DNA of 47,174 bases from Bacteroidota bacterium (GTDB lineage: Bacteria; Bacteroidota; Bacteroidia; Bacteroidales; B18-G4). The notes beneath the pieces are model-generated. The model searched no databases and was not told where the DNA came from. It worked only from the letters and a program-made list of their open reading frames with translations. The translations under genes and the position numbers were made by a program. The stretch lies in contig JABMQZ010000125.1 of the NCBI GenBank assembly GCA_013202965.1, forward strand, positions 1-47,174. Reading direction: 5' to 3'. Shown here piece by piece: positions 1-47,174 of this stretch. Each line of letters opens with the position of its first letter. Within the stretch, counting starts at the first letter, position 1.

Positions 1-12
1 CTTATTAGGAAA

Positions 13-32
13 CCTCGCGGCAAGCCACGAGG
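13..32. repeat. REP-like hairpin at left edge
   Basis: The arms CCTCG and CGAGG enclose GGC-AA-GCC with one C/A mismatch, giving a short stem-loop. A very similar hairpin lies at 47095-47115 in the same orientation. It sits directly beyond the end of the integrase remnant. It could be a REP-type element, a recombination site or a contig-breaking dispersed repeat; the sequence alone does not decide. Confidence 0.6.
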
Positions 33-34
33 AA

Positions 35-322
35 TTATTTGATTAAATGCCTTTGGTAAGTTTCAGGTAGTGAAATATTTGTTTTCCTGCCTGGAGATGT
101 CCCTCCCTTCTTATTTTCACTGGTATCAGTATGCAATTTCAACTTACTGTAATCAAGATACCAACTCTTCATCCTGATATGATTAAATATCCTGCGAATT
201 ACTCCCTTCCCATCCGCAATTATAAAGGCTTTTAATGATCTGTCCCATATGATGCCTTCAAGTTTCCGGAGGTGCTCAAGTATTTCCTTGCTTTCCGGAC
301 AAAAATTTCGTATCTTAGGCAA
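35..322 (-). pseudogene. Remnant of a tyrosine recombinase (N-terminal part)
   Basis: The 95-residue frame resembles the N-terminal region of Bacteroidota XerC/D-like integrases. It has the pattern of an LEGIIWDRSLKAF stretch, then an IFNHI-type helix, then a low-complexity linker and LPETYQRHL, which in intact proteins opens the SAM-like core-binding domain. The frame stops there, so the core-binding and catalytic domains with the R-H-R-Y residues are absent. The only start is TTG, with an in-frame TAA three codons upstream, so the N-terminus is also lost. It ends within 3 bp of a REP-like hairpin, which suggests that loss of the 3' part involved that element. The family assignment is from pattern recognition and is moderate. 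Confidence 0.45.
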
Positions 323-483
323 AATCGGAATTTAAGGCAAGATCTGTCTTGTGGTTATTATATTCCGTATTGCCCAAATTTTTCCGGGGCAGTAGCCACA
401 GATATTCATTCTTAAGAGCTAATAAATCTACACCTGTGCTCATTTGGGTCTTGCCGGGCCAGGGTATATGATAGGAGAATTAT
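323..483. other. Short intergenic region
   Basis: 161 bp between the divergent integrase remnant and the 110-aa gene. An AGGAGA ribosome-binding-like stretch sits just before the ATG at 484. No convincing -7 box, terminator or repeat was recognised. Confidence 0.4.
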
Positions 484-816
484 ATGACTGAAGTAAAAAT
501 GATCTATCTGACCGGGAGGACAGGACAAAAATACCGTTTTTATACTTTCCCGGGACCGGAAGGATTGAAGGCAAAGGGAGGAGTATATGCCATAACACAG
601 CGCTCAATGCAAGATAAGGCATGGGAGCATAAAGTGATGAAGATCGATGAGACACCCGATATGTCTGCATTGAAAGCCATCATGCGCGCACCGGGTTATG
701 ATTGCCATAAGGGTGCAAATTGCCTTGCTGCCAGGCTTGAAAATGATCCCGTCAGGAGAAGGAAGATGACTGAGGACCTTTGGGGCAACTACTTCCCTTC
801 CATGCTAACTGCCTGA
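484..816 (+). CDS. Small GIY-YIG-like domain protein, probably catalytically degenerate
   Basis: This 110-aa protein has the layout of small GIY-YIG-like proteins. A GVYAITQR strand stands where GIY would be, VMKIDETPDMSAL where YIG.T.DL would be, then GANCLAARLENDPVRRR and a LWGNYFPSM tail similar to the DL...Y.PP ending. The signature GIY and YIG residues are replaced, so nuclease activity is doubtful. A Cys pair (CHKGANC) could bind metal. The ATG follows a clear AGGAGA ribosome-binding-like site. It stands alone between an integrase remnant and an envelope gene. The fold assignment is an inference from weak motif similarity; otherwise it is a hypothetical protein. Confidence 0.5.
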   Translation: MTEVKMIYLTGRTGQKYRFYTFPGPEGLKAKGGVYAITQRSMQDKAWEHKVMKIDETPDMSALKAIMRAPGYDCHKGANCLAARLENDPVRRRKMTEDLWGNYFPSMLTA

Positions 817-874
817 TCAGGCTTTGGGCGTAATTTTCGTATCTTTATCGCCTGAGTAAATCAAATCTATTTTC

Positions 875-2671
875 ATGACCCTTAGTAAAACAAGGAAGAA
901 ATGGCTGATCATCGGCGGTTCGGTGCTGCTTATCCTGATCATCCTTCTGATCATACTTAACAGCATTCTGAGTAATAAAGCTGATCATTTATTGAGAGAA
1001 AAGCTTTCTTCCATCGATACCAGCTCGTATAATATAGATTTCAGGAAAGTACGGATTAATGTGTTTACACGCTCGGTAAACATTTATGACATAAGTGTTA
1101 AACCTGCTGATTCTGCACTGGAAGAGCTCAGAAATAAGCAGCTGGCCATGCCGGTATTCGAGATCAAGGTGCCAAAGCTTAAGCTGTCCGGCCTAAGTAT
1201 AATGAAAGCCATAAAGGGGGAAGGTATTGATATAGGAAAAATTATTTTAATGGATCCCGATATCAAAATTTACAGTGGGCATGGCTTGTTTCCCGAAAAA
1301 AACTCATCTTCCGGAAATAAAAGCATTTTTTCATCTGACACCATTGTTGGATCACCGGTGAAAGAAGCCAGACTGGGCTCATTTGAGATCAGGGATGCCC
1401 ATATAGAAGCAATCGACCTGAGCAATGATAAAACGGTCATGGAAACCAGGGAACTCAATATTCTCGTGGATGATCTGTGGCTTCATTACCCTGAAGGTGA
1501 TACACTTTCACAGCTACTTGATATCAGTGATTTCAGTATCTCTTTGCAATCACATCAGATGGAACTGCCGGGCAATTTCTACAGTCTTCAAACCGGCCCA
1601 CTGGAAATATCATATAAGGATAAAGAGATCCGGCTTGATTCCGTGCAACTTATTCCTGCTTATTCAGAACAGCAATTCGGCAGGATGGCAGGTAAGCAGA
1701 CAGACCGCTTTGACCTGAAGACCGGACAGATCCTTGTTTCAGGCATCGAATTTGACAGCCTGATAAATAAAAAGCTGATCATAGAAAATATCGATATTAG
1801 CAGGCTGCATGCTGATATCTACCGTGACAAAGGAATCCCCCGGGACATGAAACATTTCCCGAAATTATTTCAAACTGCTGTTGCCGACATTCCCATCTAT
1901 GTAAAAATTGGGAAGATCATTTTAAGTGAAGGCTATGCACGTTACGAGGAAATGCCGGAGAGCGGTACAGTCCCCGGGAGGATCATGTTTGATCAACTGG
2001 AACTCACGATAGAAGGAGTGAGCAATGATGCTACAATGATCAGTGAAGGACTTGCAATGAAGGTTGATGGCAAAGGATTACTGATGGGAAAGACCAGGGC
2101 AAAGCTTCAGCTGCATATGCCGGTTGGTGACCCGATGGAGCGTTTTACTTTTTATGGCTCGACCGAAACTTTTGCAGTGAAGGACATCAATCCCATGGTA
2201 GAGCCATTGGCTCATTTCAGGGCAATCGGAGGAACTGTAAACAGCGTCAGTTATTATGCCATGGCATACCATGACACGGCCATTGGAAGAATTGAATTTC
2301 TATACAATGAGCTGGAGATTTCAGTGTTAAAAAAACAAAAGGAAGCAAAAGGAGAGATTGGGCAAAATCGTTTTCTTTCTTTCCTGGCAGGATCAGTGAT
2401 CCACAAAGCCAATCCAATGGAGAATAAACCGGTCAGAATATCCAAAATGTTTTTTGTCCGTGACCTGAACAAGGGATTCTTTAATTATATATGGAAAACT
2501 ATTCAGAATGGGCTGACAAATACTGTCACCCCGGGCAAAAAGAACCTCGCCACAGATATGAGCTGGCCGGAATTTTTAAATGACTGTCAGAATGTTTTAC
2601 TTGATGACTGGAAGCAAATGCATCAGGGGAAAACCGAGACCAAAAAAAATAAGCGGAGAAAAAACAAATAG
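875..2671 (+). CDS. Membrane-anchored AsmA/DUF748-like envelope protein
   Basis: This 598-aa protein has an uncleaved-looking N-terminal membrane helix (about residues 9-31, very rich in L and I). It is followed by a long periplasmic region whose opening, with SSYNIDFRKVRINVFTRSVNIYDISVKP, is typical of the start of AsmA-like or DUF748-type proteins that span the periplasm as repeating beta strands. The C-terminus is strongly basic (KKNKRRKNK). No catalytic motif is visible. It is monocistronic on the plus strand and convergent with the next gene (16 bp apart). A role in envelope lipid handling or outer-membrane homeostasis would fit the family but is inferred. Confidence 0.6.
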   Translation: MTLSKTRKKWLIIGGSVLLILIILLIILNSILSNKADHLLREKLSSIDTSSYNIDFRKVRINVFTRSVNIYDISVKPADSALEELRNKQLAMPVFEIKVPKLKLSGLSIMKAIKGEGIDIGKIILMDPDIKIYSGHGLFPEKNSSSGNKSIFSSDTIVGSPVKEARLGSFEIRDAHIEAIDLSNDKTVMETRELNILVDDLWLHYPEGDTLSQLLDISDFSISLQSHQMELPGNFYSLQTGPLEISYKDKEIRLDSVQLIPAYSEQQFGRMAGKQTDRFDLKTGQILVSGIEFDSLINKKLIIENIDISRLHADIYRDKGIPRDMKHFPKLFQTAVADIPIYVKIGKIILSEGYARYEEMPESGTVPGRIMFDQLELTIEGVSNDATMISEGLAMKVDGKGLLMGKTRAKLQLHMPVGDPMERFTFYGSTETFAVKDINPMVEPLAHFRAIGGTVNSVSYYAMAYHDTAIGRIEFLYNELEISVLKKQKEAKGEIGQNRFLSFLAGSVIHKANPMENKPVRISKMFFVRDLNKGFFNYIWKTIQNGLTNTVTPGKKNLATDMSWPEFLNDCQNVLLDDWKQMHQGKTETKKNKRRKNK

Positions 2672-2687
2672 CGCGATCATTTTCTCC

Positions 2688-3317
2688 TTAATTCTCAGCA
2701 CTTATCATCTTCTCAGAGAAAAGTTTCTTAACGATCCTCTTCCCTAAAGTTTTCGTAACCTTATCAGGATTAAGCGGATCAAGACTTTTGCTTTGTCCTC
2801 CCCAGATGATCATATCCCCTTTGTTCTGATATAGATTAACATCAATGCGAAATGTTTTTCCGGGCCGCCTGTAATAATTTGGATCTATGATAATAGGCAG
2901 GTCGTGGTAATAATAAAATGAATAATATTCGTAATAATTATACGCATATGGCGGAAGCACCTCGGGAGCCATCACGTACATATCCGTACTTTCAGCATCT
3001 ACCATTTTCAAGATCAGCATGCCATCCACACCTGCACTATCAAGTTTTCTCTCAATGGTGCTATAAAAAAACATTGAATCATAGATTAAAAGCCCCTGGC
3101 CACTGACAGCGGAAATCCCCCTGTCGCGCATTGCTGTGAGCATGTCTTCCTCAAGTGATTGCCTCAGCTGCCTGTCTTTAAATTGTACGATGACCAGCAA
3201 TTTTTGCATGGGGTCTTTCAGAAAGCGTGTATCCTTCCAAATAGTTTTTACCTGGGCCATACCGGGTAAACTCAGCAGTACAATGAGCAGGCCAAGGATG
3301 AATGAAGTTTTTTTCAT
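2688..3317 (-). CDS. Secreted protein of unknown function
   Basis: About 209 aa starting at MKKTSF; the TTG two codons upstream in the ORF track is less likely. The first ~20 residues form a signal peptide ending near GMAQ. The mature part opens with VKTIWKDTRFLKDPMQKLLVIVQF and then LEEDMLTAMRDRGISA, which recalls small periplasmic or lipoprotein-like proteins that process stress or envelope signals. A Tyr-rich stretch (YAYNYYEYYSFYYYH) sits mid-protein. It lies about 17 bp downstream of the 904-aa anchored protein on the same strand and is probably co-transcribed with it. I do not recognise the family with confidence. Confidence 0.6.
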   Translation of the reverse strand: MKKTSFILGLLIVLLSLPGMAQVKTIWKDTRFLKDPMQKLLVIVQFKDRQLRQSLEEDMLTAMRDRGISAVSGQGLLIYDSMFFYSTIERKLDSAGVDGMLILKMVDAESTDMYVMAPEVLPPYAYNYYEYYSFYYYHDLPIIIDPNYYRRPGKTFRIDVNLYQNKGDMIIWGGQSKSLDPLNPDKVTKTLGKRIVKKLFSEKMISAEN

Positions 3318-3334
3318 GTTCAATATTTTATTTC

Positions 3335-6049
3335 TTACCTGAAATAATAATTATAGATCGTATTTCCTGATCCAACGATCATATTCAGTTGTCCGTCACG
3401 GTTCAGGCTGCCTATCAATATCCTGGTTTTTCCAATATGGTCGGGGGTACTGAGTAGATTTCCTGCACGGTCAAAAAGGTAAATTTTCCGGCTTTCCCCT
3501 GACACCACCCCTATCAGTTTCTCACTCAATGATACGGGAATGATCACCGGTGAAGAATTGATCTCATTTTCAAATTCCCATGAAAACATGACATTTTTAA
3601 AGCGGTCGAACACGCTCAGCTTGTTACCGTCAAGGAAAATAAAATCCTTTCCACCCTTATTATTGAAATCCTCATACAGGAAATAATGCGCCTTGCTGAA
3701 ATTCCCAAAATCAGTCTGCTCAATCTTTCCGTTTGAATGAATATAGGTCAGTTTTCCATTTTCGTCAGTGCTCAGAATGATACCTTTGCTGTTGGTTTCG
3801 TTCACATAGAACCTGGAATTTACCCCATTGACAATATTTTTTTTCAGATTGATCCTTGATCGACCACGCCGGTCAGTGATCTTTACATTTCCTTCTGCAT
3901 CTGCAATGATGATGTAATCCCTGGCTCCTTCCCTCAGGTGCTGGACAGGATTGGTAATTGCCCCTTTCGAGAGTGGATTTTTCCATCCTTCAATTCTCTT
4001 GCCCTTGATATCGAAATTGTACACCCTGTTATCCTCCAGGGCAATCAGGATGCGATAATCTTTATTATTGTCATAATCAAAAACAGCCAGCCCATTGGTC
4101 GCCTTCTTCTTCAGTTCTACCGGATATCCTTCCACATCCCTTCCGAAGAGATCGATAAGGTATACGCGGTTTTCCGTATTGAACAGGTACTGGATTTTCC
4201 CATTCCGGTAATAATCCACCGTATGTACGTCACTGATGACCTTTTCGCCAAGATTCAGCTTCCAGTCGATGTTGCCGTCATGATCAATGAGATACATATT
4301 GTTGAGTGTATCGAAAGCCACGATCTTCAGCCTGTTTGTCCGGTGGTCTTTTACAAAATAGGGTTGCCCGTGCACAGGGGCATCAAGATATGCTTTCCAG
4401 ATGGCAAGGTCTTCCTTTATGTAAGCGGGATTATGTTTGACGTAAATACTCGTAAAATACATATTATTCAGTGCCTTGAACTGAACGGCCAGAGCTTCGA
4501 AATTCTTTATCAGGCCGGGATTATTTTCGATAAAGGCGGCCAAAGGAATTGCCAGGATGTCCTTGAGTAAAGGCGTTGAATTTCTGATGTTAAAATAAAA
4601 GAAAATATTGGAACGGTCGGAGATATTATCAGTGAATTCCTTGAAGTTCTCGTTTTGTTCAAGCGTTTTTCCCGATAAAAGGATATTGATAAGGTTTTCA
4701 AGGCTTTGGCTGGAATTTGCAAAGACAATATAATCTTCGATCTGTGTATAATAATTTTCTTTGATTTCGGAAAATATCCGGCCATAGATCACAGGGAGCA
4801 GTTCAGGAATGGCAATCCTTCTAATGATATAATCCCTGTACTCAGAAGTGTATTGGCTTGAGGATAATTCCTTCAGCTTCCGTGCTGCCAATTCAATATC
4901 CTGTGCATGTATGGCCAGGAAAGTATTGGACTTCTGGTCCTGCAAATGCGGATTGATCAAGGCCAGGGCCATTTCGTTTCCAATCCATGCAGTCATATAT
5001 TCTTCGAGCCTGTCACCGTAGCGGCTCTTCATTTTACTCAGTTTACTTTCCCGGCCGGGGAAAATTCCATCATGCTGAAGGTATTCGGCATTTTTATGAT
5101 ACAGGCTTTCAAAATCGCTGAAACCAAAACTCAGAAGAAGAGAGGTATTATAAGGCAGGATGCGTGTAACTTCGATCTTTTGGGCTTGCTGCCGCCGGAA
5201 GATGCTCAGGAACTGGTTCATGGAGTCAATGGCCTCCGTATACCCATTCATGAGGAGTTCGTCCTTTTTAATGATAAGGTCTATTTCAGACCATGAGCCA
5301 AAAGCAGGTAAAATCTTTCTTTCCTTATAATAGGAGGAAGCGAAAATGTTACGTGCAATAGCAGGTATACGTCCAAAATTGACATAGATATTCGCATCTA
5401 CATTTTGTCCCGAGGTAAGGGCGACTTTTTGAAAGAGATGATCAAAAGGAAGTGATGATCTTGTATCGATACGCAAGGCACAATCCTCCAGTATAGCAGC
5501 TGTATTGCCTATCATGCACAGACCATAATCTATGCAATAATAGCAGGCGGTATCCCCAGCATCTGACAATAAATAGCCATCGATATCACGAAACGACATC
5601 TCTGTTTTCTGAAGTGCTCCTCCGTGCAATTTCCCGATTAGCAGATCAAGCTCATGCTCTGATGCAGCATAGGGCCATCGAAATAATATGCAATAAGCCA
5701 TCTGCCCGCCGTCTTCCAGTAATGCAAGGTAAATGTTTCCTTTTTCCAGTAATTCCATGTATCCCATTTCGGATAAAATGGAATCTGCACCCTGCAGGGC
5801 ATTCAGCAGGTTTCCAGCAGTTTCAGTCTTAAGGATATCAGCCCAGATATCATTTTTACCCGATAGTTCGCGTATGAGTGTCCCCGGCTCATTGATTTTG
5901 ATAAAAATCCCGGTGTTTTCAGGGATGGCATCCTCGGGGCTGAAAGGTGAACGGCCATACTTGTCATACAGGTACCAGGCACCGGCCAAAACCAGCACAG
6001 CAAGAATGATCAGCAATCCGTAATTAAATATCCTGAAATGTCGGGCCAT
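3335..6049 (-). CDS. Membrane-anchored protein with C-terminal beta-propeller-like repeats (DUF3352-like N-terminus)
   Basis: 904 aa from ATG at 6049; the track's TTG start adds three residues. A membrane helix at about residues 9-27 is followed by a large extracytoplasmic region opening IPENTGIFIKINEP, which resembles DUF3352-type proteins. From about residue 575 on, repeating blades of the kind D-x-x-N-N-x-x-Y...V-Y-x-x-D-x-x-G appear (MYLIDHDGNIDWKL, VYLIDLFGRDVEG, VYNFDIKGKRIEGW, IYLFDRAGNLL). These match a PQQ/FG-GAP-like propeller. No catalytic residues were found. A likely -7 box at 6070-6077 gives a short leader. It probably forms an operon with the small secreted protein downstream. 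The function is unknown; a surface or periplasmic scaffold is plausible. Confidence 0.6.
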   Translation of the reverse strand: MARHFRIFNYGLLIILAVLVLAGAWYLYDKYGRSPFSPEDAIPENTGIFIKINEPGTLIRELSGKNDIWADILKTETAGNLLNALQGADSILSEMGYMELLEKGNIYLALLEDGGQMAYCILFRWPYAASEHELDLLIGKLHGGALQKTEMSFRDIDGYLLSDAGDTACYYCIDYGLCMIGNTAAILEDCALRIDTRSSLPFDHLFQKVALTSGQNVDANIYVNFGRIPAIARNIFASSYYKERKILPAFGSWSEIDLIIKKDELLMNGYTEAIDSMNQFLSIFRRQQAQKIEVTRILPYNTSLLLSFGFSDFESLYHKNAEYLQHDGIFPGRESKLSKMKSRYGDRLEEYMTAWIGNEMALALINPHLQDQKSNTFLAIHAQDIELAARKLKELSSSQYTSEYRDYIIRRIAIPELLPVIYGRIFSEIKENYYTQIEDYIVFANSSQSLENLINILLSGKTLEQNENFKEFTDNISDRSNIFFYFNIRNSTPLLKDILAIPLAAFIENNPGLIKNFEALAVQFKALNNMYFTSIYVKHNPAYIKEDLAIWKAYLDAPVHGQPYFVKDHRTNRLKIVAFDTLNNMYLIDHDGNIDWKLNLGEKVISDVHTVDYYRNGKIQYLFNTENRVYLIDLFGRDVEGYPVELKKKATNGLAVFDYDNNKDYRILIALEDNRVYNFDIKGKRIEGWKNPLSKGAITNPVQHLREGARDYIIIADAEGNVKITDRRGRSRINLKKNIVNGVNSRFYVNETNSKGIILSTDENGKLTYIHSNGKIEQTDFGNFSKAHYFLYEDFNNKGGKDFIFLDGNKLSVFDRFKNVMFSWEFENEINSSPVIIPVSLSEKLIGVVSGESRKIYLFDRAGNLLSTPDHIGKTRILIGSLNRDGQLNMIVGSGNTIYNYYFR

Positions 6050-6069
6050 GGTGAACAATGTTATTATCT

Positions 6070-6077
6070 CAAAAGTA
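6070..6077 (-). promoter_or_regulatory. Candidate -7 box (TACTTTTG)
   Basis: It matches the Bacteroidota TAnnTTTG consensus, read on the minus strand. It stands 21 bp upstream of the ATG of the 904-aa gene. No good -33 TTTG was seen at the usual distance. Confidence 0.4.
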
Positions 6078-6143
6078 TAACAAAAAAAAGGCGTGAATAT
6101 TGAGGAGGGATGAATAAAACTAACAGAAAGATGTTAATTAATC

Positions 6144-6171
6144 AGTAGTTAGTAGTCAGTAGTCAGAATAG
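6144..6171. repeat. Heptamer array AGTAGTC type
   Basis: Units are AGTAGTT, AGTAGTC, AGTAGTC and AGAATAG. The last unit and its flank (AGTCAGAATAGTGT) recur at 30854. The array belongs to the dispersed heptamer family described in the findings. Confidence 0.75.
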
Positions 6172-6245
6172 TGTTGGGTGTAGAAACTTCTTCTATCATC
6201 TATCCCGATCTCTTTCCCCTTCGCCTTCTGCAATCTTGAAAATTC

Positions 6246-6307
6246 AAAACTCTTAACTCTTTACTTCAATTCTTCACTTGGAACTCGGAACTCGGAACTT
6301 AGAATTG
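6246..6307. repeat. Heptamer array AAAACTC / GGAACTC type
   Basis: It opens AAAACTC, TTAACTC and TTTACTT, passes through an imperfect part, then reads GGAACTC, GGAACTC, GGAACTT and AGAATTG. It lies directly downstream of the rnhB stop codon (minus strand). The terminal AGAATTG forms one arm of a 26-nt imperfect palindrome (6301-6326). Confidence 0.7.
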
Positions 6308-6326
6308 ATCTTTAAAGAACAATTCT
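6301..6326. terminator. 26-nt imperfect palindrome over the rnhB stop codon
   Basis: AGAATTG and CAATTCT arms enclose TCTTTAAAGA, with 12 of 13 possible pairs and one A/A mismatch. It is AT-rich and includes the rnhB stop codon. It might weaken transcription or protect the mRNA end, but it lacks a GC-rich stem, so a terminator role is uncertain. Confidence 0.3.
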
Positions 6327-6908
6327 AAGCTGTTCGTTCATATTGAAGCTTTTCCGGTGGTAGGGTGTAATACCGTATTGGTTTATTGCGTCCTTATGCT
6401 CACGTGTGGGATAGCCTTTATTGTTCGCCCACATATATTGCGGGTATTCATGATGGATCAATTCCATATATTCATCGCGCTGCGTTTTTGCAAGTACTGA
6501 GGCTGCAGCAATAGACAGGTATATTCCATCTCCCCTGATGATACAATGATGCGGAATATCCTTATAGGGGGTAAATCTGTTTCCGTCGACCAGCAGGAGC
6601 TCAGGAGGTGTGCTGAGTTTACTAATGGCGCGGTGCATGGCCAGGAATGAGGCATTCAGTATATTGATCTCATCGATTTCCAGATTATCAACCATTGCAA
6701 CAGCCCAGGCAATCGCTTCTCTTTCGATAATCACCCTCAATTTATTTCGCTGCTGTTCGCTAAGTTGCTTTGAGTCGTTGAGCATTTCATTCTTAAAGCC
6801 TTCAGGGAGGATGACGGCAGCAGCACAGACAGGCCCGGCAAAACATCCCCGCCCAGCCTCATCCAGACCGGCTTCCAGCAGCCCTTTTGTATGAAATCTT
6901 TCTAGCAT
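6312..6908 (-). CDS. rnhB: Ribonuclease HII
   Basis: 198 aa, the usual length for RNase HII, which nicks the RNA strand of RNA-DNA hybrids and starts ribonucleotide excision. The N-terminal metal site LDEAGRGCFAGPV (Asp-Glu) and the LLVDGN stretch with a further acidic residue are present. The ILNASFLAMHRAI helix and the SIAAASVLAKTQRD block are also typical. The ATG overlaps the end of the DUF6427 gene by 7 bp, so translation is probably coupled. It is the last gene of the glycosyltransferase-purD-DUF6427-rnhB series. Confidence 0.95.
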   Translation of the reverse strand: MLERFHTKGLLEAGLDEAGRGCFAGPVCAAAVILPEGFKNEMLNDSKQLSEQQRNKLRVIIEREAIAWAVAMVDNLEIDEINILNASFLAMHRAISKLSTPPELLLVDGNRFTPYKDIPHHCIIRGDGIYLSIAAASVLAKTQRDEYMELIHHEYPQYMWANNKGYPTREHKDAINQYGITPYHRKSFNMNEQLRIVL

Positions 6909-7894
6909 ACGGGAGAAAAGATATTATTGATCACTGTGGTCAGCAACAGCAATAAAAAGCAAATTTCTATTAATAACGACACCTTTCTGCGGTTAGCCAG
7001 GTATACTGAGATGATCATACTCGCCGGCACGGCAGCCAGCAAGGCAGTGTTGAGAAAATGCTCGCCCTCATATATAAGGGTGGAAAAAGAAAAGATGAAA
7101 AACCATGTGATAAGCAGGATCCTTTTCCTAAAACTGATATTCCATTCATTCAGATGAGATGCCAAATAAAATGATGCTGCCAGAAAAAGCAGTGCAGCCC
7201 ATCCCCACACCATATACTGCATATAATACGCCTTGATGTCAATGCCCGGAATGTTAGAAAACCAGTTTTCATAAGTACAATATTGCCCGGAAAGACTATC
7301 TGTCATAAAATAGGCCAGAAACAGGTACAGATAGACAGTAAAGATCCCTGAGAGGGAGACAAGAAATACCCGTATTGAAAAAGTACCGAATATGATAAAT
7401 GAAAGAAAAATGACAAGGAATATAAAAACCACAGGAAAATGAAACAGGGAAGCCATGGCAAGCAGGACTGCTGCGCTAAAAACATCTTTTGTCGGGTCTG
7501 CCTTGCCATAGGTGTTCAGTATCCTGTCAATGGCAAGGATGATAAATAATCCGGCACAAAGAACAGGGTTAAGCCCAAGCATAAGTGGCGATTGACTCAT
7601 CATGACAATAAATACGATGGCCGGAACCAGTGTATTTTTGGGTACAATTTCATGCCTGATGAGGATAAAGTTCAATATAAACGCTTCTGCAATAAGCAGG
7701 AACAGACCTGATATTGAAAATACCAGCACTTCGTCCGGCAGGGATTGCAGGAGCAACAGAAAGAGAGGGGATTCCGGACCTGCATTAATTTCAAGACAGG
7801 GAGCTGTATATGCGCAGATCCATAAAGATGCCGCAATGACAATCAAAAAAAGATATTGAAGATAGAAACTTGATTTAAAGAATCTGATCAGCAT
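6902..7894 (-). CDS. DUF6427-family polytopic membrane protein
   Basis: 330 aa with about eight to ten hydrophobic helices and few charged loops. The opening MLIRFFKSSFYLQYLFLIVIA and the helices around SPLMLGLNPVLCAGLFIILAID match a Bacteroidota-specific integral membrane family (DUF6427 as I recognise it) that often lies near purine or pyrimidine genes. No catalytic motif is visible. It starts 1 bp after the purD stop and overlaps rnhB by 7 bp, so all are probably on one mRNA. The function is unknown. Confidence 0.7.
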   Translation of the reverse strand: MLIRFFKSSFYLQYLFLIVIAASLWICAYTAPCLEINAGPESPLFLLLLQSLPDEVLVFSISGLFLLIAEAFILNFILIRHEIVPKNTLVPAIVFIVMMSQSPLMLGLNPVLCAGLFIILAIDRILNTYGKADPTKDVFSAAVLLAMASLFHFPVVFIFLVIFLSFIIFGTFSIRVFLVSLSGIFTVYLYLFLAYFMTDSLSGQYCTYENWFSNIPGIDIKAYYMQYMVWGWAALLFLAASFYLASHLNEWNISFRKRILLITWFFIFSFSTLIYEGEHFLNTALLAAVPASMIISVYLANRRKVSLLIEICFLLLLLTTVINNIFSPVC

Positions 7895-7895
7895 C

Positions 7896-9182
7896 TTACA
7901 AGGATTTCAGGTCAAAGCCAAGATCCTTCCGGAAATACTTTCCTTCAAAATCTATCACAGAGGCATTCACATATGATTGTCTGAGGGCTTCCTTCATATT
8001 TTCCCCAAAAGAGGTCACGGCTATGACGCGTCCCCCGCTGGTGGAAATTACACCCGTCTTTTCATCCCGGCTTGTTCCGGCATGAAAGATGATGCTGCCT
8101 TCAACATCATCTATTCCATGGATATCCTTTCCCTTTTCATATGCTCCGGGATAACCTCCAGACACCAGCATGATGGCCGTTGCGAAGCGTGGATCAGTGA
8201 GCAAATGCTCCTGAGCAAGGCTGCCATCTCCAACTGCAATGAAGTGCTGCAGCAGATCGGATTTTATCCTGGGAATAACAGATTCTGCCTCCGGGTCGCC
8301 CATCCTGACATTATATTCGATCACAAAAGGATCGCCCCCGACATTGATCAGTCCGAAAAATATGAATCCCTTATACTCGAGCCCTTCATCGATAAGGCCA
8401 CGCATTGTCGGAGCAATAATCTGATGCTCAACTTTCTGCATAAACTCAGGCCCGGCAAAAGGCACAGGAGAGATAGATCCCATTCCGCCGGTGTTCAGGC
8501 CGGTATCTCCCTCCCCGATTCGTTTGTAATCTTTAGCGGAGGGCAGTATCTTATAAGATTTACCATCGGTAAGCACAAAACATGAGATCTCAATCCCTTT
8601 TAAAAACTCTTCAATCACCACTTTGCGGCTGGCTTTGCCAAATTTGGCATCCCTGAGCATGGCGGTAAGTTCCTGCCCGGCTTCTTCAATAGTGCTGCAG
8701 ATCAGGACTCCTTTTCCTGCCGCCAGGCCATCGGCTTTCAACACATAAGGTGGCTTCATGCTTTTCAGAAATTCCAGGCCTTTCCCCAGCTCATCGGAAG
8801 TAAATGTAGCATAAGCTGCGGTAGGAATATCATACTTTTTCATGAACTCCTTGGCAAAATCTTTGCTTCCTTCCAACATGGCAGCCGCTTTTACAGGTCC
8901 GATCACCATAACTTTTGAAAGTTCGGGATCCGTTTTAAAAAAATCGTGAATTCCTTCTACCAGTGGCACTTCGGGGCCAACCACCAGCATACCGACATCT
9001 TCATTTAACACGAAAGCCTTCACTTCAGAATAATTTCCTGTATCAATATCTACATTCTTACCATGCAGTGATGTACCGGCATTGCCAGGTGCAATAAAAA
9101 GATGGCCAAGGCCTGCGCTTTGTGAAAGTTTCCATGCAAAGGCATGCTCACGGCCACCGGAGCCTAGAATTAGAACATTCAT
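7896..9182 (-). CDS. purD: Phosphoribosylamine-glycine ligase
   Basis: 428 aa, normal for PurD, which joins phosphoribosylamine and glycine with ATP in step two of purine synthesis. The N-terminal [19 protein letters not shown], the ATP-grasp segment [13 protein letters not shown], the [16 protein letters not shown] strand and [15 protein letters not shown] are all diagnostic. The C-terminal VRMGDPEAE motif carries metal ligands. It lies 4 bp after the glycosyltransferase gene and 1 bp before the DUF6427 gene, so it appears to be transcribed from the promoter upstream of the glycosyltransferase. Confidence 0.97.
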
Positions 9183-9186
9183 AAAC

Positions 9187-10320
9187 TTATTTTTTATCGT
9201 TCAACACTTTTTCAACGACCTCCCAGAGCTGGTCCGCAGAATTTTGCCAGGTAAACATTTTTCGTCTTTCCCTCCCCTTTTCTATCATCCTTTTCCTGAG
9301 TTCAGGATCGAAAGCCACCTGTTCAAGGCCTTTTGCAATGGATTTCACCGAGAAAGGATCTACCAGTATTGCGGCATCGCCTGCCACCTCCGGCATGGCT
9401 GTTATATTGGACGTAATAACGGGGGTATCGCAGTAATAGGATTCAATGATAGGAATGCCGAAGCCTTCGAAATAGCTGACATATGTCATGGCCAGTGCAG
9501 CGGCCACAGCCCTGTGCAGGTCCTCTGCAGACATCCTTCCACTAAAGATCACCTCATGAGCATGCCGCATCCCTTCATAGGCCTGCCTGATATCTTTGGT
9601 CCAGTACTTTTTATTTCCCACGACGAGCAATTTGATGTCGGACCGGTGCTGCTCCTTGAAATAATCAAATGCCTTAAACAAGCGGGCAAGGTTCTTACGC
9701 GGATGCAAAGCTCCCACAAAAATAAAATACGGACAGCCATCACTCAGGGCATTTCTTGTTTCTTCCTTCGCAGCATCCCCTATCGGACAAAATCTTTCAT
9801 TGGCTCCATTATAAACCACGCTGATCTTCCCTGCCGGGATGTCGTAACGGTTCATAATATCCTTTTTTGAATAATCTGAAACGGTAACGATCTGCCGGGC
9901 TTTACGGGCATAGCGTGGAAAGAAATAACGGTAATATTTTCTTTCCAGAAAAGGAAGATCTTTCGGGTACTGCTCGAAATTCAGGTCATGAAATATGGGA
10001 ATGGATTCCACTTTGGTTTTCAATGACAGATAAGCATCAGGCGAGAGAAATAAATCGGCATTGATCTTTTTCAGCACCCTTGGCACCGACCACTCAAACC
10101 ACAGGTAATAAAGAAATGGGTGTCGTGCCTGTGGTTTTACCACGATAGGAGTTATGTTATCGGAAAAGATGAAACGTTCATCCCATTTGCGATCGAAAAT
10201 AAAAAAGAATTCATGCTCAGGGTGTGCAAGCGTAATCCTCTTAAGGGTTTCATAGGCAACCCATCCGATACCTTCTAATTTGTCGGGGAGGAGCAATCTG
10301 GTATTTACAGCTATCTTCAA
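9187..10320 (-). CDS. Glycosyltransferase family 4 (GT-B fold)
   Basis: 377 aa. The N-terminal [12 protein letters not shown] opening and the C-terminal GT4 signature ([23 protein letters not shown], then [14 protein letters not shown] with its acidic residue) identify a retaining GT-B glycosyltransferase that transfers a sugar from a nucleotide sugar. [12 protein letters not shown] is the usual first strand of the donor domain. The start codon is TTG; the protein start MKIAVN is so characteristic that TTG is accepted. It is divergent from the flippase gene (166 bp) and heads the series with purD. It probably adds a sugar to the polysaccharide made by the adjacent wzx-wzz-wzy genes; that link is inferred. 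Confidence 0.9.
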
Positions 10321-10376
10321 TAATATAGTTTTAATGAGTCCGTTCTATCTGCTGTCAAATGAAGCATAAATTATTA

Positions 10377-10384
10377 CAAAATTA
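10377..10384 (-). promoter_or_regulatory. Candidate -7 box (TAATTTTG) for the glycosyltransferase-purD series
   Basis: A perfect TAnnTTTG match on the minus strand, about 57 bp upstream of the TTG start. It lies only 20 bp from the opposing box at 10405-10412. No clear -33 TTTG was seen. Confidence 0.4.
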
Positions 10385-10404
10385 CGATGCTGGTATTTTT
10401 ATGA

Positions 10405-10412
10405 TAATTTTG
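10405..10412 (+). promoter_or_regulatory. Candidate -7 box (TAATTTTG) for the flippase gene
   Basis: A perfect TAnnTTTG match about 75 bp upstream of the ATG at 10487, with no clear -33 element. An AGGAG stretch lies immediately before the start codon. Confidence 0.4.
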
Positions 10413-10486
10413 TACAAATTTAAAGTTTTTTCGATTAGGCTGTGTGACAATTGTAATTACATTTGAATGCCTATTAAGCAGGAGAG

Positions 10487-11935
10487 ATGCAGCGAAAATT
10501 TATTACCAATCTGATCTTATTACTTTCCCTGAACCTGCTGATAAAGCCGTTCTGGATCCTGGGCATTGACCGTTCGGTTCAAAACCTGGTAGGTTTGGAG
10601 ACATATGGGTTCTACTTCGTAGTCTTTAATTTCTCCTTTCTTTTCAACATCCTCCTTGATCTTGGGATCACCAATTTCAATAACCGCAATATAGCCCAGC
10701 ACCGCCATTTGCTGAACAAGCACTTCTCACGGATCATTGTGGTGCGCTTTATGCTGGCCATACTGTACCTCATCGTTACCTTCACCGCTGCCCTGATCTA
10801 CGGTTTCAATGCGGAACAGTTGTACCTGCTTGGATGGATCGCGTTCAACCAGTTTCTGCTATCACTTATTCTATACCTGCGCTCGAACATCTCGGGATTA
10901 CTCCTCCTCCGGACCGACAGCCTCATCTCTGTGCTTGACAGATTGCTCATGATACTGTTTTGTGCTGTATTGCTCTGGGGGAATGTTACCAGCCAGGCAT
11001 TCAGGATTGAGTGGTTTGTTTATGCACAGACAGCAGCCTATCTTATTACCGCCCTGATCGCATTCTCTATTGTAATGGTGAAGGCAGAATTCAAGCGGGT
11101 TTACTGGAACTGGCCATTTTTCGTGATGATCCTAAAGCAAAGCCTGCCTTTTGCCACCCTGGTACTCATGATGTCGTTTTATAATCGTATCGACCCCGTC
11201 CTTATTAACAAGATCCTTCCTGATCCTGTTGGGGCGATACAAGCAGGCATTTATGCCCAGGCGTTCCGGCTTTTCGATGCAGCAAACCAGATTGCATTCT
11301 TATTTGCTGTATTGCTGTTGCCGATATTCTCGAATATGATCAAAAACAAAAAGCCGATTGTACATATTGTAAAACTGGCTTTCTCCCTCCTCTTTACGAT
11401 CTCTGTAACCGTAGCTTTAAGTTCGTTTTTCTACGCTTCGGAAATCATGACAATGCTGTATCCGGGTGCAAATATCGAATCTTCCCGGATCCTGAGCATA
11501 TTGATGTTTGGCTTTATTGCTGTATCAGGAATATATGTGTTCGGCACACTTCTGACTGCCAATGGCAGCCTGAAACAATTAAATATCATTGCCGGATCGG
11601 CTATAGCCCTGAACCTTATTTTTAATCTTATTTTAATACCACAAATACAGGCAGTTGGTTCTGCTTATGCCAGTTTGTCTGCACAAGCTATCTCAGTGAT
11701 CCTGCAGGTGCTCATCGTACAGAGGATTTTCAAATTCAGGATAAACTACAATTACTTGCTTTCTCTGATTGCGTTTGCCACCGGGGTCACCCTGGCCGGA
11801 TATTTCACCAACTCCTTTGCATACAACTGGATCATTAACCTGGCCCTTATGTTGTCAATTTCATTTCTCCTGGCATGGACACTGGGGCTGCTTAGCATCA
11901 GAGGGTTTATAAACATCATTAAGAATAAGGAATAG
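10487..11935 (+). CDS. Polysaccharide flippase (Wzx / MATE-like)
   Basis: 482 aa with about 12-14 hydrophobic segments spread over its whole length. The opening RKFITNLILLLSLNLLIKPFWILGIDRSVQNLVG, the GLETYGFYFVVFNFSFLFNILLDLGITNFNNRNIAQ block and the mid-protein ASFYNRIDPVLINKIL-type segment are those of lipid-linked oligosaccharide flippases. The protein moves undecaprenyl-linked repeat units across the inner membrane. It is followed by wzz-like and wzy-like genes in the same direction, completing a Wzx/Wzy-type export set. Confidence 0.85.
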   Translation: MQRKFITNLILLLSLNLLIKPFWILGIDRSVQNLVGLETYGFYFVVFNFSFLFNILLDLGITNFNNRNIAQHRHLLNKHFSRIIVVRFMLAILYLIVTFTAALIYGFNAEQLYLLGWIAFNQFLLSLILYLRSNISGLLLLRTDSLISVLDRLLMILFCAVLLWGNVTSQAFRIEWFVYAQTAAYLITALIAFSIVMVKAEFKRVYWNWPFFVMILKQSLPFATLVLMMSFYNRIDPVLINKILPDPVGAIQAGIYAQAFRLFDAANQIAFLFAVLLLPIFSNMIKNKKPIVHIVKLAFSLLFTISVTVALSSFFYASEIMTMLYPGANIESSRILSILMFGFIAVSGIYVFGTLLTANGSLKQLNIIAGSAIALNLIFNLILIPQIQAVGSAYASLSAQAISVILQVLIVQRIFKFRINYNYLLSLIAFATGVTLAGYFTNSFAYNWIINLALMLSISFLLAWTLGLLSIRGFINIIKNKE

Positions 11936-11974
11936 CGAATCAAGGGATAAAATCGTGAAATGCTTATCATTCAA

Positions 11975-12005
11975 TTGGTGCATTGAAATAAATTTCCTAA
12001 TTTTG
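11975..12005 (+). promoter_or_regulatory. Candidate promoter of the double-Wzz gene
   Basis: TTG at 11975-11977 and TAATTTTG at 11998-12005 are separated by 20 bp, the expected Bacteroidota spacing. The box lies about 30 bp upstream of the ATG at 12036, which suggests a short leader. Confidence 0.55.
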
Positions 12006-12035
12006 ACCCCTTAATTAAATTTTAGAACTAACAAG

Positions 12036-14267
12036 ATGGTAAGTAAGTTTACAGAAAACGGCGACTTTGACTCCTCTGGTTTCATTTATTTCCTCTATTA
12101 CTGGAGGAAACCGCTGATCATCATTACCCTGCTTGCGATAGCTGCTTCCATATTATTTTCCTCACCACTTTTCATAAATCCCAAATACAAGTCTACGGTC
12201 ATTCTTTTCCCTGTAGCCACGAATTCAATTTCTAAGGCGCTGATCAGTCAGCAATCAGGGATCAAGGAAGATGTGCTTGGTTTTGGTGAAGAAGAACAGG
12301 CAGAGCAGATGTTGCAGATACTGAGTTCTAACAAGATCAGGGACAGGGTAGTGCAAAAGTTCAATCTGATGGAACATTACAGGATCAACCCGGAGTCGGA
12401 GTATAAGAATACCCGCCTGTACAGGGAGTTTGTAAGTAATGTGTCTTTCAGGCGTACTGAGTATATGGCAGTGAAAATTTCCGTTCTTGATGAGGACCCG
12501 CAAATGGCGGCCGATATCGCCAATACCATTGCCGAACTCCTGGATTCAACAAAAACCCTGATGCAGAAAGAAAGGGCGATGAGGGCTTTTAATATCGTTG
12601 AAAAAGAATATATTAGTCTTCAGGCTGAAATCACGGGGATCGTCGATTCCCTGAGAGTGATCGGGAAGCTGGGTGTAAATGATTATGAATCGCAAGCGGA
12701 AGTGATTAACCAGCAATTGGCAATAGCTCTTCGCAACGGCGACATGGTTGCAGTACGTGCCCTTGAGCAAAGACTTGAAGTGCTTGCTGAATATGGCGGG
12801 ACCTTTCTCTCCCTGAAAAATGCCCTGGAATTTAAGTCTGAACAGCTAAGCCTTCTCAAGGCAAAATACCAGGAAGCCAAAGTAGACGCCGAAGAGGAGC
12901 TGCCACAAAAATTCATTGTAAGCTCGGCCTACAAGGCAGAACAGAAATCATACCCGATCCGCTGGATCATTGTTGTGATTTCGACACTATCAGCTTTGTT
13001 ACTGGCCATACTGGTGATCATCATCATTGAGAATTTTGCAAAAATCAAAAAAAAAAGCCTTAAGCTAAAACTATGGTCATATGATAATCTGGCCGTCTTC
13101 GACCGGGAGAAACCAACTGAAGAAAGAAAAGAAAAGAAAGTGACAGTACAGGAAGAAAAAGTTCCTGAACCCGTGATAGAAAAAAAACCTGAAGAGGAAA
13201 CTCCGCCGGTTCACAAGCCTGAAGCGCTTAAAGAAATAATAAAAGAAGAAAATAAAAAAACATCTGAATCATCACAAGAAAAATCATATAATAAGTCTGA
13301 GATGAAAACGTATTACGATAATTCCAGCCTGTTGGGCATAATCTTTAAATGGTGGATACATATTGCTGTTATTACTGTCGTCGCACTGCTGCTTGGCGTA
13401 CTGTTTTCCAGCCCGATGTTCATTACTCCCAAGTATAAATCTTATGCTGTTGTATATCCTGCCAATATTTCACCTTATTCCGATGAGAGCGAAACAGAGC
13501 AGATGTTACAACTGCTGCATTCAAAAGATATCAAGGACAGCGTGATCAAACATTTCGATCTTGCCGCACACTATGGGGTTGACAGCAATTTCAAATACTT
13601 TTATTCTACCATTTATTATATGTTCGGGCAAAATGTGAGCATCAACAAGACACCTTACGAATCGGTTGATATCACTGTGCTGGATAAAGATCCTCTTATG
13701 GCCAACAACATGGTGAATGCCATCATCGATTATTATAACAAGAAAGTAAGGCAGATCCATAACGACAAATATCTTGAAGTGATCAGGATGTATGATGCCA
13801 TTATAGAAAAAAAACAGGCACATATTGATTCATTAAAACACCGTCTCTACATTCTTGGCACCGAATACGGACTTCTTGATTATAATGCCCAGGCAGTTGA
13901 AATCACCAAAGGCTATCTGCGCACTGTCATGGGAGCTACTTCCACCAGCATCAACCAACGCGAAGTGATGAGGCTCAAGGCCAACATTGAAGAGCATGGC
14001 GGGGAACTTATTGAAATCGTTGAATCGATCAAGAATGAAGCACAGAACTTCTCCATGTTGAAAGTGGATTATGAGAATACGGTTCGTTTTTATACGGATG
14101 AATTGACTTACGCCAATGTCATCACTCCGCCTTATCCTTCTGACAAAAAGGCTTATCCGGTTCGTTGGCTGATCGTTGTATTCACAATGATCGCAACGTT
14201 TTTTCTAAGCATTATCATCATCCTTATTATTGAGCGATACCGACACCAATTCCGGATAAAGAAGTAA
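12036..14267 (+). CDS. Tandem-fused chain-length determinant with two complete Wzz units
   Basis: 743 aa, about twice a usual Wzz. Unit 1 has membrane helices near residues 29-50 and 308-332. Unit 2 has helices near 438-463 and 708-733. Each opens with LFSSPxFIxPKYKS after its first helix, continues with EQMLQxLxSxxIxDxVxxxF, then xxVLDxDPxMAxxxxNxI. Each ends with a YPxRWxIVV second helix. The two periplasmic parts are clearly homologous but diverged. A cytoplasmic linker of about 80 residues, rich in Glu, Lys and Pro, joins them. There is no BY-kinase Walker motif and no tyrosine-rich tail. Wzz proteins set polysaccharide length by oligomerising in the inner membrane. A fused pair would give a mixed ring of fixed 1:1 composition; that is inference. 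It sits between the flippase and polymerase genes. Confidence 0.85.
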   Translation: MVSKFTENGDFDSSGFIYFLYYWRKPLIIITLLAIAASILFSSPLFINPKYKSTVILFPVATNSISKALISQQSGIKEDVLGFGEEEQAEQMLQILSSNKIRDRVVQKFNLMEHYRINPESEYKNTRLYREFVSNVSFRRTEYMAVKISVLDEDPQMAADIANTIAELLDSTKTLMQKERAMRAFNIVEKEYISLQAEITGIVDSLRVIGKLGVNDYESQAEVINQQLAIALRNGDMVAVRALEQRLEVLAEYGGTFLSLKNALEFKSEQLSLLKAKYQEAKVDAEEELPQKFIVSSAYKAEQKSYPIRWIIVVISTLSALLLAILVIIIIENFAKIKKKSLKLKLWSYDNLAVFDREKPTEERKEKKVTVQEEKVPEPVIEKKPEEETPPVHKPEALKEIIKEENKKTSESSQEKSYNKSEMKTYYDNSSLLGIIFKWWIHIAVITVVALLLGVLFSSPMFITPKYKSYAVVYPANISPYSDESETEQMLQLLHSKDIKDSVIKHFDLAAHYGVDSNFKYFYSTIYYMFGQNVSINKTPYESVDITVLDKDPLMANNMVNAIIDYYNKKVRQIHNDKYLEVIRMYDAIIEKKQAHIDSLKHRLYILGTEYGLLDYNAQAVEITKGYLRTVMGATSTSINQREVMRLKANIEEHGGELIEIVESIKNEAQNFSMLKVDYENTVRFYTDELTYANVITPPYPSDKKAYPVRWLIVVFTMIATFFLSIIIILIIERYRHQFRIKK

Positions 14268-14292
14268 ACCTAATCCAAGCGTACTCTTGAAT

Positions 14293-15726
14293 ATGATCGA
14301 GAAATATAAGGTCTATATAGTCTATGCGGTAAGTCTTGCATTTATTGTATTGAACTGTTACCTGATCATACTTGACAAGTATTATGGACTGCTTGCTCCA
14401 TTGCTGCTGATATTCCTGTTTCTCTACATTTTCTCACTCGACAAGCTCATCCTGCTGATCACTTTTCTGACACCGATTGCTATCAACTACAAGGATCCGG
14501 ATCTTGGGGTTGGGATATCACTTCCCACCGAACCTCTTCTACTGGGGGTACTGGTGGTTTTTATTCTTAAATTGTTTTATGATGGTGGCTTTAACAGGAA
14601 GATCGTCAGTCATCCGGTAAGCATTGCCATCATCATTAATCTGATATGGCTGGGGTTAACCATGTTCACAAGTGAAATCCCGCTGGTATCTGTAAAGTTT
14701 CTTATTGCAAGGCTGTGGTTTATTATTCCATTTTATTTCATCGGCATACTGGTTTTCAAGAAAGTCAAAAACATCAAACTATTCAATTGGCTGTATATCG
14801 TTGCGCTGCTGATGATTATTATTTACACCATATTCAACCATGCTGGTTTTGGCTTCGACAAGCCTTCCAGCAATATGGTGATGAAGCCCTTTTACAATGA
14901 CCATACTGCATACGGAGCAGTGATCGCAATGTTTTTACCTTTCTTTCTCGGTTTCAGTATCAGCAAGAATTACAACAATTCACAACGTCTGGCGAATTTC
15001 ATAGTCTTATTCATTTTGATCCTTGGAATTATTTTTTCTTACAGCCGGGCAGCGTGGATCAGTGTGGCCTTTGCCCTGATGGTGTATGGCATCATTGCCA
15101 TGAAAATAAAATTCAGGTGGGTCATGGCCGGTTTCTTTGTTCTTGCAGGCCTGTTCTACATATTCTCCTTCCAACTAATAGACCGTTTGGAGCGGAACAA
15201 GCAGGATTCCTCCACCAATTTCACAGAGCACATCCAGTCTATGTCGAATATTTCATCGGATGCATCAAACCTTGAACGCATCAACAGGTGGAATTCTGCC
15301 CTCAGGCTGTTCGAGGAACGGCCTTTCTGGGGATGGGGACCGGGAACTTACCAGTTTGTTTATGCTCCCTTCCAAAGGTCGAAAGAAAAAACAATTATCA
15401 GCACCAATGCCGGTGATATGGGGAATGCTCACAGCGAATATATAGGCCCCCTCTCGGAATCCGGGATATTGGGTATGCTGACATTTATCGCTATCGTGAT
15501 CGCGGTTTCCATTACCGGCCTGAGAGTCTATAAACGTGCTGAATCCAAAGAGGTGAAACTGATCAGTCTGGTGATACTATTGGGGCTGATGTCATATTTT
15601 GCCCATGGCCTGCTCAATAATTTTCTCGATACCGACAAGGCATCGGTTCCCTTCTGGGGCTTTATTGGGATACTGGTATCGTTAGACCTATATCATACCA
15701 GGAAAAAGGAAGAGGTTTCTGAATAA
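14293..15726 (+). CDS. O-antigen polymerase/ligase-type membrane protein (Wzy/WaaL family)
   Basis: About 477 aa from ATG 14293; the track's TTG start adds two residues. Roughly ten to twelve membrane helices flank a large periplasmic loop containing RAAWISVAFALM, LERINRWNSALRLFEERPFWGWGPGTYQ and GNAHSEYIGPLSESGILG. This is the conserved O-antigen polymerase/ligase signature, in which an Arg and the His-Ser-Glu cluster are functionally important. It lies 25 bp after the double Wzz, completing the flippase-regulator-polymerase trio. Polymerase and ligase cannot be told apart from sequence alone. Confidence 0.85.
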   Translation: MIEKYKVYIVYAVSLAFIVLNCYLIILDKYYGLLAPLLLIFLFLYIFSLDKLILLITFLTPIAINYKDPDLGVGISLPTEPLLLGVLVVFILKLFYDGGFNRKIVSHPVSIAIIINLIWLGLTMFTSEIPLVSVKFLIARLWFIIPFYFIGILVFKKVKNIKLFNWLYIVALLMIIIYTIFNHAGFGFDKPSSNMVMKPFYNDHTAYGAVIAMFLPFFLGFSISKNYNNSQRLANFIVLFILILGIIFSYSRAAWISVAFALMVYGIIAMKIKFRWVMAGFFVLAGLFYIFSFQLIDRLERNKQDSSTNFTEHIQSMSNISSDASNLERINRWNSALRLFEERPFWGWGPGTYQFVYAPFQRSKEKTIISTNAGDMGNAHSEYIGPLSESGILGMLTFIAIVIAVSITGLRVYKRAESKEVKLISLVILLGLMSYFAHGLLNNFLDTDKASVPFWGFIGILVSLDLYHTRKKEEVSE

Positions 15727-15733
15727 ACAGGGT

Positions 15734-15781
15734 TGAAATCAGAAATCAGATACCAGAAATCAGATACCAGAAATCAGAATT
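15734..15781. repeat. Heptamer array AGAAATC / AGATACC
   Basis: Units are TGAAATC, AGAAATC, AGATACC, AGAAATC, AGATACC, AGAAATC and the terminal AGAATT. It starts 7 bp after the stop of the polymerase gene and fills the convergent gap. It shares 29 identical consecutive bases with the array at 40091. Confidence 0.85.
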
Positions 15782-15786
15782 TTCTT

Positions 15787-16722
15787 TTAAAGCTTGCGAA
15801 CTTTTTCCCAAATTTCGGGTAGTTTCTTTATTAATGCCATCTGCTGCCAGGCTTTGCGGACTTCCATGGCAGGTGCTCCGAAGTATACTTTTCCGCCTTC
15901 CAGGGATTTATCGGCACCGGAAGTTGCCAGTATTACAGCCCCTTCTCCAATTACCAAATCCTTGTCGATAACGACCTTCGCCCATATGATCACATTATCT
16001 TCAATCCTGGTAACACCGGCAATAGCAGTATATGCACCGATCAGGCAAAAACGGCCGATCTGTGTATCATGGCCTACCTGTACGTGGTTGTCGAATTTTG
16101 TATAATCGCCTACACGTGTATCTCCGGTAACGCCCTTATCAATTGAAGTACATGCACCGATCTCCACATGATTGCCTATGATCACGCGACCCACTGAGTG
16201 AAACTTCAGGGTTTCGCCTTTTCTTTTCTGGAAGTAAAAGCCATCAGCACCAATCACAGCCCCGGAGTGGATCACGACATGATCTCCGAGTTCACAATGA
16301 TCATAGATGGAAGCATTGGCATGGATCAGGCAGTTCTTCCCGATCTTCACATGATTTCCGACAAAAGCACCGGGCTGGATCACGGTACCCTCCCCAATCT
16401 CCGCTGTGGGGCTCAGCATCCCGCCAGCCGGTTCAAAAGGGCGGAAATGATTGCTCAGCTTATTAAAATCTACAAAAGGATCATCAGAAATGATCAGGCC
16501 TTTTCCTTCCGGGCATTCCACCTCTTTGTTGATGAGGATGGTAGTAGCATCAGAATTCAGCACTTTGTCGTAGTATTTCGGATGGTCTACAAAGGACAGG
16601 TCACCGGCTTCAACCATATGCAGCTCGTTCAGGCCGCTGATCACATGATCGGGATCGCCAATAAATTTTGCATTTAGAAATTCGCTGACCTGCTTCAGGC
16701 TTTGTGCTGCTGGAAATTTCAT
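15787..16722 (-). CDS. LpxD-like left-handed beta-helix acyltransferase (second copy)
   Basis: 311 aa with an N-terminal uridine-binding-like domain (about residues 1-100). A hexapeptide left-handed beta-helix follows (AEIGEGTVIQPGAFVGNHVKIG and onward). QVGHDTQIG retains the histidine that acts as catalytic base in LpxD. It is 32 residues shorter than the other LpxD in the window and clearly diverged from it. It stands 80 bp downstream of efp on the same strand and is a common companion of the lipid A block in Bacteroidota. It may acylate a UDP-glucosamine derivative, or another amino sugar; the substrate is not evident. Confidence 0.8.
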   Translation of the reverse strand: MKFPAAQSLKQVSEFLNAKFIGDPDHVISGLNELHMVEAGDLSFVDHPKYYDKVLNSDATTILINKEVECPEGKGLIISDDPFVDFNKLSNHFRPFEPAGGMLSPTAEIGEGTVIQPGAFVGNHVKIGKNCLIHANASIYDHCELGDHVVIHSGAVIGADGFYFQKRKGETLKFHSVGRVIIGNHVEIGACTSIDKGVTGDTRVGDYTKFDNHVQVGHDTQIGRFCLIGAYTAIAGVTRIEDNVIIWAKVVIDKDLVIGEGAVILATSGADKSLEGGKVYFGAPAMEVRKAWQQMALIKKLPEIWEKVRKL

Positions 16723-16802
16723 GATTTACGTTTTTCTCCCATTGTCCGGATTGCTAAATAAGCTGCAAACAGGATGGATGTAATGTTTATAAGAACTTTG
16801 TA

Positions 16803-17369
16803 CTATGCTTTGACCCTCTCGGAATATTGCCCGGTCCTGGTATCGACTTTGATAAGATCACCTGTGTTGATAAACAGCGGAACCTTTACCTTGGCGCCTG
16901 TCTCAACAGTAGCTTCCTTCATCACATTGGTAGCTGTATTCCCTCTTTCCCCCGGCTCAGTGTAGGTGATTTCCAGAACAACATATGCCGGCATTTCACA
17001 GGCGATCGGAGATTCGGTTTCAGTATGGTAAGAGATCTCCACTATCTGACCTTCTTTAAGGAATTCGGAAGCAGAAATGAGTTCTTCCCCGATGAAAGTC
17101 TGTTCAAAGGTTTCCTGATTCATAAAATGATAGAATTCACCATCATTATAGAGATACTGATAAGAACGTCTTTCAACCCTTTGCACATTGATTTTCATTC
17201 CGGCAACAAAAGTATTTGGCAGCACCTTGCCGGTTTTAACATTTTTAAGTTTCGTCCTGACAAAGGCTGCACCTTTTCCGGGATTTACATGCTGGAATTC
17301 AATAATGGAATATAGTTGTCCGTTAAACTCTATAACCAATCCGTTTCTAAAATCTGCTGTTGTTGCCAT
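16803..17369 (-). CDS. efp: Translation elongation factor P
   Basis: 188 aa, the standard three-beta-barrel EF-P, which relieves ribosome stalling at polyproline stretches. The loop NPGKGAAFVR places Lys32 at the tip position of E. coli Lys34, so this is the Lys-type and not the Arg/EarP type. No epmA, epmB or earP gene lies nearby. The C-terminal domain ends GDLIKVDTRTGQYSERV, which is diagnostic. It starts 21 bp after lpxA and is probably co-transcribed with the lipid A genes. Confidence 0.97.
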   Translation of the reverse strand: MATTADFRNGLVIEFNGQLYSIIEFQHVNPGKGAAFVRTKLKNVKTGKVLPNTFVAGMKINVQRVERRSYQYLYNDGEFYHFMNQETFEQTFIGEELISASEFLKEGQIVEISYHTETESPIACEMPAYVVLEITYTEPGERGNTATNVMKEATVETGAKVKVPLFINTGDLIKVDTRTGQYSERVKA

Positions 17370-17390
17370 CTTCTTAAATTATATTTATGA

Positions 17391-18185
17391 TCAGTCCTGT
17401 TTCTGGAATTTACTGTATCCCTTCATGATACCCCTGGTGGATTTGGAGATAAAAGACAGGATCTCATCCCTTTCAGGTGTTGCAGGCACATCGGCTTCAA
17501 TGATGTTCACTGCCTGTGAGACATTGAGTCCTTTCAGGTAGATCATTCTGTAAATATTCTGTACATCGTTGATCTGTTCATTTGTGAAGCCTCTTCTTCT
17601 CAATCCGATGGAATTCACACCAACATATGACAATGGTTCCCTCGCCCCTTTGGTATAGGGAGGGACATCTTTTCTTATAAGTGCACCACCGGAGATCATG
17701 CTGTGTTTTCCGATCTGAACAAACTGATGAATGGCTGCCAGTCCGCCAATAATGGCGTAATCGTCAATGAATATATGACCGGCCAGGGTAGCTGCATTGG
17801 CAAGGATCACATTATCGCCAATGATGCAATCATGCGCCACATGAACATAAGCCATCAGCAGGCAATTATTCCCGACAACGGTTTCATAATTTGCTTTGGT
17901 ACCACGATTGATCGTCACAAACTCCCTTATGGTGGTATTATTCCCGATCTTAACAATGGTTTCTTCCCCATCGAACTTCAGGTCCTGGGGGATGGCAGCG
18001 ATCACGGCACCGGGAAAGATCCGGCAATTTTTGCCGATACGTGCACCTTCCATAATGGTGACATGTGCACCTATCCAGGTGCCTCCTTCAATTACCACAT
18101 TTTTCTCAATGTTAACAAAAGGTTCAATGACAACCGTGTTGGCCACTTTGGCCTGGGGATGTACATATGCTAGAGGTTGATTCAT
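17391..18185 (-). CDS. lpxA: UDP-N-acetylglucosamine acyltransferase
   Basis: 264 aa, the usual LpxA length. It performs the first step of lipid A synthesis, transfer of a 3-hydroxyacyl chain from ACP to UDP-GlcNAc. The N-terminal beta-helix repeats are clear, and VHVAHDCIIGDN contains the catalytic His. The IREFVTINRGT and GGLAAIHQFVQIG blocks are typical. The four-base overlap (ATGA) with the upstream lpxC-fabZ gene suggests coupled translation. Confidence 0.97.
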   Translation of the reverse strand: MNQPLAYVHPQAKVANTVVIEPFVNIEKNVVIEGGTWIGAHVTIMEGARIGKNCRIFPGAVIAAIPQDLKFDGEETIVKIGNNTTIREFVTINRGTKANYETVVGNNCLLMAYVHVAHDCIIGDNVILANAATLAGHIFIDDYAIIGGLAAIHQFVQIGKHSMISGGALIRKDVPPYTKGAREPLSYVGVNSIGLRRRGFTNEQINDVQNIYRMIYLKGLNVSQAVNIIEADVPATPERDEILSFISKSTRGIMKGYSKFQKQD

Positions 18186-19600
18186 TTTCCTGGGTTGTTT
18201 GTTGTTTCTTCTATTCTTGTTATAGATGCCATCATTTTTGCTTCCGTCACAACCTTACCATTGACATAAGCAATGCCATGCATATACCCGATTCCCCTGC
18301 TGACAGGTTTGATCAACTTGCTGTAAAAGACAATAGTATCACCGGGTTCAACCCTCTTCCTGAACTTAGCCTCCTCGATTTTTAAAAAGAGTGTCAAATA
18401 ATTTTCCGGGTCAGGAACGGCCGTCAAAAGAAGGATGCCACTTGTCTGGGCCATGGCTTCAATCTGAATTACGCCGGGCATCACCGGATCTCCGGGAAAA
18501 TGTCCTACAAAAAAAGGTTCATTCATTGTAACATTCTTCACCCCTACAATATAGTCTTCACCCATCTCCAGTATCTTATCAACAAAAAGAAATGGTGGAC
18601 GGTGCGGCAGGATGTTAAGGATGTCGTTAATGTCATACAAGGGCTTCTTGTTTACATCAATCGAAAATGATTTATTCATCTTTTTTCTGTTGTTTATATG
18701 TTTTTTAATGAGTTTTCCCAATTCCACATTCGCTGCATGACCCGGTCTGCGGGCAATGATATGGGCCTTGAGTGGTTTACCAAGCAATGCAAGGTCACCA
18801 AGAAGATCAAGTAGTTTATGACGTGCAGGTTCGTTGCGGTGATGCAATTCAAGGTTGTTCAGTATGCCTTCCTGCAGCACCTCCATCCTTGGTTTTTTGA
18901 ACAGGTCGGCAAGGCGGTCGAGTTCCTCCTGTGAAATAATCCTGTTCACAAAAACAATGGCGTTGCTCAAATCTCCACCCTTGATGAGATTATTGCTCAA
19001 AAGGTATTCCAACTCATGTAGAAAGACAAAGGTGCGGGAATCTGAGATTTCTTCTTTGAAATCCTTTATATCCTCAAGCAGTGCATATTGTGTTCCCAAT
19101 ACCCTGGTCTCGAAATTGATCATAACAGAAACCTTGAAGGTATCGCTTGGAATGGCAATCAGCTCAACTTTGTTTTCCTCGTCAGTATAAATGATATTGG
19201 AATCGATCTCAATGTACTCCCGAATTGCATCCTGCTCTTCAATACCTGATTGGTTCAAAGCATCGACAAATGACTTCGAACTTCCGTCCATGATGGGGGG
19301 CTCTCCCTGGTTAAGGTCGATTAAAAGGTTATCGATGCCCAGGCCGGTAACGGCGGCAAGCACATGTTCAGAGGTGTATATCATGGCTCCGTTCTGTTGG
19401 AGCGAAGTTCCCCTGGACGTATCCACCACGTTATCAAGGCTGGCATCAATGACAGGCTGCCCTTCCAGATCAAGCCTTCTGAATTTTAATCCGTGCCCGG
19501 CAGGTGCAGGGTTAAAAGTAAGTGTAACATTATTGCCGGTATGCAGGCCTGCGCCTTTGACAGATGTTAGCTTTTTTATGGTTCTTTGTTTTTCGCTCAT
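18182..19600 (-). CDS. Bifunctional LpxC deacetylase / FabZ dehydratase
   Basis: 472 aa. The N-terminal ~300 residues are LpxC, the zinc deacetylase that commits sugar to lipid A. It shows SVKGAGLHTGNNVTLTF, the TSEHVLAAVTGLGIDN zinc-binding histidine, and RHKLLDLLGDLALLG with the other zinc ligands. The C-terminal ~150 residues are FabZ, with ILPHRPPFLFVDKI and the catalytic HFPGDPVMPGVIQIEAMAQ (His and Glu). The fusion is a Bacteroidota hallmark and ties lipid A and fatty-acid synthesis together. The gene overlaps lpxA by four bases. A possible internal promoter lies at 19632-19639. Confidence 0.97.
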   Translation of the reverse strand: MSEKQRTIKKLTSVKGAGLHTGNNVTLTFNPAPAGHGLKFRRLDLEGQPVIDASLDNVVDTSRGTSLQQNGAMIYTSEHVLAAVTGLGIDNLLIDLNQGEPPIMDGSSKSFVDALNQSGIEEQDAIREYIEIDSNIIYTDEENKVELIAIPSDTFKVSVMINFETRVLGTQYALLEDIKDFKEEISDSRTFVFLHELEYLLSNNLIKGGDLSNAIVFVNRIISQEELDRLADLFKKPRMEVLQEGILNNLELHHRNEPARHKLLDLLGDLALLGKPLKAHIIARRPGHAANVELGKLIKKHINNRKKMNKSFSIDVNKKPLYDINDILNILPHRPPFLFVDKILEMGEDYIVGVKNVTMNEPFFVGHFPGDPVMPGVIQIEAMAQTSGILLLTAVPDPENYLTLFLKIEEAKFRKRVEPGDTIVFYSKLIKPVSRGIGYMHGIAYVNGKVVTEAKMMASITRIEETTNNPGK

Positions 19601-19631
19601 GCCGGAATAACAAGGATTTTCAGAATTTCCG

Positions 19632-19639
19632 CAAAAGTA
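19632..19639 (-). promoter_or_regulatory. Candidate internal -7 box (TACTTTTG) before lpxC-fabZ
   Basis: A TAnnTTTG match on the minus strand, in the 82-bp gap between lpxD and lpxC-fabZ, 31 bp before the ATG. No matching -33 element was seen. Confidence 0.35.
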
Positions 19640-19682
19640 ATAATTTTTGTAATAAGGTTAAGGAAGAAAATGACTAAGAGGA

Positions 19683-20714
19683 TCAGACTTTGCTGTCACC
19701 CAGCTTCTTTTCAAGATTATCAAGCCTTTCAACAATAGAATGCAGATTTTTAAAATGAATGGTAGACCTTATAAACTGCCTCCGGTCGATGGCGGGTGAG
19801 CCAATAATGATCTCCCCATCCTGGACATTGGCTACTACCCCAGCCTGTGCCCCGATTTTTACATTGTTCCCGATTTTAATATGGCCGATAAAGCCAACCT
19901 GCCCACCAATCATACAGTTCCGACCAATCTTGACAGAACCCGATATTCCCGCCTGGGCAGCAATAACGGTATTCTCGCCGATCTCCACATTATGTGCGAC
20001 CTGGATCAGGTTGTCAAGTTTTACACCTTTGCGGATGAAGGTAGAACCGATAGTAGCCCTGTCGATGGTGGTGTTGGATCCGATCTCAACATGGTCTTCG
20101 ATCACCACATTGCCAATCTGTGCCACCTTAACATACTCATTATTCTCTGTGGGTGCAAAGCCAAAGCCGTCACTACCAATAATCACACCGGAATGTATCC
20201 TGCAGTCCTTTCCGATCACGGTATCATGATAAAGCCTGACCCCTGCAAACACTATGCTCCCTTCGCCCAGCCTGGAATTATCCCCGATATATGTCTGAGG
20301 ATAGATCTTCACATCATCCCCAAGCACAACGTCCTTTCCGATATATGCAAAGTCTCCCACGTATGCATTTTCTCCAATTGTTGCTGATTCATGTATAAAG
20401 GCATTCTCGCTGATACCGGTCTTATCCAGTTTCATCTTATTATACATATCAAGCAATGTTGCAATTGCAAGGTATGGTTCTTCTACCCTGATGAGGGTTG
20501 TAGTGAGTTCCTTCTCTGGGCTAAAATCATTGCCCACGATCACCACATCCGCTCCCGTGGTATATATAAACGATTCATATTTCGGATTGGCAAGGAAGCT
20601 GAGCCCGCCTGTTTCGTCTCCATCGATCTTAATCACTCTGTCAATCGTAACATCGGGGTTTCCCTCGACCCGACCGCCTAATAATTCTGCTATCTTTTGG
20701 GCTGTAAATTCCAT
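19683..20714 (-). CDS. lpxD: UDP-3-O-acylglucosamine N-acyltransferase
   Basis: 343 aa, the standard LpxD length. It N-acylates UDP-3-O-acyl-glucosamine, the third step of lipid A synthesis. The N-terminal part carries GGLSFLANPKYESFIYTTGADVVIV (uridine-binding domain). The beta-helix contains the catalytic-histidine block IQVAHNVEIG, and the C-terminal helix ends IVERLDNLEKKL. It is followed by lpxC-fabZ, lpxA, efp and a second lpxD-like gene on the same strand. Confidence 0.96.
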   Translation of the reverse strand: MEFTAQKIAELLGGRVEGNPDVTIDRVIKIDGDETGGLSFLANPKYESFIYTTGADVVIVGNDFSPEKELTTTLIRVEEPYLAIATLLDMYNKMKLDKTGISENAFIHESATIGENAYVGDFAYIGKDVVLGDDVKIYPQTYIGDNSRLGEGSIVFAGVRLYHDTVIGKDCRIHSGVIIGSDGFGFAPTENNEYVKVAQIGNVVIEDHVEIGSNTTIDRATIGSTFIRKGVKLDNLIQVAHNVEIGENTVIAAQAGISGSVKIGRNCMIGGQVGFIGHIKIGNNVKIGAQAGVVANVQDGEIIIGSPAIDRRQFIRSTIHFKNLHSIVERLDNLEKKLGDSKV

Positions 20715-20754
20715 AGTTTTTCTCTTATTCCAATTTGCAATAATACGGCTTTAT

Positions 20755-20762
20755 CAAATCTA
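20755..20762 (-). promoter_or_regulatory. Candidate -7 box (TAGATTTG) of the lipid A block
   Basis: A TAnnTTTG match on the minus strand, 41 bp upstream of the lpxD ATG, within the 71-bp gap after the HD-hydrolase gene. It could give the lipid A genes their own transcript. Confidence 0.4.
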
Positions 20763-20785
20763 AAAAATGTAATCTATACAAGGAT

Positions 20786-22036
20786 TTATAAACAATCCAT
20801 GAATTCCTTCGGGCAACAAAGGAAGTGTTTCGTATGCGTTTTGTGCAGGACCGTAATGTTCAGCTGATCCGAGGCACTGGCTATATCAAGCACCTCGCCT
20901 GACTTATAATGAATATTTATTTTGTCACTTTGGGGATGATAAGCATGGTTCTCCGTTGAATCAGTGATCAGAAAATATGATACTTCTTCCCTTGTGATGC
21001 CATAATTTTTACAAATCTTTTCCTTGATCCTGTTCAAGCTGTCTTCATGGAAGGCCTCAATCTGTAGTTCAGTACCAAACAGTTGTCTTTCTATCAGCAT
21101 TCGGCATAATCTCGAAAGAATAGGATCACTGTCCATTGACCAGGATTTGACAGCCGTGTAAATATCAAAATCATCCAGCAGTGAGAACTGCCTGATTACT
21201 TCCGGATCATGCATCATTTCATTTTCCCCGATATGTTTATTCAGGAAATAGCCCAGTACCGGTGTGGCAAACAATTTCTTTCCATTTCGGCTAAGCTCCT
21301 TGGCCCGCCGCAGAATACTTATCAGCATATTCTCTGCAGCCAGAACGGTTTTGTGCAGGTATACCTGCCAGTACATGAGCCGGCGGGCAATGATAAACTT
21401 CTCAATCGAATAGATCCCTTTTTCTTCTACTACCATGAGGTCATCCACTACATGAAGCATCTTGATGATACGCTCAGCATTAACCACTCCTTCCGAAACC
21501 CCGGTATAAAAGCTGTCCCGCTTAAGGTAATCGAGCCGGTCCATGTCGAGCTGACTGGAAACCAATTGATGAAAAAACTTTCTGCTACAGCTATTATTAA
21601 AGATGCTGATGGCACCCTCTAACTGACCTCCGAAACTTTCATTCAGCTTTTCCATATACAAGCCCGACAGCATCTCATGGTCAATATTCTCTATGATGGA
21701 GTTCTCCAGAGCATGCGAAAACGGCCCATGCCCGATATCATGAAGAAGAATAGCTATCGCCGTATTCAGGGCTTCCTGATCACTTATGGATGTACCTTTC
21801 AGGCGAAGGGCACTGATGGCCTGGTTCATCAGGTGCATGGCACCTATGGAATGCTGAAAGCGGGTGTGCAGGGCACCCGGATAAACCATATCCGTCATAC
21901 CCAGTTGCCTGATCCTTCTTAAGCGCTGAAACCAGGGGTGTTCAATAAGATCAAAAAGCAGGGGATGCCCGATTGTAATGAACCCATAAACAGGGTCATT
22001 GAAAATTTTTCTTCTATTAAATGAGGAATGCCGCAC
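20786..22036 (-). CDS. HD-domain phosphohydrolase (dGTPase/YdhJ-like)
   Basis: 416 aa. The sequence IFNDPVYGFITIGHPLLFDLIEHPWFQRLRRIRQLG opens the typical HD-superfamily protein. The metal residues are TRFQHSIGAMHLM (His), AILLHDIGHGPFSHALE (His-Asp) and SSQLDMDRLDYLKRDSFYTG (Asp). These enzymes hydrolyse nucleotides or related phosphates; the substrate is not evident. The start is GTG, since IFNDPVYG must be near the N-terminus and no ATG is available. It is divergent from porX (138 bp) and is followed by lpxD on the same strand, a conserved Bacteroidota arrangement. Confidence 0.85.
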   Translation of the reverse strand: MRHSSFNRRKIFNDPVYGFITIGHPLLFDLIEHPWFQRLRRIRQLGMTDMVYPGALHTRFQHSIGAMHLMNQAISALRLKGTSISDQEALNTAIAILLHDIGHGPFSHALENSIIENIDHEMLSGLYMEKLNESFGGQLEGAISIFNNSCSRKFFHQLVSSQLDMDRLDYLKRDSFYTGVSEGVVNAERIIKMLHVVDDLMVVEEKGIYSIEKFIIARRLMYWQVYLHKTVLAAENMLISILRRAKELSRNGKKLFATPVLGYFLNKHIGENEMMHDPEVIRQFSLLDDFDIYTAVKSWSMDSDPILSRLCRMLIERQLFGTELQIEAFHEDSLNRIKEKICKNYGITREEVSYFLITDSTENHAYHPQSDKINIHYKSGEVLDIASASDQLNITVLHKTHTKHFLCCPKEFMDCL

Positions 22037-22044
22037 CTATGTGT

Positions 22045-22052
22045 TAATTTTG
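22045..22052 (+). promoter_or_regulatory. Candidate -7 box (TAATTTTG) of the porX operon
   Basis: A TAnnTTTG match about 123 bp upstream of the porX ATG, in the divergent region. It would give a leader of roughly 115 nt. No clear -33 element was seen. Confidence 0.4.
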
Positions 22053-22174
22053 TAAAAGGAAAATACGCTCCGACACAATATTTCTCCGTAAAAAACATTT
22101 CAATAATACAACTTTTTTTTTAAACGGAGGCCCCGGCAGCGATTCCGGATCAAGGCATTAACATTGATATATAT

Positions 22175-23731
22175 ATGGGAAACATCAGTATTTTATGGGC
22201 AGACGATGAAATTGACCTTCTGAAACCACACATCCTTTTCCTTGAACAGAAAGGATATGAAGTAGTGACCTCAAACAATGGCGATGATGCCATGGATATC
22301 ATACGATCGAGACCTTTCGACATCGTATTCCTTGATGAACACATGCCCGGCATGTCGGGCATAGAAACCCTTGCCGAGATCAAAGCAATATATCCCGGCC
22401 TCCCGGTGGTGATGATAACCAAAAGCGAAGAAGAATCTATCATGGAGGATGCCATCGGATCAAACATTTCTGATTACCTCATCAAACCGGTAAACCCTAA
22501 GCAGATCCTGCTTTCCCTTAAAAAGAACCTGGAAAACAAGAAGCTTATCAGTGAGAAGACCACCATGGCGTACCAACAGGAGTTCCGCACTATTGGAATG
22601 GATATATCCATGGGGCTTGATTACAAGGAATGGGTCGAAATGTATAAACGGATCACCCGTTGGGAACTTGATCTTGGAAAATCCGCTGATGACAATGTCC
22701 TCGATATCCTGAACATGCAAAAGAACGAGGCAAACCAGGTATTCTCCAAATATGTGGAAAAAAATTACCGCGACTGGGTAGGCGGGCAGTCTGATGACAG
22801 GCCGGTGATGTCCCCCACCCTCTTTAAAGAAAAAGTCTTTCCGGAACTCACTGAAGGAAAGTCCTTGTTTGTTCTGCTGATCGACAACCTCAGGTATGAT
22901 CAATGGAAAGCCATCGAACCCCTGATCGCAGAATATTACCGGGTGAAAAGCGACGACATTTATTACAGCATCCTTCCCACCACAACACAGTATGCCCGAA
23001 ATGCCATCTTCTCAGGACTTATGCCATCCGAGATCGCAAAACGACATCCACAATACTGGATACCGGAAAATGCCGAAGGCAGCAAGAATCAATTCGAAAG
23101 TGAATTGTTGGGTGAACAATTGAAACGCTTCGGTAAGAACATTAAATACTCATATCATAAAATATTAAAACTTGATGCAGGAAGAAAGCTTGCCGACAAC
23201 CTTGCGAATCTCTATCAAAACGAATTGAATGTGATCGTCTATAATTTTGTAGACATGCTGTCGCACGCACGCACCGAAATGGAGATTATCAAGGAACTGG
23301 CCGACGATGAAGCCGCCTATCGTTCACTCATGTTATCCTGGTTTGAACATTCCTCCCTTTTCGATATCATCAAACAGCTTTCAGAGAAACAAGTGCCCCT
23401 GATCATCATCACCGATCATGGCTCCGTCAAGGTGCAGGATCCTGTAAAAATCATAGGAGACAGGGATACAACCACCAATCTCCGCTACAAATCAGGAAAG
23501 AACCTGAATTATGAAGCGAAAGAGGTTTTTGAAGCGCAAAACCCGGACGATATTTTCCTGCCAAAGACCAATATAAGCTCATCTTTTGTATTTTGCAGAA
23601 CAAATGATTTTTTTGCATACCCGAATAACTATAATTATTACGTGAAGTATTACAGGGATACTTTTCAGCACGGAGGGGTTTCCCTTGAGGAAATGCTTAT
23701 CCCGGTAATCACGCTGAGCCCAAAATCCTAA
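22175..23731 (+). CDS. porX: PorX, T9SS two-component regulator with PglZ phosphodiesterase domain
   Basis: 518 aa, the usual PorX length. The N-terminal CheY-like receiver has WADDE acids, the phospho-acceptor Asp54 in IVFLDEHMPG, the MITKSEEE threonine and the LIKPVNPKQI lysine. A helical linker follows. The C-terminal PglZ domain of the alkaline-phosphatase fold carries VLLIDNLRYDQW, ILPTTTQYARNAIFSGLMP, NFVDMLSHA and the metal-binding ITDHGSVKV. PorX with its partner PorY controls type IX secretion in Porphyromonas and Flavobacterium, and its PglZ domain can hydrolyse oligonucleotides. It is the first gene before tsaE, ald, aroB and aroA, with very short gaps. No porY lies here. Confidence 0.95.
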   Translation: MGNISILWADDEIDLLKPHILFLEQKGYEVVTSNNGDDAMDIIRSRPFDIVFLDEHMPGMSGIETLAEIKAIYPGLPVVMITKSEEESIMEDAIGSNISDYLIKPVNPKQILLSLKKNLENKKLISEKTTMAYQQEFRTIGMDISMGLDYKEWVEMYKRITRWELDLGKSADDNVLDILNMQKNEANQVFSKYVEKNYRDWVGGQSDDRPVMSPTLFKEKVFPELTEGKSLFVLLIDNLRYDQWKAIEPLIAEYYRVKSDDIYYSILPTTTQYARNAIFSGLMPSEIAKRHPQYWIPENAEGSKNQFESELLGEQLKRFGKNIKYSYHKILKLDAGRKLADNLANLYQNELNVIVYNFVDMLSHARTEMEIIKELADDEAAYRSLMLSWFEHSSLFDIIKQLSEKQVPLIIITDHGSVKVQDPVKIIGDRDTTTNLRYKSGKNLNYEAKEVFEAQNPDDIFLPKTNISSSFVFCRTNDFFAYPNNYNYYVKYYRDTFQHGGVSLEEMLIPVITLSPKS

Positions 23732-23734
23732 AGC

Positions 23735-24157
23735 ATGGAGCAGACCTATATCTGCCATTCAACAGATGAACTTGACGATATTGCCGGCGATATCCTGGAT
23801 AAAGCCGGCGGTGCGCAGGTCTTTGCTCTTTTCGGAGAAATGGGAGCCGGAAAGACGACACTCATTAAGCGGTTCTGCAGCAGGCTGGGTATCCCGGATG
23901 TGGTGACCAGTCCGACATTTGCCCTGATAAATGAATACCAGTCAGCAAACGATGGGCCGGTATATCATTTCGATGTTTATCGTATCAAAAAACTTGAAGA
24001 GGTAATGGATATTGGCTATGAAACCTATTTCTACAGCGGGAATTATGTCTTTATCGAATGGCCCGGGAAAATCATGGAACTTTTACCTGAAGAATACGTA
24101 TATATAAAGATCAGGGAACTGGAGGATGGCAGCAGGGAAATCCTGGTAAAATACTAA
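23735..24157 (+). CDS. tsaE: tRNA threonylcarbamoyladenosine ATPase TsaE
   Basis: 140 aa P-loop protein that partners TsaB-TsaD in making the t6A modification of ANN-decoding tRNAs. Walker A is GEMGAGKTTLIKRF. PTFALINEYQSANDGPVYHFDVYRI is the conserved central block, and VFIEWPGKIMELLP closes the family pattern. It starts 3 bp after porX, so the two are almost certainly co-transcribed. Confidence 0.96.
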   Translation: MEQTYICHSTDELDDIAGDILDKAGGAQVFALFGEMGAGKTTLIKRFCSRLGIPDVVTSPTFALINEYQSANDGPVYHFDVYRIKKLEEVMDIGYETYFYSGNYVFIEWPGKIMELLPEEYVYIKIRELEDGSREILVKY

Positions 24158-24161
24158 CACT

Positions 24162-25382
24162 ATGGAAAACGGAAATCAGGGATTTATAAAGTTCTCTCAT
24201 TCCAAGCAATTCATGCCCCAGGAGGAGGTACTTGAAGTTTACCGTTCAAAAAAGAATTTGATCATCGGTATCCCTAAGGAGATCACCTACCAGGAAAACA
24301 GGGTCCCGCTGGTACCTGAAACCATAAATTTCCTGAGCAACAACGGTCATCGCATCATGGTGGAGGCCGGGGCCGGCGATGCTGCCCATTTTACAGATCA
24401 TGAATACAGTGAAGCAGGGGCCGACATTGTCTATAGCCCTGAAGAAGTATATAAGGCCAACCTTATACTTAAAGTCGCCCCGCCAACCCTGGATGAAATA
24501 GGCATTGCACAGCCTGGCAGCGCCCTGATCTCAGCCCTGAACATGACAGGGCGAAGCAAGGAATTCTTTAAAAAACTGACGGCCAAAAAACTTACAGCAA
24601 TGGCCTACGAGCTCATACGCGACCAGTCAGGATCCTTTCCCGTAGTCAGGTCGATGAGCGAAATAGTGGGAAATACATCCATCATCCTGGCAGCAAGATA
24701 CCTCAGCCACCCAGATTACGGACGTGGCGTTATGCTGGGCGGGTTTCCGGGCATTGCACCAAGCGAGGTGGTGATCCTGGGAGCAGGAACTGTAGGGGAA
24801 AGTGCAGCACGCATCGCTATCGGCATGGGAGCCCTCGTTAAAGTCTTTGATGGGTCCATCTCCCGCTTGAGAAGGATACAGAAACATCTAAATAACCGGA
24901 TATTTACTTCGGTCTTGCAACCAAAGATCCTTCAGGAATCCCTGCAAAATGCAGATATCGTGATTGGCGCCATCCGCTCACAGGAAGGCAACAGCCCATG
25001 CATAATCAGTAAAGAGATGGTGAAACGCATGAAATCCGGATCGGTGATCATCGACGTGAGCATCGACCAGGGAGGATGCTTCGAAACATCCAGACAAACC
25101 AACCATAATGACCCGGTGTTCAAAGAATATGATGTCACCCACTATTGTGTTCCCAACATAGCGGCAAGTGTACCACATACCGCTTCGCATGCCCTCAGCA
25201 ATTTTTTCACTCCCCTGCTGATAAAAGTTGGCGAGTCCGGTGGCTTAATCAATTTGCTAAAGAATGATTATCCCATTTGCAGGGGCGTCTATGTCTTCAA
25301 TGGGGTGATCACCAATAAGCATATCAGTGAGGCCTTCGGGCTGCCCTTCCGGGATATCGAATTGTTGATCTCAGCACTGTAA
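24162..25382 (+). CDS. ald: Alanine dehydrogenase
   Basis: 406 aa. The substrate-binding domain opens IIGIPKEITYQENRVPLVPETINFL with the conserved Arg and Lys. The NAD-binding Rossmann domain has VVILGAGTVGESAARIAIGMGALVKVFD. SVIIDVSIDQGGCFETSRQTNHNDPVFKE and the THYCVPNIAASVPHTASHALSN block are diagnostic. It converts L-alanine and NAD+ to pyruvate, ammonia and NADH. A ~30-residue N-terminal extension (MENGNQGFIKF...) makes it longer than the 370-aa enzymes. It starts 4 bp after tsaE. Confidence 0.94.
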   Translation: MENGNQGFIKFSHSKQFMPQEEVLEVYRSKKNLIIGIPKEITYQENRVPLVPETINFLSNNGHRIMVEAGAGDAAHFTDHEYSEAGADIVYSPEEVYKANLILKVAPPTLDEIGIAQPGSALISALNMTGRSKEFFKKLTAKKLTAMAYELIRDQSGSFPVVRSMSEIVGNTSIILAARYLSHPDYGRGVMLGGFPGIAPSEVVILGAGTVGESAARIAIGMGALVKVFDGSISRLRRIQKHLNNRIFTSVLQPKILQESLQNADIVIGAIRSQEGNSPCIISKEMVKRMKSGSVIIDVSIDQGGCFETSRQTNHNDPVFKEYDVTHYCVPNIAASVPHTASHALSNFFTPLLIKVGESGGLINLLKNDYPICRGVYVFNGVITNKHISEAFGLPFRDIELLISAL

Positions 25383-25392
25383 GTACAAAGCA

Positions 25393-26511
25393 ATGCCATC
25401 ACCCCAAAAAAGCACTGACAATAACAAAATAATATCCCTGAACGGATGCGACATTCATTTTCCAGATGAAAAGCATTTTGGCAGGATTATCTCAGGTTAT
25501 ATAGGTGAAACTGAGAAAAATTTCATCCTGACAGATATAAATACCGCAAAGCTTTGCCTGCCTCTCGTCAGGTCACAGTTTCCGGGATTTGATGAATCCC
25601 GTGTGATCACCATTGACAGCGGTGAGGGAGAAAAAAATATTAGCAGCCTTCACCATATCTGGAGTTTCCTGCTTCATCACGGAGCAGGACGCGATTCCTG
25701 CCTTCTTAACCTCGGTGGAGGCATGATCACAGACCTTGGTGGCTTTGCGGCATCAACTTATAAGCGTGGCATCCGCTTTGTCCACATCCCCACCTCCCTG
25801 ATGGGGATGACAGATGCCGCCATTGGTGGAAAAACAGGGATCAATATTGGGGGTGTTAAAAATCAGGCCGGGACTTTTGCGTTGCCGGAGGCAGTGATCG
25901 TAATGCCCGGATTTTTAAAAACACTGCCATGGAATGAACTGCTGTCGGGTTTTGCAGAGATATTCAAGGCCGCCCTCGCACTGGATCACAACTTCTGGAA
26001 CGAGATAAAGGGATTATCCCTAAACGAAACAGAACGGACTGCGATCATCAGCCGGCTGGAAAACGGCATCATCAGAAAATCCATAGAGATCAAGTCTGAA
26101 GTGGTTGCAAGTGATTTCCGGGACCAGGGCAAACGGCAGTGCCTGAACTTCGGGCATAGCATTGGCCATGCCATGGAATTATTAAAGCAGGGAGCAACTA
26201 AAGATATCCCGCATGGATACGCTGTAGCTGCCGGGATGCTTTGTGAAGCATTTATATCCAAACTTCTGTGCGGACTGTCAGCAAAACAATTCTCCGACAT
26301 TGAGAAATGTATATGCGTAAATTTCCCGAAAACAAAATTTGAAAAAAAAGACAATGATGGGATCATCAGCCTGATCAGGCATGACAAGAAAAATGTTAAT
26401 GACAGGATCATGATGTCACTTCTGAAAGCACCCGGCACATGCATGCCCGGAGTGGACTGCCCGGAAGCAGTTATCCGTGAAGGATTATCATACTATTTCA
26501 AAAAGGCCTGA
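25393..26511 (+). CDS. aroB: 3-dehydroquinate synthase
   Basis: 372 aa. It cyclises DAHP to 3-dehydroquinate, the second shikimate step, using NAD+ and a divalent metal. The LGGGMITDLGGFAASTYKRGIRFVHIPTSLMGMTDAAIGGKTGIN block binds NAD. Metal ligands lie in GFAEIFKAAL (Glu) and NFGHSIGHAME and PHGYAVAAGM (His). It starts 10 bp after ald and ends 12 bp before aroA. Confidence 0.96.
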   Translation: MPSPQKSTDNNKIISLNGCDIHFPDEKHFGRIISGYIGETEKNFILTDINTAKLCLPLVRSQFPGFDESRVITIDSGEGEKNISSLHHIWSFLLHHGAGRDSCLLNLGGGMITDLGGFAASTYKRGIRFVHIPTSLMGMTDAAIGGKTGINIGGVKNQAGTFALPEAVIVMPGFLKTLPWNELLSGFAEIFKAALALDHNFWNEIKGLSLNETERTAIISRLENGIIRKSIEIKSEVVASDFRDQGKRQCLNFGHSIGHAMELLKQGATKDIPHGYAVAAGMLCEAFISKLLCGLSAKQFSDIEKCICVNFPKTKFEKKDNDGIISLIRHDKKNVNDRIMMSLLKAPGTCMPGVDCPEAVIREGLSYYFKKA

Positions 26512-26523
26512 GCGGGAGGAATT

Positions 26524-27756
26524 ATGTCAATAAAATCTATTAAGATCAAAGCAGCTGATCGGCACATCGCCGGGGAGGTGGAGATCCCTTTATCGAAAAG
26601 TATCAGCAACAGGGCATTAATGATACATACCCTCAGCGGGGGCCGCGTAAAATTCAAACATCTTTCAGATGCAGCCGACACTGTGCTGATGCAAAAACTG
26701 CTGGCACAGATCAATGAAAAAAAAGATTTCATCCTGGATGCAAAAAATTCCGGGACGGTATTCAGGTTCCTCACCGCATATCTTGCCATTACTGAAGGCC
26801 AGTGGCTCCTGAAAGGAAACAAACGCATGCTTGACAGGCCGGTCGGGCCACTGGTGGAAGCCCTGCAAAGGCTTGGTGCTGAGATCACATATGCCGGGAA
26901 AGCCGGGTTCCCCCCCCTTCACATCACTGGTAAGCAGCTAGAGGGTGGAAGCATTAAAGTGAAGGCAGAACCCAGCAGCCAGTTCATCTCTGCCATGATG
27001 ATGATTGCTCCGCTTCTCCCCTCAGGGCTCGAGATCCACCTGGAAGGAAAGGCTGTTTCAACGCCTTACCTGAACATGACTGCAGAGATGATGAAAACCG
27101 CCGGCATAAATGTTGACATGCAATTGCCCATCATAAAAATTCCCGGCAGAGACTACGGCAAATGTACATTGCCTGAAGAAAACGACTGGTCGGCAGCAGC
27201 ATTCTGGTATGAGGCCATAGCCCTCTCTGAGAAAGGCAGTATATTTCTTCCCGGATTAAAAAAACATTTACTGCAGGGCGACAGTGAAGTGGCAAATATA
27301 TTCCGGGCATTTGGCGTTAACACCCAGTACTCTGACAGTGGTGTACTGATCACAAAAACCGGCACAGAAGTAAAAGATATTAAAGTAGACCTTTCCCAGC
27401 ACCCGGATCTTGCACTTCCTGTGATCGTAACGGCTGCAGCTTTGGGATTAAATAGTGTTTTCACGGGATTAGCATCCCTGCGTATCAAGGAATCAGACAG
27501 ATTGGCCATGCTGTACACAGAGCTGGAAAAAACAGGAGTTAGCTGCAAGATGACAAACAACAGCTTATCCTTCTCCGCACAAAAGATGCATATAAGCAAA
27601 GCCGTAAGCACCTATGGTGACCACCGCATGGCCATGGCCTTTGCACCCCTGGCGTTGCTTGGAGATCCGGTGCTTATTAATGATCCTGAAGTGGTCAGTA
27701 AATCATATCCGGGTTTTTGGAAAGAGCTTCAGAAAGTTTTGAGTTTTAAGTTTTGA
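26524..27756 (+). CDS. aroA: 3-phosphoshikimate 1-carboxyvinyltransferase (EPSP synthase)
   Basis: 410 aa, next to last in the shikimate path. Substrate Lys is in PLSKSISNRAL, the central SSQFISAMMMIAPLL is present, the acidic catalytic residue lies in RIKESDRLAM and the C-terminal YGDHRMAMAFAPLAL is typical. The usual GNAGTAMRPL segment reads KNSGTVFRFL here. The residue matching E. coli Pro101 is Phe, a site where changes affect glyphosate binding. The last codons (KVLSFKF and stop) are encoded by a heptamer repeat (27736-27763). A strong GGGAGGA stands before the ATG. Confidence 0.96.
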   Translation: MSIKSIKIKAADRHIAGEVEIPLSKSISNRALMIHTLSGGRVKFKHLSDAADTVLMQKLLAQINEKKDFILDAKNSGTVFRFLTAYLAITEGQWLLKGNKRMLDRPVGPLVEALQRLGAEITYAGKAGFPPLHITGKQLEGGSIKVKAEPSSQFISAMMMIAPLLPSGLEIHLEGKAVSTPYLNMTAEMMKTAGINVDMQLPIIKIPGRDYGKCTLPEENDWSAAAFWYEAIALSEKGSIFLPGLKKHLLQGDSEVANIFRAFGVNTQYSDSGVLITKTGTEVKDIKVDLSQHPDLALPVIVTAAALGLNSVFTGLASLRIKESDRLAMLYTELEKTGVSCKMTNNSLSFSAQKMHISKAVSTYGDHRMAMAFAPLALLGDPVLINDPEVVSKSYPGFWKELQKVLSFKF

Positions 27757-27763
27757 GTGTTGG
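27736..27763. repeat. Heptamer array GTTTTGA / GTTTTAA over the aroA stop codon
   Basis: Units are GTTTTGA, GTTTTAA, GTTTTGA and GTGTTGG. The third unit contains the aroA stop TGA, and the first two encode its last residues. The reverse complement of the same word lies at the uvrD stop (37653-37686), sharing 23 bases. Confidence 0.75.
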
Positions 27764-27772
27764 ATGGTGCGC

Positions 27773-28492
27773 TTACCACCCCGATGCCAGGACATCAACA
27801 ATATGAATGGTCTTCAGTGGAATGTTATGTTTGGAGATATACCCCTGCAGATGCATCAGGCAGGAAGAGTCGGTGGAGACAATATATTCGGCACCGGTAT
27901 TGAGGGCGTTATCCACTTTTTGCTGGGCCATGGCAGTGGAGATGGGCTCATTCTTTACAGCAAAAGTACCACCGAAACCGCAACACACATCCCGATCTGC
28001 CATTTCGATAAGTTCCAGGCCTTTCACCTGTGCAAGCAGTTTGCGCGGTTCATCTCCCAGTCCGTATTCACGCAAGGCAGCACATGAATCATGGTAGGTA
28101 ACCTTATGATCGAAGGTCGCTCCAACATCTGTTACCTTCAGCACATTGACCATAAAATCTGTGAACTCGTATATGTTTTTCTGTAGTTGCTTATATTCGT
28201 TATGCAGTGAGGTATTATGGAACAGCTCGTTAAAGTAACTTTTTACATAGCCTGTGCAGGAGGCTGTCGGGCCAACCACCGGCCTGTTATCCGGAAAGTC
28301 CTTGATGAATTTCTCACCGATGACCTTGGCCTCTTCCCAGAATCCGCTATTGAAGGCTATCTGCCCGCAACAAGTCTGCTTGGGGTTGTAATTCACCTTA
28401 TGCCCCAGCTTCTCAAAAATCCTGATCATATTAAATCCTGTCTCCGGATAAAACTGATCAATAAAGCATGGGATGAAAATATCGATGGTCAT
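27773..28492 (-). CDS. LutA-like Fe-S oxidoreductase subunit (CCG domain)
   Basis: 239 aa from MTIDIFIP; the track start at 28564 adds 24 residues that overlie a candidate promoter, so 28492 is preferred. Two cysteine-rich CCG motifs (NPKQTCCGQIAF and DRDVCCGFGGTFAV) are typical of the LutA/GlpC family, in which they bind a redox cofactor. LutA normally acts with LutB and LutC in L-lactate oxidation, but neither gene is in the window. Its 3' end is 16 bp from the convergent aroA stop. The substrate is therefore open. Confidence 0.85.
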   Translation of the reverse strand: MTIDIFIPCFIDQFYPETGFNMIRIFEKLGHKVNYNPKQTCCGQIAFNSGFWEEAKVIGEKFIKDFPDNRPVVGPTASCTGYVKSYFNELFHNTSLHNEYKQLQKNIYEFTDFMVNVLKVTDVGATFDHKVTYHDSCAALREYGLGDEPRKLLAQVKGLELIEMADRDVCCGFGGTFAVKNEPISTAMAQQKVDNALNTGAEYIVSTDSSCLMHLQGYISKHNIPLKTIHIVDVLASGW

Positions 28493-28510
28493 GGAAAAAA
28501 AATTATTCGA

Positions 28511-28518
28511 CAAAAATA
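28511..28518 (-). promoter_or_regulatory. Candidate -7 box (TATTTTTG) of the LutA-like gene
   Basis: A TAnnTTTG match on the minus strand, 19 bp upstream of the chosen ATG at 28492. It lies inside the N-terminal extension of the track ORF and argues for the shorter start. Confidence 0.4.
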
Positions 28519-28699
28519 GGAAAAAATCAATTCCCAATTCCAAGTGATTAATGCCTGATGACAATTTCCATTGAACAGGGATTTATGAAGAGTGTCAACA
28601 TTTATTACAAACACAAAAGCATGTGTACCAAATACAGCCATTCAAGAATTTTATTAAATTTACCATTCAGGATGGTTTAACAATCTTCACAGCAAGACT

Positions 28700-29503
28700 A
28701 TGAGAACACCCAGCATACTAATGACAGTCATATTGTTAATAGTCGCCAGCCTTTTACTATCAATGTGTCAGCCATCAAATAAGCCCAGCACTATGGACAA
28801 CAAAGAGATTGATAACAAAGCGGAGGTCATTCAGTTTCTCAGGCATAAAACTGATCAGTTAATCTCAGAATGGAAGCGTGAGGATATATTGTTTGATATT
28901 AAACCACCCCAGGCAGCATTGATCATTATCGATATGCAAAATTTTGTTTGTGCTCCTGAAAACGGACATGGTATCCAAGGAATTGATGAGGTAATCAATA
29001 ATACCAACCACCTCGTAGATATCTGTCATGAACTGAGCATACCGGTGATCTGGGTCCGGGAAAATATCAACACCATTGGCGATAGCACGAATGGAGGTTT
29101 ATATCCTCTCTTTCATGACAGGGAGCACTTAAATGCAATTGAAAACCTCGGACATGGAACTGAAATATACAGTGAGATGCATTTTGATAAATCCAAAGAC
29201 TTTGTAGTGTTTAAAAACCGCTACAGTGCTTTCATTCCAGCACCTTCAGACTTACATAAAACGCTTACCTCAATTGGCAGAAAACTATTGATTATTTCTG
29301 GTGTAGCAGCGAATGTTTGCATTGAATCAACCGTCAGAGATGCCATGCAACTGGATTATGAAGTCGTTCTAATATCAGATGCCACAACAACCTTTGATGA
29401 AATCTTCCTGGAAGTTACCTTAATGAACACGCGTTTATTCTTTGGCGATGTGCGCACCACCAAAAGTGTGATCGACGAACTTAAAAGTATAACAAAAGAA
29501 TAA
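28700..29503 (+). CDS. Isochorismatase-family cysteine hydrolase with signal sequence
   Basis: 267 aa. The N-terminus is a hydrophobic signal with a possible lipobox (LSMC, Cys23; Met at -1 is unusual). The catalytic domain starts near residue 70 with the family triad: Asp in ALIIIDMQNFVC, Lys in VVFKNRYSAF and Cys in ISGVAANVCIESTVRDA. Family members hydrolyse isochorismate, nicotinamide or other amides. An exported version is unusual. A second, cytoplasmic member lies at 46236-46895 and is clearly diverged from it. A 38-codon pseudogene scrap follows. Confidence 0.8.
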   Translation: MRTPSILMTVILLIVASLLLSMCQPSNKPSTMDNKEIDNKAEVIQFLRHKTDQLISEWKREDILFDIKPPQAALIIIDMQNFVCAPENGHGIQGIDEVINNTNHLVDICHELSIPVIWVRENINTIGDSTNGGLYPLFHDREHLNAIENLGHGTEIYSEMHFDKSKDFVVFKNRYSAFIPAPSDLHKTLTSIGRKLLIISGVAANVCIESTVRDAMQLDYEVVLISDATTTFDEIFLEVTLMNTRLFFGDVRTTKSVIDELKSITKE

Positions 29504-29516
29504 ATATTTGCACAAA

Positions 29517-29633
29517 ATGACGGAGTATAAACTTGCTAAATTCACTGCCAATCATTCATTTGAGAGAATGAGTAAAGAAAGCATACACATCATTAAGCGA
29601 AATATACTTGAAAGGGCGAAACATTCAAATTGA
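29517..29633 (+). pseudogene. Short fragment resembling the N-terminus of MmgE/PrpD family
   Basis: 38 codons beginning MTEYKLAKFTANHSFERM and continuing SKESIHIIKRNILERA. This resembles the first helices of the 2-methylcitrate dehydratase family (pattern LAxFxA..SFExxPxExxxxxKxxxLD). It stops before any catalytic part. It starts 13 bp after the stop of the upstream gene. Either a decayed remnant or a random ORF; the similarity is by eye and weak. Confidence 0.3.
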
Positions 29634-29654
29634 AATGTACAGATTATTATGAAC

Positions 29655-29697
29655 TTAACAAAAAAGGCTTGATTCAATCAGGATGCGTTTTTGTTAA
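29655..29697. terminator. Inverted repeat resembling a bidirectional terminator
   Basis: TTAACAAAAA and TTTTTGTTAA form a perfect 10-bp outer stem. Inside, TGATT-C-AATCA forms a second palindrome. Being A-rich on one side and T-rich on the other, it could end transcription in either direction. It lies 150 bp after the isochorismatase-like gene. Confidence 0.4.
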
Positions 29698-29835
29698 ACT
29701 TCCAAACAGCTGAAACCTTTCAATCTCTTTCATGAATTTCCCGGTCTATCCTAATTCTATTGTAAATGCATTTTATAATCATTCATCTGCAGGATTCTGA
29801 ATGCGAAATTCATTTTTCCGTATTTTTACACCATC

Positions 29836-30834
29836 ATGAAAAATATTCATCCCATGTCATCAAAACTCCTGCTCATCATATTATTCAGCGCCATCATTTT
29901 TTCCTGTGGGAAGGAAGATGAAGAGGATGAAAGCATTGACAATACGTACAAGCAGCATATGCGCAACTTTGTAGAAAACATCAGCCAGTATGCAAAGTCA
30001 TACAACAGCAACTTTTTGATCATCCCACAGAATGGGCAGGAACTGGTGACCACTGACGGGAATGAAGACGGCCCGGCAGAAAGCAATTACCTTGGCGCCA
30101 TCGATGGTGTTGGACGTGAAGACCTTTTTTATGGCTATGACTACGACAATGTGCCTACCCCACCTGCTGAATTAAGTTACATGATTAAATTCCTGGATAT
30201 CTGCGAACAACATAGTGTTGAGGTATTCATTACCGATTACTGCTGGGAACATGATCATATGGATGATTCATATGCCCGGAATAATGCAAAGGGATATATT
30301 TCTTTTGCGGCACCGGAAAGAGAATTGAATGTGATCCCTGAATACCCGGCAAGCATTTACCATGTGAACAGCAATGATATTTTTGCACTCGCTGATGCAA
30401 AGAACTTTCTCTACCTGATCAACACTTCAGGCTTTGCCGGTAAAGCAGAATTCATTGTAGCCATCAATGCAACAAATTATGACCTTGTCATCATGGATCT
30501 TTTTTTCGAGGATGACATTGCCTTCAGTGAAAGTGAGATATCCCAACTGAAGATAAAAAACAATGGGGGGCAACGGCTTGTCATATCATATTTGAGTATC
30601 GGGGAAGCAGAAGATTACCGTTATTACTGGAACTCGTCCTGGAGTTCTGGGTCTCCGTCATGGCTGGCTGAAGAGAATCCTAATTGGGAAGGAAACTATA
30701 AGGTACGCTACTGGTACCCCGAATGGCACAAGATCATTTATGGTAATGACGACTCTTACCTTAAAAAGGTCATGGATGCCGGCTTCGACGGTGTTTATCT
30801 CGACATTATTGATGCGTTTGAGTATTTTGAGTAA
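29836..30834 (+). CDS. GH114/TM1410-like surface lipoprotein with swapped domain halves
   Basis: 332 aa. A lipoprotein signal ends IIFSC and is followed by GKEDEED, which fits the K(D/E)-type export signal for Bacteroidota surface lipoproteins. The mature N-terminal half (IIPQNGQELV, AIDGVGREDLFYGYD, FITDYCWEHD, GYISFAAPERELN) matches the C-terminal half of the TM1410-type barrel as I recall it. The C-terminal half (FLYLINTSGF, IMDLFFED, ISYLSIGEAEDYRYYW, FDGVYLDIIDAFEYFE) matches its N-terminal half. The protein ends exactly where the first half would join the second, so it appears permuted and not truncated. The family includes endo-alpha-1,4-polygalactosaminidases. Activity is inferred. 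Confidence 0.7.
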   Translation: MKNIHPMSSKLLLIILFSAIIFSCGKEDEEDESIDNTYKQHMRNFVENISQYAKSYNSNFLIIPQNGQELVTTDGNEDGPAESNYLGAIDGVGREDLFYGYDYDNVPTPPAELSYMIKFLDICEQHSVEVFITDYCWEHDHMDDSYARNNAKGYISFAAPERELNVIPEYPASIYHVNSNDIFALADAKNFLYLINTSGFAGKAEFIVAINATNYDLVIMDLFFEDDIAFSESEISQLKIKNNGGQRLVISYLSIGEAEDYRYYWNSSWSSGSPSWLAEENPNWEGNYKVRYWYPEWHKIIYGNDDSYLKKVMDAGFDGVYLDIIDAFEYFE

Positions 30835-30967
30835 ATGCTTAAGCTTATTCAGGAGTCAGAATAGTGTGGGTAAGTATTATGGATTTTGGATTTTTTTACC
30901 ACAAAGTTGCACCAAGGATTTCACAAAGTTTCAAAGAAATATCTAAAACTCGGCACTCATCAAATTT

Positions 30968-30992
30968 CCCCCATCTCCTTTAGGAGAGGGGG
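30968..30992. repeat. GC-rich palindromic repeat, possible terminator
   Basis: CCCCC plus TCTCCT pairs with AGGAGA plus GGGGG, giving 11 pairs with one bulged A and a two-base centre. Similar C-rich/G-rich palindromes followed by GGGGGTGAGG are common dispersed elements in Bacteroidota. It sits between convergent genes and could end both transcripts. Confidence 0.6.
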
Positions 30993-31017
30993 ACAGGGGG
31001 TGAGGTAAAGGAAGGAA

Positions 31018-31056
31018 GAAGAAGGAAATTGAAGAAGGAGATTGAAGAAGGAGATT
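31018..31056. repeat. 13-bp tandem repeat, three copies
   Basis: GAAGAAGGAAATT is followed by two copies of GAAGAAGGAGATT, then GAAGATAGATG. The purine-rich repeat is probably slippage-prone. It does not share the 7-bp phase of the other arrays. Confidence 0.8.
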
Positions 31057-31093
31057 GAAGATAGATGATAGAAGAAGTAAACTTCAGGCACTT

Positions 31094-32445
31094 CTAATTA
31101 CGATAAGTCAACCACTTCCACAGCTCCCGGTAACTCGCTTTTTTCCCATACATCAGAATGCCGGTACGATAAATGCGGGCGGCTACCCAGGTAGTAAAGA
31201 TAAAGCCAAGGATTAGCAGTGCAGCTGAGATCCAGATCTGTTCAATGGGCACGCCAAAAGGGATCCGGGCCATCATCACAACCGGTGAAGTGAGAGGGAT
31301 CATGCTAAACCACAGTGCAAGCTGGCCATCCGGCTCATACACTGCAATATTTGCAATGATTATAGATAAGAATAATGGAATGGTAACGGGCATCATGAAC
31401 TGCTGGGTATCGGTTTCGCTATCTACTGCCGAGCCAATGGCAGCAAACAGGGCAGCATACAGTAAATATCCCCCAAGGAAGAAAAAGAGGAATGAGATCA
31501 ATATGACATCGTATTGTATGGAATTAATAATTTCAAATACCCGTGCAATCTGTTGGTCATCACCAGAAGCGAGTGCTTCTGTCAGGCCTGCATCCTGCTG
31601 TGTCATAGCCATGCGCACTTCGGGGCCTGGCATCTGGTCGGCAAAAGCCAGTTGAAATACGCTCACGATGGAAAAGGTCAGGATGATCCATAAAAGGAAC
31701 TGTGTAAGCCCAACCATGGCTATTCCTACAATCTTTCCAATCATCAGCTGGAAAGGCTTTACAGAGGAAATTATAACTTCTACAATACGATTGGTCTTTT
31801 CTTCCATTACGCCCCGTAGTACCTGCGCTCCGAAAATAAAGATGAACATATATATGATCATGCCCGACACAAAGCTCACGGCCATCATCACCTCGGTGAA
31901 AGTCTCTTCTTCACCGCCGGTGTCATCCATTTTCATGGTGCTCAGCTCTATATTGGTCCGGATAAGTTCGGGTAACTTCATGGCCCGCTCACGGTCTTCT
32001 TCCGAAAGCACCATTTCGTCGAGGTTGATCCGCAATTTTTGGATTTCCACCTCCTTCGACATCGCATTCCTGATGTAGCTTTTCAGGTCGACACCGGGTT
32101 GCCTCATGGAATACAATATGCCGGAAGATGGTACTGTTAATTCCCGCCGCGGGATATAAAGCAGGGCAAACTCATCATTTTCCAAAAGTTCCCTCTTGGC
32201 CGTTTCGAGATCTTGTACGGTGTATTTAAACTCATATTCGTCGGTATCACGGAACTTTTCATAAAACCAGCCGGTCTCATCCAGCACCTCCACAACCCGC
32301 TTCTCCCCATCGGAAAGTGTGGCCAGGTACATGGGAATCACAAAAGCAGAGGCCATAAGCAGGGGCCCGAGTATGGTCATCACAATAAACGACCGTTTCC
32401 TGACCCGGGTCATGTACTCTCTTTGTATGACCAGCATTATCTTTT

Positions 32446-32449
<4 letters not shown>
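31094..32449 (-). CDS. ABC-2 type transporter permease (NatB-like)
   Basis: 451 aa. An N-terminal helix after MKKIMLVIQREYMTRVRKRSFIVMT is followed by a ~150-residue extracytoplasmic domain. Then come five membrane helices from about residue 195 onward, with IIYMFIFIFGAQVLRGVMEEKTNRIVEVIISSVKPFQLMIGKIVG, typical of ABC-2 sodium/antibiotic exporter permeases. The start codon overlaps the end of the ATPase gene (ATGA), so the pair is translationally coupled. The substrate is unknown. Confidence 0.88.
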
Positions 32450-33369
<920 letters not shown>

Positions 33370-33386
33370 TGATATTGAACGGATTG

Positions 33387-34538
33387 TTATTGAAAATATT
33401 CTTTCATCCTGTCGAAGAAGCTTTTATCCTTGCTTCCCGGATTGGGTTTGAAATTTTCGGATTGCCCGAGCTTCTCCAGTATGCTTTTCTCTTCTTTTGT
33501 AAGTTCTTTCGGAGTCCATACATTGATGGTCACCAGCAAGTCGCCACGGCCATAGCCATTTAGCTCGGGCAAGCCTTTTCCTTTCAGGCGCATCACCATT
33601 CCACCTTGTGAACCAGGATGTATCTTTATCCGGGCCTTGCCCTCAACCGTTGGCACTTCCACAGTAGACCCCAGGGCTGCATCAGTGATGCTGATATACT
33701 TATCATACATCAGGTTGCGGCCATCCCTGAACAGCTCAGGATGTTCTTTTTCCTCTATAAGCACGAGCAGATCGCCGGGTATGCCTCCACGGGCACCTGC
33801 ATTACCTTTTCCTGTCACCGAGAGTTGCATACCTTCCTGTACCCCGGCAGGGATATTGATGGTGATGACATCTTCACCACGCATGACACCCTGCCCTGCA
33901 CATTCCGCACATTTTTCGCTTATTGTTTTGCCTTCACCATGGCAGGACGGGCATGTAGAGGCAGTCTGCATCTGCCCCAGGAAGGTATTGGTGACCTGTA
34001 CCACCTGTCCTGATCCATGACAGGTATTGCAGGTGTTGTATGATGAGCCTTGTTTTGCTCCTGAGCCATTACAGGCCTTGCAACTGATGTATTTGTTAAC
34101 CTTGATCTTCTTTTCAACTCCATGGGAGATATCCTGCAAGCTCAGGACCACTTTAACCCTGATATTGCTTCCCCGGTTTACCCTGCGACGTGTTTGCTGA
34201 CGTCCTCCGGCAAAACCACTGAAGGCCCCACCAAAGGCACCGCCAAAAATATCGCCAAACTGACTGAAGATATCGTCCATGCTCATGGCCCCGCCAAATC
34301 CGCCATGTCCGTTCTTCATGCCTGCATGTCCAAACTGGTCGTAACGTCCTTTCTTTTCAGGATTGCTAAGAACCTCATAGGCTTCGGCAGCCTCCTTGAA
34401 CCTGGATTCAGAATCAGGATCATCGGGGTTTTTGTCAGGGTGAAATTTCAGCGCCATCTTACGATAGGCCTTTTTGATCTCTTGCTCCGATGCGCTTTGG
34501 GGTACATCAAGAATTTCGTAATAATCTCTTTTCGACAT
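33387..34538 (-). CDS. dnaJ: Chaperone protein DnaJ
   Basis: 383 aa from [10 protein letters not shown]; the GTG one codon earlier in the track is not needed. The J domain has HPD in [12 protein letters not shown], then a Gly/Phe-rich linker ([26 protein letters not shown]). Four zinc-binding CxxCxGxG repeats follow ([32 protein letters not shown]), and then the C-terminal substrate-binding barrels. It stimulates DnaK ATPase. It follows grpE by 24 bp; dnaK is not in the window. Confidence 0.98.
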
Positions 34539-34562
34539 CACTAATTATTATATCATCTCCGT

Positions 34563-35132
34563 TTAACTACCGATCACTACTTTGGCAAAACGAATCACTT
34601 TGTCATTCAATTTATAGCCTTTTTCAATTTCATCCACTACCTTTCCCTTCATGCCAGGCTCAGGAGCAGGAATATTGGTGATGGCCTCATGGAAGTCGGT
34701 ATCAAACTCCTCTCCCAGCACTGACATCTGCTCCAGACCTTTCTGCTTAAGGATATTTATCAGCTTGTTATAGATGAGTTCTATCCCTTCTTTATAATTA
34801 CCGTCCACACCATTATCATCCGTAGACTTGATGGCCCTTTCAAAGTCGTCGATCACCGGCAGAATGGCTGTCATCACATCCTCCGAAGCCGTCTTAAACA
34901 ATTCAAGCTTTTCCTTCTGGGTCCTCTTTCTGAAATTATCGAACTCAGAAAACAGCCTGAGATATTTGTCGTTAAGTTCATCAAGCTTCTGCCCAAGCTC
35001 CTGTATCTTATTTTCCGTCTTGTCAAGCTTCCTGGAGGAAGCCATCTTATGGCCTTTCCTGCCCGGTTTATTCACCGGCACCTTTTCTGTATCTTCAGTT
35101 TCCTTATCTTGCTTTTTCTTTTCGTCTGACAT
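34563..35132 (-). CDS. grpE: Nucleotide exchange factor GrpE
   Basis: 189 aa. A charged N-terminal tail is followed by a long coiled-coil helix (ELGQKLDELNDKYLRLFSEFDNFRKRTQKEK). The C-terminal beta domain has MTAILPVIDDFERAI and EEFDTDFHEAIT, and ends VIRFAKVVIG. GrpE releases ADP from DnaK. It heads the grpE-dnaJ-ABC transporter series. Confidence 0.97.
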   Translation of the reverse strand: MSDEKKKQDKETEDTEKVPVNKPGRKGHKMASSRKLDKTENKIQELGQKLDELNDKYLRLFSEFDNFRKRTQKEKLELFKTASEDVMTAILPVIDDFERAIKSTDDNGVDGNYKEGIELIYNKLINILKQKGLEQMSVLGEEFDTDFHEAITNIPAPEPGMKGKVVDEIEKGYKLNDKVIRFAKVVIGS

Positions 35133-35213
35133 TATATGCTAATTAAACTACTTTAGTATTTATTTATTAAGCTGTTTTGACTTAATCAAATCACTTGCCA
35201 TTCATTATAACAG

Positions 35214-35224
35214 GACAAATTGTC
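35214..35224. promoter_or_regulatory. Small palindrome upstream of grpE, possible operator
   Basis: GACAA-A-TTGTC lies about 80 bp upstream of the grpE ATG, in the 195-bp gap after murA. No good TAnnTTTG box is present in this region, so the chaperone genes may use another promoter type. A regulatory role is a guess. Confidence 0.25.
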
Positions 35225-35327
35225 AGCGATTTGTAAGATTCTAAAAAATCAAGGATCACTCCATCTCATTATTTGGGAGAAAAATTACCCGGAGGCCTGC
35301 CCTTGCGGGGTCAGTTCATCTCAAGAA

Positions 35328-36635
35328 TTAATCAATTCTACGAATTTCAGCTCCTAACTTCTGCAAACGCTTGTCAATATTCTGGTATCCCCTGTCGATC
35401 TGTTCAATGTTATGGATGGTGCTTGTACCCTCGGCAGATAATGCCGCAATGAGCAGGGCTACCCCTGCGCGGATATCAGGGGAGGTCATGGATATGCTTT
35501 TGAGTGGGTATTGCCTGTCGAGGCCTATCACTGTAGCGCGGTGCGGATCACAGAGAATGATCTGTGCACCCATGTCGATCAGCTTGTCGACAAAAAAGAG
35601 TCTGCTTTCGAACATCTTCTGATGAATGAGCACACTGCCCTTGGCCTGGGTTGCCACGACCAGTACGATACTGATAAGGTCCGGGGTAAAGCCGGGCCAG
35701 GGTGCGTCGGAAACGGTGAGAATTGAACCATCCATGAAAGGTTCAATTTCGTATGATTTCTGGGCGGGTACAATGATGTCGTCATCCCTTCTGACCAGGC
35801 TGATGCCCAGTCGCCGAAATATATCGGGAATGAGGCCGAGCCGCTCATAATTTACATTCTTGATGGTAATCTCCGACTGTGTCATGGCGGCAAGGCCAAT
35901 GAAACTGCCCACCTCGATCATGTCAGCCAGAAGTGTATGGTCACAGCCTTTCAGCTCCTTAACTCCTTCGATATGCAGCAGGTTTGAACCAATGCCCGAA
36001 ATCTTTGCTCCCATGCTTACCAACATGGTACAAAGCTGGTAGAGATATGGCTCGCAGGCTGCATTGAAGATGCTTGTCGTTCCTTCCGCAAGGACTGCTG
36101 TCATCACAATGTTGGCGGTACCGGTTACAGAAGCTTCATCCAGGTGCATATAACATCCTTTCAACTCAGAAGCATCCACAACGTAGAGGTTTTCTTTTTC
36201 ATCGAAGCGGAAATCAGCGCCCAGGTTTTTCAAGCCGATGAAGTGCGTATCCAGCCTTCTGCGCCCGATCTTATCACCCCCGGGATGCGGCATAAATGCC
36301 TTTCCGAAACGTGCAATCAGCGGACCGATGATCATAATGGATCCCCGGAGACTCGATCCTTTTTGCTTGAATTCAGGAGTCTTTAAGTATTCGAGATCAA
36401 TATCATCGGCCTGAAAAGAATAAGACTCCGGGCCCGTTTTTTCCACCTTCACGCCTAAATCCCTCAGAATATCGATCAGTTTGTTTACGTCCCGGATATC
36501 GGGAACATTATACATATTGACTTTCTCTGCAGTAAGCAATACGGCGCAGATTACCTGAAGTGCTTCATTTTTGGCGCCCTGAGGAACAATCTCCCCTTTG
36601 AGTTTAAGGCCGCCAGTGATCTCAAAAGAACTCAT
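35328..36635 (-). CDS. murA: UDP-N-acetylglucosamine 1-carboxyvinyltransferase
   Basis: 435 aa. It transfers enolpyruvate to UDP-GlcNAc, the first committed step of peptidoglycan synthesis. The opening ITGGLKLKGEIVPQGAKNEALQVICAVLLT has the catalytic Lys-Asn, and the C-terminal RAGVALLIAALSAEGTSTIHNIEQIDRGY is diagnostic. The active-site loop reads PHPGGDKIGRRRLDTH, where the E. coli enzyme has GGCAIGARP. The residue matching Cys115 is Asp, a natural exchange known to give fosfomycin resistance in other bacteria. It follows DUF4290 on the same strand. Confidence 0.97.
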   Translation of the reverse strand: MSSFEITGGLKLKGEIVPQGAKNEALQVICAVLLTAEKVNMYNVPDIRDVNKLIDILRDLGVKVEKTGPESYSFQADDIDLEYLKTPEFKQKGSSLRGSIMIIGPLIARFGKAFMPHPGGDKIGRRRLDTHFIGLKNLGADFRFDEKENLYVVDASELKGCYMHLDEASVTGTANIVMTAVLAEGTTSIFNAACEPYLYQLCTMLVSMGAKISGIGSNLLHIEGVKELKGCDHTLLADMIEVGSFIGLAAMTQSEITIKNVNYERLGLIPDIFRRLGISLVRRDDDIIVPAQKSYEIEPFMDGSILTVSDAPWPGFTPDLISIVLVVATQAKGSVLIHQKMFESRLFFVDKLIDMGAQIILCDPHRATVIGLDRQYPLKSISMTSPDIRAGVALLIAALSAEGTSTIHNIEQIDRGYQNIDKRLQKLGAEIRRID

Positions 36636-36700
36636 GGGCTGGATTTTTAGTGATTACCTGATCCATCAGGCGTAGGCAGGCCTTCACCTGATAGAGAATA

Positions 36701-37342
36701 TTATTGAGTCGGTTTGTTTTTCCGGTTTTTATTCTTGTATCCGTAATTATTATCCCTGGGCTTAGATGTAAACTTTTTCTTTCTCTTCCTGGCAAGGATA
36801 TCGCTGGTTTCCGCTAATTTGAAATCGTCATCCAACTTCAGCTTTCCATCTGAAAGTTCATCGAAATGCTTGAGAATCAAGCCATCATTCACAGAATCCC
36901 TGTTCCAGTTAAGGTAGGATTTCTTCAAATGATTGGCAATGATCTTCATGAGCAGGTCTTTTCCCGGGCCATCCTCAAGTAAAATGGCCTTATCAATCAT
37001 ACGTTCAATATTTTTCCCGTAAGGTTTGAATCTGATTTTTCCTGAGGAATAGGGTATCTTATCAGGTTTCGAGTAAAGCACTTCCTTTAATGGCGGCGGA
37101 TATGGTCCTTCCACATTAATCTTCCATTCGGAGATAATATATAAATGATCCCAGAGCTTATGCTTGTAATCAGCCATTTCTCTCATTTTGGGATGCATCT
37201 GAGACATGATGTTTACAATCACCTGAGCAACTTTAAATCTTTTTTCCTTGTCCTCTATGGTGATGGTATAAAGAATCATTTTCTGGATGTTCCTGCCATA
37301 CTCCGGCATGTCCAGGTATTTTCTTGCAGTATTGTATTCCAT
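36701..37342 (-). CDS. DUF4290-family protein
   Basis: 213 aa. It opens MEYNTARKYLDMPEYGRNIQKMI and continues IEDKEKRFKVAQVIVNIMSQMHP. This matches a Bacteroidota-specific family (DUF4290) commonly encoded just before murA, as here (65 bp gap). The C-terminus is very basic and low complexity (RKRKKKFTSKPRDNNYGYKNKNRKNK), which suggests nucleic-acid or ribosome contact, but that is inference. No enzyme motif is visible. Confidence 0.8.
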   Translation of the reverse strand: MEYNTARKYLDMPEYGRNIQKMILYTITIEDKEKRFKVAQVIVNIMSQMHPKMREMADYKHKLWDHLYIISEWKINVEGPYPPPLKEVLYSKPDKIPYSSGKIRFKPYGKNIERMIDKAILLEDGPGKDLLMKIIANHLKKSYLNWNRDSVNDGLILKHFDELSDGKLKLDDDFKLAETSDILARKRKKKFTSKPRDNNYGYKNKNRKNKPTQ

Positions 37343-37451
37343 TGATGTAATATAAGTTATGAATTCTATTCCCCTTTATCTTAATCTTTCTTTGAAGGTA
37401 ATATCGTAACGATAAACGGGTTTATTTAAAGATGTGTTATAAAAACAACTG

Positions 37452-37459
37452 CAAAAATA
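37452..37459 (-). promoter_or_regulatory. Candidate -7 box (TATTTTTG) for DUF4290-murA
   Basis: A TAnnTTTG match on the minus strand, about 110 bp upstream of the DUF4290 ATG. A TTTG lies only 11 bp upstream, not the usual 19-21. Confidence 0.3.
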
Positions 37460-37564
37460 CACATTTATTTCAAAATACAGATGAATCCGGTTAAAAAGAC
37501 AAAATCTATCTACAAGAACGGGATTAAAATTTAAGAGGAGTTATGCTGGATACTGGATGCTTTG

Positions 37565-37596
37565 TACGCCGAAGCTTGCGCCGAAGCTTCAGCGTA
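37565..37596. repeat. Hairpin with AAGCTT words
   Basis: TACGC and GAAGC pair with GCTTC and GCGTA, giving ten pairs with one c/a mismatch around a ten-base loop. It is embedded in a repetitive stretch. It could be a dispersed palindromic repeat or a terminator downstream of uvrD. Confidence 0.55.
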
Positions 37597-37652
37597 GGAG
37601 CATAGCAGCACGCGGTTAGCGTAGGTATACTGCTTGCTTAGTCACATAGTCA

Positions 37653-37686
37653 TCAACTCAAAACTTAAAACTCAAAACTCAAATGA
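37653..37686. repeat. Heptamer array AAAACTC at the uvrD stop codon
   Basis: Units are TCAACTC, AAAACTT, AAAACTC, AAAACTC and AAATGA. Read on the minus strand it begins at the TGA stop of uvrD (37679-37681). It is the reverse complement of the word over the aroA stop. Confidence 0.75.
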
Positions 37687-39976
37687 TCGTCAATTTGGCA
37701 AACCTCAGCAATAACTGCTTCTGCCCTACTTTGGCAAAAAATACTGTGGCCTTTTTGTTTCCCCCGAGGCCCTCCACACTGATCACTTTGCCCTTACCAA
37801 ATCGCTGGTGTTCCACCTGCATACCTACCTGAAGACTTTCAATATCCTCCGGATTCATAGCGGGAGCTTTATCTGTGGCACTGCCAATTTTTTTCAGGCT
37901 TTTTTTCTGAAGATTGGCAAAGCCCGGCGTAGTGATCTTTGATTTTTTTCTTTCGAATGGAAATGTTGCCCTGGGCCGGCTGAGCACCTGCTGGGGAAAG
38001 TCGATATATTTATCATCGATCTCCTCAATGAAGCGGCTGGGCTCACAGGGTGTGAGGTTGCCCCAGCGGTAACGGCTCTCAGCATAGCTAATGCTAACAT
38101 GCTTCATGGCCCGGGTAAGGGCGACATAGAACAGGCGGCGTTCCTCCTCCAGGTCGGCACGGTTGTTCAGCGACATAATAGAAGGGAAAAGATTCTCCTC
38201 AAGTCCAACCACATAAACATACTGGAATTCCAGTCCTTTGGCAGCATGTACGGTCATCAGCGACACATGATTGGCATCATCCTTGTCCTTTTCGTCGGCA
38301 TCGGTAAGCAAGGCAATGTCCTGCATAAACTCGTCCAGCGTATGGATGGGCGACACGATCTCTCCGTCCTCATTGGCCTCGATCTTCTGCTCGGTAAAAT
38401 CTTTGATCGCGTTGAGTAATTCTTCAATATTTTCATAACGGCTCAAACCCTCCGGTGTCTTATCTTCATATAGGTTCCTAAGTATACCCGAGGATGAAGA
38501 GATCTGTTTTCCAAGATCGTAAGCATTCTTCGTTTTCAGTTGTACGCTGAAGCTTTTGATCATGCTTGTAAAGGCAATCAGACGTGAGATGGTAGGTGTG
38601 TTTACCTGGAGTGCGCTCTGGGCAGGGTTTTCGATTACCTCCCAAAGACTGATCTTTAATTCATCTGCCCTCACAATGATCTTTTCCATCGTAGTCTGGC
38701 CAATTCCCCTGGCCGGGTAGTTGATCACCCTCTGGAGTGCATCTTCATCTTTATTGTTTATAATAAGTCTGAAATAGGCCAGCAGGTCCTTGATCTCTTT
38801 TCTTTTATAAAATGACAGTCCGCCGTATATGCGGTACGGGATATTGATCTTGCGCAGCGATTCCTCGAAGGAACGCGACTGTGCATTGGTCCTGTACAGG
38901 ATGGCAAAATCGGAGTTGGGGAGCTGCCTGTTCATCTTCTCGCGAAAGATGGCATCCGTGATCATGATCCCTTCCTCCGTATCCGACGCTGCCCTGATCA
39001 AGGCCACCTGCTTCCCCTCATCATTGTGTGTCCAGATCGTCTTTTTTATCTGGTCCTTGTTATTTTTAATCACACTGTTGGCAGCATTCACAATGATCTT
39101 GGTGGAACGGTAGTTCTGCTCCAGCTTAAAGATGCTGAGGTCAGGATAGTCCTTTTTGAAATTAAGGATGTTCTGTATGTTGGCCCCGCGGAAGGCATAA
39201 ATGCTCTGGGCATCGTCGCCCACCACGCAAATATTCTCATTGTCGGCCGCCAGGCTTTTCACGATCATATACTGAACATGGTTGGTGTCCTGGTACTCAT
39301 CCACCAGTATATAGCGAAAGCGCTTCTGGTATTTGTACAGCACCTCGGGAAAATCGCGCAGAAGAATGTATGTATTAAAAAGCAGGTCGTCGAAATCCAT
39401 GGCATCCGCCTTTTTAAGCCTGTTGGCATAGCGGGTATATATCATGCCGGTTTTTGGCTTTCCGGCCATGGTATCTGCATTGGTGATCTCAAAATTGTCG
39501 TTATACGCCTGTGGCGTGATGAGGCTGGTCTTGGCGCCAGAGATGCGGTTTCTGATATAATTCTGATTGTATATCTTGGGATCCAGTTCCATCTCCTTGG
39601 TAATATTGCGGATCAGTCTTTTTGAATCTTCGGTGTCGTAAATGGAAAAGTTTGAAGGAAAGCCAAGCCGATGTCCTTCCACACGCAGGATGCGTGCAAA
39701 AATGGAATGGAAAGTACCCATCCAAACATTGCGGGCATCCTGCTTGCCAACAAGATTAAGGATTCTTGCCTTCATCTCCCGAGCAGCCTTGTTGGTAAAG
39801 GTAAGCGCCAGCACATTGAATGGGTCTGCGCCTTTGTTGATCAGGTGGGCCACGCGATATGTAAGCACGCGGGTCTTTCCCGATCCCGCTCCCGCGATCA
39901 CCATCGAAGGCCCTTCGGTATGTTCCACAGCCTTGCGCTGTGCATCGTTCAATTCTGTAAGGATATCCTGTCCCAT
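37679..39976 (-). CDS. ATP-dependent DNA helicase, UvrD/PcrA type
   Basis: 765 aa, superfamily 1A helicase used in nucleotide excision repair and replication restart. Motifs in order are AGAGSGKTRVLTYRV (Walker A), LALTFTNKAAREMK (Ia), VDEYQDTNHVQY (Walker B), GDDAQSIYAFRGA (III), LEQNYRST (IV), LMTVHAAKGLEFQYVYVVG (V) and EEERRLFYVALTRA (VI). The C-terminal ~60 residues form a Tudor-like domain (VGMQVEHQRFGKGKVISVEGLGG) typical of PcrA, which contacts RNA polymerase. The stop codon lies inside a heptamer array. Confidence 0.95.
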   Translation of the reverse strand: MGQDILTELNDAQRKAVEHTEGPSMVIAGAGSGKTRVLTYRVAHLINKGADPFNVLALTFTNKAAREMKARILNLVGKQDARNVWMGTFHSIFARILRVEGHRLGFPSNFSIYDTEDSKRLIRNITKEMELDPKIYNQNYIRNRISGAKTSLITPQAYNDNFEITNADTMAGKPKTGMIYTRYANRLKKADAMDFDDLLFNTYILLRDFPEVLYKYQKRFRYILVDEYQDTNHVQYMIVKSLAADNENICVVGDDAQSIYAFRGANIQNILNFKKDYPDLSIFKLEQNYRSTKIIVNAANSVIKNNKDQIKKTIWTHNDEGKQVALIRAASDTEEGIMITDAIFREKMNRQLPNSDFAILYRTNAQSRSFEESLRKINIPYRIYGGLSFYKRKEIKDLLAYFRLIINNKDEDALQRVINYPARGIGQTTMEKIIVRADELKISLWEVIENPAQSALQVNTPTISRLIAFTSMIKSFSVQLKTKNAYDLGKQISSSSGILRNLYEDKTPEGLSRYENIEELLNAIKDFTEQKIEANEDGEIVSPIHTLDEFMQDIALLTDADEKDKDDANHVSLMTVHAAKGLEFQYVYVVGLEENLFPSIMSLNNRADLEEERRLFYVALTRAMKHVSISYAESRYRWGNLTPCEPSRFIEEIDDKYIDFPQQVLSRPRATFPFERKKSKITTPGFANLQKKSLKKIGSATDKAPAMNPEDIESLQVGMQVEHQRFGKGKVISVEGLGGNKKATVFFAKVGQKQLLLRFAKLTII

Positions 39977-39993
39977 AATTTTCCGTTTCGCGG

Positions 39994-40001
39994 CAAAAGT
40001 A
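39994..40001 (-). promoter_or_regulatory. Candidate -7 box (TACTTTTG) of uvrD
   Basis: A TAnnTTTG match on the minus strand, 18 bp upstream of the ATG at 39976, giving an almost leaderless mRNA. A TTTG upstream is too far away (about 26 bp). Confidence 0.4.
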
Positions 40002-40060
40002 CTTTATTTATTAGTACCCGAAATTGACAAATGTTCCCAATTATTAACAAATCAAACGTC

Positions 40061-40130
40061 AGGTTCAGGGTACAGGGTGCAGGGTACCAAAAATCAGAAA
40101 TCAGATACCAGAAATCAGAAGTCAGAATTA
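40061..40130. repeat. Mixed heptamer array AGGGTAC then AGAAATC
   Basis: Units are AGGTTC (six bases), AGGGTAC, AGGGTGC and AGGGTAC, then an eight-base CAAAAATC, then AGAAATC, AGATACC, AGAAATC, AGAAGTC and AGAATTA. Two unit types are joined in one array. It shares 29 consecutive bases with 15737-15765. Confidence 0.85.
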
Positions 40131-40193
40131 TTTTTTAACCGCTGAGACGCTAAGTTCCTTAAGCTCTTTGCGGTCCTTTGCGATAAAATGGAC

Positions 40194-40272
40194 CACGGAT
40201 GACACTGATTGAACAGATCTCCACAGATTATCATTGCTAAATTTCTATTCGTGATTATCCGTAACATCCGTG
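40194..40272. repeat. CACGGATG...CATCCGTG inverted repeat
   Basis: Eight-base perfect arms at 40194-40201 and 40265-40272, with CACAGAT and ATCTGTG words between and around. The words resemble a dispersed CACGGAT/CACAGAT-rich repeat seen in many Bacteroidota genomes. The 63-bp spacing makes a simple terminator unlikely. Confidence 0.5.
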
Positions 40273-40305
40273 TTATCTGTGTTCGATCTTTAGTCTTTAC
40301 ATAAG

Positions 40306-40337
40306 TTTGCTTTACATAAATAAATGGCTTAACTTTG
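40306..40337 (+). promoter_or_regulatory. Bacteroidota-type promoter of the T9SS cargo operon
   Basis: TTTG (40306-40309), exactly 20 bp, then TAACTTTG (40330-40337), a full match to the -33/-7 consensus. The -7 box ends 29 bp before the ATG at 40367. It is the best promoter in the window. Confidence 0.75.
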
Positions 40338-40366
40338 GTAAATCCTAAACACATAAAACCAATCAC

Positions 40367-41482
40367 ATGAGAAAGCTGATCCTTATCCTTGCTTTTCTTG
40401 TAGCGAAAAACCTCTTTTGTAATCCGGTTATACCCCCTCCGGTCATTAGTGAGTTTTTTCTAAATGGAGGCAATTGGCAAATTGAAGTTTTTTTTGATGG
40501 AGAAATGGGCCAATATTTATACACCTTCGAGAGCTTTGACGAGTTAAGACTTGTAAGCAATACAGATACAGCCTATTTCCAAACAGGATTGCCTTTTCAA
40601 TGGGATTCATTAATGGTTCTGGATCAAAACTCCCTTACTTCCACATTTAATATAGATCCGCTCGATGACTTTATACACTTTGAAGTATATCAGGGTAATG
40701 ATTGGGGAATCGTTGGTGATGGCATTCGATATGGAGACACATTCAATGTATTTGGTTTTACGATTTGTACTCCACCTGGGCCCTACGAATCTATTGGTTA
40801 CCAGCGTTTTTTACATATGGAAGGATACTATTTTTATGTTCAGCATAAACAATCACCACCTTCCATTGGAGAGGATGCCTTTGAAATGGACTCAAGAAGT
40901 AGTTTCAGTGGATATGTTTTTGATCAACATGGAAATCCCGTACAAAATGTGCTTTTCCATTATTGTCCAACTAATTTTTGTCTCGGTTGGACAATACCTG
41001 AATACACTTGTTTTGAATCGGATGAATTTGGATATTTTGAGGCAGAAGGATTATTCTGCAAATGGCATTGGTTCAGACTCATAAAAGATGATTACTTATT
41101 CCTTATGGATACAATCTTCTTCGAACCTGATTCAGCCTATTACAAAGAATATACGTTAAACTCAGTTAGCGTTTCTGATAATGACATTGCTAAGGAGATC
41201 AGCATTCAGCTGGCCCCCAACCCCTTCAAGCATAAAACAAGTTTCCGCATTTCCATCCCCGATTATTACAGGTGGAATGAGGCTGAGATCAACATCAGAA
41301 ATATGAACGGACAGCTGGTAGATGTCATCCATATCCCGAATGCAGTATGGTCAGGCGATAATTTCAGCATCGACTGGTATCCTGCCAGGGCCGCAACAAC
41401 TGTTTATCCGGGTCTTTACCTTTATACACTGGAAGTGGACGGAAAATATGTTTCATCTGATAAAATGATTATAACTGATTAA
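40367..41482 (+). CDS. T9SS-secreted protein with type A sorting domain
   Basis: 371 aa. A signal peptide (about residues 1-18) is followed by PPPVISEFFLNGGNWQIEVFFDG. A carboxypeptidase-regulatory-like module follows (FSGYVFDQHGNPVQNVLF, near residue 180). The C-terminal ~80 residues are a type A sorting domain (IQLAPNPFKHKTSFRI, then GLYLYTLEVDGKYVSSDKMIIT), which directs export and surface attachment by the type IX system. The N-terminal module is paralogous to that of the next gene. The 5' two-thirds looks more AT-rich than the 3' end. It is preceded by a full promoter. The substrate or binding partner is unknown. Confidence 0.82.
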   Translation: MRKLILILAFLVAKNLFCNPVIPPPVISEFFLNGGNWQIEVFFDGEMGQYLYTFESFDELRLVSNTDTAYFQTGLPFQWDSLMVLDQNSLTSTFNIDPLDDFIHFEVYQGNDWGIVGDGIRYGDTFNVFGFTICTPPGPYESIGYQRFLHMEGYYFYVQHKQSPPSIGEDAFEMDSRSSFSGYVFDQHGNPVQNVLFHYCPTNFCLGWTIPEYTCFESDEFGYFEAEGLFCKWHWFRLIKDDYLFLMDTIFFEPDSAYYKEYTLNSVSVSDNDIAKEISIQLAPNPFKHKTSFRISIPDYYRWNEAEINIRNMNGQLVDVIHIPNAVWSGDNFSIDWYPARAATTVYPGLYLYTLEVDGKYVSSDKMIITD

Positions 41483-41485
41483 GTA

Positions 41486-43753
41486 ATGAAAAAGGGACTA
41501 ATTCTTTTTACTTTTTCTCTATTATTGAGCTTGCAGATATCTGCAAACGGAGTTCCCCCGACGAGGGGGGAGATAACCGAAATATACTTTGGAGAGAATA
41601 CCTCATGGACCATTGAAGTGAGGTTTGATTTTGTAAACTCAGGCTATGATAGTGCCCTGTGCATATATTCCTCCTCCGATTCAGCATTTTTTAAAGTGAA
41701 CCCCACTGAACCGGGTATTTATTTGATTACTTTCCTTGACTTGACATCTCCTTTTTTAATCCATAAAAATGGTGATTCCTTATACATAAGAACCTATAAT
41801 TATGGTAGTCCTTGGTCCAGTTGGGTTACAGGCTGCAGATTTATCTGGGGCGACATCAGCGGATCAAGGGTCCATGCTCCCCAAGCCGGCCAATCACTCG
41901 TTGGTCTGAGCGATCTGATCAATTCCAGCAATTGGTGGCATCCTTCCGTTGTTAAAGACACCATGCCTTCCCTGGGGTATGAAAAAGATCCTGTACGGGG
42001 AACGATAAGAGGCTACGTCTACGATTCAACCTATAATCCCATGCCATACCAACTTCTGCATATTAATGGGATAATTGACAGGACGCTATGGACAGATGAA
42101 AATGGTTTTTTTGAGGACAGCACGGTTTATGGTATGAATTATAAACTCTATGTCAATGATGGTAATGGAAATACGATAGCTATTGATACATTCACCATCG
42201 AGCCCGATTCGGTCACCAATGCAGAGTTAGTGCTCCCGTTAAACAGGGATATTAAGGTTACAGGAAGGATCATTCCCCAGAATCAACAGATGATAGAAGG
42301 ATGTTATGCAATCTTTACACCCGAATGCCCGGCTGCTCCGATCGATACCTTTCTGACCGATACCCTTGGTTTTTTCACAGCCTACGTCATTAGTGGGCAA
42401 TACAGTGTCAGATACTCCAGGGAAGGTCATATCCCGGAATTCTGGCCTGATCTGCTTTCATTTTATTACTATCAACAGAACCTAGGATTAAAATTCTTGC
42501 TCGAAGGGGATGCAATCGAAGTAGAAAGGGGGCATGTCACCGGGCAATGGAATAACACACACCCATATTATATCTTTGGGAACATTACTATTTCTGAAGG
42601 AGATTCTCTTGTCATGGATCCAGGTTGTGAACTTCTAATATGCGGGGATTTCTCCTTCAATATCGAAGGAACTCTTCTGGCATCAGGCACAGAAGAAAAT
42701 AATATTACCATTACTGCACATGAATCGGTTAACAATTGGAAAGAACTGAACATCAATGGTATGGGTGCTTCTCAAACATACTTGAATTATTGTCATCTGG
42801 AGTATATCAATGAAATAAACATCCATGATGCTTCCCCACAGATAGATCACACTTTATTTTACTGGATATCTAAATTTCTGATCTCAGGGCAAGCTGCACC
42901 CTCAATAAGGTACAGCGACTTCAGCCAGCATTGCAATAATTGCAGGTGTACTGATTATGCCCAACCATATTTCTCCCATAATTATTTTTCAAATCCGGGA
43001 TGGACTATTATGTCATTGTATGACTATGCATACCCCAGGTTTGAGCATAATACATTTTATTACTTCTGGTGCTGTACCACTTACAATTCCGACTCTGTTC
43101 AGTCTGCTTTTAAGGGAAATATTTTCTGTAAAGGAGGTAGCCTGACTTACTTTGGAGGGCCCCCCACTGAAGTGTCATATAATTTATTCTTTGACATGGA
43201 ATCATATAGTATCTGGATCCCCGGATTCGGAATACTTGACACCATCAATGCAAATGGAGATTCCTGCGATATTTATTTCAACCTGATTGAAATGGATCCG
43301 TTTTTTGTTGATCCTGAAAATGGCAACTTCCACCTCCTCCCCGAATCTCCCTGTATTGATGCAGGAGACCCTTCCTTCCCATACGATCCTGATAATACCA
43401 TCGCTGATATCGGTGCTTTTTATTATGACCAGCTTGGTATATATATTAAAGAGCCCTGGGATATCAAGCAACTATATGAGATGTATGCCGTTCCGAATCC
43501 CAATAATGGCAATTTTTCAATTCATATCGACAGTCCGAAAACGCACCATTATGAAGCAAGTATAAACATATACTCTTTAACCGGGATGTTGCAGGATACA
43601 AAGAATATTGCCTTTCTGGAAAAGGACGAAAATATGATATCATTTTCTGATTTTGGCCATCAACAAAATCCAACATCAGGCATATACCTTTGTACATTAA
43701 TTGTTCAGGGCAAAATAGTAGCAACTACTAAAATTATAATTAGACATGAATAA
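41486..43753 (+). CDS. T9SS-secreted protein with beta-helix and type A sorting domain
   Basis: 755 aa. Signal peptide, then an N-terminal module related to that of the upstream gene (NGVPPTRGEITEIYFGENTSWTIEVRF). A regulatory-like beta-sandwich (TIRGYVYDSTYNPMPYQLLHI, near residue 175) and a second related region follow. A right-handed parallel beta-helix spans about residues 360-640 (QTYLNYCHLEYINEI, PRFEHNTFYYF). It closes with LLPESPCIDAGDPSFPYDPDNTIADIGAF, as in pectate-lyase-like surface proteins. The C-terminal sorting domain is AVPNPNNGNFSIHI...GIYLCTLIVQGK. It starts 3 bp after the previous gene. A polysaccharide-binding or cleaving role is possible but no active site was identified. 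Confidence 0.82.
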   Translation: MKKGLILFTFSLLLSLQISANGVPPTRGEITEIYFGENTSWTIEVRFDFVNSGYDSALCIYSSSDSAFFKVNPTEPGIYLITFLDLTSPFLIHKNGDSLYIRTYNYGSPWSSWVTGCRFIWGDISGSRVHAPQAGQSLVGLSDLINSSNWWHPSVVKDTMPSLGYEKDPVRGTIRGYVYDSTYNPMPYQLLHINGIIDRTLWTDENGFFEDSTVYGMNYKLYVNDGNGNTIAIDTFTIEPDSVTNAELVLPLNRDIKVTGRIIPQNQQMIEGCYAIFTPECPAAPIDTFLTDTLGFFTAYVISGQYSVRYSREGHIPEFWPDLLSFYYYQQNLGLKFLLEGDAIEVERGHVTGQWNNTHPYYIFGNITISEGDSLVMDPGCELLICGDFSFNIEGTLLASGTEENNITITAHESVNNWKELNINGMGASQTYLNYCHLEYINEINIHDASPQIDHTLFYWISKFLISGQAAPSIRYSDFSQHCNNCRCTDYAQPYFSHNYFSNPGWTIMSLYDYAYPRFEHNTFYYFWCCTTYNSDSVQSAFKGNIFCKGGSLTYFGGPPTEVSYNLFFDMESYSIWIPGFGILDTINANGDSCDIYFNLIEMDPFFVDPENGNFHLLPESPCIDAGDPSFPYDPDNTIADIGAFYYDQLGIYIKEPWDIKQLYEMYAVPNPNNGNFSIHIDSPKTHHYEASINIYSLTGMLQDTKNIAFLEKDENMISFSDFGHQQNPTSGIYLCTLIVQGKIVATTKIIIRHE

Positions 43754-44318
43754 AGCAATCTTTATCCTCCTTTTAATTATTTTCTTTACCCACGACCTTT
43801 CCGCCCAGATCCCCGATTTTTACCGGGAAGACCTCACTTTCATCCTTGATGATAGCAGTTTCACGGTCACTGGTTATTATTATTTTTATAATGCCGGGGA
43901 AAAGAATAAAAAGCTGGACATGCTTTACCCTTTTCCTGAAGACAACACTTACGGTACTGTTTCGGATGTTTATGCCTTTGTCGACGGGAATCCACTTAAA
44001 GATGTTCTGCTTCATCATAACGGACGGGCAGCCATGATCAAACTGGAGATAGCAGCCGGCGGAAAAACGAAGATCAGGATTGGTTACACCCAGGAATTAA
44101 AAGGTAAAAAGGCCGAGTACATCCTTACTTCCACCCAGGCCTGGGGGCAAGCCCTTAAGGAAGTCAACTATACGCTGATCATCCCACAGGAGATGCAGAT
44201 GGATTCATTATCCTACCCACCGGACTTCAGCAACACCAAGGCCGGTAAAACCTTTTATTATTACCATAAGGAGATGTTTATGCCTGACAGGGAATTTGAG
44301 GTTTATTTTAGCAGGTAA
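43746..44318 (+). CDS. Small secreted protein, DUF4424-like
   Basis: 190 aa with a signal peptide ending near LSAQ. The mature part is one beta-rich domain (FTVTGYYYFYNAGEKNKKLDMLYPFPED, VKLEIAAGGKTKIRIGYTQEL) similar to small DUF4424-like adhesin or lipoprotein domains; the assignment is tentative. It overlaps the upstream gene by eight bases and is the last of the T9SS operon. It has no sorting domain, so it probably stays periplasmic or depends on its neighbours. Confidence 0.6.
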   Translation: MNKAIFILLLIIFFTHDLSAQIPDFYREDLTFILDDSSFTVTGYYYFYNAGEKNKKLDMLYPFPEDNTYGTVSDVYAFVDGNPLKDVLLHHNGRAAMIKLEIAAGGKTKIRIGYTQELKGKKAEYILTSTQAWGQALKEVNYTLIIPQEMQMDSLSYPPDFSNTKAGKTFYYYHKEMFMPDREFEVYFSR

Positions 44319-44319
44319 A

Positions 44320-44353
44320 GGAAATCAGATATCAGAAATCAGAAATCAGAATT
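44320..44353. repeat. Heptamer array AGAAATC / AGATATC after the 190-aa gene
   Basis: Units are GGAAATC, AGATATC, AGAAATC, AGAAATC and the terminal AGAATT. It starts one base after the stop codon of the preceding gene. A 20-base word (44325-44344) recurs as reverse complement within the flavoprotein gene at 46004-46023. Confidence 0.85.
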
Positions 44354-44380
44354 AACCCAACACCCACTGCGTCCGCCGTA

Positions 44381-44398
44381 GTCTCGAGTCCTCGGGAC
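44381..44398. terminator. Short GC-rich hairpin between convergent genes
   Basis: GTCTCGAG and CTCGGGAC pair over eight positions (one G-U) around two bases, so the real loop is larger. It lies between the DUF4424-like gene and the RlmN-like gene, both ending here. No strong T-run follows on either strand. Confidence 0.3.
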
Positions 44399-44413
44399 GA
44401 AGGAGGAACACCC

Positions 44414-44434
44414 AAAACTTAAAACTTAAAGCGG
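44414..44434. repeat. Heptamer array AAAACTT before the RlmN-like stop
   Basis: Units are AAAACTT, AAAACTT and AAAGCGG. On the minus strand it lies directly after the TAA stop of the RlmN-like gene and reads AGTTTTAAGTTTTGGGTGTT, close to the word that follows the aroA stop. Confidence 0.65.
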
Positions 44435-44435
44435 G

Positions 44436-45371
44436 TTAAATATCCTGAAGCTTATATGAATAGCTCCCATCCGGCACATTGCTGAGTTGATCCAGGGTCT
44501 TGATATACTGTCCGCAGTTGCTGCCAATCTTGTTTTCCTCCCATTCGCCAATGCTGAGGATCACCTCGTAGCCGGCAATTTTTAATGCATCCACCACAGG
44601 ATACTCTCTTCTTTCTCTCACAATGAGTGAGTCGATACCGTTGGAACGGGCTTTGAAGGTAGGGTTCACCGGAGTCACCTTGACCAGGAATACATCCGGG
44701 TTGAAATGCTCGAGCAACACTTTTGTTTCAAGGATGTTTTCCTTGCCAAGTGCAAAGTTGAGGGTCAGCTTTTTACCGCCCTCCGAATAAAAACGATTTC
44801 CGTATGCTGCCATCTCAGCGAAGCTCCATTTTTTCACAGGTATCAGCCTGTTACGCTGTTCCTCATCCGTACTGTGTAAGGAGAATTGCAGCTGAAAGGA
44901 AGTATCGTAGAGCGTTTTTTTAATTTCCAGCAATTCCTCAAAGAACATGGCCGTACCGTGCGGAGCTATTGAGGACAGGGATGCAACAAAATTATCCATA
45001 GGATATTTCGAAGGAAGGCTTTTGAGTACTTCAAGCACCGCCGGATTAAAAGAAGGCTCTCCCATGCGGGCAAACTGTATCTTGAATTTTTCTGTTTCAG
45101 GCTTCCCGGAGGGAAAACGTTGCTTCACCAGGTAGTCGATCTGGAAAAAGATCTCTTTGGCCGAAAGGCGTCCGCCGTATTCTCCTCCGGCATCGCAGAA
45201 TTTGCAACCCACAGGGCAACCAAAAAGCGTGGAGAGAATGATCACCCACTTTTTGCTGATGTCCATAGGCGGTTGGGTCGACTCCACAAATTCTATGCGC
45301 CGGCCATCCCTGTTCTCGGCAATAAACACCGAGGCGATTTCATGCTCTTTTGTCCTGCTGACTACTTTCAT
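44436..45371 (-). CDS. RlmN-family radical SAM enzyme, short form
   Basis: 311 aa. The FeS motif is CPVGCKFC (Cys52, Cys56, Cys59). Family blocks ARMGEPSFN, FSLHSTDEEQRNRLIPVKK, LNFALGKENI and VKVTPVNPTF follow in RlmN order. The methylatable cysteine of RlmN (E. coli Cys355) is kept as Cys286 in SNCGQYI. The partner cysteine (Cys118) corresponds to Ile45 here. The N-terminal RNA-recognition domain (about 80-90 residues in RlmN) is missing. RlmN methylates C2 of adenine in 23S rRNA and tRNA; this short form may act on another target or by a different resolution step. It starts 2 bp after the flavoprotein stop. Confidence 0.82.
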   Translation of the reverse strand: MKVVSRTKEHEIASVFIAENRDGRRIEFVESTQPPMDISKKWVIILSTLFGCPVGCKFCDAGGEYGGRLSAKEIFFQIDYLVKQRFPSGKPETEKFKIQFARMGEPSFNPAVLEVLKSLPSKYPMDNFVASLSSIAPHGTAMFFEELLEIKKTLYDTSFQLQFSLHSTDEEQRNRLIPVKKWSFAEMAAYGNRFYSEGGKKLTLNFALGKENILETKVLLEHFNPDVFLVKVTPVNPTFKARSNGIDSLIVRERREYPVVDALKIAGYEVILSIGEWEENKIGSNCGQYIKTLDQLSNVPDGSYSYKLQDI

Positions 45372-45373
45372 AC

Positions 45374-46249
45374 TTACAATATCCTGTCTTTTATGGCCAT
45401 GGCCACTTTGATGCCGTCACCTATAGCTACCGAGGCCTGTCGCAGCATCCCGTTTTTCACGTCGCCGGCACGGTATAAAACACCCTCCGGCTCCAGTTTG
45501 TCCAGAACTTTTATCAAATCAGGCGACAGCAGGCTGAGGTTCGGCTCGCGGCCGGTGGCAAAAATAATATAATCAGCTGAATATCCGGCAGGTTCTTGAT
45601 GCCCTGAAAATTTGAGACGCACACCTCCGCCATCTTCATCAATTGCTATCAATTCCATGTTCTCATGGTAACAGATATGTTGCTGCGTTTTAGAAATATC
45701 GTGTAGTGCAGGAATGCATTTGATCACACTGCTGCGGTTAAATATATCTACCTGATTATGTTCAGCAAGGCTCATGGCATAATCGAAGGCGGCATCACCG
45801 GCCCCAATGATGGCAATTTTTTTTCCTTTCATCCCCCGGAGGGGAAATACTTCATAAAAAACCTTCCTTCTGACCTCCGGATTCAGTCCCGGAAAAATTT
45901 CCCTGCCATTTGTTCCTGTAGCCAGAACGAGATATTGGGAAGTAAAATTATTATTTTCAGTTTTCAGGACAAAAACACCGTTTGCAAACTTCAAACTTCT
46001 AACTTCTGATTTCTGATATCTGACCTCTAATTTCTTAAGGTGCTGCTCAATTTTCCCAGCCATGTCCACCCCTCTGATCCCTTCCGGATATCCGGGGTAG
46101 TTATCCAGCCTCCATGCGCTGTTGAGCAGCCCGCCTATGCTGTCTTTTTCGATCAGCAGTACATCGATACCGTATCTTTTCAGCTGGACCGCACAGGCCG
46201 CACCTGCAGGCCCCCCGCCAATGATGATCACCGTTTCATTTACCACCAT
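45374..46249 (-). CDS. Thioredoxin reductase-like flavoprotein without redox CxxC
   Basis: 291 aa. The FAD motif is IIIGGGPAGAACA near the start, the NAD(P)H motif is IAIIGAGDAAFDYA, and the C-terminal FAD contact is YRAGDVKNG. The thioredoxin-reductase CxxC is absent (that place reads GAGDAAFDYA), so it is closer to ferredoxin/flavodoxin reductases of this fold. A 42-bp heptamer array (45993-46034) is inside the reading frame and encodes the repeat LEVRYQK-SEVRSLK. It may supply electrons to the adjacent radical SAM enzyme; that is inference from the tight operon. It overlaps the isochorismatase-family gene by 14 bp. Confidence 0.8.
   Translation of the reverse strand: MVVNETVIIIGGGPAGAACAVQLKRYGIDVLLIEKDSIGGLLNSAWRLDNYPGYPEGIRGVDMAGKIEQHLKKLEVRYQKSEVRSLKFANGVFVLKTENNNFTSQYLVLATGTNGREIFPGLNPEVRRKVFYEVFPLRGMKGKKIAIIGAGDAAFDYAMSLAEHNQVDIFNRSSVIKCIPALHDISKTQQHICYHENMELIAIDEDGGGVRLKFSGHQEPAGYSADYIIFATGREPNLSLLSPDLIKVLDKLEPEGVLYRAGDVKNGMLRQASVAIGDGIKVAMAIKDRIL
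45993..46034. repeat. In-frame heptamer array inside the flavoprotein gene
   Basis: Six units on the plus strand are AAACTTC, TAACTTC, TGATTTC, TGATATC, TGACCTC and TAATTTC. Read on the minus coding strand they are in phase and make the peptide repeat LEVRYQK then SEVRSLK. 46004-46023 is the exact reverse complement of 44325-44344. Confidence 0.8.
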
Positions 46250-46895
46250 TTAAAAAACTGATTAGTGTTTTGGTCATAAGAGGAGCTGAAAAGATATAGG
46301 CCAGGTTCAGGAATGTAGCGAGATGAAATTCCAGGTTGTAGGAAGCCGTGGCATCCACCGGCATTACAACCTCGAATCCCCTGACAAATGCAGAGCGGGC
46401 CGTAGTTTCACAGCAAAGGTTGGTCATCACTCCCGTAATGATCAACTGCCTGATGCCGGCATTGCGAAGCTCTGTTTCAAAGTTTGTTCCGTAAAAGGCA
46501 TCAAACTGGGTTTTATTGATGAGCGTTCCACCTGCTTTCAGGATGTCGGGATGGATTTCACTGCGAGAATCACTTTCCTTTATCAGCTCTTCCCACCTTA
46601 CACCCATCATACCTGCATCTTCAGGAGTATTCAGGTGCCTGCTCATAAATACCGGAATTCCCTGTATATGGCAAGTTTCCATGATGCTGATAACATTAGA
46701 GATGATGGCCGGTGCAGATGGAATATAGGCATGCTCATCAGGCAGGAGAAAATAATTCTGCATATCCACAACAACTAATGCGATATGCTTTTTGTCGGGC
46801 ACAAATGATCTTTTGCCGGAGTAGCTTATTACCTCCTTGATCAGTTCACGTGATTCAGATGCAATAGACTCATCTGTAAAATACTTTTCCTTCAT
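46236..46895 (-). CDS. Isochorismatase-family cysteine hydrolase
   Basis: About 219 aa from ATG 46895; the track's TTG start adds 25 residues without family similarity, and a -7 box overlies that extension. The triad is Asp in ALVVVDMQNYF, Lys in LINKTQFDAFYG and Cys in ITGVMTNLCCETTARSAF. The cis-peptide GVMTN fits nicotinamidase-like and related hydrolases. It is the first gene of a coupled series with the flavoprotein and the RlmN-like enzyme. The substrate is unknown. It differs from the exported member at 28700-29503. Confidence 0.82.
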   Translation of the reverse strand: MKEKYFTDESIASESRELIKEVISYSGKRSFVPDKKHIALVVVDMQNYFLLPDEHAYIPSAPAIISNVISIMETCHIQGIPVFMSRHLNTPEDAGMMGVRWEELIKESDSRSEIHPDILKAGGTLINKTQFDAFYGTNFETELRNAGIRQLIITGVMTNLCCETTARSAFVRGFEVVMPVDATASYNLEFHLATFLNLAYIFSAPLMTKTLISFLNGGK

Positions 46896-46922
46896 TCCAT
46901 CCGGATTAAGGGTATTATTTTG

Positions 46923-46930
46923 CAAAAATA
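46923..46930 (-). promoter_or_regulatory. Candidate -7 box (TATTTTTG) of the hydrolase-flavoprotein-RlmN-like operon
   Basis: A TAnnTTTG match on the minus strand, 28 bp upstream of the chosen ATG at 46895. No good -33 TTTG was seen. It supports the shorter start of the first gene. Confidence 0.4.
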
Positions 46931-47094
46931 GCATAAAAAGGATAATGAATAGTAAAGAATCCCCACCCAAAGGACAGGACGTTGGGAAATCACTTCAAAG
47001 GGGTGTATGGTATGCTTCTTTGAACAAATTTTAAGCACTAAAACCCTAAATCCGAAACAAATTCGAAAATAAAAAAATCTTTGAAATTGATTAT

Positions 47095-47115
47095 CCTCGG
47101 GGCAAGCCCACGAGG
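47095..47115. repeat. REP-like hairpin at right edge
   Basis: CCTCG and CGAGG arms enclose GGGC-AA-GCCC, with one bulged A. It is nearly the same as the left-edge hairpin at 13-32 and in the same orientation. It may be a dispersed element at which the contig ends. Confidence 0.65.
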
Positions 47116-47131
47116 TATTAACCCAATTTCA

Positions 47132-47147
47132 TTCCGCAATAGCGGAA
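47132..47147. repeat. Short perfect hairpin TTCCGC-AATA-GCGGAA
   Basis: A six-base perfect stem with a four-base loop, 16 bp after the REP-like hairpin. A T-run (ATTTTTATAAT) follows, so it could act as a terminator or as part of the same mobile repeat unit. Confidence 0.5.
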
Positions 47148-47174
47148 CCAGATTTTTATAATACCCCTCTGTCC

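Follow-up and report, generated by a model that had tools for sequence, protein, structure and literature searches.

The gene described here lies in the window, the whole 47,174-nucleotide stretch of Bacteroidota DNA that was analyzed, at positions 12036-14267 of the forward strand. Its reading frame opens with the ATG at 12036, runs without interruption to the stop codon at 14265-14267 and encodes a 743-residue protein that the open reading frame, profile matches and hydropathy identify as a fused wzzN-wzzC product. Upstream is a wzx-type flippase gene (PF01943; 10487-11935, forward strand) that is conserved in many relatives, and directly downstream is a gene for a Wzy/WaaL-family protein (PF04932; 14287-15726, forward strand). 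A GT4-type glycosyltransferase (9187-10320, reverse strand) belongs to the conserved neighborhood, and lpxD-like, efp, lpxA and lpxC-like genes are also neighbors (15787-19600, reverse strand). The block from 6312 to 19600 recurs across Bacteroidia relatives as rnhB, a gene for a DUF6427-like protein with no known function, purD and GT4, then wzx, wzz and wzy, and then lpxD, efp, lpxA and lpxC.

PF04932 also covers ligases, one of which the downstream gene might encode, and the genome carries two further PF04932 genes. We favor Wzy, since a gene of this type comes immediately after wzz in 129 of the 131 loci that could be tested. Given the adjacent lipid A genes, the polymer is probably destined for LPS. 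The same genome also has a PCP-2 system: a distinct Wzc-like protein that includes the beginning of a kinase domain is encoded at G000:C49:303-578 (L002).

The fused protein comprises an N-type Wzz unit (residues ~1-340; 12036-13055, forward strand), supported by a profile match to residues 3-340, and a C-type unit (residues ~423-739; 13302-14252, forward strand), likewise defined by profile match, hydropathy and the structural model. Each holds a periplasmic domain between two helices, at ~23-48 and ~305-339 in the N unit and at ~430-466 and ~706-736 in the C unit. Comparison of N- and C-type units revealed an 18-residue insert specific to the N-type (residues 61-78; 12216-12269, forward strand). 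The four hydrophobic helices seen by hydropathy are consistent with two Wzz units and predict that the linker is cytoplasmic. This linker (residues 333-431; 13032-13328, forward strand) is predicted to be disordered, with pLDDT below 50; the N-type and C-type profile matches are 82 aa apart, and 46% of the residues are D/E/K/R. An earlier note, made from the DNA letters alone, had described two Wzz units in one chain joined by a charged cytoplasmic linker, and these data bear out the paired units and agree with such a linker. Family searches returned no kinase match in the window protein, confirming that a tyrosine kinase domain is missing, as the note had stated, and rejecting a kinase-bearing PCP-2 identity.

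The pairwise alignment of the halves that the note had suggested established their homology: residues 1-365 and 366-743 are 28% identical over 321 aa (blastp, E 1e-47), with a local alignment score of 433, whereas shuffled sequences averaged 38.8 (sd 6.0). The periplasmic parts alone scored 255 (shuffled mean 35.8, sd 5.9), so far above shuffles that the membrane helices in common do not account for the similarity of the halves. Profiles of the two types align with a probability of 100 (hhalign, E 3e-73), and both halves share the blocks SSPxFIxPKYKS and YPxRW, just as claimed (FSSPLFINPKYKS and FSSPMFITPKYKS; YPIRW and YPVRW). In a whole-genome search the Wzz family PF02706 matched both halves at 33.9 and 27.6 bits, above its cut-off of 25.5 bits; searched in isolation, the N half scored 24.0, slightly below that cut-off. 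At an E-value of 0.01 the family recognized 47 of 48 N-type and 41 of 48 C-type relatives. Hydropathy, the model and a Foldseek match to WzzE agree on the Wzz layout, in which a pair of membrane helices flanks a periplasmic alpha/beta domain containing long helices, and the protein departs from the usual one PCP unit per chain by having two. The window protein is therefore two diverged, homologous Wzz/PCP-1 units in one chain.

To model the full chain we used AlphaFold2 on single chains with an alignment (A2) of fused chains and in-frame pairs read through the stop, the latter serving solely as alignment rows. Both halves were predicted confidently and with the same order of elements, apart from a low-confidence region around the N-type insert (63-83); the full-chain pTM was 0.38, and the packing of the halves is not readable from this model. 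The C half modeled alone reached a pLDDT of 91.3 and a pTM of 0.79, and Foldseek matched it in the PDB to KpsE (TM 0.70 by target), WzzE (0.59) and Wzc, the same families that the full-chain model retrieved. A single-sequence search of the PDB gave no match; by sequence profile, KpsE was the best PDB match of the C-type (E 1.6e-6). Each half is predicted to adopt the PCP fold. In the modeled N half, helix 217-234 runs almost straight into helix 237-286, and in the C half a 13-residue loop (628-640) precedes helix 641-687. Judging from the order of elements, this difference at the helix junction would sit at the periplasmic tip, the site of the L4 loop in WzzE.

The fusion is carried intact by three species of the genus: the window genome, G002 (93% identity, layout as L034) and G003 (82%, as L036). 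In a fourth, G001, the gene is interrupted by a contig end. A search of relatives' loci, another check that the note had named, recovered fused genes in a further seven families within the order as well, counted by the taxonomic codes of the genomes, with linkers of 40-100 aa that are mutually unlike. Although the source assembly is fragmented (284 contigs), the chance that assembly or annotation merged two genes is negligible, as the fusion is open and in frame in independent assemblies of two further species of the genus and of seven more families, with unrelated linkers, which rules out the assembly error that the note had weighed. Fusion is not uniform among close relatives: other genera of the window's own family (G004-G008) have unfused pairs, and G209 and G115, which share a genus code within another family, differ, the first being fused and the second having an unfused pair.

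We classified 132 loci as fused (15), two adjacent genes (74) or one gene (43). The N-type gene precedes the C-type gene in all 74 pairs; the gap between them has a median of 28 nt, and five pairs overlap by 4 nt. Within the class sample 128 of 149 genomes gave a match, many with both units adjacent. N-only loci number 43. Eight C-only loci (L170-L177), each directly upstream of wzy, represent the reciprocal loss to the commoner N-only state, and either Wzz type can apparently serve a Wzy alone.

A few loci depart from these classes. At L010 (G020; 1492-3693) and L165 (G296; 2011-4194), wzzN ends in TGA and the frame stays open for about 70 codons into wzzC. The protein sequence of this open stretch is similar between the two, and the 28 nt after the wzzN stop are identical. 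One possibility is that a single stop has divided a fused gene, another that the stop is read through; the small hairpin after the G020 and G296 wzzN stops folds no more stably than shuffled sequences do. At L149 (G081:C5; 7297-8907), a third, C-type Wzz copy lies behind wzy, preceded by a proline-rich linker-like stretch, suggesting that part of the fused gene was duplicated in tandem.

To place the two types relative to one another, we built a FastTree phylogeny of 221 units, in which one branch at support 100 separates all 131 N-type units (N halves, first genes and almost all singles) from all 90 C-type units. The N/C split thus predates all sampled lineages, which excludes a recent duplication within the window gene. 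Six changes of the fused state are needed on a quick concatenated N+C tree of 89 loci and seven on a careful concatenated tree of 50 loci, with five of the seven forced by strong branches. A single origin of fusion followed by inheritance is rejected: it occurred in 0 of 200 bootstrap trees, and enforcing one fused clade cost 413 log units (AU p 3.6e-32). Unfused pairs occupy the deep branches, so fusion is the derived state; under parsimony alone, some of the changes may be splits. These trees show that fusion arose repeatedly from an old pair, at least five times, the 15 fused genes requiring about seven changes of state, five of them forced. The earlier account had omitted that the heteropair is old and widespread as adjacent genes and that fusion is a recurrent derived state.

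Residue conservation also distinguishes the types. Core positions common to both include S42/S458, P59/P475, E90/E488, Q94/Q492, T141/T539, D152/D550, P307/P708 and W310/W711, and other positions are fixed within each type (R140, M144, R180, A298 and E302 in the N-type versus K538, E542, K578, P699 and D703 in the C-type). Residues 61-78 are absent from the C-type, and within the N-type insert S66 is conserved in 99% and L69 in 97% of units. The separation by one branch, together with conserved residues of each type's own, argues that both types are kept by selection.

Repeated fusion of the same neighbors is classical evidence that two proteins act together. We consider it probable that N and C units assemble together in a 1:1 ratio to form a single PCP ring surrounding Wzy, a heteromeric PCP-1 that is here joined in one chain. 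An ancestral duplication would have given N-type and C-type Wzz, encoded by adjacent genes upstream of wzy. We infer that both types would contribute to a single bell-shaped ring in the inner membrane, with four N and four C subunits around one Wzy as the likeliest composition, and that this mixed ring would set polymer length. In the window genus the two genes then became fused via a flexible linker, predicted to be cytoplasmic, which would ensure equal amounts and joint assembly. Wzz is known to act as a ring around Wzy (PMC10030265), so one ring with both types is the simplest reading.

The earlier note had proposed that a covalent pair would impose alternating subunits and might set two chain lengths or bind two partners. 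Its diverged homologous units and its fusion are genuine, and co-assembly gains support from repeated independent fusion. Strict alternation does not follow: a linker of 40-100 aa fixes the 1:1 ratio and joint assembly but is long enough to join non-neighbors and would reach further across a ring than it has to. More tentatively, and with somewhat less than even confidence, we suggest that many Bacteroidia have an obligate two-component Wzz ring of alternating N and C subunits (4+4), in effect a WzzE-like alternation written in two genes, that was permanently fused in at least five lineages.

Alternatively, the N and C types could be alternative regulators that form separate homo-rings and give two chain lengths on one Wzy, in the manner of the paired Wzz of Shigella, Salmonella and Pseudomonas, with fusion just tying their expression together. 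N-only and C-only loci place each type alone beside wzy, which suggests that the pair may have begun as two alternative regulators and may still act so in places. Gram-negative bacteria whose cells contain a second Wzz protein have been noted (PMC3684754). Against this, a covalent chain would tether every homo-ring to others, the order of the genes is tight and fixed in 74 of 74 pairs, and repeated fusion of exactly these paralogues is more expected under joint assembly. We regard separate homo-rings as unlikely overall and as a live rival for the unfused pairs.

Only one half might be a working PCP, the other being a structural or regulatory add-on such as a ring spacer or a piece that docks via the linker. 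A parallel could be drawn with the cytoplasmic tail of Porphyromonas WzzP (PMC3684754), but each type here has many invariant residues proper to it and occurs alone, and the linkers are not conserved between lineages, contrary to what a common docking site would predict, so we judge an add-on half improbable.

If N and C units do share one ring, their equal numbers would rule out odd-numbered assemblies like the nonamer of FepE (PMC13161533). The field has yet to settle how polymer length is counted by Wzz rings and whether two-fold alternation matters. A natural covalent pair that evolved repeatedly allows a direct test, as the positions of the supposed alternation can be altered one at a time with a subunit ratio known beforehand. 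Our analysis indicates that a two-component co-polymerase may be widespread in Bacteroidia, where standard annotation records two ordinary Wzz genes.

Searching the open-access literature (subscription papers lay outside its scope) returned no published tandem or two-domain Wzz. Among known systems, the protein most resembles Wzz/PCP-1 (WzzB, WzzE, FepE; PF02706), with which it shares a pair of membrane helices enclosing a periplasmic domain that bears a long helical hairpin, the PF02706 match, a lack of kinase and a position beside wzy. Members described so far carry a single unit per chain and assemble as homo-rings, whereas two old paralogous types share a chain here. Solved rings have 8, 9 or other numbers of subunits (PMC13161533, PMC10030265), a spread that counts against the proposed mixed ring of eight. 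Periplasmic folds are also alike in Wzc (PCP-2a), whose tyrosine kinase domain is missing here, and in KpsE (PCP-3), which pairs with an ABC transporter (KpsMT) in contrast to the wzx and Wzy-family neighbors of the window gene. Porphyromonas gingivalis WzzP (PGN_2005), from a related bacterium, has an unusual cytoplasmic extension past helix 2, a 160-aa tail whose role is not known (PMC3684754); that tail lacks a second Wzz unit, whereas the extension described here leads into one. Shigella WzzB and WzzpHS2 likewise provide two different Wzz to one polymerase in one cell, but from separate genes and with two chain lengths, whereas the genes here lie side by side in an invariant order and have fused repeatedly. 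A structural parallel for a paired ring is E. coli WzzE (PDB 8BHW), a C4 homo-octamer in which subunits of two conformations alternate and a neighboring pair forms the asymmetric unit (PMC10397196), with one WzyE inside the eight WzzE (PMC10030265). Each half resembles WzzE in fold at 10-13% identity, and by analogy the covalent N-C chain would match its two-subunit asymmetric unit in topology, with two sequences in place of the two states of one protein.

Follow-up and report, generated by a model that had tools for sequence, protein, structure and literature searches.

An in-frame heptamer array in a thioredoxin-reductase-like flavoprotein gene shared by three species of a Bacteroidales genus

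The flavoprotein cassette and its array

The window analyzed here, the whole stretch of 47,174 nucleotides, carries on its minus strand a three-gene cassette (44436-46970) for an isochorismatase-like hydrolase, a thioredoxin-reductase-like flavoprotein without a CxxC motif, and an RlmN/Cfr-like radical SAM protein. This cassette is also complete in ten other genomes checked, which belong to several families of the order. A tandem array of GAAATCA-type heptamers lies inside the flavoprotein gene, and further arrays of this family lie between genes of the window.

46236-46970, minus strand: isochorismatase-like hydrolase, upstream partner in the cassette
45374-46249, minus strand: thioredoxin-reductase-like FAD/NAD(P) flavoprotein, 291 aa (TIGR01292, 127.7 bits; Pyr_redox_2)
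45986-46034, minus strand: in-frame heptamer array of seven GAAATCA-type units, codons 72-88, about KLEVRYQKSEVRSLKF
44436-45371, minus strand: RlmN/Cfr-type radical SAM protein (weak match), downstream partner of the flavoprotein gene in the cassette
44321-44351, plus strand: intergenic array of the GAAATCA family, one of many, which holds a 20-mer shared with the array in the flavoprotein gene
40091-40127, plus strand: intergenic array of the GAAATCA family
15735-15779, plus strand: intergenic array of the GAAATCA family

Residues 6-287 of the flavoprotein align to 2q7v and others, consistent with a two-domain FAD/NAD(P) fold. Two marks of a thioredoxin reductase are lacking: the TIGR01292 score is under the NCBIfam cut-off of 343.45 bits, and no CxxC redox motif is visible in the protein, where the aligned position reads YEVFPLRG. 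An AlphaFold2 prediction for the window protein with one relative was too poor for structural use (mean pLDDT 32.6). From the fold of thioredoxin reductases, we take the array segment to be a strand of the FAD domain. The isochorismatase-like and radical SAM neighbors are kept beside nearly all flavoprotein orthologues checked, and this conservation on both sides supports the orthology of the flavoprotein genes. Comparison of the flavoprotein gene between the genome of the window (G000) and a congener (G002) gave a dN of 0.068 and a dS of 0.29, indicating purifying selection.

Read on the coding (minus) strand from 46034 down to 45986, the array consists of the degenerate units GAAATTA, GAGGTCA, GATATCA, GAAATCA, GAAGTTA, GAAGTTT, and GAAGTTT, and codons 74-87 of the gene translate to LEVRYQKSEVRSLK. 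Its units follow a GA[AT][AG]T[CT]A-like pattern at a seven-base period. The original prediction had described six in-frame 7-bp units here; the sequence and reading frame were as described, and the number of units is seven.

Scored with a unit matrix that had been trained on 21 other GAAATCA arrays from the same genome, this array reached +43.1 bits. In a coding background of 436 sampled genes (495 kb), comparable sense-strand scores were found only twice, both in array-bearing genes (64.0 and 26.9 bits). The next-best background scores were 6.2 bits (antisense, from array text at a gene edge) and 4.8 bits (the antisense copy of the 64-bit array), and everything else lay at about -1 or lower. 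When the array peptide was recoded with synonymous codons, none of 4000 trials reached the observed score for G000, none of 4000 for G002, and 3 of 4000 for a second congener, G003; synonymous shuffles of the G003 peptide averaged 14 bits, so the composition of this peptide itself adds to the score. The score relative to the coding background, together with the recoding trials, establishes the array as real and as a member of a genomic repeat family.

The GAAATCA family within and beyond the genus

Tandem repeats in the sampled genome most often have a period of seven. A search with the 19-mer ATCAGAAATCAGAAATCAG, in which up to 3 mismatches were allowed, gave 221 matches in the genome of the window, and a reversed control gave 3. 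Matches to the GAAATCA pattern number 221, 178, 138, and 33 in four species of the genus and 2 to 30 in other genera of the family. Two genomes from other families of the order, G054 and G051, have 99 matches (27 in the control) and 48 matches (0 in the control), respectively, and with genomes this rich in matches the GAAATCA family is not confined to the genus.

The survey of heptamer arrays covered a 574-kb sample of contigs, of which half had been picked for their arrays, with genes called as longest ORFs. Of the 54 arrays found, 42 are intergenic, 8 touch gene ends, and 4 lie inside ORFs; the intergenic majority contrasts with the 88% share of coding sequence in this half array-selected sample. 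Dispersed copies of the GAAATCA family thus lie mostly outside genes. Co-directional, divergent, and convergent gaps are all used by the intergenic arrays, with no strong placement bias and no clear regulatory placement in this small sample. Heptamer arrays of other units also occur in the window, intergenic or at gene ends, at 6142-6166, 6276-6299, 27735-27762, 37655-37683, 40062-40087, and 44414-44430 (TCAGTAG, ACTCGGA, AGTTTTG, AACTCAA, GGTACAG, and AAAACTT, in this order).

As 7 cannot be divided by 3, tandem GAAATCA encodes an identical heptapeptide cycle, EIRNQKS, in all three frames. Stop codons occur only on the other strand, and arrays of the family that lie in ORFs are therefore necessarily in the stop-free orientation.

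Orthologues and age of the array

The array in the flavoprotein gene belongs to a genomic repeat family, is present in three species and in none of 14 other orthologues, and leaves the length of the protein unchanged. Both congeners, G002 (JAIOSQ01, Bacteroidales bacterium SMBSF48 bin_32) and G003, carry it at the same codons as the window; all genomes compared are draft assemblies. Their flavoproteins share with that of the window 87% identity (G002) and 56% in the best segment or 50% overall (G003). The core of the array is identical in G002 (40.1 bits), and that of G003 (GATATCA, GATACCA, GAAATCA, GAAATCA, GAAATTT, and GAAATAC; 48.3 bits) is purer than the array of the window. The presence of the array at the same codons in G002 and G003 places its origin before the split of the three species, and synonymous divergence between G000 and G003 has come close to saturation (dS about 1.75), in conflict with a recent event. 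The 14 outgroup orthologues come from other genera and families, and no 42-mer in any of these genes scores above -12.8 bits. With three carriers only and distant outgroups (identity about 40-45%), no intermediate state was seen. When codon drift was simulated with a per-lineage redraw probability of 0.5, the observed scores had a chance of 0.06 for G000 and 0.12 for G003, which hints at DNA-level upkeep of the heptamer pattern inside the flavoprotein gene.

The array columns are gap-free across the 17 orthologues and against solved thioredoxin reductases, including PDB 4gcm, and two outgroups are one residue short just beyond the array. The flavoprotein is thus no longer at the array than its array-free orthologues, and the proposal that the array replaced existing sequence, and was not added to it, held up: about 15 residues were replaced without change of length, as shown by the gap-free alignment of array-free orthologues. 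The thioredoxin reductase of Staphylococcus aureus (4gcm) aligns at the array, without gaps, as GAVYQYGDIKSVED.

The translation of the array (DIRYQKSEIRNLKY or EVRYQKSEVRSLKF) keeps the residue pattern of the family, a hydrophobic residue followed by Glu, Val/Ile, and Leu/Val. The sharp difference from orthologues that was suggested as a check of the original prediction did not appear; deviation of the array segment from the outgroups is slightly above average and ranks 37 among 278 windows. The result that would have refuted the original prediction did not appear either: no array-free orthologue has the same residues, and G002 and G003, which do have them, are array carriers. Two array-free relatives resemble parts of the array translation, G006 with GACATCAGGTACCAG (DIRYQEV) and G007 with AAAGCAGAAGTT (KVEKAEVSGV), so some of the match may be older than the array.

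Origin of the array and its wider context

We consider it probable that, in the ancestor common to the genus, a copy of the GAAATCA family overwrote a stretch of about 45-50 bp in the flavoprotein gene and has stayed in frame ever since. Overwriting would have taken place in the orientation of the repeat that is free of stop codons in all frames. The array was presumably tolerated because its translation, with the repeat cycle E-I/V-R-x-x-K-x, retains the hydrophobic and Glu positions of the family in the FAD domain. Least certain is the writing step itself: the array may have been copied in without a change of length, with short matches allowing ectopic conversion or template switching, or it may have grown stepwise in place; insertion with a deletion of equal size would be a less favored route than length-neutral copying or growth in place. 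That the array instead arose by growth in place, from codons that were already unit-like (D-I-R-Y-Q, K-A/S-E-V) and were extended by slippage and point mutation in a length-constrained segment, is unlikely but not far-fetched. Such codons exist at or near the array position in G006 (GAC ATC AGG TAC CAG) and G007 (AAA GCA GAA GTT), and the units of G000 and G003 differ mainly at position 4 (A or G), which varies in other arrays too. However, slippage alone alters length, and no length is altered among the 17 orthologues; DIRYQ of G006 is two residues out of register in the alignment; and nothing lies between the arrays, which score above 40 bits, and the best value of the outgroups.

The original prediction raised gene conversion as a possibility and drew attention to the array at 44325-44344. 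The 20-mer on which it drew, TCAGATATCAGAAATCAGAA, is present there, exact and inverted on the strand opposite to the array in the flavoprotein gene, 1.7 kb away. However, the genome has this 20-mer at eight places, a longer match of 23 bp is found at C92:29621-29643, and in the sampled contigs no homology to the flanks of the array was detected, so that there is neither a special tie to 44325 nor a reason to call it the donor, and no conversion tract with a donor homologous beyond the repeat was found. A recent conversion from this array is very improbable and is contradicted by the arrays in the G002 and G003 genes, which make the event older than their split; ancient conversion from some other array is possible. 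We give still less credence to coincidence, by which the codons of an ordinary conserved segment happen to resemble the repeat. It would account for the family residue pattern being kept and for the similar segment of S. aureus thioredoxin reductase, GAVYQYGDIKSVE, but the array scores far above the coding background, the array-free orthologues lie far lower, and synonymous shuffles almost never reach the observed scores. Overwriting by a GAAATCA copy is the reading that we favor.

Several known repeat systems share features with these arrays. Direct repeats of the heptamer TAACTGA in Beggiatoaceae, Cyanobacteria, and Bacteroidetes are mostly intergenic, and their stop-free copies in ORFs encode the heptapeptide LSVISYQ; most of these copies sit at the ends of proteins or within short hypothetical ones, and one exception is noted (MacGregor 2015, PMC4679880). 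The GAAATCA family is likewise a set of genome-wide 7-bp direct repeats, mostly intergenic, with a stop-free orientation that yields a heptapeptide (here EIRNQKS). It differs in its unit and is not a TAACTGA system placed directly upstream of start codons, and the array described here lies within the FAD domain of an enzyme-like protein, is length-neutral, and is shared by three species. The GGGAATC heptamers of Xanthomonas and Nostoc resemble GAAATCA as dispersed simple repeats that are under-represented within coding regions, but they are G-rich, form G-quadruplexes, and have a position preference near ORFs (PMC4692102), whereas GAAATCA has no G-run and, in our small sample, no strong context preference. 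Rickettsia palindromic elements (about 150 bp; reviewed in PMC10969869) are also dispersed DNA in frame within unrelated protein genes; they add residues, unlike the short tandem heptamers here, from which the flavoprotein gene gains none. PARCELs, found in varied microbes, are similar in that repeat DNA encodes tandem peptide units, but these are palindromic-repeat domains of 25 residues, in ORFs without assigned functions (PMC2996958), whereas the array here encodes 7-residue cycles within an enzyme-like protein that is conserved. Literature searches for the heptamer in Bacteroidota, largely outside subscription papers, led only to PMC4679880. Among the descriptions consulted for these four systems there is no length-neutral heptamer array fixed in a conserved protein across species.

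The array in the flavoprotein gene is part of a wider pattern of heptamer repeats entering genes in this genus, and this context is more interesting than the single flavoprotein case. Further conserved genes of the genus have in-frame arrays on the sense strand, some of them clear insertions.

L101:725-817 (G000:C193): deacetylase-like protein, about 37 extra in-frame residues from two heptamer families
L094:1971-2012 (G003:C42): MutS2 linker, about 10 residues longer through a heptamer array
L099:2647-2688 (G002:C287): PaaK-like ligase loop, GAAATCA array
L153:1434-1502 (G000:C126): PaaK-like ligase loop, AAAATTC array

The insertion in the deacetylase-like protein is absent from the G002 orthologue, and that in MutS2 is absent in six relatives; unlike these two proteins, the flavoprotein has no residues added. 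One and the same loop of the PaaK-like ligase holds GAAATCA units in G002 versus AAAATTC units in G000. Arrays are also present near the C-terminus of FtsH (G000) and of T9SS proteins (G002 and G003). A 178-aa ORF with a GAGTTCC array on the contig of the deacetylase-like gene (C193, 19455-19988) matched no known family and was left out of the gene count.

Bacterial short tandem repeats are usually regarded as intergenic noise or as phase-variation switches. Tentatively, heptamer arrays in this genus may be a continuing source of protein sequence, entering the loops, linkers, and tails of conserved proteins, and even a core segment, and turning over there as DNA, such that the orthologous loops of sister species differ in their heptamers. 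The states before and after are visible in related species for the deacetylase-like protein, MutS2, and the PaaK-like ligase, and the flavoprotein is one case where an array became a fixed part of a conserved protein. If this view is true, a heptamer that is stop-free independent of frame would provide a simple route from non-coding repeats to new peptide segments.
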